NCBI RefSeq assembly: GCF_017811155.1
Contig: NZ_JACVCV010000013.1
Span: 62,001-126,000 of the forward strand
Source of the DNA: Lunatimonas salinarum
GTDB lineage: Bacteria; Bacteroidota; Bacteroidia; Cytophagales; Cyclobacteriaceae
Reading direction: 5' to 3'
Length of the DNA: 64,000 nt
The notes under the pieces are model-generated. The model worked only from the letters and a program-made list of their open reading frames with translations. It searched no databases and was not told the origin of the DNA. Made by a program: the position numbers and the translations under genes. This document shows positions 1 to 64,000 of this stretch, piece by piece (the stretch's first letter is position 1; each line of letters starts with the position of its first letter).

Positions 1-1
1 C

Positions 2-478
2 GGAGGGGTAGTTGTCTGGTTGGATGAAACGGGTAACCATGGATTGATTGCCTCGAAACAGGATCAACAGGCAGGCAGTCCCTGGCGAAATGGAAAGGCC
101 CTGCACCCGCAACTTTATGGCGATCATGGAGACCGCCTCGTCAATGCAGTTGGACGCGGGATTTATGCCGGCCAGGTCAATACGCAGCTGATTATTGCCC
201 AGCAAACAGCGGATAATCTTTCCGGAGATTTTGCGGCAAAGGTGTGTGCAGCCTGCCAAGAGGGCGGCTACGGGGATTGGTATTTACCCGCCAAGGCAGA
301 ATTGGATATCCTTTTCCAATCCAGAGACTTCCTAAGGGGGTTTGAGGGCGATATGTATTGGAGTTCGTCAGAATACAATATCGGCTTTGTATGGGGGCAG
401 AATTTCCAAGGTTACGGAGGAGCCTATCCTCTGAATAAGGGAGGACGGTATGCGGTGCGGTGCGTTCGAAAATTTTAA
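2..478 (+). CDS. DUF1566/Lcl-domain protein, C-terminal part
   Basis: This is the 3' end of a gene that starts before the window; the reading frame is open from base 2, and the first codons read GGVVVWLDETGNHG, the usual opening of a DUF1566 (Lcl C-terminal) domain. Further on, GDWYLPAKAELDIL, MYWSSSEY and the terminal YAVRCVRKF are the hallmarks of that domain, which has a C-type-lectin/FGE-like fold and is common in secreted bacterial surface proteins. Its ligand is unknown. The stop lies 4 nt before the start of the PL8-like lyase, so the two are probably co-transcribed and the protein may bind or anchor something at the surface where the lyase acts. A TTG at base 20 is not a true start because the domain clearly begins upstream. 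Confidence 0.75.
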   Translation, partial: GGVVVWLDETGNHGLIASKQDQQAGSPWRNGKALHPQLYGDHGDRLVNAVGRGIYAGQVNTQLIIAQQTADNLSGDFAAKVCAACQEGGYGDWYLPAKAELDILFQSRDFLRGFEGDMYWSSSEYNIGFVWGQNFQGYGGAYPLNKGGRYAVRCVRKF

Positions 479-482
479 TTAA

Positions 483-2663
483 ATGAAGGAGCTATTGATT
501 AACCTGACTAAAAAGGTAAGCGGTTACTGGTGGGAGGCCGTCTTTATACTCGCTGTGTGCCTCATTCCGATGTGGGGAAGTGCCCAGGATATTCCGTTAA
601 TAAAGGATAGAATCGTTGCCAGCTTGCTGGAAGGGGAAATCAATGCGGCTACGGTAGCGGGGCTACTGGACAGTCAGCGAGCCGATGGAACTTGGCCTGG
701 TATCAACTACGAGGACGTGTCCCGCACCGGCTTTGAACACCGGCTGCACAGTGCAAACCTGGTGTTGTTAAGCAAAGCGTACACGCAACATACCTCCAAG
801 TTCAGAAGAAGCAAACGAGTGTTACAAGCCATTGAGCGGGGTTTGTCCCATTGGGTGGAGCAGGATTATTTTTGTGACAATTGGTGGCACAACCAGATAG
901 GCACGCCCATGAACATGGTGCATGTCATGTTGCTGGTGGGTTCGTCCTTACCTTCCGACTTGGTGGAGGCGACGCAGCCCATCATTGGCAGAGCACACCT
1001 AAACGCATCTGGAGCCCGACCCAGTGGCGATCGGATCAAAATCGCCGGAATTTTGGCAAAAAACCTCTTATTTGTCAACAACATTGCTGAATTTGAAGAA
1101 GTGATTGACGTGATAGAAGGGGAGATCAAATTTGCCGAGGGCCGGGGTATGCAGTACGATTACAGCTTCCATCACCGGGAAGATCGTGTAAACAATACGT
1201 TATCCTATGGTTTGGGCTACGCAGATGCCTTTGTGGAGTGGGCGGTGTATGTGGCTGGAACAAAGTATGCGTTTTCTGAGGAAAAGAGCAGGCAGTTAAT
1301 AGACTACTACCTAGACGGAATCGCCAAAACCATGGCCTTTGGAAAGTATCCCGACACCGGGGCCAAGAACCGCAGCATTGCTCGACCAGGAGCCTTGAAG
1401 CCTATGGCCGCGGATACACCCAAAAAGCTGTTGCTCACCACCAACTACCGCCGTCAGGAGCTAGAAGAAGTGATCGCTACCCGGGAAAAAGGTATTGACC
1501 AGCAGACCCGTTCCCATAGCACGTTTTTTTGGCATTCAGAACATTTTACCTTTCAGCGGCCCCATTATTTCACCTCCGTCAGAATGTACTCCACCCGTAA
1601 TGCAAATATGGAGGTACCTTACAATAGCGAAGGATTAAAAAATCACCATCGGGGAGATGGCACCAACCACTTGGCGGTGACCGGCGAAGAGTATGCCGAT
1701 ATATTTCCGGTGATGGACTATCAGAAAATTCCGGGTGCAACAATCTTGCAAAAGGAGGAGCTACCGGACGAAAACCAAATCCAAAAATGGGGAAGTACTG
1801 AGTTTGTCGGGGCAGTGACGGATGGTACCTATGGAATGGCAGCCTTTGACTTTAAGAGTGCCCACGACCCGCTGAGTGCAAAGAAGGCCTGGTTCTTTTT
1901 TGATGAGGGCTATGTGTGTTTGGGTGCTGGCATCGCCGCGCGATCGGGTCGGCAGGTAACTACCACCGTAAACCAAAATTTACTAAGGGGGGAAGTGCGG
2001 GTATCCCACGGAACAGGGGATCGGGTGCTAGCGAGCGGTTCCCATGAGTTGGAGGGTATTCAATGGGTCTATACTGACTCCGTGGGCTATGTATTCCCGC
2101 AGCAACAGCAAGTGCGCATCGCCAATGGGCCTATCGGTGGCAAGTGGACCGACATCAGCCGGCAGAGCAGTTCACCCACCGAGTTGGTGACAAAAAATGT
2201 ATTTTCCCTTTGGCTGGACCATGGGTTCCGTCCGGCAAACGGCTCCTATAGCTACGTCGTTTTCCCTGCTGTTGACCGTTTACAGGTAGCAAAATGGGCC
2301 GACTCCCTGCCAATGGAAATACTTTCCAATACCAGCGATCTTCAAGCGGTAAAGCATAAGATCAGCGGGCTATACCAGTTGGTTTTTTACCGTGCCGGTG
2401 AGTTGGCGCTGGAAGATGGGTTAACGGTAAAAATGGATTCTCCGGGACTAGTGATGATTCAGGTAACCGATGGTAAGGTTACTCAGATCACTGGATCAGA
2501 CCCCACTCGTAGGTTGGCGGCCTTGCACCTACGTGTAAGTCAGTCTCTCTCTGATTCAGCTGGAATGGCCGCTCTCGATGCGCCATCGGGAGATACCTTG
2601 GTGCGGTTGGCATTACCTCAGGGCGTTTTTGCAGGAAAAAGTATGGTACTTGAATTGAAGTAA
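483..2663 (+). CDS. PL8-like polysaccharide lyase, secreted
   Basis: A 726-residue exported protein with an N-terminal hydrophobic segment (about residues 18-35, ending GSAQ). The motif CDNWWHNQIGTP (about 131-142), then SFHHR (228-232) followed by NNTLSYGLGY, and EGLKNHHRGDGTNHL in the second half, are typical of the PL8-type (alpha/alpha)-toroid plus beta-sandwich lyases such as chondroitin AC, hyaluronate and xanthan lyases. His230/His231 and Tyr242 are the likely catalytic pair. These enzymes cleave next to uronic acids by beta-elimination, leaving an unsaturated uronyl end, which suits the GH105 enzyme encoded at 32497-34029. The His-to-Tyr spacing is about two residues longer than I recall for classical PL8, so it may belong to a neighbouring lyase family (PL37, for example). 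Substrate cannot be read from sequence; ulvan or another uronic-acid polymer fits the context. Confidence 0.8.
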   Translation: MKELLINLTKKVSGYWWEAVFILAVCLIPMWGSAQDIPLIKDRIVASLLEGEINAATVAGLLDSQRADGTWPGINYEDVSRTGFEHRLHSANLVLLSKAYTQHTSKFRRSKRVLQAIERGLSHWVEQDYFCDNWWHNQIGTPMNMVHVMLLVGSSLPSDLVEATQPIIGRAHLNASGARPSGDRIKIAGILAKNLLFVNNIAEFEEVIDVIEGEIKFAEGRGMQYDYSFHHREDRVNNTLSYGLGYADAFVEWAVYVAGTKYAFSEEKSRQLIDYYLDGIAKTMAFGKYPDTGAKNRSIARPGALKPMAADTPKKLLLTTNYRRQELEEVIATREKGIDQQTRSHSTFFWHSEHFTFQRPHYFTSVRMYSTRNANMEVPYNSEGLKNHHRGDGTNHLAVTGEEYADIFPVMDYQKIPGATILQKEELPDENQIQKWGSTEFVGAVTDGTYGMAAFDFKSAHDPLSAKKAWFFFDEGYVCLGAGIAARSGRQVTTTVNQNLLRGEVRVSHGTGDRVLASGSHELEGIQWVYTDSVGYVFPQQQQVRIANGPIGGKWTDISRQSSSPTELVTKNVFSLWLDHGFRPANGSYSYVVFPAVDRLQVAKWADSLPMEILSNTSDLQAVKHKISGLYQLVFYRAGELALEDGLTVKMDSPGLVMIQVTDGKVTQITGSDPTRRLAALHLRVSQSLSDSAGMAALDAPSGDTLVRLALPQGVFAGKSMVLELK

Positions 2664-2678
2664 TAAATATTGAGATCG

Positions 2679-4091
2679 ATGAAAGAGTTGCTGAATTGTG
2701 TAAGGCATGCGGTTGGCTGCTTAGGGATGATTCTCCTTGCAGGGTCCTTGTTTCTCTCCTGTCAGAAGGAACAAAGCTGGCAGGTTATCGATGAGCGGGA
2801 TCAACAGAAAGCGGTGGTAGATCGGATTTTTATAGATTCCGTCTGGGCGGGTCACCCGGTGGGTTTTTCGTTGCTTACAAGTGGAGATAGGCAGTACATT
2901 GCCTATTATGATAGAAACCGATACATGACGGTGGGTCAGCGTAAGCTGACGGATCCAACTTTTTCCCTGCATACGCTGCCGGTTTTTGACAGGGAAGCAG
3001 GGGAAGGAACCAGCACCATACTAAATTGGGATAGCCATAATTCGGTAACGATCGGCATAGACAAAGAGGGATACCTGCACTTATCGGGAAACATGCACGT
3101 GCATCCCATCACGTACTTTCGCTCGGAGGTTGCATACGATATCAGTACGTTGGTGCAACACAAGTCTATGGTGGGTAGTAACGAGCAGCGCTGCACCTAT
3201 CCCCATTTTATGACCAACCGGGAAGGGGAACTGTTGTTTCATTATAGGGATGGTGGAAGTGGAAACGGGAATGAGATCTACAACATTTACGATACACAAA
3301 CGAAAACTTGGAGCAGGCTCTTGGATACCCCGCTGACTGATGGGCAGGGACTGATGAATGCCTATGCATCCCAACCCAAGCTGATGGAAGACAACTGGTA
3401 CCACATGTATTGGGTGTGGAGGGATACGCCCGATTGTGAAACCAACCACGATCTGTCCTATATCAAAAGCCCTGATCTCACCAATTGGTTTGACGCACTT
3501 GGGAATCCCGTCACCTTGCCGGTGACTTTTGATCAAAAATCGGTGATCGTAGCGCCGATACCGGCCCGGGGGGGAATCATCAATTTGGCCGCTAAGCTTT
3601 TGTTGGATGAAAACCTGAGTCCGGTGATGGCCTTTCATAAGTACGATGAAGAAGGAAATCTTCAGTTTTACACCACCTGGCTGGAAGGGGATGCCTGGCA
3701 AAGCAAGCAGGTCACAGATTGGGACTATCGCTGGGAGTTTTCCGGTAGAGGGAGCATTGTGTTTGAGGTTCGCCTAGGCGACTTCCGGCGGCGGGCCGAT
3801 GGAAATTACGAGTTGGGCTATGATCACATAAAATATGGAGAGGGAACCATGCTACTGGATAAGGATTTTAACCGCATCGGGGAAGTGCATAAGCCCGTAT
3901 CGTGGATGGAGGAAACATCGGTGGAAGGTAATTTTCCCGGACTTCAGATCCGTTCATCCAGCGATTTGGGACAACCATCGGAACGGAAACAATACCTGCT
4001 TAAGTGGGAAACACTGCCGCAGAACAGGGATAGACCCCACCCGGAGCCTTGGCCGGGGCCGAGTGCACTTTACGTGTATGTGTTGGAGTAG
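2679..4091 (+). CDS. BNR_4 family lipoprotein, probable PL24/PL25-type ulvan lyase
   Basis: A 470-residue predicted lipoprotein (hydrophobic run ending GSLFLSC, lipobox Cys near residue 28) with a seven-bladed propeller of the BNR_4 type. The core reads DSHNS, LSGNMH, TYPHF and HYRDGGSGNGN: His120 and His140 twenty apart, Tyr174 and Arg190 sixteen apart (numbered from the ATG at 2679). As I recall it, this His/His/Tyr/Arg pattern with nearly this spacing is the active site of PL24 and PL25 ulvan lyases. GH145-type rhamnosidases share the fold, so a different cleavage is possible. The ATG at 2679 is preferred to an in-frame TTG at 2670. It follows the PL8-like gene by 15 nt, consistent with one transcript. 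It would cut ulvan at uronic acid and supply oligosaccharides to the GH105, GH78 and sulfatase steps. Confidence 0.75.
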   Translation: MKELLNCVRHAVGCLGMILLAGSLFLSCQKEQSWQVIDERDQQKAVVDRIFIDSVWAGHPVGFSLLTSGDRQYIAYYDRNRYMTVGQRKLTDPTFSLHTLPVFDREAGEGTSTILNWDSHNSVTIGIDKEGYLHLSGNMHVHPITYFRSEVAYDISTLVQHKSMVGSNEQRCTYPHFMTNREGELLFHYRDGGSGNGNEIYNIYDTQTKTWSRLLDTPLTDGQGLMNAYASQPKLMEDNWYHMYWVWRDTPDCETNHDLSYIKSPDLTNWFDALGNPVTLPVTFDQKSVIVAPIPARGGIINLAAKLLLDENLSPVMAFHKYDEEGNLQFYTTWLEGDAWQSKQVTDWDYRWEFSGRGSIVFEVRLGDFRRRADGNYELGYDHIKYGEGTMLLDKDFNRIGEVHKPVSWMEETSVEGNFPGLQIRSSSDLGQPSERKQYLLKWETLPQNRDRPHPEPWPGPSALYVYVLE

Positions 4092-4464
4092 GCCGGTTGC
4101 TTCGGGCACGTAACAAATACGTTGACCCGAGTCCATGAGGATCTCGGTTCACACCTGTCAGGACTCTAACCCCAGATGGTAAATCGGGGAAAAGGACACC
4201 CCGGATTTCCCCCAACCCTGGGAGGAGTTGAATAGCGATTGCCGCCCTTCAAAAGGGAAGAAGCATCCCAGAGAGTTCCTATACGATTTTAATTTGGGAA
4301 GGGACTATCCGAAACTTCCCCATAAAAATAAGGGTACCATAAAGACTTTAGACTTTCAGCCGGCGCTGCGCTGATGAGTTGGAATATTCACCGGCAATCC
4401 TCCGAATGACAACCCACCCTGAACAGCAGGAAAGAACCTTCCCCTAATGAAGAAAGGATTCCTG
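4092..4464. other. Intergenic region between convergent genes, REP-like remnants
   Basis: No gene is visible in these 373 bases between the ends of the BNR_4 gene (plus) and the small lipoprotein gene (minus). The interval holds palindromic pieces: gagtcc at 4129-4134 pairs with ggactc at 4161-4166; cggggaaaagg...ccccg forms a short stem near 4185-4203; ccctt-caa-aaggg lies near 4243-4256. It also carries the repeat annotated at 4199-4233. Some of these could act as a bidirectional terminator. Confidence 0.5.
4199..4233. repeat. REP-like repeat, solo copy of the element next to the RAYT relic
   Basis: These 35 bases align without gaps to 56505-56539, the sequence just beyond the stop of the decayed REP-associated transposase. 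Both read cccc, six variable bases, then 25 bases starting cccccaaccctgg and ending ttgaat, of which 22 of 25 are identical. The core resembles the palindrome accctgNcagggt that RAYT transposases of Bacteroidota spread. Confidence 0.55.
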
Positions 4465-4851
4465 TCATTCTACCAGTTCAAATCCCAAAGGGGCATTTTT
4501 GACAATACGAGCTTCGTGATTGGTTCCGGGAATTCTGGCAATGTTTTCACCCTGTTTCAGCTCTACAGGAATCAGCTTAGTGCCTTCTCCCCGAAACGTT
4601 ACATTGTAGAGAATATCGTTTACCAAGACGTCAAACTCCTGGGGCCTCAGGGTGCCGTAGTTACCCATGGTCGCGTGTACGAGAACCGCAAAATTTTCTG
4701 AGGGATCGAAGCAGTCGCCCTCTTGGATTATCTCGCCGTTTAGATAGCCGAAATCTACTCCCAAGGCCTCTATGATCACCACGTCATCTTTGGTGCAGGA
4801 CGCTATCAGCAGGGAAATAAGCAGTATCACCTGGATTTGATTGTTCTTCAT
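4465..4851 (-). CDS. Small hypothetical lipoprotein
   Basis: A 128-residue protein with a lipoprotein signal (MKNNQIQVILLISLLIASC, lipid-attachment Cys at residue 19) followed by TKDD. I do not recognise the mature part; it looks like a small beta-rich domain (GENIARIPGTNHEARIV). Its ATG overlaps the stop of the upstream secreted-protein gene by 4 nt (the ATGA type), so the two are translationally coupled and it is the last gene of the four-gene minus-strand operon that starts at 15214. A role at the outer membrane together with the large surface protein is an inference from position only. Confidence 0.75.
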   Translation of the reverse strand: MKNNQIQVILLISLLIASCTKDDVVIIEALGVDFGYLNGEIIQEGDCFDPSENFAVLVHATMGNYGTLRPQEFDVLVNDILYNVTFRGEGTKLIPVELKQGENIARIPGTNHEARIVKNAPLGFELVE

Positions 4852-5765
4852 GGCTGTTCGATGATTACTTGTTTTTCAAATGCTTCGCTCTGTACCGTGT
4901 AACTTCCGGGGATTAAGCTATCAAAGAGCACTTCGCCACCCGTCATAGACCGATTAGCGATGACCTGTCCGCCCCGAATCAACGAAATGGATTGCCCGTC
5001 GCCCCTGCCAGTAATTTTGATGGCGCCCGCTTCAAAGCACGTGGCATTTCGTCGGTATACCAACAGGTTAGTTGCAACCTCAATAGCTACCGTCCATGAC
5101 CGCATTACCGAGCGATCCTCTGAGCGAACCTGCAAAACAACCGGTTGGGAAAAGTCCAGTAAATTGTCTCCAGAGATGACCGGTTGATTGTTCCATAGGA
5201 GTGTAGCACCGTCTGCCAGCGTAAACAGCAAGGTGTGGGCTGTTATGGGTGTATCCCTTTCTACCTGGAAGACCACTTTCTCATCTTCAACCTTTATGTT
5301 CAACGGCTCCAATCCGACAAGGCTGACCTCGGTAATGGAGGCGGCGGCACTTAACGCGGGTTGGGCGATGCTGAAGGGTTGGAGCAGGTTTCCTTCGTGG
5401 GCATTTATTCGAAATACCAGTTGTTGCGCTACGTCTACCACCCGATCGGCAGTGGCATCATATATTTTAAAATTCATGATTTCATTATTCGTGTGGCCGA
5501 AAAGTGTGAGGTAAGCGAGAAACTCTTGATGGCTGGTTACTTCGGTAAGGCCGGCTACGCCTCTGCATTCTCCGTCTACAAATGCAGCTACCATGTCCCC
5601 GGATCCGGTAAGCGTTCTTCCGTCCACATTGACAAAGGCTACCAAAGACATAGTATGTTCGAAATTCTGCTCTGATACTTTCCAGTCAGGTCGCTGACCC
5701 CATGCAGGCAGGAAAATAGACGCAAGCGGAACGAAACAGATGAATTTTAACAGGGATCGTGTCAT
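4848..5765 (-). CDS. Secreted protein sharing a domain with the giant LamG protein
   Basis: A 305-residue protein with a signal peptide (hydrophobic stretch to about residue 23, PAWGQ cleavage region). Residues about 27-135 form a domain with WKVSEQNFEHTMSLVAFVNVDG early, then GDMVAAFVDGECRGV and ending with a FKIYDA motif. The same plan occurs in the neighbouring giant protein (7250-6960: WEIDPAAFDYSM, then DQVAAFHQGALRGVG and FKIWNA). The rest resembles two beta-sandwich repeats. The start overlaps the giant gene's stop by 1 nt (TAATG) and its stop overlaps the next start by 4 nt, so it sits inside a coupled operon. Function is unknown; the duplication suggests the two proteins do related work at the cell surface, for example binding the same partner. 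Confidence 0.8.
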   Translation of the reverse strand: MTRSLLKFICFVPLASIFLPAWGQRPDWKVSEQNFEHTMSLVAFVNVDGRTLTGSGDMVAAFVDGECRGVAGLTEVTSHQEFLAYLTLFGHTNNEIMNFKIYDATADRVVDVAQQLVFRINAHEGNLLQPFSIAQPALSAAASITEVSLVGLEPLNIKVEDEKVVFQVERDTPITAHTLLFTLADGATLLWNNQPVISGDNLLDFSQPVVLQVRSEDRSVMRSWTVAIEVATNLLVYRRNATCFEAGAIKITGRGDGQSISLIRGGQVIANRSMTGGEVLFDSLIPGSYTVQSEAFEKQVIIEQP

Positions 5766-8700
5766 TATCGTCGAATGATTCTTTTGTGGAGTACTTTGCC
5801 ATCGACCTGAATACGGAGGATATATACTCCGCTTGCAACGGCCGGTTGGAATGCTACCTGGTTTTTTCCGATTTTGGCAGCGATTAGCGATTCTTCGACC
5901 TTTCTGCCGTCTGCGGTATATAATTGCACCAAAATGTCTTGGGTCTCTTTGGCACCAAATTGAAGCATAAACTTATGGTCAAAGGGATTGGGGATCACGT
6001 TGAATTGGGTTTCAGCTACCTGCAGGATTACAGGTTGGCGAAGTGTTCCCATGATGGAGTTTCCGGCAAAGTCAAAGCTGGTGAAGGTCATCATTTCTTC
6101 ATTTTCCCGTCTGACGTAGAAAGTTAGCTTCTCCTTTTGATCACCATAAATGGTGAGGAAGCCGAGGGATTTGCCGGCAATTTCCGTGGGCGCTACTTGA
6201 CCCTTTAGTTCACCGTTTAGGTCGTACACCAGTACCTGTTCATAGCTCTTTGGCAGTTGCACGATGGCATTCATGGTCTCCGGATATTGAAGCCATGAAG
6301 CCTGTACCCGCTCCTCTTCGTCGGATGCCGTTTTTTGGCTGCTTTCATTAGGCTGGGATCGGAGGTTGGCATGGAAAATGGACGGATAGGCAAAGCGCTG
6401 ACTCTTTGCAGATTTAAGCATATAGCCTCTTCCCACCCGTAAAAAGGTCAGGTTACCGCTCCAGCCGTTACGTGCGTCATATATGGCAAATTGAGACTGC
6501 GATTTGATCAGGTCTCCTTCTTGGGCCTGAAAGCCGGCCAGGGCATCTCTCAAAGGTATATTCTGCCCTAGTGGGAAAGGAAGCCAGTTCCAGTTGGGTT
6601 GCACATCAAAGTACCACTCGGATAGATCCACCGGTCTACCTCGGAGTTGAAGCGATTGTGCGTTCTGTACATAGACCTTATACATCCGTTCCGCACTCAT
6701 CCCGCCATTATTACTGATAGTACCCGACCAAGTGCTGTTGCGGGGTTGGAGCTCATCGTTGAAATAGGTTTCCAGAAGTGCCGGGGAGTGGCTTTGGATT
6801 CGATCATCGGTAGTTAGATTCATGCCGGCAGTGAGTTGATTAAGATCGGCAAATAGGGGGTCATGTATCCGGGAACTGATCCAAGTCCAACCCTGATTTA
6901 GCGGGATCGCTTGTTCCTGTATTTCAGTATTCGCAACGATAACAGGGGCTTGCAAACTACCCATTACCTCATTGAGGGTAAAAGGTATACTCACTTGGTT
7001 GTTTAACGTTGCTTCGTAAATGTTGCCATTGGTCGCATTCCAGATTTTAAAGGAAAGTGGTTCATCGAAGAGCTCGTTGCTGTACACTGTTAGGAAGATG
7101 AAGTATTCATCGTAGGCAGGGTCATAGCTGAGATTGCCCACCCCGCGCAGGGCTCCCTGATGGAAGGCAGCTACCTGATCCATCTCGTCCCGGCTGAAGA
7201 CACCGTTCAGTCGAATTCTACCGATCACGGTCATGCTGTAATCAAAAGCAGCAGGGTCAATTTCCCAGCTTGGGCTTTCGGGAAGCACTCTAAGGTTCAC
7301 TACCTCGCTTTGCGGGAATCCGAAATCGGTGTCCAAGACTAGGTTTTCGGTATAAACCCCTGGGGTCATTTCCGGCGCAATATGTGCCTGAATGGTTACT
7401 TGGCTAAGCGGGGGAAGCGTTCCTGAGGTTCTGCTTAAGGTGATCCATCTTGGAACTTCGCTAAAGCGATAGGGCTGTGGTGTACCGCCTTGGTTTTGAA
7501 CGACCAGGTTTAGCGTCATGCCCTGATCGGAATCTTTTATCAAGTCCACGCTTTCTGTATATCCTTCTACAAACCAGTTAACGGCGTTTTTCTGTACATA
7601 GGCGGTCCAAGTAATGGGAGATTGCTGTTGGTTGTTGGCACCGTCAAACATGCGGTGTACGGTGATGTCCAGTAGCTGACCTTCAATTTCAGCCCAGCGA
7701 TTGATCACCGGTTCCAAGATCATTTCATCCCCGTTGATGATTTGATTTACTTGGAATTTTACCAGATTCCGGGCCGGTTTGATGGGAGGACCGTCCGCAC
7801 TGTAATTCACAACTCCTTGGCTTAGCAATGCCGGGCTTGAGATCATTTGGTTGTTGCCAAAGGCATGGAAGTACCTCGGCCCGTTGTTATTTGGGGGGTC
7901 TGGAGCGTTCATCCTCGCATAGAGAAGCAAGCCTATGGACGTTTCCTCAATTTCAAAGTACCTGTCCCGGTTGATTTGTTCCAAATTCCTCAGGGTATTC
8001 CAAAGCCTCAATTCATCGATCTGACCTTGAAAGGGTCGGTCCACGTTTTCTGTACCATCCAGCGACAGGCTGCCCCTACCACCAATCCATATTCGGTTTC
8101 CCGAAAATCCGCCAATACCCGTGGAAAGGTGAGAGGATACTTCTTGAGCGTCCACAAGAGTCCTTAAATTCCCGGAACGATTGAGCAGAAGGGTAATATG
8201 ATGCCAAGTATCGTCTGCAATGGAGGTAGTCGTCAAGGGAAGGCTTAAGCCTTCACTGGCGAAAGAGAGGTTGCCTTCTACATTGATATTGACGGACCAT
8301 TTATTGGCAAAATCGTTATTTTGTATGATGTCTGTGCCGTCGCCCTTTCCATTCGAAAAGAGGGTTCCCTCATGGCCTTGTGGGGTTTTGACCCAGAAGG
8401 AAAGGGTTGCATCCATGGTGGGGGTAAGTTGAACAAACCCCACATTGTCCAAGGTCATGTATTGCGCATTGTCAAAATGATACGCTGTTCCTTTGGGTCT
8501 AATGTCCCAGTTGGTTTCTACTCGGGCATGTTTGAATCGGGCGAGGTCATGGGCAATAGTTCCCCTGCCTTCGTCTAGCGGCCAATAGCCAATGAGGTCC
8601 GGTTCATTCCCTTGTAGTTTGTTGTACATATTCGCAAAGGCATCTTGTAGGGGAATGGCTTTTCGCCACATTTTGAGGGAATGCATATTTCCGACAAAGG

Positions 8701-11700
8701 TGTTTCCGCCAAGGATAATGGGATTGTTTGAGGCAATGCTCATGTTGGTGCCTCCATTGCCTGAGGCTACCACGGTACTTTCTTCGTAAATTTTGATATC
8801 TCCGTTGCGGCGATCGTAGGTGAAGGTGTAGTGATGAAACAACCCGTCGTCTGAAATCGGGCCTTTGATCCGGACGCCTCCCAGTGTGAAGGCCAATTCC
8901 CCGTTTTCAAGTGCAATTTCCAATCCTCCCGCTTGATATAAAAGTGTGGCGTTCGGTGCTTGTGTAGCGTTGTTCATCCAGTATTCCAAGGTCAGATCCT
9001 CGTTGAGAATTTGGGGATTTTCCAGGATCATTACGTTTTCCTGCCCTTGGAACCGAAGAGAAACCGCATTGTTTACCGGGAGTTGGTTGGTTTGTCCCTT
9101 TATTTCCACCATAGAGACTGCGGCGTTATAGAAAAGGGGCTCATTGAACCGAACTTTAAGGTCTGTCCCTATCGATAAAATACCGTCCGTGGGAGAGGGC
9201 GTTCCAAATCGCAAGGGTGCATTTAGATCTACCCTTCCTTGTACAACATCCGAAACGAATTCGGTACCATTGGTACAGGTGCTTCTGGCCCTTATTTCAT
9301 ATCGGCCATCGGCAAGACCCCTTTCCACCATATCAAATGGGAATGTCAGATTTGGAGTGGAAATAAGGCTTATTTGCGGCCTGTTGGAGGCTAATGCATT
9401 TTGGTAGCTGGCTTCTAGGTTGTAATACGTATGCAACCTGCTCCATGTGGGAAAGCCCACGGGGCGATATTCCAGATCAATACGTTCAAAACCACCGAAA
9501 TTTCGATTGTAGCCACCTAGTTGTATCAACAAGGGATTGCTGCTGCCATCCAGGTTAAATGCCGTTTCTCGGTTGAAGGTCCAGTTTTCGAGAGGCGCGT
9601 TTAGGGTAACTTGCGAACAGGAGGGCACAAATTGGGCCGAAATCACTACCTCGTCAAAGGTATTTATCGGATCGCATAGAGATTGCAAGATTACCTTGAT
9701 ATTTTTGTAATCATAGATATCTGAGATGGATTTTCCGAGCGTTAGCGCATATTCTACCCTTTCCCCGTAAGGGATAAAGACCACCGTTCCGTTTTGGTTG
9801 ATATTGAAAATAGCATTGTTTGGATTGGTTGTATTGTCTACGATCAGTTGGAAGTACCCGTCTACTCCTGCTGCACTGTTGTTTTCCAAAATCAGCCTAA
9901 ACTCTGCGTTTTGGCTCTCTGGGACATTGGCCAAGTCTGCTGTTTCCACACTGATTTGCGGGAGTTCGATGCGTTGGGTAGCATTGCTTAAAGGGACACG
10001 GTACTCCTCCGGTACTGGTAAAATAGGGAAAGTGCTTCCTTGAAATTGAGGGGAATAGAAGTGGGAAAGTTCCTCTCCTTCGTACGGACAGGAGGTGCTC
10101 CCCCCAATCGTACTGAAAACGGGTCCGTTTCCGTCGAATGTGTTCATCACATTTACACTAAAAAGGTTAAACGGGGTAGGGTCTTTCAGCGTATAGGAGA
10201 TAGTTACGGTTGAGGCACTTTCCTCTGTAAAGGAGGCATTCATATCTTGCTTGGCAAATCCTCCGCCTGAAATCAGTAATCCCGCTTTGTTTAGGCGAAA
10301 TCCCGTAGTAAATGCGAATGTTTCGTCAATGGTAAGGTTAAATTCCTTTGTGTTTTCATTCACTATTGCCGTTTCTACGGTTCTCGTAATTTCACCAGCT
10401 CCCGCATCAAAGGAAATATTGTTTACCTGGCTTTGATTGATCAATTCCAACAAAGACTCCGAACGGGTCAACCGGTTCCTTAACCTGCCTTCATAGGAAC
10501 CCGCCCCCTCTCCCTGAAGGTCGGACTCATTGATTAGATTGATTAAATCGGTATTGTATTCCTCTAAAAACTGCCTGGACTCTCTCGAAAAGTAGAATTT
10601 GTCCCGAATGGCCAGGTTTTTCGCCCGTTCGTTGTCTTGGATGGTTTTTCGCCATTGATAAATTTGTTCGAGGTACTCATCTCTGCTCAATACTCCCGGA
10701 TCGTCTTCTTGGATAAGGCCGTTATCCAAGTTTTCTATGATCCTTTCGAGTTCTGGGATCAATTGATTGATAATGTGGTCCTGTGTATAAACAAAGAATG
10801 TTTCGGTAGGCCGTTCATTAAAGAATATGGCTTTTTGAGTGCTGATAAAGGCGCTTTCACCATCTTTGTTTTGGAGTTCAAGGAAGGGATTACTCCCAAT
10901 TCTAGCCAAGGAAGCCTGTACATTGTCAAATTGTCCATAGGCAATGTTTTTTGATTGGCCTATATACAAGTCGCCTTTTGCTCCCACAAACCTAGGATCG
11001 TTGCTGGTCGCCATTCGCTGGGTAAAGGTGTAGGTTTTGGTGAGCGACTCCCCATCTGTTGATCCGGTTACCAGATTTATTCCGGCTTCGATATTGTGTA
11101 TGGTTTCAGTTGTAATCAACGGACCAACGACACCACCGCCTGCGGCAATTTCCACGCCGAACATAACCTTTAAGTTCAAGGAAAGCCCACCGGAAAACAC
11201 ATTTCTTACCCTACTGGTAAAACTCACACGTTGTCCCTGCTCTATAGCCGCAAAGCTGTTCGAACCTGGAGGATCTCTTAAAATTATGTCCGGAATGTCG
11301 GGAGCCTTTGTAATAAAGGTCTGACTGCCATCGGATTCCCCTCCCAAAATAATCCCTTCATTGAGATAATTTTCCGCGGGGTAATCCACCCCGTTTACAC
11401 GAAACCGAATGTCCAAACTCCTGGTAAAGGGGGGCGAGACGGCCGGGCTGCCGGCTTTGAAGGTGTATCGGATGATGCTTTGGTCCTCGTTGTCTCTTGA
11501 GTAGTTCTCTGAGTTATCTAAGGCAAGATTGTTATTGACGATCATTTCCCCATCCAAAATGGGTACCTTGTCTTCTTTTTCTTCACCTGCATCGAAGTTT
11601 AAATACCTTTCGAAACTGCTCATGGCAATTTCATACTCCCTGAATTGCGTAAAAATGGGATAGGGCATTCCTTCTGTGCTTATGATTGTAGAATCATTCA

Positions 11701-12043
11701 GTTCAAGCGTTGGGTCAAAGGTTTGGGAATTGATCCTGAGTACCGGCATGGATCGATGGACAAAGTTTAGCTCGTACTGAAAGGGTTCTCCAATGATCTT
11801 ACGCTGATCCGGAAGGATAAACTCCGGGCTTATTTCGGGCCTTATCTGCTCAAAATTCAACTCTTCCGTAGCTTCCAGCAAAGAAAGTGTGGGGTTTGAA
11901 GGAATCCGAAGGCCGTTTAGTTGATTTATTTCATATTGAAGCGGCAAAACCCTGATCCTAAACTCACCCGACTCCGGATGGGTTTGGAACCTATGCCGCG
12001 TTTCCTCGGTCGGATTACTTCCTCCTGGGAGGTGTTCCAACAC
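5765..12043 (-). CDS. Giant LamG/T9SS surface protein, C-terminal fragment after frameshift
   Basis: This is the downstream 2,092 residues of one protein of about 2,858 residues whose 5' part is the fragment at 12105-14330. The only start at this end is a TTG inside a domain (12043), and the frame is open and protein-like back to about 12177, where it joins the upstream frame at a run of six G. Visible parts: a long uncharacterised region; two LamG/concanavalin-like domains (about residues 998-1185 and 1188-1400 of this fragment); a domain at about 1598-1695 shared with the next gene; and a C-terminal T9SS type A sorting domain (last about 75 residues, NVIPNPFDHKF ... YILRIQVDGKVLHKRI). The protein would be exported across the outer membrane and attached to the surface, perhaps binding glycans or acting as an adhesin. 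The frameshift may be a sequencing error or a real inactivation. Confidence 0.8.
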   Translation of the reverse strand: MLEHLPGGSNPTEETRHRFQTHPESGEFRIRVLPLQYEINQLNGLRIPSNPTLSLLEATEELNFEQIRPEISPEFILPDQRKIIGEPFQYELNFVHRSMPVLRINSQTFDPTLELNDSTIISTEGMPYPIFTQFREYEIAMSSFERYLNFDAGEEKEDKVPILDGEMIVNNNLALDNSENYSRDNEDQSIIRYTFKAGSPAVSPPFTRSLDIRFRVNGVDYPAENYLNEGIILGGESDGSQTFITKAPDIPDIILRDPPGSNSFAAIEQGQRVSFTSRVRNVFSGGLSLNLKVMFGVEIAAGGGVVGPLITTETIHNIEAGINLVTGSTDGESLTKTYTFTQRMATSNDPRFVGAKGDLYIGQSKNIAYGQFDNVQASLARIGSNPFLELQNKDGESAFISTQKAIFFNERPTETFFVYTQDHIINQLIPELERIIENLDNGLIQEDDPGVLSRDEYLEQIYQWRKTIQDNERAKNLAIRDKFYFSRESRQFLEEYNTDLINLINESDLQGEGAGSYEGRLRNRLTRSESLLELINQSQVNNISFDAGAGEITRTVETAIVNENTKEFNLTIDETFAFTTGFRLNKAGLLISGGGFAKQDMNASFTEESASTVTISYTLKDPTPFNLFSVNVMNTFDGNGPVFSTIGGSTSCPYEGEELSHFYSPQFQGSTFPILPVPEEYRVPLSNATQRIELPQISVETADLANVPESQNAEFRLILENNSAAGVDGYFQLIVDNTTNPNNAIFNINQNGTVVFIPYGERVEYALTLGKSISDIYDYKNIKVILQSLCDPINTFDEVVISAQFVPSCSQVTLNAPLENWTFNRETAFNLDGSSNPLLIQLGGYNRNFGGFERIDLEYRPVGFPTWSRLHTYYNLEASYQNALASNRPQISLISTPNLTFPFDMVERGLADGRYEIRARSTCTNGTEFVSDVVQGRVDLNAPLRFGTPSPTDGILSIGTDLKVRFNEPLFYNAAVSMVEIKGQTNQLPVNNAVSLRFQGQENVMILENPQILNEDLTLEYWMNNATQAPNATLLYQAGGLEIALENGELAFTLGGVRIKGPISDDGLFHHYTFTYDRRNGDIKIYEESTVVASGNGGTNMSIASNNPIILGGNTFVGNMHSLKMWRKAIPLQDAFANMYNKLQGNEPDLIGYWPLDEGRGTIAHDLARFKHARVETNWDIRPKGTAYHFDNAQYMTLDNVGFVQLTPTMDATLSFWVKTPQGHEGTLFSNGKGDGTDIIQNNDFANKWSVNINVEGNLSFASEGLSLPLTTTSIADDTWHHITLLLNRSGNLRTLVDAQEVSSHLSTGIGGFSGNRIWIGGRGSLSLDGTENVDRPFQGQIDELRLWNTLRNLEQINRDRYFEIEETSIGLLLYARMNAPDPPNNNGPRYFHAFGNNQMISSPALLSQGVVNYSADGPPIKPARNLVKFQVNQIINGDEMILEPVINRWAEIEGQLLDITVHRMFDGANNQQQSPITWTAYVQKNAVNWFVEGYTESVDLIKDSDQGMTLNLVVQNQGGTPQPYRFSEVPRWITLSRTSGTLPPLSQVTIQAHIAPEMTPGVYTENLVLDTDFGFPQSEVVNLRVLPESPSWEIDPAAFDYSMTVIGRIRLNGVFSRDEMDQVAAFHQGALRGVGNLSYDPAYDEYFIFLTVYSNELFDEPLSFKIWNATNGNIYEATLNNQVSIPFTLNEVMGSLQAPVIVANTEIQEQAIPLNQGWTWISSRIHDPLFADLNQLTAGMNLTTDDRIQSHSPALLETYFNDELQPRNSTWSGTISNNGGMSAERMYKVYVQNAQSLQLRGRPVDLSEWYFDVQPNWNWLPFPLGQNIPLRDALAGFQAQEGDLIKSQSQFAIYDARNGWSGNLTFLRVGRGYMLKSAKSQRFAYPSIFHANLRSQPNESSQKTASDEEERVQASWLQYPETMNAIVQLPKSYEQVLVYDLNGELKGQVAPTEIAGKSLGFLTIYGDQKEKLTFYVRRENEEMMTFTSFDFAGNSIMGTLRQPVILQVAETQFNVIPNPFDHKFMLQFGAKETQDILVQLYTADGRKVEESLIAAKIGKNQVAFQPAVASGVYILRIQVDGKVLHKRIIRR

Positions 12044-12104
12044 CAGTTCTGCTAGTCCGATATTATTGATGGCACTGATTACCTGTTCTTTTTCAAAGCC
12101 TTCT

Positions 12105-14330
12105 TTATCCAGGTATGGTTCTATCCGGATGCCTTCTCCACCAAATCCAATAGGTTTCTCGGCTTCTACACTTCCCCCCTACCACTTTTCCCACCACTGT
12201 CACCTTGGTGGTGTCGATAAAATACACCGTCTCTGTGGCATCTTCAAAAAACTCCTTAAATTCTCCTTCGTCGGCCGGGAATCTGCCGTTGAATAGGAAA
12301 TGGTGCCCGGTCTTTTCTACCGAAATGGCATGGTCACCTATGGGTACCCTGATCTCGAATTCTCCTTGCCGATTTGGTTGCACCGGACGATTATTGGATC
12401 CCATTACAATCTGTCCATCCACGCGAATGCTGATTTCTTGTGGGCTGATGGTCGCATATTGCTCCAAGTAATCGTCATCTTGGTCTTCTGGTGTTCCGTT
12501 ATCGTTATACCAATATTGTCCCTTCGGATATTTTAGCCCCGCTTTTTCGTAATAGTTGTACCCCTCATCGATAATGCCTGGGTTTAGCACATACTCAATA
12601 CCTTCGCTGAGATTTTCAAACTGCCCTCCATTGGTTTCCACAAATGATGGGAAAACACCCCGGGTATCAAACAACACCCGTCCCCTGAAAATAAAGGAAC
12701 TGATATCTGTAAAATCTATCCTATTAACCACTTCAGAGCCTCTTCCTAAAAACACCATCTGCTGCCCTGGGTCAAATCGGTGCTGTCCGAATACCGGTGT
12801 AATATTGAATGATTCCCCGGTTCCAGAATAGGAAATGGCACTGATTTCATAGTTTCCGTTGCTATTGGTAATCCCCATCACGCCCAGTTGGTCGCTGTTG
12901 GGAATGTTTCCGCCCCCACGTACCCACTTCGGTCTTTGGTTTTCTGGAGTAAGATCTGTGTATAAGCGGATATCGTTTTTATTGTATTCAAACCCATTTC
13001 TAGAGAGATCATAGGCAAACCGCCCCGTGCTTTCGTTGGCTCTAAAGTATGCGATCAACGACCGATCGTTGCCTCCGATATAGCGCTTGAAATCCTGTCT
13101 TATGGTGGCAGAGTCCAAGCGGTTTTCCCGGTTGTCCCAAATTCGGATTTCATCCAGGATCAGCCTTCCTTCTCCTCCCATTCGGAAGTCCTGCCACCTT
13201 CCTTGGTTTCCTCCACGGTCGAGAATCAGGGGCTCACTGTTGGTGGTGATCTCCATCGGATCCTGGGCATATGCCGTATCCAACAGCCGTTCGGTGGTAT
13301 TGATCAGCGCTAAATAGTTTTTTCCAATTTTCCGGCCATTCAGGTATAGCTGTGGATGATCGTTGTCCTTTAGAACGATGGTGAAGTGCGTGAATTGATT
13401 GATAAAGTTTGCAATGGGAGCAAGGAGATCGTCGCCACGTGCGTCAATATTACCGTTAGGTAGGTAGTTTTTGATCTCGAAGGTAGATTCATCCACCGTG
13501 ATGCGTAAGGTTTGATTGGATGCATCAAATGCATAGCGCACATCCAATGTTTCTTCAAAATATTGCATCCGGAAGATCCTGCCCGTTGGATTGTTTTCCT
13601 CTTGATCAGGTTTTAGCCAAGCTTGGAACACCATCGATCCCTCGAGTGGTCGGTTCACCAGGTTTAGGGGTAGTACACCCTCTCTCGGAATCTGAAGCGC
13701 ACTTCCGGTGCTGATCGGAGTACCCGTTGGTTCCGCGTACACCGTCACATCGGCTACCGGATTTCCGCCTTCAAACGAAATATTGCCTGTTACCGTCGCA
13801 GTGGGAGAGCGAAAGCCAATGCCGGTAATGAAATTCACGAACGGCATTTCTGTATCTAAAATGCCCTCTGCTAATACTTTATATTCATATAGTATGCCTC
13901 CCTCGGCAAACTCGTCTTCAAATTCGGTCGTGGTGCCAGGTCGGTTGGCAAGCAATTGAAAGGGATCAGGTGAATTGTCTTTGTAGCTTCTTCTAAATAT
14001 CTTCACGCTGGTAATTCGGTCTTGATTGTTTAGAAATTCCCAGTTTAGCCTGACTTTGTCACCGAAGTACCCTTTTGATATTTCAAAGAATTCGGGTGCA
14101 AAGGTTTGGTACTGATAAAAAATGTCCCAAGGAAACCGGATGTCCAGTGGAGCAAACCTTCGCTCCGACACCGCCTTATTGGTGCCCAGTATAGGAACTC
14201 CTACCTGAAAGGTATACCCTTGATTACGAAAAGCCTGGGAGGCAGTGACATCTTTTACATGGACTCGCTGTCCAAAGGCAGCACCAATGCAAAGGACCAA
14301 TAGAGGCAATATAATGAGTAGCCGTTTCAT
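12105..14330 (-). CDS. Giant LamG/T9SS surface protein, N-terminal fragment before frameshift
   Basis: The fragment carries a signal peptide (MKRLLIILPLLVLCIGAAFGQ) and 741 residues from the ATG at 14330; an in-frame TTG at 14342 is less likely. Residues about 240-430 form a LamG-like domain (EGSMVFQAWLKPDQ ... LILDEIRIWDNREN), followed by a carboxypeptidase-regulatory-like stretch. The last residues, KCRSRETYWIWWRRHPDRTIPG, are frameshifted nonsense; reading one base further gives GGSVEAEKPIGFGGEGIRIEP and leads without a break into the fragment at 5765-12043. The start lies 8 nt after the stop of the tail-collar gene, so these genes form one operon. If the shift is real, the product would lack the T9SS sorting domain and could not be anchored by that route. 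Confidence 0.8.
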   Translation of the reverse strand: MKRLLIILPLLVLCIGAAFGQRVHVKDVTASQAFRNQGYTFQVGVPILGTNKAVSERRFAPLDIRFPWDIFYQYQTFAPEFFEISKGYFGDKVRLNWEFLNNQDRITSVKIFRRSYKDNSPDPFQLLANRPGTTTEFEDEFAEGGILYEYKVLAEGILDTEMPFVNFITGIGFRSPTATVTGNISFEGGNPVADVTVYAEPTGTPISTGSALQIPREGVLPLNLVNRPLEGSMVFQAWLKPDQEENNPTGRIFRMQYFEETLDVRYAFDASNQTLRITVDESTFEIKNYLPNGNIDARGDDLLAPIANFINQFTHFTIVLKDNDHPQLYLNGRKIGKNYLALINTTERLLDTAYAQDPMEITTNSEPLILDRGGNQGRWQDFRMGGEGRLILDEIRIWDNRENRLDSATIRQDFKRYIGGNDRSLIAYFRANESTGRFAYDLSRNGFEYNKNDIRLYTDLTPENQRPKWVRGGGNIPNSDQLGVMGITNSNGNYEISAISYSGTGESFNITPVFGQHRFDPGQQMVFLGRGSEVVNRIDFTDISSFIFRGRVLFDTRGVFPSFVETNGGQFENLSEGIEYVLNPGIIDEGYNYYEKAGLKYPKGQYWYNDNGTPEDQDDDYLEQYATISPQEISIRVDGQIVMGSNNRPVQPNRQGEFEIRVPIGDHAISVEKTGHHFLFNGRFPADEGEFKEFFEDATETVYFIDTTKVTVVGKVVGGKCRSRETYWIWWRRHPDRTIPG
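12174..12179 (-). other. Frameshift point in G6 run
   Basis: On the minus strand the sequence reads GTAGGGGGGAAGTG. Reading GGG GGG AAG stays in the upstream frame and soon hits a stop, while skipping one base gives GGG GGA AGT and the conserved continuation. One G too many, by mutation, polymerase slippage or a base-calling error, explains it. A programmed +1 shift is possible but no stimulating structure was identified. Confidence 0.75.
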
Positions 14331-14338
14331 TTGTCGGC

Positions 14339-15214
14339 TCAAAGCTTGATGATGTAATTTACACCCGTGTTGATAGGGCGTGTTTCCTCTCCTCCCGTTT
14401 CGGCAGTACTTCCTTCTATGGGATGGGTATGGGCCCCGTCACGCTGAGTAAAGAAATTGGTCATGTCACCACCGTTGCTACGTATATAGCTTACAACAGA
14501 GCGAAAATTCCCGGTTAATGCAGGTGTGCCATCTGATCGGATGGCATGCTGATGTTCCCCTCCCACTGCCTCCATATCAGCGCCTGCTTCATGACGATGT
14601 GCCCCCAGCATGTCCGCTTGTGTTTGCAGAAGGTCGGGCCCTTCTTTTCCATATTCCTGATTTTGTCCGGTACCTCTTAAAAACATCCCCCTCAGATCAG
14701 GAACGGTGGCTTTACCCAGCAGATTTCGCAGTCTTTCCGAACCTGCTACGTTTGAGATATCCTGTCCGTGACAAAGCACCCAGCCTTGGGGCGCGGTGTC
14801 TCCAATATACGGCATAATGGAACCTGTAGGCACCCCATTTCCCGCACTTACAGCGTACGGAACTTGTTTTAGCTTCTCATCGGAAATAACAAGGGAGCCT
14901 TCTTCTATTTTTAGGTATGCTTCGTAATAGGCAATAATCGGATAATGCTGCTGTCCTACCTCCAACACATAAGAAAAAACCCCAAAGGCATCTGTCTGAA
15001 GGTTTTCATTTACGTTCAGAATGGTTTCCTCTGTATTGTTTTCCGTTAGGTAATACAGGGTAAACCGCAAAGTAATATCTTCATTTGATCGGGCGTTATT
15101 ATTGGCATCCCTTGCAATGCCTTGTATTCCTATGCCTGCCTCATTGGCGATCATCTGAGAATACGCAACAAAAACCTGCCCCATTAAGCATAAAATGAAT
15201 AGACCCTTTTTCAT
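14339..15214 (-). CDS. Phage-tail-collar-domain surface protein
   Basis: A 291-residue secreted protein from the ATG at 15214, which begins a clear signal peptide (MKKGLFILCLMGQVFVAYSQ); an upstream in-frame start at 15331 would put 39 unlikely residues in front and run into the regulator gene. Residues about 25-125 match the N-terminal domain common in Bacteroidota tail-fibre-like proteins (GIGIQGIARDANNNAR ... TLRFTLYY). Then comes a tail-collar domain: GSIMPYIGDTAPQGWVLCHGQ-type opening, VPDLRGMFLRGTGQ, and a histidine-rich end (GAHRHEAGADMEAVGGEHQH, DGAHTHP) typical of trimeric metal-bound fibre tips. The first gene of the operon with the giant LamG protein, 8 nt upstream of it. It probably forms a trimeric surface fibre or adhesin rather than being part of a prophage, as no other phage gene is near. 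Confidence 0.75.
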   Translation of the reverse strand: MKKGLFILCLMGQVFVAYSQMIANEAGIGIQGIARDANNNARSNEDITLRFTLYYLTENNTEETILNVNENLQTDAFGVFSYVLEVGQQHYPIIAYYEAYLKIEEGSLVISDEKLKQVPYAVSAGNGVPTGSIMPYIGDTAPQGWVLCHGQDISNVAGSERLRNLLGKATVPDLRGMFLRGTGQNQEYGKEGPDLLQTQADMLGAHRHEAGADMEAVGGEHQHAIRSDGTPALTGNFRSVVSYIRSNGGDMTNFFTQRDGAHTHPIEGSTAETGGEETRPINTGVNYIIKL

Positions 15215-15327
15215 AGTAAGTGGATTGAAATGCCCTGTAAATCTGGCCTTTTTGGAGGCAAAAAAATGTTGATTTTGGGTCAAAAAATGAAAGATTGGGG
15301 ACAGTTGACACAGAAATTCTCCTGTTT

Positions 15328-18138
15328 TCAAGAATTTTTTCTTTTCAGCAGCTGGTTTCTATATTCCTTGGGAGTTTGCCCATAATGTTTTTTATAGCAG
15401 TTTGAAAAATAACTGCTGGAGTTAAACCCGGCTTTAAAGGTGATTTCAGCTATGTTGAGGTCCGATTGGGAAAGCAGCTGCCTGGCATACACTAGTCGCT
15501 TTTCCTTGATCAGTTCGTTGGGGTTTTTCCCGATTAACTGATTGGTTTTACGGTAGAGGCTCTTTCTACTCAGACATAACGCTTCACTGAGTTGGCTTAC
15601 TCCAAAATCCGGAGACGACAGGTGCTGATTTATAACTTCCTCAATCTTTTCGGCAAATCCATCGAGCGGTTCAGCAAGCGGTTCTACAGGTTGATCTAAT
15701 GAGGAAGCTATTCTATGTTGTTTAAGCCTAGAATCGCGCTTGGCGTCACTGGATTTCTTTTGCCAAACGAAGGCAAAAACCACTACGGCAAGCAGCGCGC
15801 TTCCAATCATTATGGGCAGTAGTATTTCATGAATGGTAATGCGGTGTTGGATATGCAGGGGCAGGTTTAACATGCCGACCACGCTACCCCGGTTATCTAG
15901 TGCCCTAATAATCAGTTCATCCTGTCGATCCGGAAGATTCACAAGGTGTAGCACGGGATCTTTGGACCTCTGCCAATCCGCACCTTCAGATTTCCATCTG
16001 TATTCGAATGACGAATATCCTCCCAAATTAAAGAGTTTCAGAGTAAGTTTTGTAGATCCGCCGGAAAGGATGATCGGCATTTCAGAACGTACCGCAGAAG
16101 TAACATCTTCCAAAAAGCTTCCATCTAGAGCCGTAACGATAGCGGCATTCCATTTAAGTGAGTACGTACTATCGGTGTAATACCTGTAAATGTTGGCGGG
16201 GTCGATTAAATTTAGGCCTGCAACCCCCCCAAAATAGAGCATTCCCTCCTGATCTTGAAAGTGTGCGATGCGGTTGAATTCGTCATCGGTCAGCCCATGT
16301 TCCTTTCCATACCGAATGGCCCTTTGTTCGGATGGGTCAAACATAAAAAGCCCATCTTCGGAGGGTATCCATAGTCCTCCCTTGTTGTCCTCATAAACAG
16401 CGTGTAGTTCGCCACTGCTTATCCCCTTTGATGCATCAAAGCTGGTCAGCTGCTTCCTTTCCGGATGCCATTTTAACAATCCTTTCCCATGGCTGGCCAG
16501 CCATAGAATGCCTTGCTTGTCGATGTGTACGTGGTATATGGGCGTGCCTTTGGTAAGAATTACCAATGAATCATACGCACCGCCTTGCTCACTAAACCCT
16601 TGCTCAAAATCAAAATGCCGCACACCTAAGGTAGTAGCCAATAAAAGTCCATCGTGGACAGGCTGTATGTGGTTGATCGTTGCGATGGAATCCGAAGGCA
16701 TCAATGGCGGGGAAATAAAACGTATCTGACCTCCCAAGCTATCCAAAACAGCAAGTCCAACACTAGTCCCGAGCCAAACGTTGCTCGCAGGGTCTTCGTA
16801 GATGCTCCATATGTTCAAACTGGTGTAGTCAAAGTGTGGGAGGAGAGGAAGTGTATAGATAATAGGTTCCTTGCTTGAATCGTGAAAACGCATCAGGTAA
16901 TGACCATCGGATAGCCAAAGGGAGGCCTCGTTTCTAGCGTGGGCTGCCAGCGGATGCACGACAGGCGTATCGTTATAAAACGGTGATTCTCTTCCTTCAT
17001 TGAATTGGTAGCTAAATCTTCCCGAGTAACTGTTTGCGTAAAGTTTTCCCCTCCATTGGGCGATGCCACGGAAGCTAAAGGCATTGCCAAACCTATCTCT
17101 TCCGGTAAACAGTTTTTGCGCGATGGAGAATGTCGGCTTTAGGGAAAAAACACCATCGTTTGTGCCCAGCCATATCTGCCCAAAACGATCCATTACGGCA
17201 CATTTAATACCGTGGGCCTTCGGGAAATCCCGTAAAAGAAAAGAGAAGTCTCTACTTTCTTTGGTCTTGCGATCCACGTGGATAATTCGCCTTTTTTTGA
17301 TATTCCATTGAGAGGATGAGGTCGGGTCAAGAAAAATGTAGGATGTTTCCGGAAAGGACAATGCGGTTGGCGAATATAGCAAGCTTCGTAACATGGGAAA
17401 AAAGTAAGAAAGATCGTTTGATGCTACATGGTGGATAGGGTAGTTATTATTACCGGATGACATACTAGATTTGTAATGAGGTAGTTCAGAAGCTTCTATT
17501 GAAGCAAAGCTTCCTGTTTGGCTTACGCGGTAAATGTCATTTGAGGTTCTAAAGAAAAAATTTTCGGTCGTTGTGTATGCCGAAATGATCGGGATCTGCC
17601 CGGGTGATTCGAACAATCGTTCTACACGCTCACCATCGGACAGAAAGACCTCCTCTTTGGATGTAATTAGTAATAAGTCTCCGTTTTTAGCAGCGATCAA
17701 CGCCCGAACAGAGTGAGGAGAGATCCATTCCTTTGCCACTTCATTGAGCACATCCGTATCAGGACGTAATCTAAAAAGGCGGTAATTATTCCAACGGTCA
17801 ATGCCGACCGCATAGACGTTTCCCTTTTTATCCGAGCCAACGGAAGTGAAGTTTATAGACTTTGCCTCTTTACCCGTAGGGACAAAGCTTTTAAATTCCG
17901 TTCCGTCAAATCGTGTCAATGCGCCCAATGCAGCGATCCAGATATACCCATCATGGCATAGGTAAAGGTCGTTTACCATGGGAGTGGTCAGGCCACTTTC
18001 GGTAGAAAAGTGACGAAGGTTAACATCAATTAACTGACCAACTACCGAAGACGTAGGGTATAACAAACTAAATCCAAACAAGCACCATCTGAAAAAGATT
18101 GTATTTATCAATGGAATATAAAAGTATAACCTTGCCAT
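15328..18138 (-). CDS. Membrane-bound AraC-type regulator with Reg_prop sensor, no kinase
   Basis: A 936-residue protein with an N-terminal hydrophobic segment, a large periplasmic region of Reg_prop propeller repeats (for example GYIWIAALGALTRFDG, GQIWLGTNDGVF, GGLWIPSEDGLFMFD), a Y_Y_Y domain (about 700-765), one transmembrane helix (about 768-791, LLPIMIGSALLAVVVFAFVW) and, after a short linker, an AraC-type helix-turn-helix domain (about 833-931, ending GFNSSSYFSNCYKKHYGQTPKEYRN). Hybrid two-component regulators of PULs have this sensor, but with a histidine kinase and receiver between membrane and AraC domain; both are absent here. The sensor therefore seems to act directly on a membrane-tethered DNA-binding domain. 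It lies between the surface-protein operon and the divergent sulfatase-GH78 gene and may control either or both. Confidence 0.88.
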   Translation of the reverse strand: MARLYFYIPLINTIFFRWCLFGFSLLYPTSSVVGQLIDVNLRHFSTESGLTTPMVNDLYLCHDGYIWIAALGALTRFDGTEFKSFVPTGKEAKSINFTSVGSDKKGNVYAVGIDRWNNYRLFRLRPDTDVLNEVAKEWISPHSVRALIAAKNGDLLLITSKEEVFLSDGERVERLFESPGQIPIISAYTTTENFFFRTSNDIYRVSQTGSFASIEASELPHYKSSMSSGNNNYPIHHVASNDLSYFFPMLRSLLYSPTALSFPETSYIFLDPTSSSQWNIKKRRIIHVDRKTKESRDFSFLLRDFPKAHGIKCAVMDRFGQIWLGTNDGVFSLKPTFSIAQKLFTGRDRFGNAFSFRGIAQWRGKLYANSYSGRFSYQFNEGRESPFYNDTPVVHPLAAHARNEASLWLSDGHYLMRFHDSSKEPIIYTLPLLPHFDYTSLNIWSIYEDPASNVWLGTSVGLAVLDSLGGQIRFISPPLMPSDSIATINHIQPVHDGLLLATTLGVRHFDFEQGFSEQGGAYDSLVILTKGTPIYHVHIDKQGILWLASHGKGLLKWHPERKQLTSFDASKGISSGELHAVYEDNKGGLWIPSEDGLFMFDPSEQRAIRYGKEHGLTDDEFNRIAHFQDQEGMLYFGGVAGLNLIDPANIYRYYTDSTYSLKWNAAIVTALDGSFLEDVTSAVRSEMPIILSGGSTKLTLKLFNLGGYSSFEYRWKSEGADWQRSKDPVLHLVNLPDRQDELIIRALDNRGSVVGMLNLPLHIQHRITIHEILLPIMIGSALLAVVVFAFVWQKKSSDAKRDSRLKQHRIASSLDQPVEPLAEPLDGFAEKIEEVINQHLSSPDFGVSQLSEALCLSRKSLYRKTNQLIGKNPNELIKEKRLVYARQLLSQSDLNIAEITFKAGFNSSSYFSNCYKKHYGQTPKEYRNQLLKRKNS

Positions 18139-18448
18139 GGCCTATACGGTATTCTATTATATGTTATTTGATAAATTTAATTAATTTGATCATTTGTTTC
18201 AAAAAGGATTGGTTTAAAATCTTATTAAATAAATTAATTTCTTTACCAAGGAACTTTCGGGGGGCGAAATTCGGGAGGTTTTTAAGATCATCGAAGCGAA
18301 AAGGCTTGCGTATTTTTTTGGGTGAATTGAGTTTTCCAAGGGAAAGCTTGATTGCCATTATTTGACTTGATTGTTGTCGGAAAAGTGGTAGTTTTGAAGC
18401 TCACATTTACGATTTAGTTGATTTTCCTAAAATAAACCACCAGAAACT
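18139..18448. other. Divergent intergenic region between regulator and sulfatase-GH78 gene
   Basis: These 310 bases separate the start of the membrane regulator (minus) from the start of the sulfatase-GH78 gene (plus). The regulator-proximal half is very AT-rich (18165-18245). The other half holds the promoter given at 18367-18396. No gene was found; a 64-codon lysine-rich minus frame at 18164-18358 has no family resemblance and is taken as chance. Confidence 0.5.
18367..18396 (+). promoter_or_regulatory. Predicted Bacteroidota promoter for the sulfatase-GH78 gene
   Basis: TTG at 18367-18369 and TAGTTTTG at 18389-18396, separated by 19 bases, match the -33 TTG and -7 TAnnTTTG boxes of the major sigma factor in Bacteroidota. 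Transcription would begin near 18401-18403, leaving a leader of about 46 bases before the ATG at 18449. Confidence 0.6.
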
Positions 18449-21400
18449 ATGTTGAAAGCTTGTTGCACCCTGTTGCTACTTGCTGCGTTTACCCAGCTGA
18501 CTTGTTTTGCACAAACCGCCCAATTATCCGAAAGGCCCAATATCATTTTTATTCTCACCGACGATCAAAGATGGGATGCGCTCGGATATGCAGGAAATGA
18601 CCTGATTCATACGCCCGAGATGGACCGGTTGGCGGAGGAGGGAGCTTATTTTTCCAATGCCTTGGTGACCACCCCGATCTGTGCCGCTAGTCGCGCCACC
18701 ATCTTCTCAGGTCTTTACGAGCGCACCCATGCATACACTTTTCAGACAGGTCCCATTAAGAGTGAATACATGGAAACAGCCTACCCCAAACTCCTTAAGG
18801 AAGCCGGTTATCGCGTGGGTTTTTATGGAAAATATGGTGTCAATCACAAGGACTTGTCCGGACAGTTTGATGAGTACGATTCCTACGACCGAAACGGTCA
18901 GTATAAGGATCACCGCGGGTACTTTTTCAAAACCATTGAGGGGGATACGGTGCATTTGACCCGCTATACGGGCCATCAGGCATTGGAATTTATCGACAAG
19001 GCTGAAAAGGACGAGCCGTTTTGCTTGTCCCTCTCTTTTAGTGCGCCACATGCCCACGATCCGGCCGAGCTACAGTATTTTTGGCAAGATGAAGTTGACT
19101 ACTTGCTGAAAAACGTGCACATGCCCGGACCGAAGCTATCAGAAAACAGGTATTTTGAGGCTCAGCCCGATTTTGTAAAAAATGGTTTTAACCGCTTGCG
19201 ATGGGGTTGGCGCTATGATACGCCCGAAAAATATCAACATAGCATGAAGGGATACTACCGCATGATATCCGGTATAGATCTGGAAATTGCGAAGATCCGA
19301 AAGCGACTGGCAGAAAAGGGATTGGATAAAAATACCGTCATTATCCTGATGGGAGATAACGGGTATTTCACCGGTGAACGGCAATTGGCTGGAAAATGGC
19401 TGTTGTATGACAATTCCATCCGCGTGCCGTTGATTGTGTACGATCCGCGCCTTTCACGCCATGCAGATTCAAACGATATGGCGGCCAATGTCGATGTGCC
19501 GGCGACCATTTTGGATTTGGCTGGGGTACAGATTCCTTCCGCCTATCAAGGGAAAAGTCTAATCCCGGTTATAAATGGGCAGCCCCTAAACCGAGATACA
19601 GTTTTAATCGAGCACTTGTGGGATTTTGAGAATATTCCCCCGAGTGAGGGACTGCGCACGGCGGAATGGAAATACTTCCGCTATGTGAACGACAAGTCAG
19701 TGGAGGAGATGTATCATTTGACCGCCGATCCACTGGAGGTCAACAATTTGGCAAAGGATCCTCGACATTCGGCGAGATTGGCCACTTTTCGAAAAAAGCT
19801 GGATCAACTCGTCGAGGAGCTCGCCGATGAGACGACTGCGGCACCTGTTAATTTACATGTAGAGACCATCCGTAACCCTTCCGGTTTGACAATACTTACA
19901 AAACAGCCCAATTTTGGGTGGCAGGTACCTGAAGCAATGTTGTTCCAGTCTGCCTATCAGATTCTGGTCAGTAGTTCCGCCGAAAAAAGTGGGCAGAATC
20001 TGGGCGATATTTGGAATTCCGGCAAGGTCGCTAGCAGCCAATCGGTTAATATCCGATACGAAGGCCCCGAATTGTCCGAAGGAAAGACTTATTACTGGAA
20101 GGTTCGACTTTGGGACGGGGATAATCGTACAGGAAGGTATTCGCCCTCTGTTGCATTTCGAGTGGGCAATATTGGTAATCAATTAACCACGCCCAATCAC
20201 TTTATGGTGGAAGAAATTTCTCCGATCTCCATAGAAAAACGAGGAAATGATACTTGGATTGCCGATTTTGGGAAGGCTGCCTTCGCCAATCTATCGTTTG
20301 TCTATGATGCAGATAAGCGGGAGACAGTAACGGTCAGATTGGGAGAACAGTTGCAGGGTGGAAGGATCAATGCTTCACCCGAGGGCCATATCCGTTTTCA
20401 AGAGGTGCAAGTTGCCGTCAGTCCGGGAAGGAAGGGCTATGCGTTGGAGCTTCCTGCGGATATCAGAAACACCGGTCCGGCAGCCGTGGCACTTCCGGAC
20501 TCCTTTCCGGTTTTATTGCCTTTCCGGTATGCAGAGTTTGTAGCTAAAAAGCAACCTGATGAGTGGACTCAGCACGCCTATTTTGGCTATTTTGAAGATA
20601 ATCAAAGCAGCTTTCACAGTTCGGATACTGTCCTAAATCAGGTATGGGATCTCTGCAAGTACTCGATGAAGGGAACTTCCTTTGCAGGCGTTTACATCGA
20701 CGGCGACCGGGAGCGAATTCCCTATGAGGCGGACGCCTATATCAATCAGCTGAGCCATTACGTAGTGGATTGGGAGTATCCCATTGCCAGGAGGAGTATC
20801 GAATATTTTATGGAGCACCCTACTTGGCCTACGGAATGGCAGCTGCATGTGGCATTGATGTTTTACGAGGACTACCTGTATACGGGAAACACCAGGTTGA
20901 TCGAAAAATATTACGATGAGCTAAAGCATAAAACGCTGATGGAGTTGGCGAGAGAGGATGGCTTGATCAGTTCGGAAAAGGCTACACCGGAATTTATGAA
21001 AAAGCTGGGTTTCAAAGATCCGACAATCAAGCTGGCTGATATTGTGGATTGGCCTCCCGCACAGAAGGATACTGGCTGGAAGCTGGCTACGGCAGAAGGC
21101 GAACGGGACGGATTTGTTTTTAAACCGATCAATACTGTCATTAATGCGCTTTATTATCGGAACTTGGAGATTATGGCTGAGTTTGCCCGTCTACTGGATA
21201 GGACTTCAGAGGCCTTGGAATACGAGTTTATGGCTGCCAAAGTCAAGAAAGCCGTGACGGAAAAGCTGATGGACCGGGAGAAGGGCATTTACCTAGATGG
21301 AGAAGACGCTGGTCATTCGTCCCTTCATGCGAACATGATGCCTCTGGCCTTTAACATGGTGCCTAGCGAATATATTCCGACCGTAGTAGATTTTATCAAA

Positions 21401-21949
21401 TCGAGGGGAATGGCCTGCAGCGTCTATGGATCACAATACCTGATGGATGGCTTATATAATGCCGGAGCAGCAGATTATGCGCTGGAATTGATGACGGCCA
21501 CGCACGACCGAAGCTGGTGGAACATGATTGCGATCGGTTCTACCATGACCTTGGAGGCATGGGACATGAAGTACAAGCCCAATGCCGATTGGAACCACGC
21601 TTGGGGTGCCGTGCCTGGAAATATCGTTGCCCGTAAAATGTGGGGAATCGTACCGAAGACACCGGGTGCCGGTCTATTGGAAATCCGTCCACAACTGGCA
21701 AGTCTGACGGACACAGAGATCACCGTTCCCTTTATAACCGGAGAAGTAAAGGCCTCCTATCAAAGGATTAACAACCGATTGCAGGTATATACCATTGAAT
21801 TGCCGGCAAATGTTTCTGCGGATTTGATGCTTACGTATGGTCCCAGTGATGCCATTTCTTTGAATGGAGAGAAGGTAAACACGCAGTTTGGCTCTATCCG
21901 GTTGTCTCCAGGTGTAAATCACATCGAGCTTCAGGTGAATTCTTTTTAG
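18449..21949 (+). CDS. S1 sulfatase fused to GH78 alpha-L-rhamnosidase
   Basis: A 1,166-residue secreted two-enzyme protein. After the signal peptide (to about residue 21, CFAQ), residues 29-450 are an S1 sulfatase: NIIFILTDDQ metal-binding start, the formylglycine motif C78-A-A-S-R82 (CxAxR variant), and GDNGYFTGE with the C-terminal metal ligands. Residues about 470-1166 are a GH78 rhamnosidase: an N-terminal beta-sandwich, the acidic motif D751-GDRERIPYEAD, TEWQLHVALMFYEDY, and NHAWGAVPGNIVARKMWG at the end. A sulfatase-GH78 fusion of this order is known from the Formosa agariphila ulvan locus, where it desulfates and then cleaves rhamnose-containing oligosaccharides. The fusion suggests the sulfate is removed from the very rhamnose that GH78 then releases. 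The promoter at 18367-18396 lies upstream. Confidence 0.9.
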   Translation: MLKACCTLLLLAAFTQLTCFAQTAQLSERPNIIFILTDDQRWDALGYAGNDLIHTPEMDRLAEEGAYFSNALVTTPICAASRATIFSGLYERTHAYTFQTGPIKSEYMETAYPKLLKEAGYRVGFYGKYGVNHKDLSGQFDEYDSYDRNGQYKDHRGYFFKTIEGDTVHLTRYTGHQALEFIDKAEKDEPFCLSLSFSAPHAHDPAELQYFWQDEVDYLLKNVHMPGPKLSENRYFEAQPDFVKNGFNRLRWGWRYDTPEKYQHSMKGYYRMISGIDLEIAKIRKRLAEKGLDKNTVIILMGDNGYFTGERQLAGKWLLYDNSIRVPLIVYDPRLSRHADSNDMAANVDVPATILDLAGVQIPSAYQGKSLIPVINGQPLNRDTVLIEHLWDFENIPPSEGLRTAEWKYFRYVNDKSVEEMYHLTADPLEVNNLAKDPRHSARLATFRKKLDQLVEELADETTAAPVNLHVETIRNPSGLTILTKQPNFGWQVPEAMLFQSAYQILVSSSAEKSGQNLGDIWNSGKVASSQSVNIRYEGPELSEGKTYYWKVRLWDGDNRTGRYSPSVAFRVGNIGNQLTTPNHFMVEEISPISIEKRGNDTWIADFGKAAFANLSFVYDADKRETVTVRLGEQLQGGRINASPEGHIRFQEVQVAVSPGRKGYALELPADIRNTGPAAVALPDSFPVLLPFRYAEFVAKKQPDEWTQHAYFGYFEDNQSSFHSSDTVLNQVWDLCKYSMKGTSFAGVYIDGDRERIPYEADAYINQLSHYVVDWEYPIARRSIEYFMEHPTWPTEWQLHVALMFYEDYLYTGNTRLIEKYYDELKHKTLMELAREDGLISSEKATPEFMKKLGFKDPTIKLADIVDWPPAQKDTGWKLATAEGERDGFVFKPINTVINALYYRNLEIMAEFARLLDRTSEALEYEFMAAKVKKAVTEKLMDREKGIYLDGEDAGHSSLHANMMPLAFNMVPSEYIPTVVDFIKSRGMACSVYGSQYLMDGLYNAGAADYALELMTATHDRSWWNMIAIGSTMTLEAWDMKYKPNADWNHAWGAVPGNIVARKMWGIVPKTPGAGLLEIRPQLASLTDTEITVPFITGEVKASYQRINNRLQVYTIELPANVSADLMLTYGPSDAISLNGEKVNTQFGSIRLSPGVNHIELQVNSF

Positions 21950-22194
21950 GCGGAATTTTTGAAGAGCAATTTCACGCTTTATCCAGTAGTTGACTTCGGT
22001 TTTGTTAGGTCTTACAAGATGGGGTTTGCAACCATTGCGTGGTGCATTGGATAAAATAGCACATGGTTTGGTTAAAATTTTGGAAAGAAACCGATTTCCT
22101 GAGATTTAACTTTGAAGAGGTGATTAAATCTGTATTTGATCCGAGAGGCGTATATGCCGGATCCTCGGTGAAGACGCCAAACACAATTCAAAAA

Positions 22195-24222
22195 ATGAAA
22201 AATCTCTTCATCGCGTTGATTTTCGCTGCTGCCTTTGTTACAGCAGCCCATGGTCAGCAGGGATCTACCGTCATTTCTGAATCAGCAGCGCGTGAAATGA
22301 TGGAACAGCTGACAGCCAAGTTTGGAAATCACGAAGCCGCCCGAATAACCCGCGGGGTTAATCACTTGTGGTCTCTTTGGCTCGAATCTGACGGAGATCG
22401 AGCAGCCTTTGAAGCTTTTTGCTTAAAACAGTTTATTCCCAGCGGACAGGACCTGGACAGGGCCTTTGAAATTGCGGAGCAGCAATTCGAAGCGATCAAT
22501 GGGTACCGTAGGGAGCTTTCCCTGGCCCTGGACTACCCGATTACCACCATGACCCGCCCGGTCACCGAATTAGATCGGTTGTTCGGAGGCGCCTCCTTTC
22601 AGGTTGATTTTTTCAAGAACAAGCTGGCCCACCTGATCGCATTGAATTTTCCCTATTATACCCACGATGAAAAGGAGCGGCTGGGTCCCCAGTGGACTAG
22701 GAAGCAGTGGGCCATGGTCCGGTTGGGTGATCAGTTTGATTTCCGGGCAGACCCCGCGAAAGAACCCAAACCCATGAGCTTACCGGATGAGTTGCGCGAT
22801 TATACCTCTCTCTACATCCTCTCCATGGATCAGGTGCTGTCTCCCAGCATGGAGGTACTGTTTCCGCCTGGTACGCGGCTAAACAGCCACAACGGACTCA
22901 GGGACGAGATCAAGGGTCTTTATTCGAGAAAGGATCCCTTGGAAAGGCAGCGCACACTGCAGACGATTATCCTGCATATTATCCACCAAACGATACCGTC
23001 CTGCATGATTGGTGAGACACCCTTTTACTGGGAGCCTCAGGCGAATAAAGTGTACAAAAAGGAAGACGGACAATTTGTAGAAGTGGATTTTGCGCCGGAG
23101 AATGATACCCGTTACCAGGTCCTGCATCATAACATGGTTTCCAAAATGCGCCAGGATGTCAAGTATGCGGCCGGGTCAACTTATTTTTCCCGCACCTTTG
23201 ATAACGTTCAGCTAAGCGAAGCAAGGATTGTTTCCCTCCTGGAATCGGTGGTTGGAGCTCCGGAGATGAAGGGGGTTGCTTCGTTGATTGAGAAAAATTT
23301 GGGCAGAAAATTAGCGCCTTTCGATATCTGGTTTACCAACTTCAATGACAGTCCGGATCTTGACATGGATGAACTGGATCGGATGATACGGGAAAAATAC
23401 CCTACACCGATGGCTTTTCAGCAAGATATCCCGGCAATCCTTCAAAAAGTTGGCTTTCGAAGGTTTGAGGCTGATTTTATCGGTAGCCGCATCGTAGTGG
23501 ATCCCATCCCATCGGGAGGACATGCCAATGCTCCCCAAATGCGCGGCGCCAACGCACACCTGCGCACTCGGTTTGAAAAAAATGGACTCAACTACAAAGG
23601 CTACCGGGTGGCTATGCACGAGGTAGGACATAATATTCAGCAGATTGTCGGCACCTACATGACGGATTATTATTCGCTGAAGGGCATCCCCAGTAGCCCC
23701 TATACCGAGGCCATGGCGGATTTACTAGCCTATCGTAACCTGCTGGCGTTGGGGGTCAGTCCCGATTACACGGTGAAAGAAAGACAGGAGAATGCACTGG
23801 CGGCTTTTTGGTTTGTGTGTGAAATCGGCGCAGTGGCCTTGCACGAAATCAAGGTATGGAATTGGCTGTATGCGCATCCCGATGCCACCATGGAAGAGCT
23901 GAAAGAGGCCACCATTACCATTGCCAAGGATCTTTGGAACGAATATTTTGCGGAGATCTTCGGCGTTCGCGACGTGCCGATCTTGGCGATTTACAATCAT
24001 TTTATCTCCGGTGCCTTGTATCTGCACAGCTACCCCCTAGGAAATATCGTCATGATGCAGCTCGAAGAGCAGTTTGAAGGGCGGGATTTTGCGGAGGAGC
24101 TGATTAGGGTGTGTAAAATTGGGAAATTGACACCCGATCAATGGATGGTAGCGGCAACCGGAAGGCCCTTGAGTGCCGAGGCACTCCTGAAAGCGACCCG
24201 GGAGGCATTGAAGGCAAGGTAA
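22195..24222 (+). CDS. Secreted HExxH metallopeptidase-like protein
   Basis: A 675-residue protein from the ATG at 22195, which starts a clear signal peptide (MKNLFIALIFAAAFVTAAHGQ); an earlier in-frame ATG at 22063 would add 44 atypical residues. Residues 475-479 read HEVGH inside AMHEVGHNIQQIVGTYM, and Glu505 follows in PYTEAMADLLA, which gives the HExxH plus downstream glutamate of gluzincin zinc peptidases. The C-terminal part (LHSYPLGNIVMMQLEEQF) recalls the helical end of M3/M32-type peptidases, but I cannot name the family. It stands between the sulfatase-GH78 gene and an unknown secreted protein (30 nt apart) and is probably co-expressed with them. A role in trimming algal glycoproteins, or in maturing a PUL protein, is speculation. 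Confidence 0.7.
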   Translation: MKNLFIALIFAAAFVTAAHGQQGSTVISESAAREMMEQLTAKFGNHEAARITRGVNHLWSLWLESDGDRAAFEAFCLKQFIPSGQDLDRAFEIAEQQFEAINGYRRELSLALDYPITTMTRPVTELDRLFGGASFQVDFFKNKLAHLIALNFPYYTHDEKERLGPQWTRKQWAMVRLGDQFDFRADPAKEPKPMSLPDELRDYTSLYILSMDQVLSPSMEVLFPPGTRLNSHNGLRDEIKGLYSRKDPLERQRTLQTIILHIIHQTIPSCMIGETPFYWEPQANKVYKKEDGQFVEVDFAPENDTRYQVLHHNMVSKMRQDVKYAAGSTYFSRTFDNVQLSEARIVSLLESVVGAPEMKGVASLIEKNLGRKLAPFDIWFTNFNDSPDLDMDELDRMIREKYPTPMAFQQDIPAILQKVGFRRFEADFIGSRIVVDPIPSGGHANAPQMRGANAHLRTRFEKNGLNYKGYRVAMHEVGHNIQQIVGTYMTDYYSLKGIPSSPYTEAMADLLAYRNLLALGVSPDYTVKERQENALAAFWFVCEIGAVALHEIKVWNWLYAHPDATMEELKEATITIAKDLWNEYFAEIFGVRDVPILAIYNHFISGALYLHSYPLGNIVMMQLEEQFEGRDFAEELIRVCKIGKLTPDQWMVAATGRPLSAEALLKATREALKAR

Positions 24223-24252
24223 AATGGGAAACGGATTATAAAACACAAAAAG

Positions 24253-25905
24253 ATGAATCATTGTAAGGAAAGCATTTTTTTCATCCTAGGCTTGTTGGTT
24301 TTTCAGATCGGCCTGGTATCTGCACAACAAGCCACTCCGGAAGAGGCATTTCGTAACATCCATGTAGGTGGGTATTTAATAACCCAGCTAGAGGAGGCAG
24401 ACGAATCCTACAACGCGGGATACTCCATGTACATGGCTGCCTGGCCTTTGGTAAAGGATTATCCGGGGAGAAGTTTTCAGTCGGGCCTGTTCGGTACCTG
24501 GATGCATCCGCAACAGGATGGACCCTTGCCGATCGAACGGTTTTATACAAACATAGAAGGAGGACTTGGCTGGTGGCGGGATACGGAATATGCGACCGAA
24601 ACGCCTAAATTCATCATGGGCGGAGTGCAACTGAATTTTGCCGGATGGGCCAATGGACCCGGTGCAGGAAGAGGCAGGGACTGGGACGATCCAAAAGGTA
24701 AATACGGAGTGGCGCAGTTAAGTCCCTGGGTATTGTGGCCTCCGGACGGTCTGAATCTGAAGCAGGGTACCTCTGGTGAGCTGTTTGGCAGTGGCTATCT
24801 GCCTCTGCCGCTTATGGAGCCAAGAGCTACAACCGCGGGAACATCGGTTCCAACGGGTAATCAATGTTGGACCTTATTTCTTAACACCGGAAATTTCAAA
24901 GGTCCGGTGGCCTTTTTCACTCCCTATTTCTGGACGCAGGCGTCTGCCGAGGATCCGCGCCTAGCGGGTTTGTTTTTAGATCAGCGACCTTCTAAAGCCA
25001 ATAAGCCCTTTCAGATGGAAACGCAGCACATCTATTCCAAAGAAGCTACGGACTCCAAAGGTCAGACGTATGCCCGAACGGCTCCCACCCAGTACCCCGT
25101 GGGTCCTAATGGGAATTCGGATTTGTTACACCGCTTGATGGTCTATAAAAAGGCTGCACTCTGGGATGATGTGGAAGCCTGGTTCAAGGGTGGAAAAATG
25201 GCCGAAGGCAAAATAGACGAGGAAGAGGCAGCCATGCAGCGATTCAAAAAGAGTGTGAGGTCCAACTGGAGTTTTTTTGGGGAACATATTCCGAAGGAAA
25301 TGCGCGCTTTGCTGAATATCACCTCTTTTTTAGATCCTTCCGTCACCGACTCGGCTACCTTGAGAATCCGCTGGTCTGGGGAGCATGTCACCCGGCGAAA
25401 ACTGAGCTCTCGTTCTTTGGTGGTACTTCCAGAATACTATAAACTGGTAAAAAAGGATGTAGATGATAAGGGAGAATGGATCGCAGTGGCTCCTCAGGAG
25501 GTACCCGCTGAAACAGGACTTCATGCCGTTGATTTTCGAAGTACGGATAAACGAAATGCACTTCCCTACGTCACCCCGGAAGACCCGGAGAGTAGCTGGA
25601 AAAAGCCCGGGCCGGTGGCCGGACCCTTTAAGGCGAGATTGGGTGACGGCAGCACCGTCACCTATTATTGGTACCGTTTTGCCGATCAGCCTGCCTTACT
25701 TAATGCCGATCTGAGCACAGAGGAGCGGGAGGAAATGCAGCGCCGTGTGGAATTGCTTCATGCCCATTGGACCAAGGAGAGAGAATACCTGCCACCTCCC
25801 TTGTTTGGGGAATTGGCAGAGTTAGACCCTGCATTGATCGTACAGCCTCCGGCCGGATTTGAAGTAGGCTATGTCCCCATTGTTACCCAACAGGGATTGG
25901 AATGA
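24253..25905 (+). CDS. Secreted protein of unknown function
   Basis: A 550-residue protein with a signal peptide (hydrophobic core at residues 8-23, GLVSAQQ). I do not recognise a family. It is rich in tryptophan, proline and glycine, with segments such as GGLGWWRDTEYATET, GYLPLPLMEPRA and CWTLFLNTGNFKGPVAFFTPYFW, that look like a substrate-binding beta structure; there is no HExxH, CxPxR or other known catalytic signature. It starts 30 nt after the HExxH peptidase gene and ends 35 nt before a sulfatase gene, so it is probably translated from the same message. The company of sulfatases and lyases suggests a role in polysaccharide breakdown, either as a new enzyme or as a binding protein. Confidence 0.75.
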   Translation: MNHCKESIFFILGLLVFQIGLVSAQQATPEEAFRNIHVGGYLITQLEEADESYNAGYSMYMAAWPLVKDYPGRSFQSGLFGTWMHPQQDGPLPIERFYTNIEGGLGWWRDTEYATETPKFIMGGVQLNFAGWANGPGAGRGRDWDDPKGKYGVAQLSPWVLWPPDGLNLKQGTSGELFGSGYLPLPLMEPRATTAGTSVPTGNQCWTLFLNTGNFKGPVAFFTPYFWTQASAEDPRLAGLFLDQRPSKANKPFQMETQHIYSKEATDSKGQTYARTAPTQYPVGPNGNSDLLHRLMVYKKAALWDDVEAWFKGGKMAEGKIDEEEAAMQRFKKSVRSNWSFFGEHIPKEMRALLNITSFLDPSVTDSATLRIRWSGEHVTRRKLSSRSLVVLPEYYKLVKKDVDDKGEWIAVAPQEVPAETGLHAVDFRSTDKRNALPYVTPEDPESSWKKPGPVAGPFKARLGDGSTVTYYWYRFADQPALLNADLSTEEREEMQRRVELLHAHWTKEREYLPPPLFGELAELDPALIVQPPAGFEVGYVPIVTQQGLE

Positions 25906-25940
25906 GCATAACATAAGATTATAACAAACACGTAAGATTT

Positions 25941-27383
25941 ATGAAAGACTGTAGGTTCCTTTCGTTCCGCCTAGCAAGTTTACTATGCTGGCTTTTCTTG
26001 TTGGGGGCTTGCAGCCTACAAGAAAATAAAAAACCCAATGTGATTATCTTTTTCACCGATGACCAAGGTACCCTTGATGCGGGGTGTTATGGAGCCGATG
26101 ACCTGTTTACCCCGAATATAGACAGATTAGGCAGTACAGGAATACGTTTCACAAAGGCTTATTCCCATACGGTCTGCTGTCCCAGTAGGGCCGCTTTGCT
26201 TACAGGCAGGCATCCCCAACGGTCAGGGATAAGAGACTGGACCCAAAACAACCCACATGACCTAGAGAAAGGCAGAAATATGCCTCTTGATGAAGTTACC
26301 ATTGCCGAAGTATTGAAAGACAACGGATACAGAACCGCACTTTTCGGCAAATGGCATCTGGGAGCTTCGTTAGAAAATGGGCCACTTGAACAAGGGTTTG
26401 ACGCCTTTTTTGGACACAGAAGTGGCTTTATCGATAACTACGTTCATTATTTTTTGCATGGAAAGGGGTTCCATGACCTGTGGTTCGATAACAAAGAGGT
26501 TTTCCTAGCAGGTACCTATTTTCCCTCTTTGATGACTGAAAAGGCGGTTGATTTCATCGATGCGAGCAAAAACGATCCCTTTTTTCTATACATGGCTTTC
26601 AATTTGCCCCATTACCCAGAACAGCCCGATTCGGTTTTCGTTGCAAAAAATGCAGGTTTAGAAGAGCCCCGACGATCTTATGCGACGGTAGTTTCTACAG
26701 TTGACAATTTGATAGGGCAGGTTATAGATAAACTTGAAGCTCTTAACCTTAGGGAAGACACGCTCATTATATTCATGAGTGACAATGGACATTCCACAGA
26801 GGAGACCTTTATCCGAATAGACGAACATTCGAGTGGGTTGCCAAAGGGGACAAATTACTGTGCCAATGGTGGGGGAGGGTATACCGGAAAATGGAGAGGC
26901 GCAAAGGGAGGCTTTCTGGAAGGAGGAATCCGGGTACCCGCTATAATAAGTTATCCCGGTCGGTTTTCCAGAAACGAAACGAGGGACCAGACCATTTCAG
27001 TAATGGATTTTTTTCCAACTATATGCGAACTAGTGGGGGCTTCATTACCGGACAGACCAATCGATGGAAAAAGTCTGGTTCCGATTATTGAATCGAACGC
27101 ACCCTCGAAACATGAATTGCTGTTTTTTGAATGGCGAAACCAATGGGCCGTAACCGATGGAAAATGGAAACTCATACTAAATGGTCGCGATACCACCGGT
27201 GAATTTTCACCGCATCCACAAAAAGAAGAAAAAATGGAATCACCTTACTTGGCGAATTTGGAGGATGAACATCCCGAGGAAAAAAACTACGCAGTGGAAT
27301 ATCCGGAACTGGTGGATCGTATGAAGGCGCTCCTCGATGAATGGGAGGAGGATGTGAATAGTCATTTACCTTCTGATGAGTAG
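25941..27383 (+). CDS. S1 family sulfatase, lipoprotein
   Basis: A 480-residue sulfatase with a lipoprotein signal (WLFLLGAC, Cys24), so probably anchored in a membrane and acting in the periplasm or at the surface. NVIIFFTDDQ at residues 33-42 supplies metal ligands, and C79-C80-P-S-R83 is the formylglycine motif, with Cys79 the residue to be oxidised. MSDNGHSTE carries the later metal ligands. It hydrolyses sulfate esters, most likely on sugar; which position cannot be told from sequence. It follows the unknown secreted protein by 35 nt. Activity needs a formylglycine-generating enzyme, which is not encoded in this window. Confidence 0.9.
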   Translation: MKDCRFLSFRLASLLCWLFLLGACSLQENKKPNVIIFFTDDQGTLDAGCYGADDLFTPNIDRLGSTGIRFTKAYSHTVCCPSRAALLTGRHPQRSGIRDWTQNNPHDLEKGRNMPLDEVTIAEVLKDNGYRTALFGKWHLGASLENGPLEQGFDAFFGHRSGFIDNYVHYFLHGKGFHDLWFDNKEVFLAGTYFPSLMTEKAVDFIDASKNDPFFLYMAFNLPHYPEQPDSVFVAKNAGLEEPRRSYATVVSTVDNLIGQVIDKLEALNLREDTLIIFMSDNGHSTEETFIRIDEHSSGLPKGTNYCANGGGGYTGKWRGAKGGFLEGGIRVPAIISYPGRFSRNETRDQTISVMDFFPTICELVGASLPDRPIDGKSLVPIIESNAPSKHELLFFEWRNQWAVTDGKWKLILNGRDTTGEFSPHPQKEEKMESPYLANLEDEHPEEKNYAVEYPELVDRMKALLDEWEEDVNSHLPSDE

Positions 27384-27485
27384 AAAAGTGTTTTCCAAGC
27401 AGAAGGCATGTCCGTTTAAAGTTGCTACATAATTGGGTAACTACCTCTTTAAAAAAACTGTTTTGAATTACCTTATTGAACTGAT

Positions 27486-28889
27486 ATGAAGAATGCTGGC
27501 ATAACTCTGTTTGTTTGCTTTTCCCTATGGTTGGTTTCTTGTTCTGAAAAGGATGCCAGCACTTTTCCGCCGAAAAGGCCCAACATTTTATTCCTCCTGG
27601 CCGATGACCTAGGGTATGGGGAGCTGGGAAGCTACGGACAACGCATCATTCAAACCCCCGTATTGGATGAACTGGCCAAGCAGGGTGTCCGCTTTACCAA
27701 TTTTTATGCGGGAAGTCCGCTCTGTGCACCCTCCCGAGCCGTTATTTTGACCGGAAAGCATTCAGCTACCGCCACCATTCGTGGTAACACAGGCTATCAC
27801 CCCGACCGCGACGTATTTGCGCGCGTCGCATTGAGGCCTGATGAGATCACATTGGGGGAGATGCTCCATGGTGCCGGTTATCAAACTGCATTTATCGGAA
27901 AATGGCACTTGGACGATTGCCATGTGGAAACCTGGGCCCATCACCGGGGTTTTGATTTTGCCGTACAGGAGCAGTTCGGGACTTGTCCGGGAGGCATTGT
28001 TTACGATGAAAGAATGCATTGGATCAACGGTAAACAGGATTCCATCTACTATGATCTAACGGCCTACGATTGCATCGATGAATTTCGAACGAATATCGCA
28101 CTCGACTATCTGGACAGTGCCGATTTGGATTCACCTCTCTTTCTATTTATGTCCTACCGGGCTCCCCATGCGCACGAGAAAACCGTCCGAAATAAAGAGC
28201 TCTATGCGGATCGGGGCTGGCCGGAAATTGAGCGCACGCATGCCGCAAAGATTACCCTGCTTGATCAGCAGGTAGGTCGCCTTTTGGAAAAGCTTAAGGA
28301 AAAGGGGATCTTGGAAAATACCTTGATTGTGTTTACCAGCGACAACGGTGCCCATGGAGAACTGGGCCATGACCATACCTTTTTTCAGAGTACCGGACCA
28401 TTGCGCGGGAAGAAGCGAGATACGTATGAAGGGGGAATACGTGTGCCGGCCCTGGCTTACTGGGCCGGAAATACCAAGTCCGGAACAGTGGATGATACGC
28501 CCCTTAGTGGCCAGGATTTTATGCCTACCCTTGCCGAGGTCGCGGGTATCGAGGTGCCGGATCAGAGCAATGGGATTTCCTTTGCACCTGTATTTTATGG
28601 GGATGATCTAAAGCCCCGTGAACACCTTGTCTGGGAGTTGAATTTGTACGGCAAGCCGGCAGCCAATTTCCGACAGTCCGTCCGTATCGGAAACATGAAG
28701 GGCGTGAGGTATGGAGTTGACGCCAACATGGAGCTGTACGACCTGACCAAGGATGTTTCGGAAAGTTCCGATATTTCGGGTCAGCATCCGGAATTGGTGC
28801 GGAAGATGGAGGAAGTTGTCCAAAAAGAGCACGTGCCCAATCCACACTTCCCATATGGCGGTTACGGAGCGATATTGGGGCCAGAGTAA
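27486..28889 (+). CDS. S1 family sulfatase, lipoprotein
   Basis: A 467-residue sulfatase with lipoprotein signal (FSLWLVSC, Cys19). RPNILFLLADDLGYGELG (31-48) opens the alkaline-phosphatase-like fold, C80-A-P-S-R84 is the formylglycine motif, and FTSDNGAHGELGHDH gives the metal-binding end. The overall look is of the N-acetylgalactosamine-6-sulfatase/arylsulfatase A side of the family, but subfamily and sulfate position are not assigned. A 102-nt gap separates it from the preceding sulfatase, so it may have its own promoter; none was clear. It ends a run of five same-strand genes (18449-28889) rich in sulfatases. Confidence 0.9.
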   Translation: MKNAGITLFVCFSLWLVSCSEKDASTFPPKRPNILFLLADDLGYGELGSYGQRIIQTPVLDELAKQGVRFTNFYAGSPLCAPSRAVILTGKHSATATIRGNTGYHPDRDVFARVALRPDEITLGEMLHGAGYQTAFIGKWHLDDCHVETWAHHRGFDFAVQEQFGTCPGGIVYDERMHWINGKQDSIYYDLTAYDCIDEFRTNIALDYLDSADLDSPLFLFMSYRAPHAHEKTVRNKELYADRGWPEIERTHAAKITLLDQQVGRLLEKLKEKGILENTLIVFTSDNGAHGELGHDHTFFQSTGPLRGKKRDTYEGGIRVPALAYWAGNTKSGTVDDTPLSGQDFMPTLAEVAGIEVPDQSNGISFAPVFYGDDLKPREHLVWELNLYGKPAANFRQSVRIGNMKGVRYGVDANMELYDLTKDVSESSDISGQHPELVRKMEEVVQKEHVPNPHFPYGGYGAILGPE

Positions 28890-29126
28890 GTCAATTAGTT
28901 AGCCGGTGGTTTCGATCCAGGTGCGGGGCCGCCTCGCCTTTGGGTTGGATTTTTGAATAAGGTCCTAGGTTTTGACCGGGCATTACCCAACCCGCGGATA
29001 TGCGGCGTTTTCCCATTCCTTTTTTCGTACTACCGATCCTATCGGCGTTTCACCACTTTGGTCATTTTGTTTTTTGATTCAGGTAGATTATTCCTTAATT
29101 TTTAACCTATATACCCAATAGACCAG

Positions 29127-32100
29127 ATGCCGAACCGACCTTACTATAAGCCCCCGTATTTTTTGTTCTTTCTGTTCATTTTAGGCCTTTTCGTATTCTC
29201 CTGTTCAGATCCATCACGGCCCATACCCTTTGATCCTCCCTCTCATGGGCGTATTGTGATGGTGGGAAATACCTTTGCCGAACAGCTACAGACGACCAAC
29301 TATTTCGAAACCTTGCTGTACCAGAGCTTTCCCGATAGAAACCTGGTAGTCCGCAATTTGGGCTGGAGCGGAGACGAGGTAGACTTGCAGCCTAGGCCCT
29401 TGGATTTTGGCTCCTTGGAGGATAATTTGAGCTACCATCGGCCGGATTATATTTTCGCCTTTTTTGGCATGAACGAGGCTTTTCAGGGAGCACAAGGCTT
29501 GCCTTTGTTTAAGGAAAAGCTTAGGGCCTATCTGCAACGAATTCTAATTGCACCCTACGAGGGCAAGTCACCTCCTCAGGTCGTACTGTTTTCACCGATC
29601 TATCATGAAGAAATAGGTGGTTTTCTTCCTAATCCGGAAGACCACAATCGGCAACTGAAGGCCTATACAGATGCCATTGCGGAGGTGGCCAAACAACTGA
29701 ATATTCCTTTTGTAGATCTTTATGAGGGCAGCAAAAGGCTCATGAGTCGCTCTGATGAGCACCTGACTTACAACGGTATTCATTTGACGGACGAGGGCTA
29801 TCGCAGGGTTAGCGAGTTTATGGCAAAGTCATTGGGGTTTAAGCAGGCTACGTGGGGGCAGACCGCCGAAACCCTCAGGGAACTGATAGCGATTAAAAAC
29901 CGGCAGTTTTTCTATCGATTCCGGTCCCAAAATGGCGAATACATCTCGGGAAGCAGGAAGCATTGGAAGGGAGGTCAAACGCTTCCCGCTGAACTGGCAC
30001 AATTGGACTCCATACTGCTTCGATTGGATTCCCTGGTTTGGAAGGGTGCTTCCGGAAATGGGCCTTTGGCCCTGCAGCAGGCCAGGGAAATCTTTCGATC
30101 TTTCGATGGGGAGCGCGCTACGGCAAAGAACTACGCCCCATCCACTGATCAATTTATCCTACAAGAGGGGTATCGGATTGAGCTCTTTGCATCGGAGCAG
30201 GATTTCCCTATTGCCAATCCCGTTTCGATTAGCTTTGATCCGAAGGGAAGGCTTTGGGTGGCTTCCATGCCTTCCTATCCCCATGTTTTGCCCGGACAAG
30301 TACCAAATGATAAGCTGGTCATCTTAGAAGATACGGACGGAGATGGCGTGGCGGACCACCATACGGTATTCGCGGACAGCTTATACCTGCCCTTGGGATT
30401 TGAGCTGGGGGATGGCGGCGTGTACCTGACCCAAGCACCGGATTTGGTGTTTTTGAAAGATACGGATGGGGACGGTAAGGCCGATGAACGCCGCAATCTG
30501 TTACATGGTTTTGGGACAGAAGATGCGCACCATTCCATTTCTGCCTATACCTGGGGTCCAGACGGTGCCTTGTATATGCACGAGGGTACCTTTCTCCATT
30601 CACAAGTAGAAACCCCCTATGGCCCTGTCCGTGGCGCCTATGGCAATACGTGGAGGTACGAACCGCGTACGATGAAGTTGGAGCCCTACGTCTCGTATCC
30701 CTATGCGAATCCTTGGGGACATGCCTTTTTGCGCAACGGAACCCACCTCATCGGGGATGTGTCCACGGGAATGAATTACCTGGCCACTCCTCTGACGGTA
30801 TCCACGGAGTATCCCAAAAAGCACGTAGGCATGAAGGATTTCCTGACGAGTACGTATAAGCCCAAAACCTGCGGCATGGAGATCATCTCCAGCCGGAATT
30901 TTCCGGATGAAGCCCAAGGAAACATTCTGTTCAACACGTTTGTGGGTTTCCAAGGTATACGCCAACACCGGATAATCCCTCAGGGCAGTGGGATCGTGGC
31001 AGAGGAGCTTCAGCCACTTTTGCAATCCACCGATCTGAATTTCCGCCCTGTCGATCTGAAGTTTGGCCCCGATGGCGCTCTGTACGTAGTGGACTGGTTC
31101 AACCCCATTATTCAGCACGGCGAGCAGGGTTTCCGCGATTCCTTAAGAGACCGGGCCCATGGAAGAATCTGGAAAATAACCTACGAAGCGAAGCCCTTGA
31201 ATCTGTACCTTGACCTAACGGCATTATCGGTGGGGGAATTGCTCGATCAGCTTAAGGTGTACGAAGACAGGGTCCGGTATCGGGTGCGTATGCAGCTAAG
31301 GGAATACCCGGCAAATGAAGTTTTACCGGTAGTGGAAACTTGGATCAATGGATTGAATCGGGAAACTGCCTCCTTCGAACAGGATTTATTGGAAGGCTTA
31401 TGGGTGTACCAGCAGTTTCACCGGCCCAATAGGGAGCTATTGGATAAACTATTGGCTGCGAAGGACCCGGATATTCGGGCTGCGGCTACACGGGTTTTGT
31501 TTTATTGGAGGGAATCTATTCCAGAAACGGAAACGCTTTTAGCTGAGAAAATTTCAGATCCCTCCGCCAAAGTACGGCTGGAAGCCATCGCCGCACTCAG
31601 TCATTTCAGGTCAAAGCGATCGGTGGAGGCATTGCTTAAGGCCGCGGATTGGCCGATGGATGACTACATCGATTATGCATTGAAGGAGGCCTTCAAGCCA
31701 TTGAGGCCCATTTGGATGGAGATGTTTCAAGAAAACCCGGAATTTCTGAAAGGAGATTCTGTCAAAACTGCGCTGATCTTGGGGCCACTTGATTCTCCCG
31801 AAAAATTGCCGCTACCTGGATTTTTGAAAACGGATCCCCATTGGGCAGCCTATACCTGGCCTCCTTTGACATCCGAAGAGTTTGCGGCTATTTCCCATGC
31901 ACCTGCGGTCATGCAGTTTTTGAAATACAGCGATAATGCTTTTGTTGCCGGGGAGCGGAAAGGTGCATCAGGCTTGGCGGAAGGGGATGTCGATGCTCGT
32001 CGCGGATTGAAAGGCACTGCAGAAGTGATAAAGGTGGTGTTAACGACGCTTCCTGGAGAGATGGTTTTTGATAAAAAGCAGTTTACCGTTCCTGCGGGTG

Positions 32101-32411
32101 TGCCGGTGGAAATCCATTTTAGTAATCCGGATGACATGCCCCACAATCTATTGATTTTAAGTCCCAATAGTCTGGAGGCGGTGGGCCGGATGGCTGACGA
32201 TATGGCGAAACTCCCGGATGGATACGACAAGCATTTCATTCCTGAATCGGACAGGGTACTGGCCGCCACTCCTTTGGTAACCTCCGGAGAGCGGTTTGTG
32301 CTTCGGTTCACGGCCCCCAGTGAACCGGGAGAGTATCCATTTACCTGCACCTTTCCGGGCCATTGGCGAATCATGAATGGGGTGATGCGGGTGGAAAGAC
32401 CATCTTCTTGA
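29127..32411 (+). CDS. SGNH-like, dehydrogenase-type propeller, HEAT and cupredoxin fusion lipoprotein
   Basis: A 1,094-residue lipoprotein (FVFSC, Cys26). Residues about 42-250 form an SGNH/GDSL-like domain, though block I reads VGNTFAE with no nucleophilic serine; block V keeps NGIHLT. Residues about 341-690 are the N-terminal propeller of the membrane-bound dehydrogenase family abundant in Planctomycetes (YRIELFASE, FDPKGRLWVASMPSYPH, DTDGDGVAD, GPDGALYVVDWFNP). Then follow HEAT-like repeats (about 700-890). The last about 125 residues are a type 1 copper domain with ligands His1006, Cys1074, His1079 and Met1083 (PHNLL, TCTFPGHWRIM). Related proteins usually end in a cytochrome c; here no CxxCH exists, and copper probably takes over electron transfer. 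It may oxidise a sugar in the periplasm and pass electrons on. It lies between sulfatase and GH105 genes. Confidence 0.82.
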   Translation: MPNRPYYKPPYFLFFLFILGLFVFSCSDPSRPIPFDPPSHGRIVMVGNTFAEQLQTTNYFETLLYQSFPDRNLVVRNLGWSGDEVDLQPRPLDFGSLEDNLSYHRPDYIFAFFGMNEAFQGAQGLPLFKEKLRAYLQRILIAPYEGKSPPQVVLFSPIYHEEIGGFLPNPEDHNRQLKAYTDAIAEVAKQLNIPFVDLYEGSKRLMSRSDEHLTYNGIHLTDEGYRRVSEFMAKSLGFKQATWGQTAETLRELIAIKNRQFFYRFRSQNGEYISGSRKHWKGGQTLPAELAQLDSILLRLDSLVWKGASGNGPLALQQAREIFRSFDGERATAKNYAPSTDQFILQEGYRIELFASEQDFPIANPVSISFDPKGRLWVASMPSYPHVLPGQVPNDKLVILEDTDGDGVADHHTVFADSLYLPLGFELGDGGVYLTQAPDLVFLKDTDGDGKADERRNLLHGFGTEDAHHSISAYTWGPDGALYMHEGTFLHSQVETPYGPVRGAYGNTWRYEPRTMKLEPYVSYPYANPWGHAFLRNGTHLIGDVSTGMNYLATPLTVSTEYPKKHVGMKDFLTSTYKPKTCGMEIISSRNFPDEAQGNILFNTFVGFQGIRQHRIIPQGSGIVAEELQPLLQSTDLNFRPVDLKFGPDGALYVVDWFNPIIQHGEQGFRDSLRDRAHGRIWKITYEAKPLNLYLDLTALSVGELLDQLKVYEDRVRYRVRMQLREYPANEVLPVVETWINGLNRETASFEQDLLEGLWVYQQFHRPNRELLDKLLAAKDPDIRAAATRVLFYWRESIPETETLLAEKISDPSAKVRLEAIAALSHFRSKRSVEALLKAADWPMDDYIDYALKEAFKPLRPIWMEMFQENPEFLKGDSVKTALILGPLDSPEKLPLPGFLKTDPHWAAYTWPPLTSEEFAAISHAPAVMQFLKYSDNAFVAGERKGASGLAEGDVDARRGLKGTAEVIKVVLTTLPGEMVFDKKQFTVPAGVPVEIHFSNPDDMPHNLLILSPNSLEAVGRMADDMAKLPDGYDKHFIPESDRVLAATPLVTSGERFVLRFTAPSEPGEYPFTCTFPGHWRIMNGVMRVERPSS

Positions 32412-32496
32412 AAGGGCTTCTAAGAAGTGTTCTGTCAAGTATCCCTTCGTAAGATGTTTTTGCTCTGATTTGAACTTGTGATAAAATTAAGCTTTG

Positions 32497-34029
32497 ATGG
32501 ATAGGCGTGACTTTCTAAAAGCATTTTCGGCAACAAGTGCAGCGATTCCGTTGGTTTCTGCCGATGCATTTTCAGCGTATTCGAGTCATTCAAAGAATAC
32601 CAGGTTGGTATATCATCCGGCCACACAGATCACTGCAATGGATATAGAGGTACCCGAAGGCAAGCGACTTCCCTTTGGTTGGACGGCCTTTGCAGTGAAG
32701 CCAGGTACCGAAGATCCATTGGTCCACCTTTCCTTTGATCTTGAAGGCGGTGTAGCCTATCCTTCGCTTAGGCTGAGGTTGTGCAGCGTCATGGATATCC
32801 GCGAAGAAATGCTCATTGAAGTATACTTAGGAAGTACTTCCGAATTGATTGGCACTTTTGATATCCGGTATCCGATTGTGATACAGGTATTTGAACTGGC
32901 AATTCCTCCGGAATTTCATAAGCGAGTAGGGCGAGAGGGACTATCTCTCAAAATGGTAAAAGGCGGTACTCCAGCCTGGTTTTTAAGCGGCGGGACAGCC
33001 AATGCAACCAATCAGCTGTTAACGGCCCACTTGCTTTCCCATTCCACCGACAAGCCAACTTTGAATAATTTCTTTCCCAGTTTTTATTCCATCAATTCCA
33101 TTCAGCAGTTTGGCTGGATGGAGGGCTGCGTGTTGGACGGCTTGTATGATATGTACAAAAGCACAGCTAATCCATTGGTAAAGCGGGTCATAGATCAGCA
33201 CCTTGCGATGTTTTTCGACGAGCATCAAAGACTTAGCTATGAGGGACCTCGCAGCCAAATTTTGTATGATCAGATTTATGGCATTGAATGCCCCTTACCG
33301 ATAACAGTTATTGCCAAACTATACCCCGATCATCCGGCAGTAGACCTATTGATTTCATACTGCTTGGATGTTCTTAGGGAGGAAAGCAACCTGACCACCG
33401 AGGGCTGCTATACCTTAGCCTATCCAATGGCAGAAGCTGCCGTCGCTAGAAACCATCAGGAATTGGCAGAATTGGCCATTCATCACCTTTTGATCCGAAG
33501 TGATCGACTGGTGAGAAATGGGCACATTTACCAGCGGGGAACGAGTGACAGTATGGTTTCTTTCGAAAGTTGGGCCAGAGGGGTGGCCTGGTATATGCAG
33601 GGCTTGGTTAGGAGTTGGATGGCATTACATAATCACTCGGAGTTTCGTGCCCTGCCAGGTCTTGAAACCATCAAACGTTTGTACCTGTCTTCAGTCGAAT
33701 GGGCTCTGCAATACCAGCAGAAGAATGGACTTTGGCATTGTTATTTGGCAAAGCCTGAGACTGGCTATGATACTTCCGGTTCCTTGGGCATTGCCGCGGC
33801 GATCGCCTTTGGCCAAAAGAACGGGATACTTTCCGCTGATGTGACGAAGCAGCTAGAAAAGACAAAGAATGCAGTGAAACCTTATTTGACCCCGGATGGA
33901 ATGGTTTCAGGCACGGCACAGTCCAATAAGGGTGGGGAAGAGCTTCAGAAAAGCGGTTACCGGGTCATCTCTTCCTATGCTTCGGGACTCTATGCCCAGC
34001 TGATTGCATCTTTGCCCGATCCGAGGTGA
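32497..34029 (+). CDS. GH105 unsaturated rhamnogalacturonyl/uronyl hydrolase
   Basis: A 510-residue protein of the YteR/GH105 family, (alpha/alpha)6 barrel, that removes the 4,5-unsaturated uronic acid left at the non-reducing end by polysaccharide lyases; several GH105 enzymes act on ulvan oligosaccharides. The conserved W359-ARGVAWYMQGLV stretch and WMEGCVLDGLYDMYKST are the family's core motifs. The start at 32497 (ATG) gives a twin-arginine signal, MDRRDFLKAFSATSAAIPL, better than the TTG at 32494; export in a folded state is therefore likely. Residues about 40-170 form an extra N-terminal beta domain. It is the logical partner of the lyases at 483-4091. The gap of 85 nt to the dehydrogenase-like gene leaves co-transcription open. 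Confidence 0.85.
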   Translation: MDRRDFLKAFSATSAAIPLVSADAFSAYSSHSKNTRLVYHPATQITAMDIEVPEGKRLPFGWTAFAVKPGTEDPLVHLSFDLEGGVAYPSLRLRLCSVMDIREEMLIEVYLGSTSELIGTFDIRYPIVIQVFELAIPPEFHKRVGREGLSLKMVKGGTPAWFLSGGTANATNQLLTAHLLSHSTDKPTLNNFFPSFYSINSIQQFGWMEGCVLDGLYDMYKSTANPLVKRVIDQHLAMFFDEHQRLSYEGPRSQILYDQIYGIECPLPITVIAKLYPDHPAVDLLISYCLDVLREESNLTTEGCYTLAYPMAEAAVARNHQELAELAIHHLLIRSDRLVRNGHIYQRGTSDSMVSFESWARGVAWYMQGLVRSWMALHNHSEFRALPGLETIKRLYLSSVEWALQYQQKNGLWHCYLAKPETGYDTSGSLGIAAAIAFGQKNGILSADVTKQLEKTKNAVKPYLTPDGMVSGTAQSNKGGEELQKSGYRVISSYASGLYAQLIASLPDPR

Positions 34030-34279
34030 AAAAGCAATGACCACACCTCGGTAAAGGCTGGGTTTTTTGATTGGGGGTTGGCTTTAGACCGATGGAATTG
34101 CGCGACGGGGTAAAATAGTATATTTTTTGGCTAACATGATGCAACCCTTCTCGTTCGAATCTCTGTACTTTTAGCTAGGTAAATCAAAGAAGATGGTGTA
34201 AAAACGACATTTAATACGTGTTTTGATTGATTCTAGTCAAAAACAATTCCATCTTTTGCTACACATTGAATGAAAGATC

Positions 34280-35701
34280 ATGCAACTACTAGGAGTACGA
34301 TTGGTTGGGTTATTGATGCTTTTTGTTATTTCGGCCTGCCAAAAGGAACAAAAGCCTCCCAATATCATTTTTATAGTGACCGACCAGCAAAGCGAAAGCA
34401 TGATGAGCTCTTCGGGGAATACCTATATCCAAACTCCGGCTATGGATTATATCGCCCACAATGGCATTCGGTTTACCCGTGCCTATGTGACGAATCCGGT
34501 TTGTTCCCCCTCTCGGGTAAGCATGCTGACGGGGAGGTTTCCGGGCTATTTTTCAGACAAGAACGGCCAACAGGTCCGAAATAACGGGACGTCTGTGAAC
34601 ATTACAGATATTGACCAAGAGGTTTTGGATACCACTTTGCCTGCGTACCTGAAGCAGGCGGGTTATGAGTTGGTTTTCGGAGGTAAGCAGCATTTTCCTG
34701 CACCCCTGCATCCCGAATCACTCGGTTTCCAGGTCCTCACAGAAGATGGAAGAGAAGAGTTGGCCGCTCGGGCGGCCGAATTTATCCAGGGTAATCGTTC
34801 AAAGCCCTATTTTATGATGGTTTCTCTCATCAACCCACACGATATATGCTACATGGCCATCCGGGATTTTGCAGATTCGGTGTCTTTACGACGTTTGCAG
34901 CGCAATGCAGCACCGGCTTTGGAAGCCTTGGACAGGGCCATGGAACTGCCCGATGGTGTGGATAGGGATACTTTTTTTGCCCATTATTGCCCTCCATTGC
35001 CACCCAACTTTGAAATTCAGGAGGACGAGGCAAAAGCGATAAGCGTATTTTTGGATAGGGATCCCCGGTCGTTTCGCCGTGGGGCGAGGGAGGAGTATAC
35101 CGAGGAACAGTGGCGTATGCACCGGTGGGCCTATGCGCGTCTGACGGAGATGGCTGATGCGCAGGTGCAGGTGATTTTAGATGCCTTAAAAGAGAGTGGA
35201 AAGGAAGAAAATACCCTGGTGATTTTTTCCAGCGATCATGGGGACAACGATGGTTCCCATAAGCTGGAACACAAGAATGTACTGTACGAAGAATCCGTCA
35301 AAGTTCCCTTCGCAGCAATGTGGAAAGGGAAGATTGCACCCGGCCAGGTAGATGAGCAGCACCTGATTTCCTTGGGTTTGGATTTGCTGCCTACAGTGGC
35401 TGAATATGCGGGGGTAGAAGCGGTTGCAGATCCCCGAGGGATGAGTTTGAAGCCCCTATTTGAGGGGAAAGACCCGACGTGGCGGAAGACCTTGGGAATT
35501 GAAGGAGAGCTCAGTAGGGCCGTGTTGCACGCGGACGGGCTTAAGTATGTCCGTTACGATATGGCGGGATTTGAAGAGCGTCTGATGGATTTAGAGACAG
35601 ATCCCTACGAAACCACCCATTTTACCAACGAACCTGCCTATAGCGATCGACTATCGGCAATGAGACAGATTTTTGAAACCGAATGGTTTGAAGGGTTTTA
35701 G
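34280..35701 (+). CDS. S1 family sulfatase, lipoprotein
   Basis: A 473-residue sulfatase with lipoprotein signal (LFVISAC, Cys20). PNIIFIVTDQQ (27-37) uses DQQ rather than DDQ/DDL at the metal site, a common variant; C75-S-P-S-R79 is the formylglycine motif; FSSDHGDNDGSHKLEHKN provides the distal metal ligands. The DHGD form groups it with choline-sulfatase/iduronate-2-sulfatase-like enzymes. Substrate position is not assigned. A 250-nt gap without a recognisable gene precedes it, and 66 nt follow to the next sulfatase. Confidence 0.9.
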   Translation: MQLLGVRLVGLLMLFVISACQKEQKPPNIIFIVTDQQSESMMSSSGNTYIQTPAMDYIAHNGIRFTRAYVTNPVCSPSRVSMLTGRFPGYFSDKNGQQVRNNGTSVNITDIDQEVLDTTLPAYLKQAGYELVFGGKQHFPAPLHPESLGFQVLTEDGREELAARAAEFIQGNRSKPYFMMVSLINPHDICYMAIRDFADSVSLRRLQRNAAPALEALDRAMELPDGVDRDTFFAHYCPPLPPNFEIQEDEAKAISVFLDRDPRSFRRGAREEYTEEQWRMHRWAYARLTEMADAQVQVILDALKESGKEENTLVIFSSDHGDNDGSHKLEHKNVLYEESVKVPFAAMWKGKIAPGQVDEQHLISLGLDLLPTVAEYAGVEAVADPRGMSLKPLFEGKDPTWRKTLGIEGELSRAVLHADGLKYVRYDMAGFEERLMDLETDPYETTHFTNEPAYSDRLSAMRQIFETEWFEGF

Positions 35702-35767
35702 GGGAATATAATGATTGAAACGGTTCAAGAACTTAGTTCAGTGTAAGCTTTCAGTTACTCAGTAAAT

Positions 35768-37432
35768 ATGATGTATACCAGGTTGGTTTTCTTTCTTCTC
35801 GTATTGTCGCCTTTTTCGGTCTTTTTGTCGCCTTTTTCGGTCTTTGGCCGGCAGAGACCCAATATCCTACTGATCATGGCGGATGACATGGGGTACTCCG
35901 ATCTAGGGAGTTTCGGTAGTGAGATCAATACCCCCAATCTGGACAGGCTGGCGCAGGAGGGTATTAAATTCACCCAATTTTACAATGCGGCCCGCTGCTG
36001 CCCTACGAGGGCATCGTTGCTTACAGGTTTGTATCCGCATCAAGCAGGAATGGGAGATATGACGAATGACCTGGGTTTACCCGGCTACCGAGGAGATTTA
36101 AACGCACAGTGTGTCACGCTTGGGGAATCCCTGAAATCGTCTGGTTATGAAACCTTTGTGTCGGGAAAATGGCATGTGACCAAGCACGTGGACACTTGGC
36201 ATACCTGGCTTTCAGAAGATCAGCGTATTCATACTTCGAAGCACAATTGGCCGCTGCAACGGGGGTTTGACCGTTTTTTTGGAACCATCCATGGGGCGGG
36301 CAGCTATTATAATCCGTCCACACTTACCTTGAATAATACGCCGGTCGATGCTCCGGAGGATTTTTATTATACCGATGCGATCAGTGACTACGCAGTTTCC
36401 GTTATTAGGGAACAGGCAGAGGCAGGAAATAGGAAGCCTTTCTTTGGCTACATTTCCTACACAGCTCCCCATTGGCCGCTTCACGCCCTGCCTGAAGATA
36501 TTGAAAAGTACAAAGGTAGGTACGATGGTGGTTGGGATCGGATTCGTGAAGAGCGCATCGCGAAAATGAAGCAGCTGGGCTTAATCCATCCGGATTGGAA
36601 CATGGAAGGAAGAGACCCGGAAATCCCAACCTGGGACGAAGCGGCAGATAAGGCTTGGTGGGCTGCCTGTATGGAGGTGTATGCGGCCATGGTGGATCGG
36701 ATGGATCAGGGCATTGGGAAGGTCATTCGGGCGTTGGAAGAGACCAATCAGCTGGAAAATACGTTGATCCTCTTTTTACAGGACAATGGCGGTTGCCACG
36801 AGGTACTAACCGATCGATGGCCCCGTTCGTTGCATTTTCCGGATACCCAACGGGATGGGTCCCCCTTGCTGCGTGGCAACGATGTAACAGTTTTTCCGGG
36901 ACCGGAGAATACCTACATGAGCTATTCGGCCGAATGGGCCAGCGTGAGCAATACGCCGTTCAGGCTGTATAAACACTACATTCACGAAGGGGGGATTTCT
37001 ACACCACTCATTGCCTTTTGGCCTGCGGGTATTAAAGAGGCATCGAGGGTTTCCGATCATCTTGGACATATTGTGGATATCATGCCGACGCTACTGGAAG
37101 TGGCCGGCGGGGTTTATCCTACCGAATATAAGGGTGAGACAATCACTCCGATGGAGGGGCACAGTTTAGTACCTGTTTTTAAGAATCAAACCTTCCAGCG
37201 AATGCCCATTGGATGGGAGCACGAGGGAAACAGAGGTTTTCGGGACGGCAAGTGGAAATTGGTTGAGCGCAGAGGTCCAAGCTTTGCGTGGGAGCTTTAC
37301 GATATGGAAACCGATCGCACGGAGCAGCATAATTTGGCAGATGCATATCCCGAGGTCCTTCAGGCCATGATCCATCAATACCAAGCTTGGGCCGATAGGG
37401 TAGGGGTAGTTGAGTGGCCGGTTAGGAGATAG
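35768..37432 (+). CDS. S1 family arylsulfatase (AtsA-like)
   Basis: A 554-residue sulfatase, the longest single-domain one here. RPNILLIMADDMGYSDLG, C77-C78-P-T-R81 (Cys77 becomes formylglycine) and TGLYPHQAGMGDM resemble the Pseudomonas AtsA type (S1_4 group). LFLQDNGGCHEVL gives the distal metal ligands. The signal peptide contains an in-frame 21-nt tandem duplication that doubles LSPFSVF (see 35806-35847). Two adjacent ATG codons (35768, 35771) are both possible starts. A TauE/SafE-like permease follows 75 nt downstream and may deal with the sulfur anions these sulfatases release. Confidence 0.9.
   Translation: MMYTRLVFFLLVLSPFSVFLSPFSVFGRQRPNILLIMADDMGYSDLGSFGSEINTPNLDRLAQEGIKFTQFYNAARCCPTRASLLTGLYPHQAGMGDMTNDLGLPGYRGDLNAQCVTLGESLKSSGYETFVSGKWHVTKHVDTWHTWLSEDQRIHTSKHNWPLQRGFDRFFGTIHGAGSYYNPSTLTLNNTPVDAPEDFYYTDAISDYAVSVIREQAEAGNRKPFFGYISYTAPHWPLHALPEDIEKYKGRYDGGWDRIREERIAKMKQLGLIHPDWNMEGRDPEIPTWDEAADKAWWAACMEVYAAMVDRMDQGIGKVIRALEETNQLENTLILFLQDNGGCHEVLTDRWPRSLHFPDTQRDGSPLLRGNDVTVFPGPENTYMSYSAEWASVSNTPFRLYKHYIHEGGISTPLIAFWPAGIKEASRVSDHLGHIVDIMPTLLEVAGGVYPTEYKGETITPMEGHSLVPVFKNQTFQRMPIGWEHEGNRGFRDGKWKLVERRGPSFAWELYDMETDRTEQHNLADAYPEVLQAMIHQYQAWADRVGVVEWPVRR
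35806..35847 (+). repeat. 21-nt tandem duplication in a signal peptide
   Basis: Two copies of gtcgcctttttcggtctttt(t) sit head to tail at 35806-35826 and 35827-35847; the first 19 bases are identical. In frame, they encode LSPFSVF twice and lengthen the hydrophobic core of the sulfatase signal peptide by seven residues. Confidence 0.8.
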
Positions 37433-37507
37433 GTATGATTGGGGGTGTAAAGCTATTCAAATATGAGGATTTAATTTGTTAGTATGAGTTTTACCAAAGG
37501 ATAAAAG

Positions 37508-38389
37508 ATGAGTATTATTCTAAAGATAATTTTGGCCTTCATGACCGGTTCGTTTGGGTTCTACTACTTTTCCGATGTCTTTAGACACCGGAAGATGTTT
37601 TCCGGTAAGCCCTGGTCTGGGCTTTTGGGAACTGGATTTATCACCAATTTTTTTGACACCCTTGGGATCGGGAGTTTTGCGCAGCAGACAGCCATCTTTA
37701 AGTTTTTTAAATTGGTCGATGACCGGCTAATTCCAGGAACCATGAACGCAGGCAATACCATTCCTACGGTAACCCAAGCGTTTATATTTATGACCGTGGT
37801 CGAAGTAGATCCAATTACCCTGATCACCATGTCCACGGCTGCACCCTTGGGAGCCATTTTGGGAGCCGGTATGGTGTCCAAGATGTCGCGACGTAAAATT
37901 CAGATCGGATTAGGTTCCGGCTTATTGGCCGTTGCTCTGATCATGATAGCCGGGTTTTTGGATTGGATGCCGGTCGGAGGGGAAGCCATCGGGCTAACGG
38001 GGTGGAAATTGGCGCTTATTGTGGGGATGAGTTTTGTTTTTGGGGCTTTGCAAACCATCGGAGTCGGGTTTTATGCGCCCTGTATGGCGATGGTTTATGC
38101 GCTCGGCATGCATCCACTTACAGCCTTCCCCATCATGATGACCGCAACGGGCATGTTAATGGCAGCAGGCGGAGCAAGATTTGTCAAGCAAGGAGCCTAT
38201 GATAGGAAAGTTGCCATTTCGCTTACGATCGCCGGTATCTTTGGTGTTTTTCTAGCTGCATTTGTGGTCAAATCCCTGCCCCTGTTAATTCTCAAATGGG
38301 TGGTGCTGTGCATTGTGTTGTATACATCGGGATGGATGTTTCTGTCTGCTGCCCAGAGAAAACATGATTCTAAAGTAGCTGTTGCATAA
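37508..38389 (+). CDS. TauE/SafE family permease
   Basis: A 293-residue, very hydrophobic inner-membrane protein with about eight transmembrane segments in two homologous halves, typical of the TauE/SafE (DUF81) family that moves sulfite, sulfoacetate and related anions. GTGFITNFFDTLGIGSFA near residues 41-58 is the characteristic first-half motif and VGMSFVFGALQTIGVGFYAP the second-half one. It is the only inner-membrane transporter among the polysaccharide genes and directly follows a sulfatase gene, so export of sulfite/sulfate produced from sulfated glycan is a reasonable inference; a different small anion is not excluded. Confidence 0.85.
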   Translation: MSIILKIILAFMTGSFGFYYFSDVFRHRKMFSGKPWSGLLGTGFITNFFDTLGIGSFAQQTAIFKFFKLVDDRLIPGTMNAGNTIPTVTQAFIFMTVVEVDPITLITMSTAAPLGAILGAGMVSKMSRRKIQIGLGSGLLAVALIMIAGFLDWMPVGGEAIGLTGWKLALIVGMSFVFGALQTIGVGFYAPCMAMVYALGMHPLTAFPIMMTATGMLMAAGGARFVKQGAYDRKVAISLTIAGIFGVFLAAFVVKSLPLLILKWVVLCIVLYTSGWMFLSAAQRKHDSKVAVA

Positions 38390-38496
38390 GTAGAAGTCTC
38401 ATGGGATTGCATTATTAATTTAACAATTACGTTTATACTAAAGGTACCAAATTCAAGCAAGATATATTCAACAGGTTGGTGGCTTGGCAGATCTAT

Positions 38497-38527
38497 TTGA
38501 AAAAGTATTGAATTTGTTGTACTTTTA
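38497..38527 (+). promoter_or_regulatory. Possible promoter for the small lipoprotein gene
   Basis: TTG at 38497-38499 and TACTTTTA at 38520-38527 with 20 bases between them match the Bacteroidota -33/-7 pattern except for the last base of the -7 box. It lies about 70 bases before the ATG at 38599. Confidence 0.3.
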
Positions 38528-38598
38528 TGGAAAAAGCACCTTATTTAATGCAGTAGAAAGGCAAGAAGATCATCTTTCAAAAGTAGCCTCCCGGAATT

Positions 38599-39216
38599 AT
38601 GGAAAACAGGTTGTGTTTTTTGCTTTTTATAGCTGTTACGGCCTGTGTTTCCCCAGGAGATCCAATTTACCCTGAGGAACCCGCTATTCCTGCTCCTCCT
38701 ACTTCCCCTTCTCCTCCAGTCCAAGGAAGCGGAAGAAACATTTGTGATTTTGACCTATCGGAAAAGGAAGGTGAATACGAACTAGCCGGAAAATGGGAAT
38801 TTGCCGGCTTTCAAGACATTCATTCTGGTCGACTGGATAACCTTACCTGTTTGGCGCGTATTGCTGATTTTGCTTTAACTGGAGAGGATTATGACAATTT
38901 GTATCAAGTCATCTTGAATCTTTCCCAAGATCGCAAGCAGTGTAATGAATCTGTCTATTTTGACGCCATTAGTTTTAGTTACCATTTGCAGGGTTGTTAC
39001 CAAGTTGGTGAGGAAGGCATCACTTTTGTCATACCCGAAAGCGGGATAAGGTCAATTCCTAGTCTTGCCAGTACTACCTATCCCGTGCTGAGTTTTGAAA
39101 TTAGGTTTTTAGAAGGCTTGCGTTCAGCGAAAAATTTCCAAATGGAAAAAAACAAGCTGTTCCTGTATGGTGAAAAGGAAGAAGAACGAATGGTTTTTGT
39201 TTCCCTAGATGAATAG
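38599..39216 (+). CDS. Hypothetical lipoprotein
   Basis: A 205-residue lipoprotein (MENRLCFLLFIAVTAC, Cys16) with a proline-rich linker (PEEPAIPAPPTSPSPP) after the anchor, then a globular part with several cysteines (CDFDLSEKEGEYELAGKWEF, TCLARIAD, QCNESVYFDAISFSYHLQGC). KWEFAGFQDI and the size suggest a small lipocalin-like or META-like beta domain, as found in many Bacteroidota lipoproteins, but I cannot assign a family. It stands alone between the permease gene and a stretch of gene relics and need not belong to the polysaccharide system. Confidence 0.7.
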   Translation: MENRLCFLLFIAVTACVSPGDPIYPEEPAIPAPPTSPSPPVQGSGRNICDFDLSEKEGEYELAGKWEFAGFQDIHSGRLDNLTCLARIADFALTGEDYDNLYQVILNLSQDRKQCNESVYFDAISFSYHLQGCYQVGEEGITFVIPESGIRSIPSLASTTYPVLSFEIRFLEGLRSAKNFQMEKNKLFLYGEKEEERMVFVSLDE

Positions 39217-39336
39217 GTTACAAAGAATTATTTTTTGGCGGTAAGTAATTCCAGTTTAATCACTGGTTGACAGTACAACTTCCAGCTAGAATTTTTAATG
39301 GACGTTCGACTCCATAAATAGGTCATGGGTCAGACA

Positions 39337-39405
39337 CAGCTTGTTTTTATTGTTCCGGTTGTTTTGCCATGCCTCGACTTCACTAGTCACGGTTTTTATA
39401 TCTGG
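39337..39405 (-). pseudogene. IS630-type transposase relic
   Basis: The minus strand reads PDIKTVTSEVEAWQNNRNNK, which resembles the segment near the C-terminus of IS630-family transposases (RIPxI...EVxAWxxxRN, normally followed by a WRFTTxDARIKL motif). Here the frame breaks right after, and the catalytic DDE part is not found nearby. It marks an old insertion. Confidence 0.5.
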
Positions 39406-39540
39406 GATGTATAACACAATTCCAGATCGCATTTGCAGATAAACCAATCACCGGTTTTATCAAGCGTTGAATGGAAGAAGAGCGCCATGTGGAAACGATT
39501 CTCAGCTAATCCACCCAATCCTAGAATGATTTGAATCAAG

Positions 39541-39960
39541 ACCATTTATTACGCCAATCTTTGCATAGAATTGGTTCAAACCATAAAAGGGAATACAGCT
39601 GGTATCAGAAACACTCCTGGTACTACACTATCAAATACAAATGGTGAGGTAATTTATACACCACCCGGCGGGGAAGATGTGATCAGGCAAAAATTAGCAG
39701 CGTGGGAAAAATTCATCAATGATGATGAATCCTTTGGCCCTTTGATCAAAATGGCCCTTATGCACTATCAGTTTGAAGCAATTCACCCTTTTGCCGATGG
39801 CAATGGTCGAACGGGAAGAATTTTATTGCTCTTATTCCTTAAACAATCAGGGCTTTCTCTATTCCCTGTGTCAATGAGCGGACCTTTTTGGAGAAGGTGT
39901 GCCTTTCCAGTAAATTTCTGTTCAAGGAGGTTAAAATACCATGCCTTTTTGCTAAGATGA
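39541..39960 (+). pseudogene. Truncated Fic-domain protein
   Basis: The open stretch contains the Fic active-site motif [12 protein letters not shown], preceded by [33 protein letters not shown] and [15 protein letters not shown], all typical of Fic AMP-transferases that modify proteins in toxin-antitoxin or signalling systems. The N-terminal half (inhibitory and DNA-binding parts in most relatives) is missing: the frame begins mid-domain without a start. After about 39855 the protein runs into unrelated residues ([12 protein letters not shown]) and stops. It is therefore a fragment, cut at both ends, and unlikely to be functional even though the catalytic histidine motif survives. Confidence 0.75.
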
Positions 39961-39995
39961 TGGAGGAATCGGCGTTTGCAAAGCCCGATATTTAG
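39876..39995 (+). pseudogene. Possible AbiEii/AbiGii nucleotidyltransferase toxin fragment
   Basis: In a second frame overlapping the end of the Fic fragment, [10 protein letters not shown] resembles the ERTFxEKxxLLH motif of AbiEii-type toxins. The following about 30 codons (to a stop at 39993) no longer resemble the family. With only ten convincing residues the call is tentative. Confidence 0.3.
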
Positions 39996-40103
39996 TGCCT
40001 TAAAAAATTGAATCAGGCAAAATACATACGGAGCAAAAACCGGTGGCTTTTCCCCTCAATTTAAACCCTCTACGAATAAAGGGTGCTAATCTAATCGGAA
40101 AAT

Positions 40104-42524
40104 ATGGTAAGAGCCTTTAAAAACAGTATTTTATTAATTGCGTGTGTGGCCTTCGTTTCCTGTACGGAAAATCCCAAACAAGCGGATTGCGGATTGTGTG
40201 AATCGGTAGGGGCGAAATGGATACAGGTAGAAAAGGAGCTGCCTACCGAAGATTCACTTTTCTACCTGCCCAACCCAGCACCACTCTTTCGAAAAGAGTT
40301 TGGGGTAGAAAGCCAATTTGATAGCGCCAAACTTTTTATTACCGCGGCCGGCTATTACAAGGCGACGCTGAATGGCGAGGCTATCGGCAAAAACATCCTC
40401 GATCCCGCTTGGACAGATTATACCAAGCGGATTTATTATGCGGAATACGACCTTTCTACTCAGATTCAAGAGGGGGCAAACTGCCTAGGAGTAAGCTTGG
40501 GCAACGGGTTTTACAATCCACTTCCGATGAGGAAATGGGGGAGGAGAAATCCCCGGGAAGACTTGAACGTAGGCAAACCAACCTTTATCGCAAGACTGGT
40601 TCTTTATTACCCTAATGGGAAAACCAAGGAAATTAGTACGGACGAGTCCTGGAAGTATTCCTATGGCCCATTGATCAAAAACAGTGTGTATTTGGGTGTC
40701 CTATATGACAAGAGGATGGAAGTGCCAGGATGGGACAGGCCGGGTTTTAACGATACGGACTGGAGTTCGGCGCAGGTAGGAGAGGGTCCGGGAGGGCAAC
40801 TCCAGGCGGCATTTTTTCCGCCGGTACAGGTAACCGAGGAGATTCGTCCAAAATCCATAAATGAGATCGAAAAGGATGTGTATATCGTGGACATGGGGGT
40901 AAATTTTACCGGAACCTATAAAATACGGCTAGCCGGAAATGCCGGTGACACCATTACGGTGCGGTTTGGGGAACGGCTGTACGAAGACGGGACGTTGAAC
41001 CCCATGACAACGGTGGTTGGCCAAATCAAGCGGCCGGGGATCGGGGGACCCGGTGCACCTGCGATAGCCTGGCAAACAAGCAGCTACGTAGTCGATACAG
41101 AACCTACCTGGTTTAGTCCTGATTTTACGTATCATACGTTTCGGTACATGGAAATAGTCGGATTGCAGAAGCCTCCGCATTTAACTGATGTCGTGGGTCT
41201 GTACTTTCATACCAATGTGGAAAGAGAAAGTCATTTTACCAGTTCGAATCCCCTGTTAAACCAAATTCAGGACGCAACCCGGCGAACCTTCCTGTCGAAT
41301 CTCATCAGCGTGCAATCGGACTGCGCCGTGAGGGAAAAGTTTGGCTATGGTGGTGACTTGAACGCCACCGCTGAGTCCTTTATCTACAATTTCGACATGC
41401 GGGATTTTTACCGAAAGACGGTCTATGATTGGGTAGATGCCATGAATGATTCGATCTTTGTAGATACTGCGCCCTTTGCGGGTATCAAATATTGTGGGAT
41501 TAGCTGGGAATCCGCCTACCTGATCACACAGTACTATTTGTATCTGTACTATGATGAGACCGATCTGGTACATGAGCTGTACGAAAATAACCTGCAATGG
41601 ATGGATAAGGTAGCTAGGATTCATCCAGAGGGGTTGGTGGACAGTGGTCTGAGTGATCACGAATCCCTTGAACCGGTACCTGTTCAACTGACCGGTACAG
41701 CCCATTACCTACAGTGTGCAGAGATCATGGAGACCTTTGCATCCCTGATGGGGGATAAGGAGAATGAGCAACGGTTTACAGCACTGGCAGATAAGTTGAG
41801 GGGGATGATCAAAGCGGAGTTTTGGGATAAGCCTGTTACTGAAAAGATAAATAGGCAGACCCTGTTTTCTACGCTGCTTTTTCATCGGATTATCCCCGAA
41901 GACGAAGTGGCTGTAGCAAGGGATTCTTTGGTGCAGGCCGTAAAGAATGGTCCATCAGGACACTTCAATACCGGCATATTTGGAACTAAGTACGCCTTGG
42001 AAACCCTTTCTGAACATACGCCAATTGATCAGGTTTATGCCATTGTTAATAGTACCCAGTATCCCGGCTGGGGACATATGATCAGCAGAGGAGCTACGAC
42101 GATCTGGGAGACTTGGAAGGAGAGCGACAATGTGTTTACGAACTGTCATCCTATGTTTGGCACGGTAACGGAATGGTATTATAGGTGGCTGGGCGGAATA
42201 AGACCGAACCCCGATCAGCCCGGTTTCAAAGAATTTGTTTTGGCACCGAGGACGCCCACAGGATTGGATTCTGTTTCCTGTTCGTACAGATCTCCCTATG
42301 GCGATATCGTGTCCAACTGGCGAAGGGAACCCGGAAATTCCATCTTGTACGATTTAACAATACCCGTGGGAAGTGTGGCTTCAGTTTCCTTGGATATGAA
42401 GGCATCCCAGGGCCTTTCGATCACCAAGGATGGGAAGGCTTTCCGGCCTTCGATGACCGATCCTTCTGTTCCTGGGAGATTTAAGCTTGAGGGAGGAAGC
42501 TATAAAGTGGTTGTGTCTGGTTAG
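40104..42524 (+). CDS. GH78 alpha-L-rhamnosidase, lipoprotein
   Basis: An 806-residue enzyme with a lipoprotein signal (VAFVSC, Cys20). N-terminal jelly-roll domains (FITAAGYYKATLNGEAIG, LDPAWTDYTKRIYYAEYDL) are those of Bac_rhamnosid_N; the catalytic (alpha/alpha)6 barrel carries D406-CAVREKFGYGGD, the acidic GH78 motif, and WGHMISRGATTIWETW near residue 655. It cleaves terminal alpha-L-rhamnose; in ulvan this becomes possible after sulfate removal. It is the first gene after the relic region, 109 nt ahead of a sulfatase on the same strand. It differs from the GH78 part of the fusion (18449-21949), which has the DGDRER form of the motif, so the two probably act on different linkages or chain ends. 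Confidence 0.9.
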   Translation: MVRAFKNSILLIACVAFVSCTENPKQADCGLCESVGAKWIQVEKELPTEDSLFYLPNPAPLFRKEFGVESQFDSAKLFITAAGYYKATLNGEAIGKNILDPAWTDYTKRIYYAEYDLSTQIQEGANCLGVSLGNGFYNPLPMRKWGRRNPREDLNVGKPTFIARLVLYYPNGKTKEISTDESWKYSYGPLIKNSVYLGVLYDKRMEVPGWDRPGFNDTDWSSAQVGEGPGGQLQAAFFPPVQVTEEIRPKSINEIEKDVYIVDMGVNFTGTYKIRLAGNAGDTITVRFGERLYEDGTLNPMTTVVGQIKRPGIGGPGAPAIAWQTSSYVVDTEPTWFSPDFTYHTFRYMEIVGLQKPPHLTDVVGLYFHTNVERESHFTSSNPLLNQIQDATRRTFLSNLISVQSDCAVREKFGYGGDLNATAESFIYNFDMRDFYRKTVYDWVDAMNDSIFVDTAPFAGIKYCGISWESAYLITQYYLYLYYDETDLVHELYENNLQWMDKVARIHPEGLVDSGLSDHESLEPVPVQLTGTAHYLQCAEIMETFASLMGDKENEQRFTALADKLRGMIKAEFWDKPVTEKINRQTLFSTLLFHRIIPEDEVAVARDSLVQAVKNGPSGHFNTGIFGTKYALETLSEHTPIDQVYAIVNSTQYPGWGHMISRGATTIWETWKESDNVFTNCHPMFGTVTEWYYRWLGGIRPNPDQPGFKEFVLAPRTPTGLDSVSCSYRSPYGDIVSNWRREPGNSILYDLTIPVGSVASVSLDMKASQGLSITKDGKAFRPSMTDPSVPGRFKLEGGSYKVVVSG

Positions 42525-42633
42525 CGGAAATTGCCTTCATACCGCTGAATATAGGTATAGATGGCTTGTTTTATGCCGCAAATAGGTATAACATCTGGTG
42601 TTCAAATAGTAGCCGATTAATTAATTAGTCTTT

Positions 42634-44082
42634 ATGTATATATCGCGAATTACCTGGTGCGTTCTTTTTTCTTGTTGCGTTCTTTTTTTGGCTTGTTCTG
42701 CACCCGAAAACACATCGCAGGTGTACAAACCTACCAATGTCCTGCTGATTACGGCAGACGACCTAAATTATAATTCCGTTGGGGCCTATGGATGCGAGGT
42801 GGAAAATATCACGCCAAATTTGGACAAGCTGGCAGCAGGAGGTATCCGGTTTAATCGCGGCTATGTAAATATTGCCGTGTGCCAGCCTTCGCGTCAGTCA
42901 ATCATGACCGGGAGGTATCCCCGCACCAATGGTTCCTTAGGTTTTGAACCGATAAAGGACGGTGTACCCACCCTGACAGAACAATTGCATCACGCCGGCT
43001 ACCTAAATGGGATATTGGGCAAGGAAATTCACCTTAAGCCGACTAACAGGTTTTTTTGGGATTACTTTGTTACCGAGGGAGACCTGGCGTCCGGCTGGGG
43101 GATTGGAAGAGACCCGAAGCTGTTCTATAGCTTTACCAAAGAGTTTATCCAAAAAGCTGAACGGGAGGGCAAGCCCTTTTTTCTAATGGCGAATAGCCAC
43201 GACCCCCACCGGCCTTTTGCTGGCAGTGATCAAGAAAAAAATGCGTGGGGGGCGGACCTGCCGGTTTTTACCCGGGAAATTACACCGGAAGAGGTCACCG
43301 TGCCGGCTTTTTTACCGGATTTGCCTGAAGTACGCCGAGAGATCGCCGAGTATTACACCTCCGTTTACCGCTTGGACCAGACCGTCGGTGCCATCCTTCT
43401 GGCTTTGGAAGAGTCCGGACAGCGGGAAAATACCCTGGTCATGTTTCTGAGTGACAACGGGATGGCGCTGCCATTTGCCAAGTCCAACTGCTACCTGAAC
43501 AGCAACAAAACGCCTTGGATTGTATCCTGGCCAAACAGCATCAAAGCAGGTAGGGTGGATGATGCCCATTTTATCTCCGGTATAGACTACATGCCTACAA
43601 TATTGCACGCCCTACGCTTGCCGGAGGTAGAAGGAATGGATGGAAAATCGTTTTTACCGCTTCTAGAAGGTAGAACCCAAAGTAACCGGACGATGGTATT
43701 TACGGAGTTTCATCGGATTTTTGCTGGTATCGATTATCCGATGCGCGGTGTGCAGGAGGGTGATTTTGGCTACATTGTCAATTTTTGGAGTGACGGGGAG
43801 CATCAAATCCGGGGGGATGCCGCTAGCGGCCGGACGTATGCGGCGATGAAAGAAGGAGCTGCTTCGGATGCCTTCGTTTACGAGCGATTAAGACACTACG
43901 AATACCGAGTGCCAGAGGAGTTGTATGATCTGAAGGCGGATCCGGATGCGCTGATTAACCTGATAGATGATCCGAAATATGCCGAGCTTGTCGCACGCCT
44001 GAAAAGCCAATTGCACAGAAATATGCGTCAAACCAACGATCATTTGCTAGAGCGGTATGAAGGCACTTTTTTAAACCAATGA
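42634..44082 (+). CDS. S1 family sulfatase, lipoprotein
   Basis: A 482-residue sulfatase with a lipoprotein signal (VLFLAC, Cys21). NVLLITADDLNYNSVGAYG, C83-Q-P-S-R87 (formylglycine motif) and FLSDNGMALPFAKSNCY place it in the heparan-N-sulfatase/sulfamidase-like side of the family (S1_8-type); the signature NSHDPHRPF is also typical of that group. On sugars it may act on 2- or N-sulfate type positions, but assignment needs comparison with characterised enzymes. The signal peptide contains an 18-nt tandem duplication (42658-42693). The SusC/SusD genes follow after a 308-nt gap. Confidence 0.9.
   Translation: MYISRITWCVLFSCCVLFLACSAPENTSQVYKPTNVLLITADDLNYNSVGAYGCEVENITPNLDKLAAGGIRFNRGYVNIAVCQPSRQSIMTGRYPRTNGSLGFEPIKDGVPTLTEQLHHAGYLNGILGKEIHLKPTNRFFWDYFVTEGDLASGWGIGRDPKLFYSFTKEFIQKAEREGKPFFLMANSHDPHRPFAGSDQEKNAWGADLPVFTREITPEEVTVPAFLPDLPEVRREIAEYYTSVYRLDQTVGAILLALEESGQRENTLVMFLSDNGMALPFAKSNCYLNSNKTPWIVSWPNSIKAGRVDDAHFISGIDYMPTILHALRLPEVEGMDGKSFLPLLEGRTQSNRTMVFTEFHRIFAGIDYPMRGVQEGDFGYIVNFWSDGEHQIRGDAASGRTYAAMKEGAASDAFVYERLRHYEYRVPEELYDLKADPDALINLIDDPKYAELVARLKSQLHRNMRQTNDHLLERYEGTFLNQ
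42658..42693 (+). repeat. 18-nt tandem duplication in a signal peptide
   Basis: Copies starting tgcgttctttttt at 42658 and 42676 (14 of 18 bases identical) encode CVLFSC followed by CVLFLA in the hydrophobic core of the sulfatase signal peptide. Confidence 0.65.
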
Positions 44083-44390
44083 TGCATTGTTATTGGAACC
44101 CATGGTATAAGGTGGTCATAAGTTATTCAGCTGGGTAGGTTGATTTTTGTTTGACTTTTTCAGAATAATATTTTTTAAAAGTTATATTTTTACGAGCATA
44201 TTATATTTTAATTTCAGTGAATTTAACTTTTTTTTCATAATATTTTGTTGGGCTTTCTTCAAATTCATTTTCTTACCTATGGTGCTTTTGGACACAGGCA
44301 AAATAGCATACAAAATGGCTAATATCTTGTAATAACGGGCATATTGAAATCTTTACATTTATCCATTCATAAATTTATACATCTAGTAAT
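44083..44390. other. AT-rich leader region of the SusC/SusD operon
   Basis: These 308 bases contain no gene. They are strongly AT-rich, especially 44140-44270. The SusC promoter should lie here, but no close match to TTG-N19-21-TAnnTTTG was found; TACATTTA near 44353 is a partial match to the -7 box. Confidence 0.45.
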
Positions 44391-47300
44391 ATGAGAAAAC
44401 CTTCTACTTACCTATTAACGGATGGAAAGTCTTGGCGATTGAATGCCAGGCTACTCCGTTTAACTGCAATGGTATGGTTGTTGGCGTTTGCTGTCGGGCC
44501 TATGGCTTACGGAGATGTCAATCCATATAATGACAATGATGACCGGCCTTCCAAAAAGGCTACCGAACGTGCCAGTAGAAAAAGGGATGTGGCGAGAGAA
44601 GCTATAGACATCCGTGTTTCTGGAAAGGTGACGGACGAGGAGGGCGAGGCGCTGCCAGGCGCCACCGTCACGGTGTTGGGATCGACGATTGGTGCGGTCA
44701 CCGATATAGACGGAATTTATGCCATCACTGTGCCCGATAACGCCACATTGGTATTTTCGTTTATCGGGTTCCAATCCCAGCAGGTTCCGGTAGGCAACAG
44801 ATCCACCATTGACGTGATCCTAAAATCGGAACTTTCGGGTTTGGACGAGATTGTGGTAGTTGGATACGGAACGCAAAAGAAGATCAATCTTACCGGTGCG
44901 GTATCTACAGCTAGCGGTGAAGACATGGCAAATCGACCGGTTACGAACGTTCAACAGGCATTACAGGGCTTGGTCAGTAACCTGGTGATCCAACCAAATA
45001 ATGCAGGTGGTGAGCCTGGTGCCGATATGGCCATGAGTATCCGGGGGTTGGCCTCTTTTGAAGGAAGCACAGCGCCATTTGTATTGGTGGACGGTGTACC
45101 CATGAACATCAACGACATTGACCCCAACGACATTGAGTCGGTTTCGGTATTGAAGGATGTGGCTTCCACCTCAATTTACGGAGCTCGTGCCGCATATGGC
45201 GTCATTCTGATTACCACCAAAAGAGGAACCACCGGTTCACGGATTTCTTATTCCAACAATGTTGGCTTCAGCACACCCACCATTTGGCCAAGATTGCAGG
45301 GCGGAACAGATTGGGCGCATGCGCTAAATGATGCGAATACGAACTTTGGAGGTACACCACCCTACCCAGCCGAGGCGATTGCCCGCCTGGAGCAGAACCT
45401 TGCGAATCCGGGAAGTGCTCCTGGAATGCTCCCTAGACCTGGTGTGAATGATTGGAATATCTTAAACACGGGTACTTTTGGCGTGGCCAATGACGGGATC
45501 TCTGATTTGATCATGCGTGATCGGTCACTGAGAACCAAGCATAACATCGCAATTTCGGGAGGAAATGAAAATGTGAACTATTATTTATCCACTGGTTACT
45601 ACAGCGAAGATGGATTGCTGCGATTTGGAGATGAGTCTTTTAGCCGATTTAACGTGGACGCTAAGGTAGCCGCCAAAGTAATGCCCTGGATGAATATCGA
45701 GTTTTTGACCAAGTATAAGTCCGAAAGTGAGGATTTTCCCTGGAATGGTGACTTTGGGCGTGCTTGGTACATGAACTGGATTGGTAAGATCAAGTTTGGA
45801 ACTCCAGCTAAGTATCCCGATTCGGATATTTGGACCATGCAAACCCGAGTGGAAGAATGGAGAAAAATGCGACAAAAGATCCAAAGCAATCAAGTTGTCC
45901 TTTCTCCAAAAATCAACATCGAGCCGATCAAGGGATGGGTGACCACGGCTCAGCTAAACTTTACGATGGATCAGATAGAGGACACTCGCTCAGCCCAACA
46001 GTGGCCGTGGGTTAGACCTGATGGCGAAATAGCCTTGGAGCCACAGAGCAGACAAGCCACTCGCTATGAAAATGACTTGATCCGAAACACCTATTTTTCA
46101 CCCAATATTTACTCTTCTTATGCAAGAGAGTTTGGGAAGCATGATATTCAGGTGATGGTGGGGTATCAGCACGAGATATGGAACTACAGCAATATGTTCG
46201 CACGTAGCTTCTTCATGCTGAGCGATGCAGTTCCGTCCATCAGTACCTCGGTGGGGGATCAATTGGTGAGCGATGCGATAGGTCACTGGAGCACTCAGAG
46301 TCTTTTCTCCCGGTTGAATTATATTTTCAATAAAAAGTATTTGTTAGAAGTCAATGTGCGTCAGGATGGTTCTTCTAGGTTTGAGCCAAGCCGGAGACGA
46401 GGTGTATTTCCATCTGCATCAGCAGGTTGGATTATCTCAGAAGAGGGATTTTTCCCATCCTCCAGTGTAGTTGAATTGGTGAAGTTCCGCGGTTCTTATG
46501 GACGTCTCGGAAATCAAGATGTGGCAAATTACCTGTACGTGCCTACCCTGCCTATTCGTCAGACCAATCAGTGGCTGTTTGGTAACGAGCGTGCTTGGGC
46601 TGTGGGTGCTCCCAACCTTAATAGCGTGAACCTTTCTTGGGAAACGGTGGCTACTACCAACCTTGGTTTGGATGTGGCGCTGTTAAATAACCAATTGGAT
46701 TTTACCTTTGAGGTGTATGAAACCAGAACCAAGGACCTGGTATCTCCGGGTCGGCCGCTTCCCGCTGTATTGGGAACTACCGTACCTAAGCGAAACGAAG
46801 GCGAAATTAGAACAAGAGGCTGGGAATTTGAATTTGGCTACAAAGGTGCGATCGGATCAGACTTTAACTATCAGATCCGAGGTCAACTAGCCGACTACCA
46901 GAGCATAGTGGTGAATTATACCAACCCAACAGGCCTGTTATCTACCTATTACATAGGCCAGGATATGGGTGAAGTTTGGGGATTCCGTTACGATGGCCAC
47001 TACCAATCGCAGGCTGAAATCAACGAAAGTGTTGATCAAAGTTTTATCTATCCAGGTATCTGGAGACCGGGTGATTTCCGATACAAGGACCTGAACGGAG
47101 ATGGTAGGATCAATATTGGGGACAATACCTTGGAAAATCCAGGTGATTTGGCCATTCTTGGAAATACCACCCCTCGCTATACCTACGGCTTAAATTTAGG
47201 AGCCAGCTGGAAGAACTTCGATTTTTCCGTGTTTTTCCAAGGTGTTGCCAAGAGAGATTGGAGCTTCGGACAGAGTGCGGTATTTAGAGGCCCCGCTGCA

Positions 47301-47696
47301 GGGCCTATGCACAATAACGTGCTAGAAGGTCACATGGATTACTGGAGAGACGAGTCCAGTGCATTGGGAGCCAACTACGATGCGTATTTTCCGCGTCCAT
47401 ACGCTCAATTCTTCGGAGAAAATCAAAAGAACTATGGCAGGCCTACCGATCACCTGATGCAGAATGCTGCTTACCTGAGATTGAAAAACCTACAGGTAGG
47501 ATACTCCATCCCCAAGCACATTGCTAAAAAGGTGTTGCTTAGCAATGCAAGGGTATATGTATCAGGTGAAAACCTCTTAACGTTCTCTAATTTGATGTTC
47601 TTTGATCCAGAGGCACTTGCTGGTAGATGGTATGGTGCAGGAGATGCCTATCCGTTGAGTAAAACGATATCTGCCGGTATTAACCTGAACTTCTAA
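44391..47696 (+). CDS. SusC-like TonB-dependent outer-membrane transporter
   Basis: A 1,101-residue SusC/RagA family protein, the pore through which oligosaccharides enter the periplasm with energy from TonB. After a long signal region (to about residue 42) and a charged linker comes a CarboxypepD_reg-like domain (about 76-150, GKVTDEEGEALPGATVTVLG), then DEIVVVGYGTQKK (from about 152), the SusC signature that leads into the plug domain, and the 22-stranded barrel ending AGINLNF with a terminal Phe for BAM assembly. It is the only SusC in the window and is followed by SusD 84 nt downstream. It probably imports rhamnose/uronic-acid oligosaccharides made by the lyases outside. Confidence 0.95.
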   Translation: MRKPSTYLLTDGKSWRLNARLLRLTAMVWLLAFAVGPMAYGDVNPYNDNDDRPSKKATERASRKRDVAREAIDIRVSGKVTDEEGEALPGATVTVLGSTIGAVTDIDGIYAITVPDNATLVFSFIGFQSQQVPVGNRSTIDVILKSELSGLDEIVVVGYGTQKKINLTGAVSTASGEDMANRPVTNVQQALQGLVSNLVIQPNNAGGEPGADMAMSIRGLASFEGSTAPFVLVDGVPMNINDIDPNDIESVSVLKDVASTSIYGARAAYGVILITTKRGTTGSRISYSNNVGFSTPTIWPRLQGGTDWAHALNDANTNFGGTPPYPAEAIARLEQNLANPGSAPGMLPRPGVNDWNILNTGTFGVANDGISDLIMRDRSLRTKHNIAISGGNENVNYYLSTGYYSEDGLLRFGDESFSRFNVDAKVAAKVMPWMNIEFLTKYKSESEDFPWNGDFGRAWYMNWIGKIKFGTPAKYPDSDIWTMQTRVEEWRKMRQKIQSNQVVLSPKINIEPIKGWVTTAQLNFTMDQIEDTRSAQQWPWVRPDGEIALEPQSRQATRYENDLIRNTYFSPNIYSSYAREFGKHDIQVMVGYQHEIWNYSNMFARSFFMLSDAVPSISTSVGDQLVSDAIGHWSTQSLFSRLNYIFNKKYLLEVNVRQDGSSRFEPSRRRGVFPSASAGWIISEEGFFPSSSVVELVKFRGSYGRLGNQDVANYLYVPTLPIRQTNQWLFGNERAWAVGAPNLNSVNLSWETVATTNLGLDVALLNNQLDFTFEVYETRTKDLVSPGRPLPAVLGTTVPKRNEGEIRTRGWEFEFGYKGAIGSDFNYQIRGQLADYQSIVVNYTNPTGLLSTYYIGQDMGEVWGFRYDGHYQSQAEINESVDQSFIYPGIWRPGDFRYKDLNGDGRINIGDNTLENPGDLAILGNTTPRYTYGLNLGASWKNFDFSVFFQGVAKRDWSFGQSAVFRGPAAGPMHNNVLEGHMDYWRDESSALGANYDAYFPRPYAQFFGENQKNYGRPTDHLMQNAAYLRLKNLQVGYSIPKHIAKKVLLSNARVYVSGENLLTFSNLMFFDPEALAGRWYGAGDAYPLSKTISAGINLNF

Positions 47697-47780
47697 CCAG
47701 CGTAATCTCAAGTAGCCAAGTCTACTACATTGCGCTGCTTCAAGTGCTTGTGTAGAAGCTCACCAATAAAGCAAAAAAAC

Positions 47781-49514
47781 ATGAAAAGAATATTTTATAT
47801 CATTATACTCCTCGTAGGAACCACGCTGTATTCCTGCGATGACGATTTCCTCAATCGAGTTCCCTTGGATCAGATTTCCGATCCGGAGTTTTGGAATTCC
47901 ACCGGCGACATGGAGCTGTTTCTCAACACCTTCTATGATAGTTTCGACGGCTGGCCACCATCTGGCGGTGGCTCAGCTCCTACCAAGGATCGGGGAACGG
48001 ACATTGCCTTGCCGGCAATCAATGTGTTTGGATCAAGTTGGACCCCACGTTTGGACGGTGCGATCAACGTTCCCGCTTCTGGAGGTGGATGGAGCTGGGT
48101 AAATATCCGAAACATCAACTACTTCTTGGATAATGTGGATAGGGTGGAGGAACGCACCAACATGACCGACCACTATATCGGTGAAGGACATTTTTTCCGT
48201 GCCTGGTTTTATTTTGAGATGATGAAGAGCTTTGGAGATCTTCCGATTATTACCAGACCAGTCAATGAAGAAGATGAGGATATCCTCTACGCGGCGCGAA
48301 ATAACCGTACAGAAGTATTTAACTTCATCCTTAGCGATCTGGAGGAAGCTATTTCCAAAATGCGTCATAGTCATCAGTTGGCTACACCGGGTACCCGTCT
48401 GAGTAAGGACATTGCGCTGATGTTCAAAGCACGTGCCTGCTTATACGAAGGTACTTGGGAAAAATACCACAACGGCACGGTATTCGAAGGCCAAACGGAC
48501 GGACGAGCCTATTTGCAGCAGGCGGCTGATGCAGCATTGGAGATCATCGATGGGGGAAATTTCTCCCTCGTAATGGGTGATACCAGCAGGGTTTATGCCG
48601 AGTTGTTCAATAGAACCAACTATGCGGGTGTACCAGAGGTGATTTTCTACAAGCATTACGACCGAGAAACTCACGGGAATACCTTCGGAAATCAATTGTG
48701 GAACTGGCCAAATGCCTACGGGTATACCCATGAGGCTTCGAGGTTTTTCCTTAGCAGTGATGGGTTGCCTATTGCCGTTAGCCCAAATTTCGAAGGAGAT
48801 GCTACGTTGGATGTACTGGAAGTAAACAGAGATCCACGCCTCGCACAATCCTTTATGGTTCCAGGGGACATCATACGGATTCAGGGTACCGATACGGTCT
48901 TTTTCGAACGCCCGGATGTACTGAATTCCGGTACCGGTATGGAATCGCAGAAATTCAGACACATCTTGGTTGACCCAGCAGTAGGAATTCAAAATCACAA
49001 CGTGGATTACATTTTCATGCGATTGCCGGAGGCTATGTTGATCTATGCGGAAGCCAAAGCGGAATTAGGTACCCTGACTCAGGGGGATGTGGACAAAACG
49101 ATCAATAGGATTAGAGATCGTGTAGGAATGCCTCATTTGATGATTAATAATATCACTCCGGATCCGAATTGGCCAAACTATGGCTACGCGATATCAGACG
49201 TTCTCCATGAAATTAGAAGGGAACGTACCGTGGAATTGTTTGCAGAGGGATTCCGATTTGACGACCTCATGCGCTGGAGAGCACATAATTACTGGACGGG
49301 AACCAGGTTTGTGGGGACCTTCGCCACTCCGGAGTTAATTTCTGTAGCTCCTGCTGTTCCTCGAAATCAGGCCGGCTTCTTTGATCCCTATCAGAATGCG
49401 CTAAGCGGTCCTGGCAGTACCTTTGGATTTGATCCCCAAAGAGATTATTTGATGCCGCTTCCCACAAACGAGCTTACCCTGAACACCAATTTGAGCCAAA
49501 ATCCAGGATGGTAA
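47781..49514 (+). CDS. SusD/RagB-like glycan-binding lipoprotein
   Basis: A 577-residue lipoprotein from the ATG at 47781, which begins the signal MKRIFYIIILLVGTTLYSC (Cys19); an upstream in-frame TTG at 47730 is unlikely. SusD family marks: FLNRVPLDQISDPEFWNST near the N-terminus, EGHFFRAWFYFEMMKSFGD (the TPR region), and RRERTVELFAEGFRFDDLMRW followed by YLMPLPTNELTLNTNLSQNPGW at the C-terminus. It forms the lid on SusC and captures oligosaccharides. Aromatic residues that would contact the sugar cannot be picked out without a model. Confidence 0.95.
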   Translation: MKRIFYIIILLVGTTLYSCDDDFLNRVPLDQISDPEFWNSTGDMELFLNTFYDSFDGWPPSGGGSAPTKDRGTDIALPAINVFGSSWTPRLDGAINVPASGGGWSWVNIRNINYFLDNVDRVEERTNMTDHYIGEGHFFRAWFYFEMMKSFGDLPIITRPVNEEDEDILYAARNNRTEVFNFILSDLEEAISKMRHSHQLATPGTRLSKDIALMFKARACLYEGTWEKYHNGTVFEGQTDGRAYLQQAADAALEIIDGGNFSLVMGDTSRVYAELFNRTNYAGVPEVIFYKHYDRETHGNTFGNQLWNWPNAYGYTHEASRFFLSSDGLPIAVSPNFEGDATLDVLEVNRDPRLAQSFMVPGDIIRIQGTDTVFFERPDVLNSGTGMESQKFRHILVDPAVGIQNHNVDYIFMRLPEAMLIYAEAKAELGTLTQGDVDKTINRIRDRVGMPHLMINNITPDPNWPNYGYAISDVLHEIRRERTVELFAEGFRFDDLMRWRAHNYWTGTRFVGTFATPELISVAPAVPRNQAGFFDPYQNALSGPGSTFGFDPQRDYLMPLPTNELTLNTNLSQNPGW

Positions 49515-49686
49515 GCTGAAGGTATTGACCTATTGTGAGATTGATTGTAAAATGGGCAGGGTTAAAGTTTTTCTTCGGATACTTTGGCCTTGCCTGTTTT
49601 TTCGCCTAACTCTTTAGCACCTTTTAATTTCTATAGGGGGATTTGCCTAGCGTTAAATTTAACCAGTTAAAACGAATGACACGTAC

Positions 49687-51102
49687 ATGCTTGATTTTAC
49701 CGATTTTAGGAGAATTCATACGGCATTGAAGCTTTATCTCTTTCTAATCTGCCTGCCATTCTCTGGATTCGGAAAAGAACCCCCCAACCTGATCCTAATC
49801 CTAGTAGACGACCTGGGATATGGAGACCTAGGCATGCACGGAAGCAAGCAAATACCTACTCCGAACATTGATCGTTTGGGGGCGGAGGGCATTGTCTTCA
49901 AAACCGCCTATGTATCATCCACCGTGTGTGCCCCTTCCCGTGCGGGTCTATTAACCGGAAAGAATCAGCTACGATTCGGGTTCAACAATAACTTTGGCCC
50001 TGACCAACCCGGGTTCGACCCTGAATTTAAAGGTCTTCCACTCAGCGAAACAACAATAGCCGATAGGCTGGGCGAGCTTGGATACACTACCGGGCTGATT
50101 GGCAAATGGCATCTAGGCGAAAAGCCGCAATTCCATCCCCTCAAAAGAGGGTTTGAAGAGTTTTGGGGTTTTTTGGGTGGCGGCCATAACTATTTTGAGG
50201 CAGAAGCCGACGGCGAAGATCTCTTATCTCCCATATATTGCAATTACAAAACTCCCGGGCCACTGACCTATATGACGGATGACATCGGGAATGAAAGCGT
50301 TGATTTTATCCGAAGGCACAAAGACAGTCCATTCTTTCTGTTGACCTCCTTTAACGCCCCGCACTCACCCATGCAGGCCAGATCGGACGATCTGACGTTG
50401 TTCACTCACATCGAGGATGAGTTGAGAAGAACCTATTGCGCGATGGTATACCGGCTGGATCAAAATGTAGGGAAGATGCTGGATGCCCTACAGTCTGAAG
50501 GACTGGAGGAGAATACCTTGGTTGTTTTTCTAAGTGACAATGGGGGACCTACTGTTGATCCGATCGCAAACGGTTCCATCAATGCGCCCTTTCGAGGGCA
50601 GAAAACCACTTTGTTGGAAGGAGGTATCCGGGTTCCTTTCATTGTTAAGTGGCCTAGAGAACTGAATACTGGCGTAGAGATTAGCGAGGTGGTATCTGCG
50701 TTGGATATTTTTCCGACGTTTGTACGGGCTGCTGGTGGGTCTGTGTCGTCAAAAGAAGAACTAGATGGAATGGACCTGTTGCCGTTTTTAACTGGATCCG
50801 GCAAAACCATCCCCTCTCGGCCCATGAAATGGGGATATACAGTTTCCATGGCCTATAGGCTGGGTAATTGGAAACTCATTCGCCTGCCCGATAGACTTCC
50901 CATGCTCTTTGATCTATCGACGGATATGGCAGAAACCAACAACTTAGCACTTATTCATCTGGATCGGACAAAGGCCATGTTACAGGAGTTGGGGGATTGG
51001 GATCACCGACTGCCACAGCCATTGTTCCTGGAACCCCCTAGTTGGAGAGTACGTCACTTGATGTTTTATGATGTTGAATACCAGCTTGAACAGCCGGATT
51101 GA
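49687..51102 (+). CDS. S1 family sulfatase
   Basis: A 471-residue secreted sulfatase with a signal-peptide-like N-terminus (LKLYLFLICLPFSGFGK) and no lipobox, unlike most of the others here, so it may be soluble. PPNLILILVDDLGYGDLGMHG (32-52), formylglycine motif C81-A-P-S-R85 and FLSDNGGPTVDP are canonical arylsulfatase features. Substrate unassigned. It follows SusD by 172 nt and precedes the DUF3863-like gene, in the part of the region linked to uptake. Confidence 0.9.
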   Translation: MLDFTDFRRIHTALKLYLFLICLPFSGFGKEPPNLILILVDDLGYGDLGMHGSKQIPTPNIDRLGAEGIVFKTAYVSSTVCAPSRAGLLTGKNQLRFGFNNNFGPDQPGFDPEFKGLPLSETTIADRLGELGYTTGLIGKWHLGEKPQFHPLKRGFEEFWGFLGGGHNYFEAEADGEDLLSPIYCNYKTPGPLTYMTDDIGNESVDFIRRHKDSPFFLLTSFNAPHSPMQARSDDLTLFTHIEDELRRTYCAMVYRLDQNVGKMLDALQSEGLEENTLVVFLSDNGGPTVDPIANGSINAPFRGQKTTLLEGGIRVPFIVKWPRELNTGVEISEVVSALDIFPTFVRAAGGSVSSKEELDGMDLLPFLTGSGKTIPSRPMKWGYTVSMAYRLGNWKLIRLPDRLPMLFDLSTDMAETNNLALIHLDRTKAMLQELGDWDHRLPQPLFLEPPSWRVRHLMFYDVEYQLEQPD

Positions 51103-51204
51103 TGCCTCCATTTTAAATAAAAAGTCCGTATGCCCTTTGGTCTTCTATGCAGAAACAGATGGTGTATAGCGGCTGAATATGTCGATATTTTGAAATTTGA
51201 TAGA

Positions 51205-52704
51205 ATGTACAAAAAAATCATTAACCGATACGTATGGCCCGCCCTGCTCCTATCAGGAGTGTGTCTGGTAAGTTGGACTGCCTTGATCGGTCAACCGGAA
51301 GCTTCGGGTGCGGAGTTCAAGCATGCCTATTTATTGACTACCGATCAAGAAGCACCACTTTCCTTGATGGGAAACCGCTTCCTTACCTTTGCGTCTGTGG
51401 TTCGGGTAAATCAGATTGAAGTTTCCCGAAATGAGGCAAAAGGGGTGGATGAATCATCTGTTCACAGCCCCAGGGAGGCGAAAATTCTACGGGAAGCCAT
51501 AGCAGATGCTTGGCCGGGTGCACGCATGACTTGGGCTTTCAGTTGGCTGGCACTGCACGATAAGCGGGAAAACTACCGAGAACTGCGGGATCTGATCGTA
51601 TCCTATCATAAGCAATACGGGGATGAGATTACCTTTATTCCGGGAGCGTACTTTTCGCCCATGTACAATTCTAGGGAACAGACAAACAGAGACTTTCATG
51701 AAGGCTTGAAAAAGGTGTCCGAAATGGTGGGTGATGGATACCGGCCGCAAGCGGTGATTGGGGGTTTTATGGCGGCGGAGAACCTACGGTACCTGGCAGA
51801 GGAAGAAGGAATCCACGTATGTCAGGGCACCATATGGAGTCAATATGCCGTGGATAATGGGGATGGGGATGGTTCCATCGTATACCCTTATTATCCATCC
51901 AGAGAGCATTACTGCAAGCCTGCACAAAGTGAAGTGGATAAAATTGACTGCGTGAACCTCGACGGCTGGACGGTAGATTTTCTGAACGCCAGGTATCCGG
52001 GTGCACGTCGGATCGACGGGGTGAACTGCGGTAGTCGGATGGGAGTGGGCCCCATAGAGACGGTGATACGACTAGGAACCGAATTGGGTGTGCGGCAGAT
52101 GCTGGCCACTACATCCACCCATTTTGACAAGGGATTTGATCTGAACGGGTTCGCTTGGGTGACCTCTACCTGGGAGCTGAGTTTGGTTGAGGCTAGGCAG
52201 CTTTTCCCCTTCTACCAAGGGCGCAATGGGATGGAAGGGTTGACCGTGTGGTTGAGCGAAATCCGTCGCAGGTGGCCGGATGCCCAGATGGTTACCCACG
52301 GGGAGTTTGGCATGCTTTGGAGGGAACACTATAAAAATAACGATGACCTGGATTATCAGTTTGTGCATAGAGGATCCGGTATCTGTGGGTCTGAGCCGGA
52401 GTTGGAGATCCGTTGGTTTATGAACAAGGACTTCCGTATGGCTACCCTAAGAAATTGGATTGAACAGTCGCCGGAAAAGGTGATTGACTTTACACGGTAT
52501 GACCTGGAAGCCTCTGAACCCGAGGATGCGCAACCTGGAAAGCCTATCCGTAATTGGAGTCTGATGAACCGCCTAAATCAGAAAGGCACAAGGCCACAGG
52601 ATGTGCCAACGGAAATCGGTGAAATGAGTCCTGAGGAACAAGCTATGATAAGACGGCGATACCCCGTATTGTTAACCGAAGAACATCCTAGTCGAATTAG
52701 GTAA
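51205..52704 (+). CDS. DUF3863/DUF3864-like secreted protein
   Basis: A 499-residue protein from the ATG at 51205, with hydrophobic N-terminus (VWPALLLSGVCLVSWTALIG); an upstream in-frame ATG at 51130 adds 25 residues without signal character. I recognise it as resembling the DUF3863/DUF3864 proteins of Bacteroides and relatives, of no known function. HAYLLTTDQEAPLSL, MTWAFSWLALHD, FIPGAYFSPMYN, GGFMAAENLRYLAEEEGIHVCQGTIWSQYAVDNGDGDG and CWT-like aromatic stretches suggest a TIM-barrel or NodB/polysaccharide-deacetylase-like fold with conserved Asp, Glu and His at strand ends. A carbohydrate-active role fits the neighbours; the reaction is unknown. Confidence 0.65.
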   Translation: MYKKIINRYVWPALLLSGVCLVSWTALIGQPEASGAEFKHAYLLTTDQEAPLSLMGNRFLTFASVVRVNQIEVSRNEAKGVDESSVHSPREAKILREAIADAWPGARMTWAFSWLALHDKRENYRELRDLIVSYHKQYGDEITFIPGAYFSPMYNSREQTNRDFHEGLKKVSEMVGDGYRPQAVIGGFMAAENLRYLAEEEGIHVCQGTIWSQYAVDNGDGDGSIVYPYYPSREHYCKPAQSEVDKIDCVNLDGWTVDFLNARYPGARRIDGVNCGSRMGVGPIETVIRLGTELGVRQMLATTSTHFDKGFDLNGFAWVTSTWELSLVEARQLFPFYQGRNGMEGLTVWLSEIRRRWPDAQMVTHGEFGMLWREHYKNNDDLDYQFVHRGSGICGSEPELEIRWFMNKDFRMATLRNWIEQSPEKVIDFTRYDLEASEPEDAQPGKPIRNWSLMNRLNQKGTRPQDVPTEIGEMSPEEQAMIRRRYPVLLTEEHPSRIR

Positions 52705-52737
52705 GTAATTGTTTAATCCCCAAATAAATACGTGACT

Positions 52738-54243
52738 ATGTATCATAGAACCAGTAAATTTATCTACCAAACAATCTTCCATTTACTGCTAGTTTTTGGT
52801 TGTGTGACAACAGTGCATGCCCAAAGGAATATATTGCCGGCCGACACGTCTCTTGTGTCTTCCAGCGAAGTGATTGTCAACGGGAAGAGAATTCCCTATC
52901 AAGTAACAGTGGGCACTCAGCCGGTATACGGTAAAGATGGAGAAATTGATGCTGCGCTGTTTTATACCTATTACAAACGAAGTGATGTCGATCAGGTGGA
53001 TAACCGACCCATTGCATTTTCATTCAATGGAGGGCCGGGAGCTGCATCGGTATGGATGCATTTGGGTTATACAAGTCCGAAACGGCTGGAAATAAGTGAT
53101 GAAGGATATCCCATACAACCTTATGGCATCGTCGATAATCCACATTCCATTATAGATGTAGCAGATCTCGTATTTGTTGATCCGGTTAATACGGGTTTTT
53201 CACGCCTATTGAATGACGGTAAGCGTGAAGATTTTTTTGGCGTATATCAAGACATTACCTATCTGGCGGACTGGATTGACAATTTCCTGTCAAGACACGG
53301 ACGTTGGAGATCTCCAAAGTTTCTGATTGGGGAGAGTTATGCTGCTACACGCGTAGCGGGCTTATCCGGTGAACTGCAGGATAACCACGGGATTTACCTC
53401 AACGGAGTAATTATTGTTTCCGGAACAAAAATGGAACTACCTATTGCCAGTAATGAAGTACTTCAATTACCAAACTACGCTGCGGTAGCCTGGTATCACA
53501 AAAAGCTACCGGATGATTTACAGAAAAAAACCCTTACTGAAGTTCTCTCAGAAGTTGAAACCTACGCCATTGAGAAATATTTGCCGGCAGTCGAAAGAGG
53601 TGGATTTATTGGTGAAGATCAGAAACAGGAGGTTGCGGAAAAACTGGCCCGGTACACCGGTCTCAAAAAGGAATTCATCTTGGACCACAATCTGACCGTC
53701 CCTACTGGTGCTTTCAGAAAAGAGTTACTAAGGGATGAAGGATATTTCGTTGGTCTTTCGGATGCAAGGTATAAGGGCATAGATAAAATGGATGCTGGCG
53801 ATGCCTTTACCGGAAGTACGCCACCGGAGGCAGCTGCTTGGGATAATGCCTTCACGCCTGCCATTAACGCATATCTTCGAGATGATTTAAATTTTAAAAC
53901 AGACCTGCAATACCTTGTTTCCGGTCCGGTATTTCCTTGGCCATGGGATAGATTTACGGATGGGACCGGAGAGAAATTACGTAATGCCATGATGCAAAAC
54001 CCCAAACTTGAAGTATTATTTCAGGCAGGATATTACGACATGTTGGTCAATTATTTCAGACAAATGAATGGTATGTGGAAGCTTGATCCAAGCGGCAAAA
54101 TGAAAGACCGTTTTCACTTTAAAGTGTATGAAAGTGGTCATATGATGTACGTGCGGGAGGAAGATTTGGTATCTTCTACCAATGATCTCCGAGAGTTTAT
54201 TCAACAATCAGTTCCAATGAAGGGTGAAGAGGCAAAATATTGA
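52738..54243 (+). CDS. Secreted S10 serine carboxypeptidase
   Basis: A 501-residue exported peptidase of family S10 (carboxypeptidase Y type). FNGGPGAAS supplies the oxyanion hole, GES200YAA the nucleophile, D434 (GYYDMLVNYF) and H468 (ESGHMMY) complete the triad. S10 enzymes release C-terminal amino acids at acid pH and, in bacteria, are widespread as exported or lipid-associated forms. The ATG at 52738 is preferred over a GTG at 52732. It follows the DUF3863-like gene by 33 nt, and its end is marked by the hairpin at 54300-54321. With the HExxH peptidase at 22195-24222 it is the second exported peptidase in this polysaccharide region. Confidence 0.88.
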   Translation: MYHRTSKFIYQTIFHLLLVFGCVTTVHAQRNILPADTSLVSSSEVIVNGKRIPYQVTVGTQPVYGKDGEIDAALFYTYYKRSDVDQVDNRPIAFSFNGGPGAASVWMHLGYTSPKRLEISDEGYPIQPYGIVDNPHSIIDVADLVFVDPVNTGFSRLLNDGKREDFFGVYQDITYLADWIDNFLSRHGRWRSPKFLIGESYAATRVAGLSGELQDNHGIYLNGVIIVSGTKMELPIASNEVLQLPNYAAVAWYHKKLPDDLQKKTLTEVLSEVETYAIEKYLPAVERGGFIGEDQKQEVAEKLARYTGLKKEFILDHNLTVPTGAFRKELLRDEGYFVGLSDARYKGIDKMDAGDAFTGSTPPEAAAWDNAFTPAINAYLRDDLNFKTDLQYLVSGPVFPWPWDRFTDGTGEKLRNAMMQNPKLEVLFQAGYYDMLVNYFRQMNGMWKLDPSGKMKDRFHFKVYESGHMMYVREEDLVSSTNDLREFIQQSVPMKGEEAKY

Positions 54244-54614
54244 TGGAGGCTATTCATACCTCTAATGGAATGAAATCGAGTATGAGGAAAACTTCGACTG
54301 GGTGTAGAATGATCTACACCCTAATATTCCTAAACTCCTTTGCAGTCGTAACCCCTTTTAGGCCATTTGCAATGGCTTACTAAAGAACGTCTTAGTAAAC
54401 AAAAGTTCGCAATTTCGAACTCGGTCTGGCTTAGTTTTGAAAAGGCCTGTTATACACACATCTATTAAAAAATAACGGTCCTTTTATTTCATTTGTGATT
54501 TCTATGCGGATAACCTATTTTTAGCTGAGGGTGAGGCTAATTAAATTATAGGTCAGGAAATCGAGAATGCCTATGGCAAGCAGGCATGACGAAATCATCA
54601 CACAAAAGGATGCG
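54244..54614. other. Intergenic region between convergent genes
   Basis: These 371 bases lie between the S10 peptidase gene (plus) and the DUF433 gene (minus). They contain the terminator hairpin at 54300-54321. Downstream of the DUF433 gene on the minus strand, where its DUF5615/PIN-like toxin partner would normally start, no such protein could be read in any frame. Confidence 0.5.
54300..54321 (+). terminator. Terminator-like hairpin after the S10 gene
   Basis: A perfect 9-bp stem, gggtgtaga and tctacaccc, with loop atga, begins 57 bases after the S10 stop. No T-run follows, so it may work as an mRNA-stabilising stem rather than a classical terminator. Confidence 0.5.
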
Positions 54615-54851
54615 TCATCCTGAAATCTTCGTGTAGTTTGAATACTTTGATATTTTCCTCGCATAGGCTAAGCAAGCCAAGATATCTTCTTCTTCCAGTT
54701 TAGGATAATTGGCCAATATTTCAGCATGGGTTGTTCCGGCTGATAACAAGTCAAGAATTAAATCTACTGTGTATCGTTTATTCCTAATGGTGGGTTTCCC
54801 ATGGCAAATTTCGGGATTTATTGTGATTCTATTCAGAAGTTGATAGTCCAT
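54615..54851 (-). CDS. DUF433 antitoxin-like protein, orphan
   Basis: A 78-residue DUF433 protein: RITINPEICHGKPTIRNKR, TVDLILDLLSAGTTHAEILANYPKLEEEDILACLAYARK. These small winged-helix proteins are antitoxins usually followed, often overlapping, by a DUF5615 (PIN-like) toxin. None is seen after this one, so it may be an orphan that either lost its toxin or serves as a free regulator. It lies at the edge of a stretch with other decayed defence and mobile genes (56273-56949). Confidence 0.8.
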   Translation of the reverse strand: MDYQLLNRITINPEICHGKPTIRNKRYTVDLILDLLSAGTTHAEILANYPKLEEEDILACLAYARKISKYSNYTKISG

Positions 54852-54997
54852 ATGTTATGGTTACGAAATGTTCATTTAATTGGTTACTTGCTATAGAACA
54901 AAAGGGTTCGCCGACCAGCAAAGAACGGCACAGGTGTAATTTGCAAGTACTCCTTTCTATCGCCCTGATTTTTTGCATTTTCAATCCTGATCACGAT

Positions 54998-55993
54998 TCA
55001 GGGTTCAAGAATAGCAATCATTGATTCACCCATTGATTTGCCAATAAGGAAATAGGATGCGGCGTTTCGGTTCCAGTGATAGGACTGATCCGCTGGGGAG
55101 TCTTCTACGTTACGCCAGAAATCTCTTGTATCCACAACGTTGACATTGCCCATAAATTCCGGGTAATCCGCTACCGCCAATTGGGCCTCCATCAATGATA
55201 AGGCCCTAGGATGGGTTTCCTCCCAGCCCGACATGCCAGTCGTAGCAATTACAAATGGAAGGGTTGGAACGCCAAGGTCTTTTCGAACCTCCTGGATAAA
55301 CCGGATCATATTCTCCCTGTAGGCATCATTGGCCACTTGATTGATCCGGTCATTCCATCCCTGATGCCAGCCAAATCCCGCAATTTCATACCCCTGTCCT
55401 GTGTATGAGGGCACATGATCTTGCAAATTGCCTAAAACTTCATTTACGATGGATATCATCTGAACATAGTAGTATCCGGTATCTCCGGCAACGAGAGGAG
55501 GTTTTACATGCTCCAATTCACCCGGAGGGAAAAAATCAACCGCAAGGCTTTTGCCACCCCAGGCTGTTTTTATTAGCAGCACATCTTCATCGAAATGATC
55601 TCCTATTACATGGCCAAATTGCAATTCGGGGCCTATTGTATTTTCATTGGCACCAAAGCCAACCGTCAATCTTCCGGAATGAATTTTCTCCGCATTGTTA
55701 AAATAAATAAATACATCCTCCCGCATCTTCCATTCACCATGTTCATTTACTAGGTGCTGATATTCTCCCTTATCATCGTTTTCCACCAGGTAGTTCAGGT
55801 TTCCCCGACCTCCCTTTTCGATCTCACCATGCCCTACCATATTGGATTGTCCGGCAAGAATAACTATTTTCAGAGGTGTTGGACTTTTCTGCGCAAATGC
55901 GTTGAGAATCAATGTAAAAATGATGGAGTCGGGTAGTCCAATTCGTAGAAGGTTTGCCTGATGTCTTTTCATTAACAATGGATTTGAAGTCAT
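54998..55993 (-). CDS. SASA-family carbohydrate esterase (sialate O-acetylesterase-like)
   Basis: A 331-residue SGNH-fold esterase. LKIVILAGQSNMVGHG carries the nucleophile Ser50, GFGWHQGWND the oxyanion/Asn block, and YHWNRNAASYF near the C-terminus the catalytic His306, as in the SASA domain of sialate O-acetylesterases and some plant-cell-wall acetylesterases. The N-terminus has a hydrophobic stretch (SIIFTLILNAFAQ), so it is exported. ATGs at 55993 and 55972 are both possible. It is on the opposite strand to the polysaccharide genes, next to the relic region, and could remove acetyl groups from a glycan; a link to ulvan is uncertain. Confidence 0.8.
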   Translation of the reverse strand: MTSNPLLMKRHQANLLRIGLPDSIIFTLILNAFAQKSPTPLKIVILAGQSNMVGHGEIEKGGRGNLNYLVENDDKGEYQHLVNEHGEWKMREDVFIYFNNAEKIHSGRLTVGFGANENTIGPELQFGHVIGDHFDEDVLLIKTAWGGKSLAVDFFPPGELEHVKPPLVAGDTGYYYVQMISIVNEVLGNLQDHVPSYTGQGYEIAGFGWHQGWNDRINQVANDAYRENMIRFIQEVRKDLGVPTLPFVIATTGMSGWEETHPRALSLMEAQLAVADYPEFMGNVNVVDTRDFWRNVEDSPADQSYHWNRNAASYFLIGKSMGESMIAILEP

Positions 55994-56272
55994 ATAGTTA
56001 GTTTAATTTCTACGTATGATGGTACCTTGTTTAACGCAATTTTTCTTACCGATAAGCTACCCAATTTGAATGAGTTTTCCGGAATCAATTTAGACTTTTC
56101 TATTGAGTACCAATTGAAATAATTTCATTAATTCAGATTTCTTATGCTTAACCAAATTTTTTTGAGGAATCCTTTTACAGATGATTTTTCGGAATTAGTT
56201 TAAATTCAAGTACATTCTTTCTATTTTTAGCAACTGTATCCTTTTAGTAATCCGTTTCCACTTCTTTCTAGC
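55994..56272. other. AT-rich divergent intergenic region
   Basis: These 279 bases separate the esterase start (minus) from the truncated restriction-modification gene (plus). They are AT-rich with no gene; promoters for both directions would be expected, but no convincing consensus was found. Confidence 0.4.
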
Positions 56273-56470
56273 ATGGCGCTATTTCAAAACTCCGTACGAA
56301 AGAAATACCTCTCACACCAAGATCAGCAGCCCATGCTGGAGGCTTTTGAGGCCTATAGAAAGTATTTTCACAATGCTCAGATCCATGCAAATATCCGTGT
56401 CGCCAAAGAGGAGAAAAATCCACACGCCCGTAAAACCCCTTTAGGGGTTTCAAACCCCTGTGGGCCCTAG
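56273..56470 (+). pseudogene. Truncated type IIG-like restriction-modification methylase, 5' end only
   Basis: The first about 49 codons, MALFQNSVRKKYL ... EAFEAYRKYFHNAQIHANIRVAKEEKN, resemble the N-terminus of large Eco57I-type class I methyltransferase/restriction proteins of Bacteroidota (typically MxLFQKSVLKKYL ... YFHNPxIQENIRNxKEEQ). From about 56420 the sequence switches into the palindromic repeats at 56433-56539 and the frame ends in HARKTPLGVSNPCGP. The rest of the roughly 1,000-residue gene is gone, so this restriction system is dead and the breakpoint coincides with the repeat element. Confidence 0.55.
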
Positions 56471-56539
56471 CCCCGAGTCGCCACTCGGGGTAAAAAATAC
56501 AGATCCCCAAAATACCCCCAACCCTGGCAGGGCTTGAAT
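56433..56539. repeat. Stacked REP-like palindromes beside the RAYT relic
   Basis: Three palindromes follow each other: aaacccct-tt-aggggttt (56433-56450), ccccgagt-cgcc-actcgggg (56471-56490), and the imperfect accctggcaggg near 56521-56532. The last 35 bases match 4199-4233. The block ends at the stop codon of the decayed RAYT transposase, the arrangement expected of REP sequences and their transposase. Confidence 0.65.
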
Positions 56540-56949
56540 TACAAGAGATACCGAGGATCATAATTGACCCCAAATTCATTTAGCAGCAACACATACTCCT
56601 CCAAAGAACTGACTTTACGGTGATGCTGCTCCTGATTTTTGATGTAATCGACCACCCGACCAAGAGCAGAATACCCAAAAGTAAATGCCCCATATCCTTC
56701 TTGCCATCCTTCAAAATCATCAAAAAGACCTTGGGCTTTTATCATTTTATTGGATGCTAATTTTATGTCTTTTATGAGATTGGCTAAGGAAATAGATGGG
56801 TGCTGGGAAATAGCCATGTGTATATGGTCTTCCACTCCATTGATGCGATGAAATATAAACAGATGAAAAACTTGATCTATGAGCTGAAACTCGGCTAGAC
56901 TCCGACAGGTCACCGGAAAGACCTCCAAATTTGTCTCTGACCAAAAGAA
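56539..56949 (-). pseudogene. REP-associated/IS200-like Y1 transposase relic
   Basis: The minus strand encodes the C-terminal three quarters of a Y1 transposase: RINGVEDHIHMAISQHP with the HxH (HUH) metal site, KDIKLASNKMIK, and EGWQEGYGAFTFGYSALGRVVDYIKNQEQHHRKVS, where the tyrosine of DYIKNQ is the nucleophile. The N-terminal part is degraded: WSETNLEVFPVTCRS still recalls the usual VWSTKNRxxxLxxxCR, but a stop (56950-56952) precedes it and no start remains. It is most likely inactive. The protein type nicks single-stranded palindromes such as those at its 3' end. Confidence 0.7.
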
Positions 56950-57118
56950 TCAAGACCGCTTGCAATCCCATTCCAGAGCCTTTTTTGCCCCTGTTTTCGT
57001 TCTGTTGACCAGATCCTTAGGTTTTGCTGCTGAGCCGCAAATAGTTCAATGAAATTGCAAAATGCCGAATATTCTTGCGTATTTTTGCCGAAGTAAACCA
57101 CAACAGAAAATTTTTGTG

Positions 57119-58465
57119 ATGGCCATGAACATTGTGATTGCCGGTGCGGGTGATATGGGGTTTCATTTGGCGGAGCAGCTTAGCTTCGAACACAACGATA
57201 TCACCCTTATTGACCTCGATGCAGATGTATTGGAAAGTGCTTCCTCCCAATTGGATGTGCTTACATTACTGGGGGACTCGGCATCTATCGAGGTACTTAG
57301 ACGGGCTAATGTGCACCATGCCCATTTAGTATTGGCGGTCACCACCTCCGAAAAGACAAACCTGGTCACTGCGGTAATGGCAAAGCAACTTGGGGCCAAA
57401 AAGGTAATCGCACGGGTTCGCAGCCACGACTACCTGTTTTCGGAGAACCAAGGCTATTTTTTGAATCTGGGCATTGACTCCATCATTTCACCTTCCATGC
57501 TTTGCAGCAACGAAATCACCCGAATGATGAAAAATTCCACCTTTTCGGATGTGATGGAATTTGAAGGAGGCAAGCTCAATGTCGTGGGAATTACCCTGGA
57601 CCGGTATTCGCCACTGGTTAATAAGCGGCTTGCGGATGCCAGCACCGACCCGATTTTTGAAGATATTCGTATCATAGCACTGGTGAGGGATCAGATCACG
57701 ATTATTCCCAAAGGAGACACTTATATCAGAAACGGCGACCATGTGTATTTCATCTCAAATAAAAGCGCCGTGGAATCAGTCAAAGAATTGATCCGGCATA
57801 AGGAAGTGCAGATCAATCAGGTCATGATCATCGGTGGTGATGACTTGGCGTATTCTACTGCTAAGAAGTTAGAGGAGTCTTATCGGGTCACGCTGATACA
57901 CAACCAAAAGGAGCGTTGCAAGTGGCTCTCGCAGCGTTTGGACCACTCGTTGGTTATTCACGGGGATTATAAAAATATCAGCCTGCTCATCGACGAAGGC
58001 TTGGAAACCATGGATGGTTTTTTGGCGCTGACGGAAAGTTCGGAAACCAATATCATCACGAGCCTCAGTGCCAAGAATCACGGGGTGTATAAAACGATTG
58101 CGCATGTGGATACGCGGGAGTATATCCACATTTCCCACAGCATCGGGGTGGATTCGCTGATCAACAAGAAACTGGTAGCGGCGAATTATGTGAGTAGGTA
58201 CCTAAGGAAAGGGAACGTGGAGGCGATTGCCGGTATTCACGGTGTGGATGCGGAGTTTGTGCAATATGTCGTTACCAAAAATAACCGGTTGACGAAAAAG
58301 TCGCTTAAGAAACTTCATTTTCCCGAAACAGCTATTGTCGCCGGTGTGATCCGTGGCGAGGAGGTCTTTATTCCTGACGGAAACTTCCACCTTCAGCTGA
58401 ATGACAAAGCCATAGTGCTTGCCCTTCCTTCGGCTAAGCCGGTATTAGAGAGACTATTCAATTAA
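57119..58465 (+). CDS. trkA: Trk potassium uptake regulatory protein TrkA
   Basis: A 448-residue cytoplasmic protein from the ATG at 57119 (MAMNIVIAGAGDMGFHLA); an upstream in-frame ATG at 57062 adds a poor extension. It contains two TrkA_N Rossmann NAD-binding domains (GAGDMG at about 10-15; IIGGDDLAYSTAKKL at about 240) each followed by a TrkA_C domain, the classic duplicated TrkA layout. It gates the TrkH channel in response to nucleotides. The trkH gene starts 3 nt after its stop. Confidence 0.93.
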   Translation: MAMNIVIAGAGDMGFHLAEQLSFEHNDITLIDLDADVLESASSQLDVLTLLGDSASIEVLRRANVHHAHLVLAVTTSEKTNLVTAVMAKQLGAKKVIARVRSHDYLFSENQGYFLNLGIDSIISPSMLCSNEITRMMKNSTFSDVMEFEGGKLNVVGITLDRYSPLVNKRLADASTDPIFEDIRIIALVRDQITIIPKGDTYIRNGDHVYFISNKSAVESVKELIRHKEVQINQVMIIGGDDLAYSTAKKLEESYRVTLIHNQKERCKWLSQRLDHSLVIHGDYKNISLLIDEGLETMDGFLALTESSETNIITSLSAKNHGVYKTIAHVDTREYIHISHSIGVDSLINKKLVAANYVSRYLRKGNVEAIAGIHGVDAEFVQYVVTKNNRLTKKSLKKLHFPETAIVAGVIRGEEVFIPDGNFHLQLNDKAIVLALPSAKPVLERLFN

Positions 58466-58468
58466 AAG

Positions 58469-59920
58469 ATGATCCATTTTAAGGCGATTTTTAAAGTAAT
58501 GGGTGGACTACTCATGTTGTTGGCTGTCAGTATGATGCCCTGCATAGCGTTTTCCTATTACTATCGCAGTGGGGATGATTTTCCGTTGATCATGGCGGCG
58601 CTCATATCCGGGACGGTGGGGGCAACCCTGTTTTTTTCCTTTGCCTCCCAAGATCAAAACATTCGTAAACGGGAGGGATACCTCATCGTCGCACTGAGTT
58701 GGGTATTTATGACAATCTTTGGACTGCTCCCCTATCTTTTCAGTGGATCGATCGTCCATTTTCCGGATGCTGTTTTCGAAACGGTGTCTGGGTTTACGAC
58801 TACCGGTGCCACGATCTTGGAAGATATTGAAGCCGTCCCATCGGGCGTGCTGCTTTGGCGTAGCATGACCCAATGGATCGGAGGTTTGGGAATCATCGTA
58901 CTCACAGTAGCGATTTTTCCCTTGTTGGGGATAGGCGGTATTGAGCTGTTCGTAGCGGAAGCCTCGGGGCCTACCCCGGACAAACTGCATCCCCGGATAC
59001 AGGAAACGGCCAAACGGTTGTGGTTGGTTTATGTAGGATTGACAGTCCTGTTGATCATGCTGTTTAACCTACAAGGAATGACTTTTTTCGATGCGGTTAA
59101 TCATGGACTAACCACCATGGCGACAGGCGGATTTTCCACTAAGAATGCATCTATGGCGTATTTTTCGCAGCCGATCATCCAATACACGGCCATTTTTTTT
59201 ATGTTTTTGGCTGGCACCAACTTCACACTTATCTACTTGGGACTGAAGGGCAAGTTAAACCGGGTTTGGGCCAGTGATGAGTTTAAGGCCTACTTCATAT
59301 CAGTTTCTTTAGTGGTGATCTTCATTGCGGTTGCCGTTTACCTTGTTACCGGGATCCATTGGGAACAAGCATTTCGGGACACCCTGTTTCAAGTGGTTTC
59401 TTTGGTAACAACCACCGGCTTTGTAACGGCCGACTATACGGCATATAATTCAGGCCTCACCATCATATTCTTTATGCTGTTATTTACCGGGGCCTGTGCG
59501 GGGTCCACTTCGGGAGGGATCAAGTTTATCCGGCACTTGACCTTCGTGAAAAACTCCACCCTGGAGTTCAAGCGGCTTGTTCATCCAAGAGCCGTCATAC
59601 CACTAAAAATAAATGGGGAACGGGTCAATGGTCGAATAATCACCCATATTTTCACGTTTCTTCTGGTTTATCTGATGATTTTCGTATTGGGGAGTATCGT
59701 GATGTCTATTGCAGGTTATGACCTGCTGACCTCCTTTGGAGCGGTAGCTACCTCGCTTGGGAACGTAGGGCCTGCTATCGGAAACGTAGGTCCTACCGAT
59801 AACTTTGCGTTTTTCTCCCCTTTTGCCAAACTGTTTTTAAGTTTTTTGATGTTGTTGGGTAGGTTGGAGTTGTTTACCATTTTGGTACTGTTCACGCCGT
59901 TTTTCTGGAGAGCCAACTAA
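58469..59920 (+). CDS. trkH: Trk potassium transporter membrane subunit TrkH
   Basis: A 483-residue inner-membrane protein with four repeats of membrane-pore-membrane type. The pore loops carry the K+ filter glycines: GFTTTGATILED, GLTTMATGGFSTKNA, SLVTTTGFVTADY and SLGNVGPAIGNVGP. Together with TrkA it takes up potassium. The fourth pore region contains a direct repeat of GNVGP (two copies six residues apart). The two genes form a tight operon. Confidence 0.95.
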   Translation: MIHFKAIFKVMGGLLMLLAVSMMPCIAFSYYYRSGDDFPLIMAALISGTVGATLFFSFASQDQNIRKREGYLIVALSWVFMTIFGLLPYLFSGSIVHFPDAVFETVSGFTTTGATILEDIEAVPSGVLLWRSMTQWIGGLGIIVLTVAIFPLLGIGGIELFVAEASGPTPDKLHPRIQETAKRLWLVYVGLTVLLIMLFNLQGMTFFDAVNHGLTTMATGGFSTKNASMAYFSQPIIQYTAIFFMFLAGTNFTLIYLGLKGKLNRVWASDEFKAYFISVSLVVIFIAVAVYLVTGIHWEQAFRDTLFQVVSLVTTTGFVTADYTAYNSGLTIIFFMLLFTGACAGSTSGGIKFIRHLTFVKNSTLEFKRLVHPRAVIPLKINGERVNGRIITHIFTFLLVYLMIFVLGSIVMSIAGYDLLTSFGAVATSLGNVGPAIGNVGPTDNFAFFSPFAKLFLSFLMLLGRLELFTILVLFTPFFWRAN

Positions 59921-60063
59921 TGGTCCATCAACCTTAAGGGATGTCCAAAGGGGGTGGGTAGTTAGTTTAGGTGAGCTCCCGATGCGATTCGAAAATCGAA
60001 TCAATTACCAATCGGATGGTTTTCTACCCGATCGATAGGCTTAACCCGTTAAAAATCCAAAAA

Positions 60064-60861
60064 ATGAGTAATTCCTCTATTGAAGTGCCTGTTTATGCTG
60101 TATTTACCGATGAAGAACTCGGTTACATGGGAAATCCTGCATCGGTGGTAGAGTTATCCAAGCCGCTAGCTGTCGGTGATATGCAGGCCCTGGCAGCAGC
60201 ATATCGGCAGCCTGCCACGACTTTTTTAGTGCGAAACCCACGGCAGCCTGCCGAATTTTCGGTCCGCTGGTTTGCGCCTGACGAAGAGATTGGCCTATGT
60301 GGTCACGGTGCCGCCGCCGCAGGGGCCTATTTGGGGCAGAAATACAAAGGGCTGGAAACGTTTACGTTACGGTATGGCGCTGGATCAATGGAGGTACATT
60401 TTCAGTATCCGGATCAGGTTTCGCTGCTTTTGGAGGCGATTCCGGTCACCCAGGAGATCGAAGTGCCCGAGGCAATTCGAGCAGGGTTGGGCATTCCAAT
60501 ACTCGCTATGTACGAGACGGGTAATAAGCATTTGATCCTCACCGAATCCGAACATCACCTGCGAGCCATGCAGCCGAATTTTGAGTGGCTGCGTGCCAGC
60601 GAGATTTTTGGCTACGCCGTTACTGCTCCCGGAGACAAGGTAGATTTCGTAAGCCGCACCTTGGTACCCCATGTGCAGCAATTGGAGGATTACGCAACCG
60701 GGTCTTCCCATGCCATGTTGTCACCGTTTTGGTCAAAACGGCTAGCCAAGGCAAATATGACCGCCCATCAACTGAGCAGTAGGGGCGGCGCTTTCCATAT
60801 TCAAGTCACGGGTTCCAAAGTCCGGCTGACCGGCCATTTTCGACGGGAGAAGGAAGGCTGA
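60064..60861 (+). CDS. PhzF family isomerase-like protein
   Basis: A 265-residue protein of the PhzF (phenazine biosynthesis/diaminopimelate-epimerase-like) fold, from the ATG at 60064 rather than an upstream GTG/ATG-poor extension (59971). GNPASVV near residue 22 and CGHGAAAAGAYL near 85 are the family's marks; the second-half RTLVPH... YATGSSHAM is also typical. In PhzF itself a catalytic glutamate sits in LSETxF; here that position reads QPATTFLV, so the glutamate is absent. Many relatives share the PATTF form and have unknown activity. No phenazine genes are near. Confidence 0.85.
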   Translation: MSNSSIEVPVYAVFTDEELGYMGNPASVVELSKPLAVGDMQALAAAYRQPATTFLVRNPRQPAEFSVRWFAPDEEIGLCGHGAAAAGAYLGQKYKGLETFTLRYGAGSMEVHFQYPDQVSLLLEAIPVTQEIEVPEAIRAGLGIPILAMYETGNKHLILTESEHHLRAMQPNFEWLRASEIFGYAVTAPGDKVDFVSRTLVPHVQQLEDYATGSSHAMLSPFWSKRLAKANMTAHQLSSRGGAFHIQVTGSKVRLTGHFRREKEG

Positions 60862-61128
60862 AGCACGGCGCTAGGTGTTGATTCCAAGTGGATTGCGGGA
60901 GATTTGTTTTTTTTTGAATTTTGGTAATAATTTTAGTGAATTTTTAAGTAAGTGGTGTTTTGTCTAATTTTTCGAAATAATTATTTGCCGATGGTACGGT
61001 TGTTGCTTGTTCATTTTGCATAGTGGCCAAAAGTGGCTGTTATTTCGAATTTTTGTGCGGTATTATACTGCTAAAAAATAGAGGAAAATGAATTTTATTT
61101 ACCTCGTAAAACTAAAAAAAATACTATA
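60862..61128. other. Leader region of the arginine gene cluster
   Basis: No gene in these 267 bases. The stretch before argB is AT-rich, with tattatact near 61060 and poly-A just before the start; a promoter is expected but no clear TAnnTTTG box was found. I see no ArgR operator that I would defend. Confidence 0.35.
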
Positions 61129-61953
61129 ATGAATACCTCTAGAATTCTCATCAAGTACGGTGGGAATGCCATGATTCATGAACATCTCAAAGTAGAAATT
61201 GCCCAGCAGCTTAAGGAGCTTCAGGATTTAAACTACCAAGTAGTCCTCGTTCACGGTGGAGGGCCTTTTATCAATAGGGCTTTAGAGGATGCAGGGATCA
61301 GTTCGGTGTTTTACGACGGACACCGGTACACCAGTGTGGAAGCATTGCGATGCATCGAAAGAACCCTCAAGGGAGAGGTAAACAGTTCGCTGGTTTCTGC
61401 ATTAAACCGAAGCGGAATGAAAGCGGTCGGTATCTCTGGAAAGGATGGCAAATTTGCCATTGCAACGAAACGCCATCAAGAGAAGAAACTGCCTGATGGA
61501 ACCATTCAAGCCCAAGACCTTGGTGCTGTGGGAGACTTGGTACACGTGGATACCAATCTAATTGATTGTTTGCTGAGGGGAGGATACACTCCGATCATCG
61601 CTTGTTTGGCGTCAGACGAAGCAGGGAATGACTACAATGTAAACGGAGATGCCTTTGCCGGTCGGATAGCCGCTGCACTGCATGTGGATGCATATGTAGT
61701 GCTTACGGATGTGGATGGCCTTTACAGATCGTTTCCAGACCCCGGTTCATTGATTCCGACTATATCCTCATCAGAACTTCAGCGATTGTTTGGAACCGCG
61801 ATTACAGGTGGCATGATCCCAAAAATCGCCTCTTGTTTGGAAGCCTTACAGCATGGCGTGAAGAAGGTAGCCATCCTCAATGGGACGAAGCCGGAATATC
61901 TCACTGACATGCTGGTGGATCAAAAGCAATGTGGAACCGTTATAACCCCCTGA
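61129..61953 (+). CDS. argB: Acetylglutamate kinase
   Basis: A 274-residue amino-acid kinase: ILIKYGGNAM (6-15) and VLVHGGGPFINRAL (40-53) bind ATP and substrate, VNGDAFAGRIA and AYVVLTDVDGLY are the later nucleotide motifs, and GGMIPKIASCLEAL the C-terminal binding loop. It phosphorylates N-acetyl-L-glutamate in the second step of arginine synthesis; in some Bacteroidota the intermediates are N-succinylated instead, and this cannot be decided here. The next gene starts 2 nt after its stop, so the genes are one operon. Confidence 0.93.
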   Translation: MNTSRILIKYGGNAMIHEHLKVEIAQQLKELQDLNYQVVLVHGGGPFINRALEDAGISSVFYDGHRYTSVEALRCIERTLKGEVNSSLVSALNRSGMKAVGISGKDGKFAIATKRHQEKKLPDGTIQAQDLGAVGDLVHVDTNLIDCLLRGGYTPIIACLASDEAGNDYNVNGDAFAGRIAAALHVDAYVVLTDVDGLYRSFPDPGSLIPTISSSELQRLFGTAITGGMIPKIASCLEALQHGVKKVAILNGTKPEYLTDMLVDQKQCGTVITP

Positions 61954-61955
61954 AA

Positions 61956-63143
61956 ATGGAAATCTCTAATCGATACCTGCACGAAGAAGACAAATTACAC
62001 TATCTGCCAACTTTCAAGCGTTTTCCGCTTGCTTTTATCAAAGGCAAGGGTTCTAGGCTTTGGGATGCGGATGGGAAGGAATACATTGACCTGCTGGCTG
62101 GTATTGCCGTAAACAATGTGGGACATTGCCATCCTAAAGTGGTAAAGGCCATACAAGAACAGGCTTCGGAATTGATGCATATTTCAAATTTTTTCGTGAG
62201 CCCGCCACAGGTTGCGCTGAGCAAATTGTTGGTGGACATCAGTCAGATGGACCATGTGTTTCTGACAAACAGCGGCGCTGAGTCCGTAGAAGGTGCCATT
62301 AAGGTAGCCAGAAAGTGGGCGCATACAAACGGAAAGGGTGGCACCATCATTTCCATGCAAAATTCCTTTCACGGAAGGACGCTTGCGACCATTGCTACCG
62401 GGCAGGAAAAATACCAAAGGGGATTTGGGCCTATTCCAACCGGTTTTGTGCAGGTTCCCTTTAATGATATTGCTGCCATTAGGGCTGTGCCCTCTGAGGA
62501 AGTAGCTGCAATCATTGTGGAACCAATCCAAGGCGAGGGAGGTGTCAGACCCGCAGACCGCCAATACCTGCAGCAGTTACGAAACTACTGCGACGAGCAC
62601 CGAGTCCTGCTCCTTTTCGACGAGATTCAATGCGGGGTGGGTAGGACAGGTTATTTCTTTGCCAAGGATTACTACGGCGTGCAGCCGGATATCATGACCC
62701 TGGCAAAGGGGTTGGGAGGAGGCGTGCCTATCGGAGCCTTTTTGTGTGCTGAAAAAGTGGGTGATGCCATTGACTTTGGCGACCACGGCACCACGTTTGG
62801 CGGCAATCCCTTGGCTTCGGCGGCGGCATTGGCTACCCTTCAGGTCATACAGGAAGAGAAACTTTTGGAAGAGGCTACTGAAAAAGGTGCTTGGCTGATG
62901 AATGAACTGCGTGATCTTCAAGAGGAGTTTCCCCGGATCCGACAGGTTCGTGGCATAGGGCTGATGATTGGTGTACAATTTGACCGACCGGCCGCTCCAT
63001 TGGTCAAATCGCTGATGGACAGAGGTATTGTGGCCAACGCAACAGCAGAAAATGTCTTACGCTTAGTACCCCCGCTGAATATCCCCAAAAGCGATCTGCA
63101 AACTGCATTGAATGTTCTAAGAGAATTGCTAACTCACGAATAG
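61956..63143 (+). CDS. argD: Acetylornithine-type aminotransferase
   Basis: A 395-residue class III PLP aminotransferase from the ATG at 61956 (an in-frame ATG at 61929 would overlap argB). GIAVNNVGHCHPKVVKAI, TNSGAESVEGAIKVARKW, FHGRTLATIATGQEKY and DEIQCGVGRTG are the usual motifs; Lys251 in LAKGLGGGVPIGA holds PLP. It converts N-acyl-glutamate semialdehyde to N-acyl-ornithine. It is followed directly by argC (start overlapping zero bases, 0-nt gap), in an argB-argD-argC operon. Confidence 0.9.
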   Translation: MEISNRYLHEEDKLHYLPTFKRFPLAFIKGKGSRLWDADGKEYIDLLAGIAVNNVGHCHPKVVKAIQEQASELMHISNFFVSPPQVALSKLLVDISQMDHVFLTNSGAESVEGAIKVARKWAHTNGKGGTIISMQNSFHGRTLATIATGQEKYQRGFGPIPTGFVQVPFNDIAAIRAVPSEEVAAIIVEPIQGEGGVRPADRQYLQQLRNYCDEHRVLLLFDEIQCGVGRTGYFFAKDYYGVQPDIMTLAKGLGGGVPIGAFLCAEKVGDAIDFGDHGTTFGGNPLASAAALATLQVIQEEKLLEEATEKGAWLMNELRDLQEEFPRIRQVRGIGLMIGVQFDRPAAPLVKSLMDRGIVANATAENVLRLVPPLNIPKSDLQTALNVLRELLTHE

Positions 63144-64000
63144 ATGTCATTGACCAACAAAAAAATCAACGCTTCAATCATAGGAGCCTCCGGTTACACG
63201 GGGTCCGAAATAGCAAGGCTATTAATCAATCACCCATTCGTTTCCATTGAACACATTACTTCGGAGAGCCACGCAGGTAAGGCATTTTCCGATCTGCATC
63301 CGCCATTTGTGGGGATCTTGGATTTGCCACTTGAGCGGGCGGAGGAAATCGATATAGACAAACAAGATGTACTTTTTTTGGCATTGCCTCACGGCGTTTC
63401 GATGGAATATGCCCGCCAATGGCAGGGCAGAACGAAGATAATCGATCTATCCGGTGATTTCCGGTTGACTGGGCCTGTAGTCTACGAGCATTGGTACAAA
63501 AAGCGCCATGTATATGCCGGGGGATTTGATCATGCGGTATACGGAATGCCCGAACTACACGGCAATGCCATAGCAAACGCAGATTTGGTCGCTAATCCGG
63601 GGTGTTATCCTACTGCGTCCATCTTGGGATTGGCGCCGGCACTTGCCGGGAAGCTGATACAGGCTCATACGATCATCATCGATGCGAAGTCCGGTACCAC
63701 CGGTGCAGGCGTAAAAGCGAGTGAGACCACGCATTTTTCAAATGTGAACGAAAACTTCCGTGCTTATGGAATAGGCAATCACCGCCATACCATTGAAATC
63801 GAAGAACAACTTGGATTGTTTTGCGAGGGCAACAGGTGTCTGGTACAGTTTACACCCCACCTGCTTCCGGTAGATAGGGGGATTTTGGTTACCACTTATG
63901 CGGCATTATCCAAAGATATCCCTGAGGATCAGGTCTTTGAGATGTACCGCAAGTTCTATCAAGATCAACCCTTTATTCGAATCCGCAAGGAGGCGCCAAG
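63144..64000 (+). CDS. argC: N-acetyl-gamma-glutamyl-phosphate reductase, 5' part
   Basis: The frame is open from the ATG at 63144 to the end of the window (285 codons), so the C-terminus is missing. IIGASGYTGSEIARLL is the NADP-binding motif, FLALPHGVSMEYA and DLSGDFRL follow, and C154 in NPGCYPTASILGL is the catalytic cysteine; AKSGTTGAG is the next conserved loop. It reduces N-acyl-glutamyl phosphate, the reaction between argB and argD products. Confidence 0.93.
   Translation, partial: MSLTNKKINASIIGASGYTGSEIARLLINHPFVSIEHITSESHAGKAFSDLHPPFVGILDLPLERAEEIDIDKQDVLFLALPHGVSMEYARQWQGRTKIIDLSGDFRLTGPVVYEHWYKKRHVYAGGFDHAVYGMPELHGNAIANADLVANPGCYPTASILGLAPALAGKLIQAHTIIIDAKSGTTGAGVKASETTHFSNVNENFRAYGIGNHRHTIEIEEQLGLFCEGNRCLVQFTPHLLPVDRGILVTTYAALSKDIPEDQVFEMYRKFYQDQPFIRIRKEAP

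Follow-up and report, generated by a model that had tools for sequence, protein, structure and literature searches.

A putative lipoprotein of Lunatimonas salinarum combines a propeller related to sugar dehydrogenases with a predicted blue copper domain where most relatives have cytochrome c

The window analysed here is a stretch of 64,000 nucleotides from Lunatimonas salinarum, and it includes a polysaccharide-utilisation region, predicted to serve the digestion of sulfated, seaweed-type sugars, with sulfatase genes at 25941, 27486, 34280, 35768, 42634, 49687 and, fused to a rhamnosidase, at 18449. Among them lies a gene for a multidomain protein (Table 1), whose reading frame and four proposed copper ligands are exactly those read from the sequence in the initial annotation. 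In Pfam searches the protein matched Lipase_GDSL_2 at residues 57-227 (4.4e-16), DUF7133 at 339-687 (1.3e-72), HEAT_2 at 770-853 (1.6e-9) and Copper-bind at 972-1090 (1.1e-11). The propeller scores 245.7 bits against PF23500 (cut-off 27) and 232.3 bits against TIGR02604 (cut-off 122.2), the latter described in NCBIfam as 'PVC-type heme-binding CxxCH protein'. The 1094 residues contain no CxxCH, the criterion of a haem-binding cytochrome c; as already claimed for this gene, the motif is absent, and the only cysteines are at positions 26, 582 and 1074. The AlphaFold2 model of the whole protein has a mean pLDDT of 83.8, with values mostly of 86-97 in the cupredoxin region, which follows a disordered linker. 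The model and its Foldseek matches, together with Pfam and NCBIfam, bear out the earlier proposal that an SGNH-like domain, a PVC-type propeller, HEAT repeats and a cupredoxin are joined in one putative lipoprotein. The gene is under purifying selection, with dN/dS of about 0.03 in the propeller, its slowest-evolving part, and 0.12-0.25 in the cupredoxin.

Table 1. Features of the gene and its surroundings, in positions of the 64,000-nucleotide window
Feature	Position	Strand	Details and basis
Polysaccharide-utilisation region	18449..54243	+	Seven sulfatase genes, GH88/105-type hydrolase, GH78-type rhamnosidase, SusC/SusD
Whole gene	29127..32411	+	1094 aa; order SGNH, DUF7133 propeller, HEAT, linker, cupredoxin (profile searches, orthologues)
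Signal peptide with lipobox, residues 1-26	29127..29204	+	Predicted lipid-modified Cys26 (LFVFS/C, cleavage at the slash); sequence reading
SGNH-fold domain, residues 40-240	29244..29846	+	Catalytically degenerate; Pfam PF13472; fold matches Axe2, 3rjt
Beta-propeller DUF7133/TIGR02604, residues 339-687	30141..31187	+	GSDH homologue; Pfam, NCBIfam, hhalign, Foldseek
First Asp-rich DTDGDG loop (D402, D406, D410)	30330..30356	+	Likely Ca2+ site (inferred); conservation 100%, 99%, 99%
Second Asp-rich DTDGDG loop (D445, D449, D453)	30459..30485	+	Likely Ca2+ site (inferred); conservation 95-98%
His468-His469	30528..30533	+	In 48/48 SGNH-type members; aligned with GHHYGSR of L156
Asn528	30708..30710	+	Asn of the GSDH R-N-P motif, preceding Arg replaced by Ala527; profile-profile alignment
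Arg640	31044..31046	+	First Arg of the GSDH R-x-R motif, second replaced by Val642; in 48/48 SGNH-type members; alignment
Helical HEAT-like repeats, residues 700-905	31224..31841	+	PF13646; helices in predicted model
Linker, residues 906-965	31842..32021	+	Disordered, fast-evolving; pLDDT <50 over 937-964
Type 1 copper (auracyanin/azurin-like) cupredoxin, residues 966-1092	32022..32402	+	Pfam, sequence and fold matches
Copper ligand His1006	32142..32144	+	Kept in 33/33 domains; aligns with auracyanin His
Copper ligand Cys1074	32346..32348	+	Kept in 33/33 domains
Copper ligand His1079	32361..32363	+	Kept in 33/33 domains
Copper ligand Met1083	32373..32375	+	Kept in 33/33 domains

By its ligand set and modelled fold, the C-terminal domain is a type 1 (blue) copper cupredoxin, and copper binding is predicted. 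The complete His-Cys-His-Met set is present in every one of the 33 cupredoxin domains compared. The nearest sequences are a Roseiflexus auracyanin, auracyanin A and azurin, with all four ligands aligned, and the NCBIfam azurin model matches the protein with a score under its cut-off. The best Foldseek matches of the domain model are likewise auracyanins (6kol, 2aan and 1qhq, with target TM-scores of 0.85, 0.90 and 0.78), and auracyanin A (2aan) superposes at 1.8 Å. Nothing in this match, or in the alignment of the ligands with those of auracyanin, speaks against the expectation that they should cluster in a model. Auracyanin and azurin thus share the type 1 copper ligands and the cupredoxin fold with the Lunatimonas domain (TM 0.90 for auracyanin A); they are, however, small free carriers, whereas the latter forms part of a large putative lipoprotein enzyme.

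The propeller is homologous to the quinoprotein sugar dehydrogenases (GSDH), as judged by profile comparison and predicted structure. A profile-profile alignment by hhalign with GSDH proteins of related genomes gave a probability of 99.8 over 286 columns, with an E of 8.8e-30 that is the value for a single comparison; five unrelated proteins of the window, used as controls, gave E values of 0.05-0.6. With the propeller model (pLDDT 90) as query, the top Foldseek matches were a putative glucose dehydrogenase of Thermus (2ism), an archaeal-type PQQ sugar dehydrogenase (3a9g) and the Acinetobacter sGDH (1cq1), with many other propellers close behind. The GSDH profile PF07995 itself had no match in the protein at 1e-3; the host paralogue L036 does match it, and a residue-level phmmer alignment of L036 with solved sugar dehydrogenases gave nothing useful. 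Residue correspondences were therefore taken from the profile-profile alignment. There, among the GSDH motifs, His469 is aligned with the second His of GHHYGSR, Asn528 with the Asn of RNP and Arg640 with the first Arg of RVR. Following the sGDH structures, we take these positions to be the catalytic base (that of His469) and PQQ contacts. The two further Arg positions that contact PQQ in GSDH are replaced by Ala527 and Val642. With the PQQ site half retained in this way, the catalytic geometry may persist while the cofactor site is altered. A search for PqqC found no match in the genome, a weak result since the control was silent in every genome, and PQQ uptake would be possible. Compared with the GSDH sugar dehydrogenases (PF07995, including E. 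coli YliI, Acinetobacter sGDH and fungal AA12), the protein has in common the propeller fold, detectable homology, the equivalent of the catalytic His and, from the presumed cofactor site, an Asn and an Arg; it differs in its additional SGNH, HEAT and copper domains as well as in the lost arginines and the lack of a direct PF07995 match.

Polar propeller residues, among them Y384, D466, H468, H469, N528, R640, D656, H664, R674 and H678, do not vary in 48 SGNH-type members of the family, and this argues for an active pocket. Among positions at least 80% conserved in the propeller family, only K683 deviates (the family has Arg), and the conserved positions present include the Asp loops, D466, H468, N528, D656, W657, H664 and R674. 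On the question whether a cofactor or substrate pocket is missing relative to family members, nearly all family-conserved propeller positions were thus found in the sequence.

The SGNH fold is supported by structure matches (Axe2, 3rjt and others). The initial annotation had noted the loss of the nucleophilic Ser, which is indeed replaced by Thr49 (GNT); in the Asp-x-x-His motif, Asn has also taken the place of Asp (NGIH), and the His is kept. Similar decay of the triad runs through the subfamily of about 50 relatives. The block I Ser position is Asn in most cytochrome-bearing relatives, and in Asp-x-x-His the Asp is Asn in the members that bear the His; almost the whole cytochrome clade has Gln in place of that His. 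Some cupredoxin-bearing relatives (L105-L108 and L113) retain Ser and His and lack the Asp. An active esterase is unlikely, as the triad is degenerate across the subfamily, and the domain is probably a retained, non-catalytic binding fold for carbohydrate. At one locus (L043), the SGNH domain is encoded on its own, upstream of a gene that joins propeller and cytochrome.

Orthologues occur in a Lunatimonas MAG (L031), a Cytophagales MAG (L032) and Lunatibacter salilacus (L033), with identities of 88, 79 and 72%, respectively; the scan of genome contigs used short patterns that detect close relatives only. The linker is 37-43% identical in L032 and L033, against 73-75% for the cupredoxin. In the record of Lunatimonas lonarensis, the middle of the orthologous gene has apparently been lost. 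The host genome itself yields 34 matches to TIGR02604, spread over more than 15 genes, nearly all with a C-terminal CxxCH domain. Its paralogues include an SGNH-propeller-HEAT-cytochrome c protein (L045), a ThuA-propeller-HEAT-LamG-cupredoxin protein (L042) and a ThuA-propeller that lacks a redox domain and has a cupredoxin gene 10 bp downstream (L040).

Across 88 full-length DUF7133 proteins of Bacteroidota, drawn from family-wide and phylum-wide searches, cytochrome c (scored as CxxCH after the propeller) was present in 58, a cupredoxin in 27 and neither in three; no protein had both. The sample was chosen by similarity to the query and its paralogues, so that these proportions are not population estimates and the zero for both modules is the informative part. 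The exchange can be seen without a tree in the pair L113 (cupredoxin) and L114 (cytochrome c): across 901 residues they share 68% identity, and the redox module is the only part in which they differ. In the propeller tree, SGNH and ThuA proteins form two groups, both of which include cupredoxin members, and separate changes are needed on the two backgrounds; within the SGNH group the clade of the window gene, a clade of L105-L108, L113 and L115, and a large cytochrome clade are distinct. Even with the count limited to well-supported branches, the SGNH-cupredoxin label requires three changes; the tree was built quickly and its branches are long, its printed change counts may be one too high at most, and exact counts are soft. 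In the cupredoxin tree, deep support is too weak to place the source of the Lunatimonas copy.

The architecture, sought across genomes, was thus found beyond the host on both SGNH and ThuA backgrounds, and propeller-cupredoxin proteins are present in many Bacteroidota, mostly as ThuA-propeller-cupredoxin. At E 1e-60, in a class-wide sample of 149 genomes that held no Planctomycetota or Verrucomicrobiota, the ThuA form appeared in the host's own family only, and it looks family-centred. Since orthologues and the same module swap exist elsewhere, the gene was judged to be neither unique nor an isolated fusion nor a chimera of the assembly. Relative to the TIGR02604/PF23500 proteins with CxxCH, the Lunatimonas protein shares the propeller-HEAT order, the conserved propeller residues and a C-terminal one-electron redox domain, and differs in its cupredoxin, its lack of CxxCH and its N-terminal SGNH domain. 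The 58/27/0 split, the L113-L114 pair and the several tree positions agree with the claim of a cupredoxin in place of cytochrome c and support, at the level of sequence, an interchangeable electron-outlet module. This domain exchange makes an electron-outlet role for the cupredoxin quite likely. That blue copper has repeatedly taken the place of haem on one and the same propeller also speaks strongly, if indirectly, for the propeller being a redox enzyme.

The best overall reading, which we regard as reasonably probable, is an envelope lipoprotein that acts as a sugar dehydrogenase with a copper outlet. Blue copper where most relatives have haem suggests sugar oxidation with electrons passing to copper. 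The propeller would bind a glycan-derived sugar and oxidise a hydroxyl group, with His469 as the likely base and a bound, PQQ-like two-electron cofactor. Electrons would exit one by one through the tethered type 1 copper, which would take the role of the usual cytochrome c, and would then enter the envelope respiratory chain. The product could be a keto-sugar, as in a known oxidation and beta-elimination pathway, although this is speculative. The coupling of sugar oxidation to copper, as first proposed for this gene, gains from the cupredoxin swap and the dehydrogenase homology, and is weakened at the PQQ site, only half of which is kept.

In the open-licence literature searched, the sole experimentally characterised DUF7133/TIGR02604 relative is Lac161_ORF7 (AGW45552), a TIGR02604-HEAT-cytochrome c protein that, purified on Co-NTA after expression in E. 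coli, was reported as a beta-galactosidase from its release of glucose from lactose, with a Km of 1.8 mM (PMC5342196). A genome survey noted 18 homologues in Paludisphaera and lists homologues in Isosphaeraceae as putative glycoside hydrolases (PMC5352709). The propeller might accordingly be, or act as, a glycoside hydrolase, its redox domain having some other or a regulatory role. We consider this rather improbable: a hydrolase has no need of a conserved electron carrier, yet nearly all members have a cytochrome or a cupredoxin, never both, and by Foldseek and hhalign the fold is nearest to sugar dehydrogenases. The glucose signal of Lac161_ORF7 could also be mimicked by carry-over of E. coli beta-galactosidase, or by oxidation followed by elimination. 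Still less credible is a cupredoxin that serves as a copper-binding or structural module, or as electron donor to a partner enzyme, instead of draining the propeller. Cupredoxins can deliver electrons in either direction, and the same open-licence literature yielded nothing on the copper-bearing form, its biochemistry included, or on cupredoxin-dehydrogenase fusions; nevertheless, the cupredoxin occupies the cytochrome c position of close relatives, on a propeller that is slowest-evolving and conserved in its polar residues.

The substrate is a separate matter, for a periplasmic oxidoreductase could act on something that the cluster does not handle, for instance as a general scavenger of aldoses or polyols, and its location among sulfatases would then be incidental. 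The paralogues lie in many different contexts, and the Lunatibacter orthologue has no sulfatase or GH88 neighbours; DUF4185/DUF5005 and FecR genes are found there instead, with SusC/SusD about 3.5 kb downstream. The order sulfatase, SGNH-propeller-cupredoxin gene, GH88, sulfatase is nonetheless retained in the Lunatimonas MAG, and sulfatases flank the copy of the Cytophagales MAG, and an unrelated substrate is rather improbable. The sulfated-polysaccharide setting described in the initial annotation is thus real within the genus, with sulfatases and SusC/SusD around the gene, and is not kept around the Lunatibacter orthologue.

Relatives on other backgrounds (L133, L138, L142 and L145-L151) often adjoin genes for Gfo/Idh/MocA and xylose-isomerase-like proteins. 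In Agrobacterium, C3-oxidation, beta-elimination and re-reduction are the work of a glycoside dehydrogenase, a TIM-barrel sugar-isomerase-like eliminase, a hydratase and a Gfo oxidoreductase (PMC10628242). The resemblance to this GlycDH-AtOGE operon is a lead only and might arise by chance, the gene families being common. The oxidising enzyme would moreover be the propeller and not GlycDH, and neither a Gfo/Idh/MocA nor a xylose-isomerase-like gene is present among the scanned genes of the window.

The DUF7133 family is large, with its many copies in this one genome, yet nearly without biochemistry. The sugar dehydrogenase reading may extend to the family as one with an exchangeable built-in outlet, cytochrome c or blue copper, whose copper form would oxidise glycan fragments in a polysaccharide-utilisation region, perhaps by means of a cofactor that is not standard PQQ; we put this forward tentatively, as a conjecture with somewhat less than an even chance. 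If true, it would mean that glycans are broken down by oxidation as well as by hydrolysis. The copper form makes the redox-enzyme reading testable, as its expression should be less demanding than that of the haem form and it has its own optical reporter, and it could decide whether the oxidation of sugars in the envelope regularly belongs to glycan use in Bacteroidota.

As for the electron sink, the host genome has two genes for cytochrome oxidase subunit I, one of which adjoins genes that resemble the ActA-F order of alternative complex III (ACIII), with multihaem, large and membrane subunits assigned by eye. In Roseiflexus, ActE passes electrons to auracyanin (PMC8552683), and the Lunatimonas cupredoxin might feed a comparable ACIII-like/oxidase chain.

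A single ORF that joins a sulfatase to an alpha-L-rhamnosidase points to a sulfated rhamnose polymer. The two adjacent ORFs of 719 and 550 aa retain their adjacency in the Lunatimonas MAG locus that carries the orthologue (L031), and they are possible candidates for novel polysaccharide enzymes. The DUF3863/DUF3864 protein has a known structure.

Features of the sulfatase-rich region (window coordinates)
Feature	Position	Remark
Sulfatase + alpha-L-rhamnosidase, one ORF	18449-21949	Pfam Sulfatase, SGSH_C, Ig_Rha78A_N, Bac_rhamnosid6H
ORF, 719 aa	22063-24222	no match in Pfam or NCBIfam
ORF, 550 aa	24253-25905	no match in Pfam or NCBIfam
TauE/SafE sulfite-exporter-like gene	37508-38389	among sulfatases
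DUF3863/DUF3864 protein	51130-52704	within sulfatase cluster

In Lunatimonas lonarensis AK24 (L034:10000-10773), the orthologue of the propeller-cupredoxin gene appears as the SGNH N-terminus fused to the final cupredoxin codons, with an early stop. The internal stretch of about 2.5 kb that is missing there reflects either a true deletion or an assembly error.

Other architectures combine the same modules. A relative of 1626 aa (L115:512-5389) comprises SGNH, DUF7133, HEAT and cupredoxin domains with ThuA at the C-terminus; this one polypeptide unites the family's two N-terminal partners. At the host-genome locus L040 (4673-8417) and at another locus, L082, LamG propeller genes without a redox domain are directly followed by a separate cupredoxin gene; these pairs are the fusion in split form.
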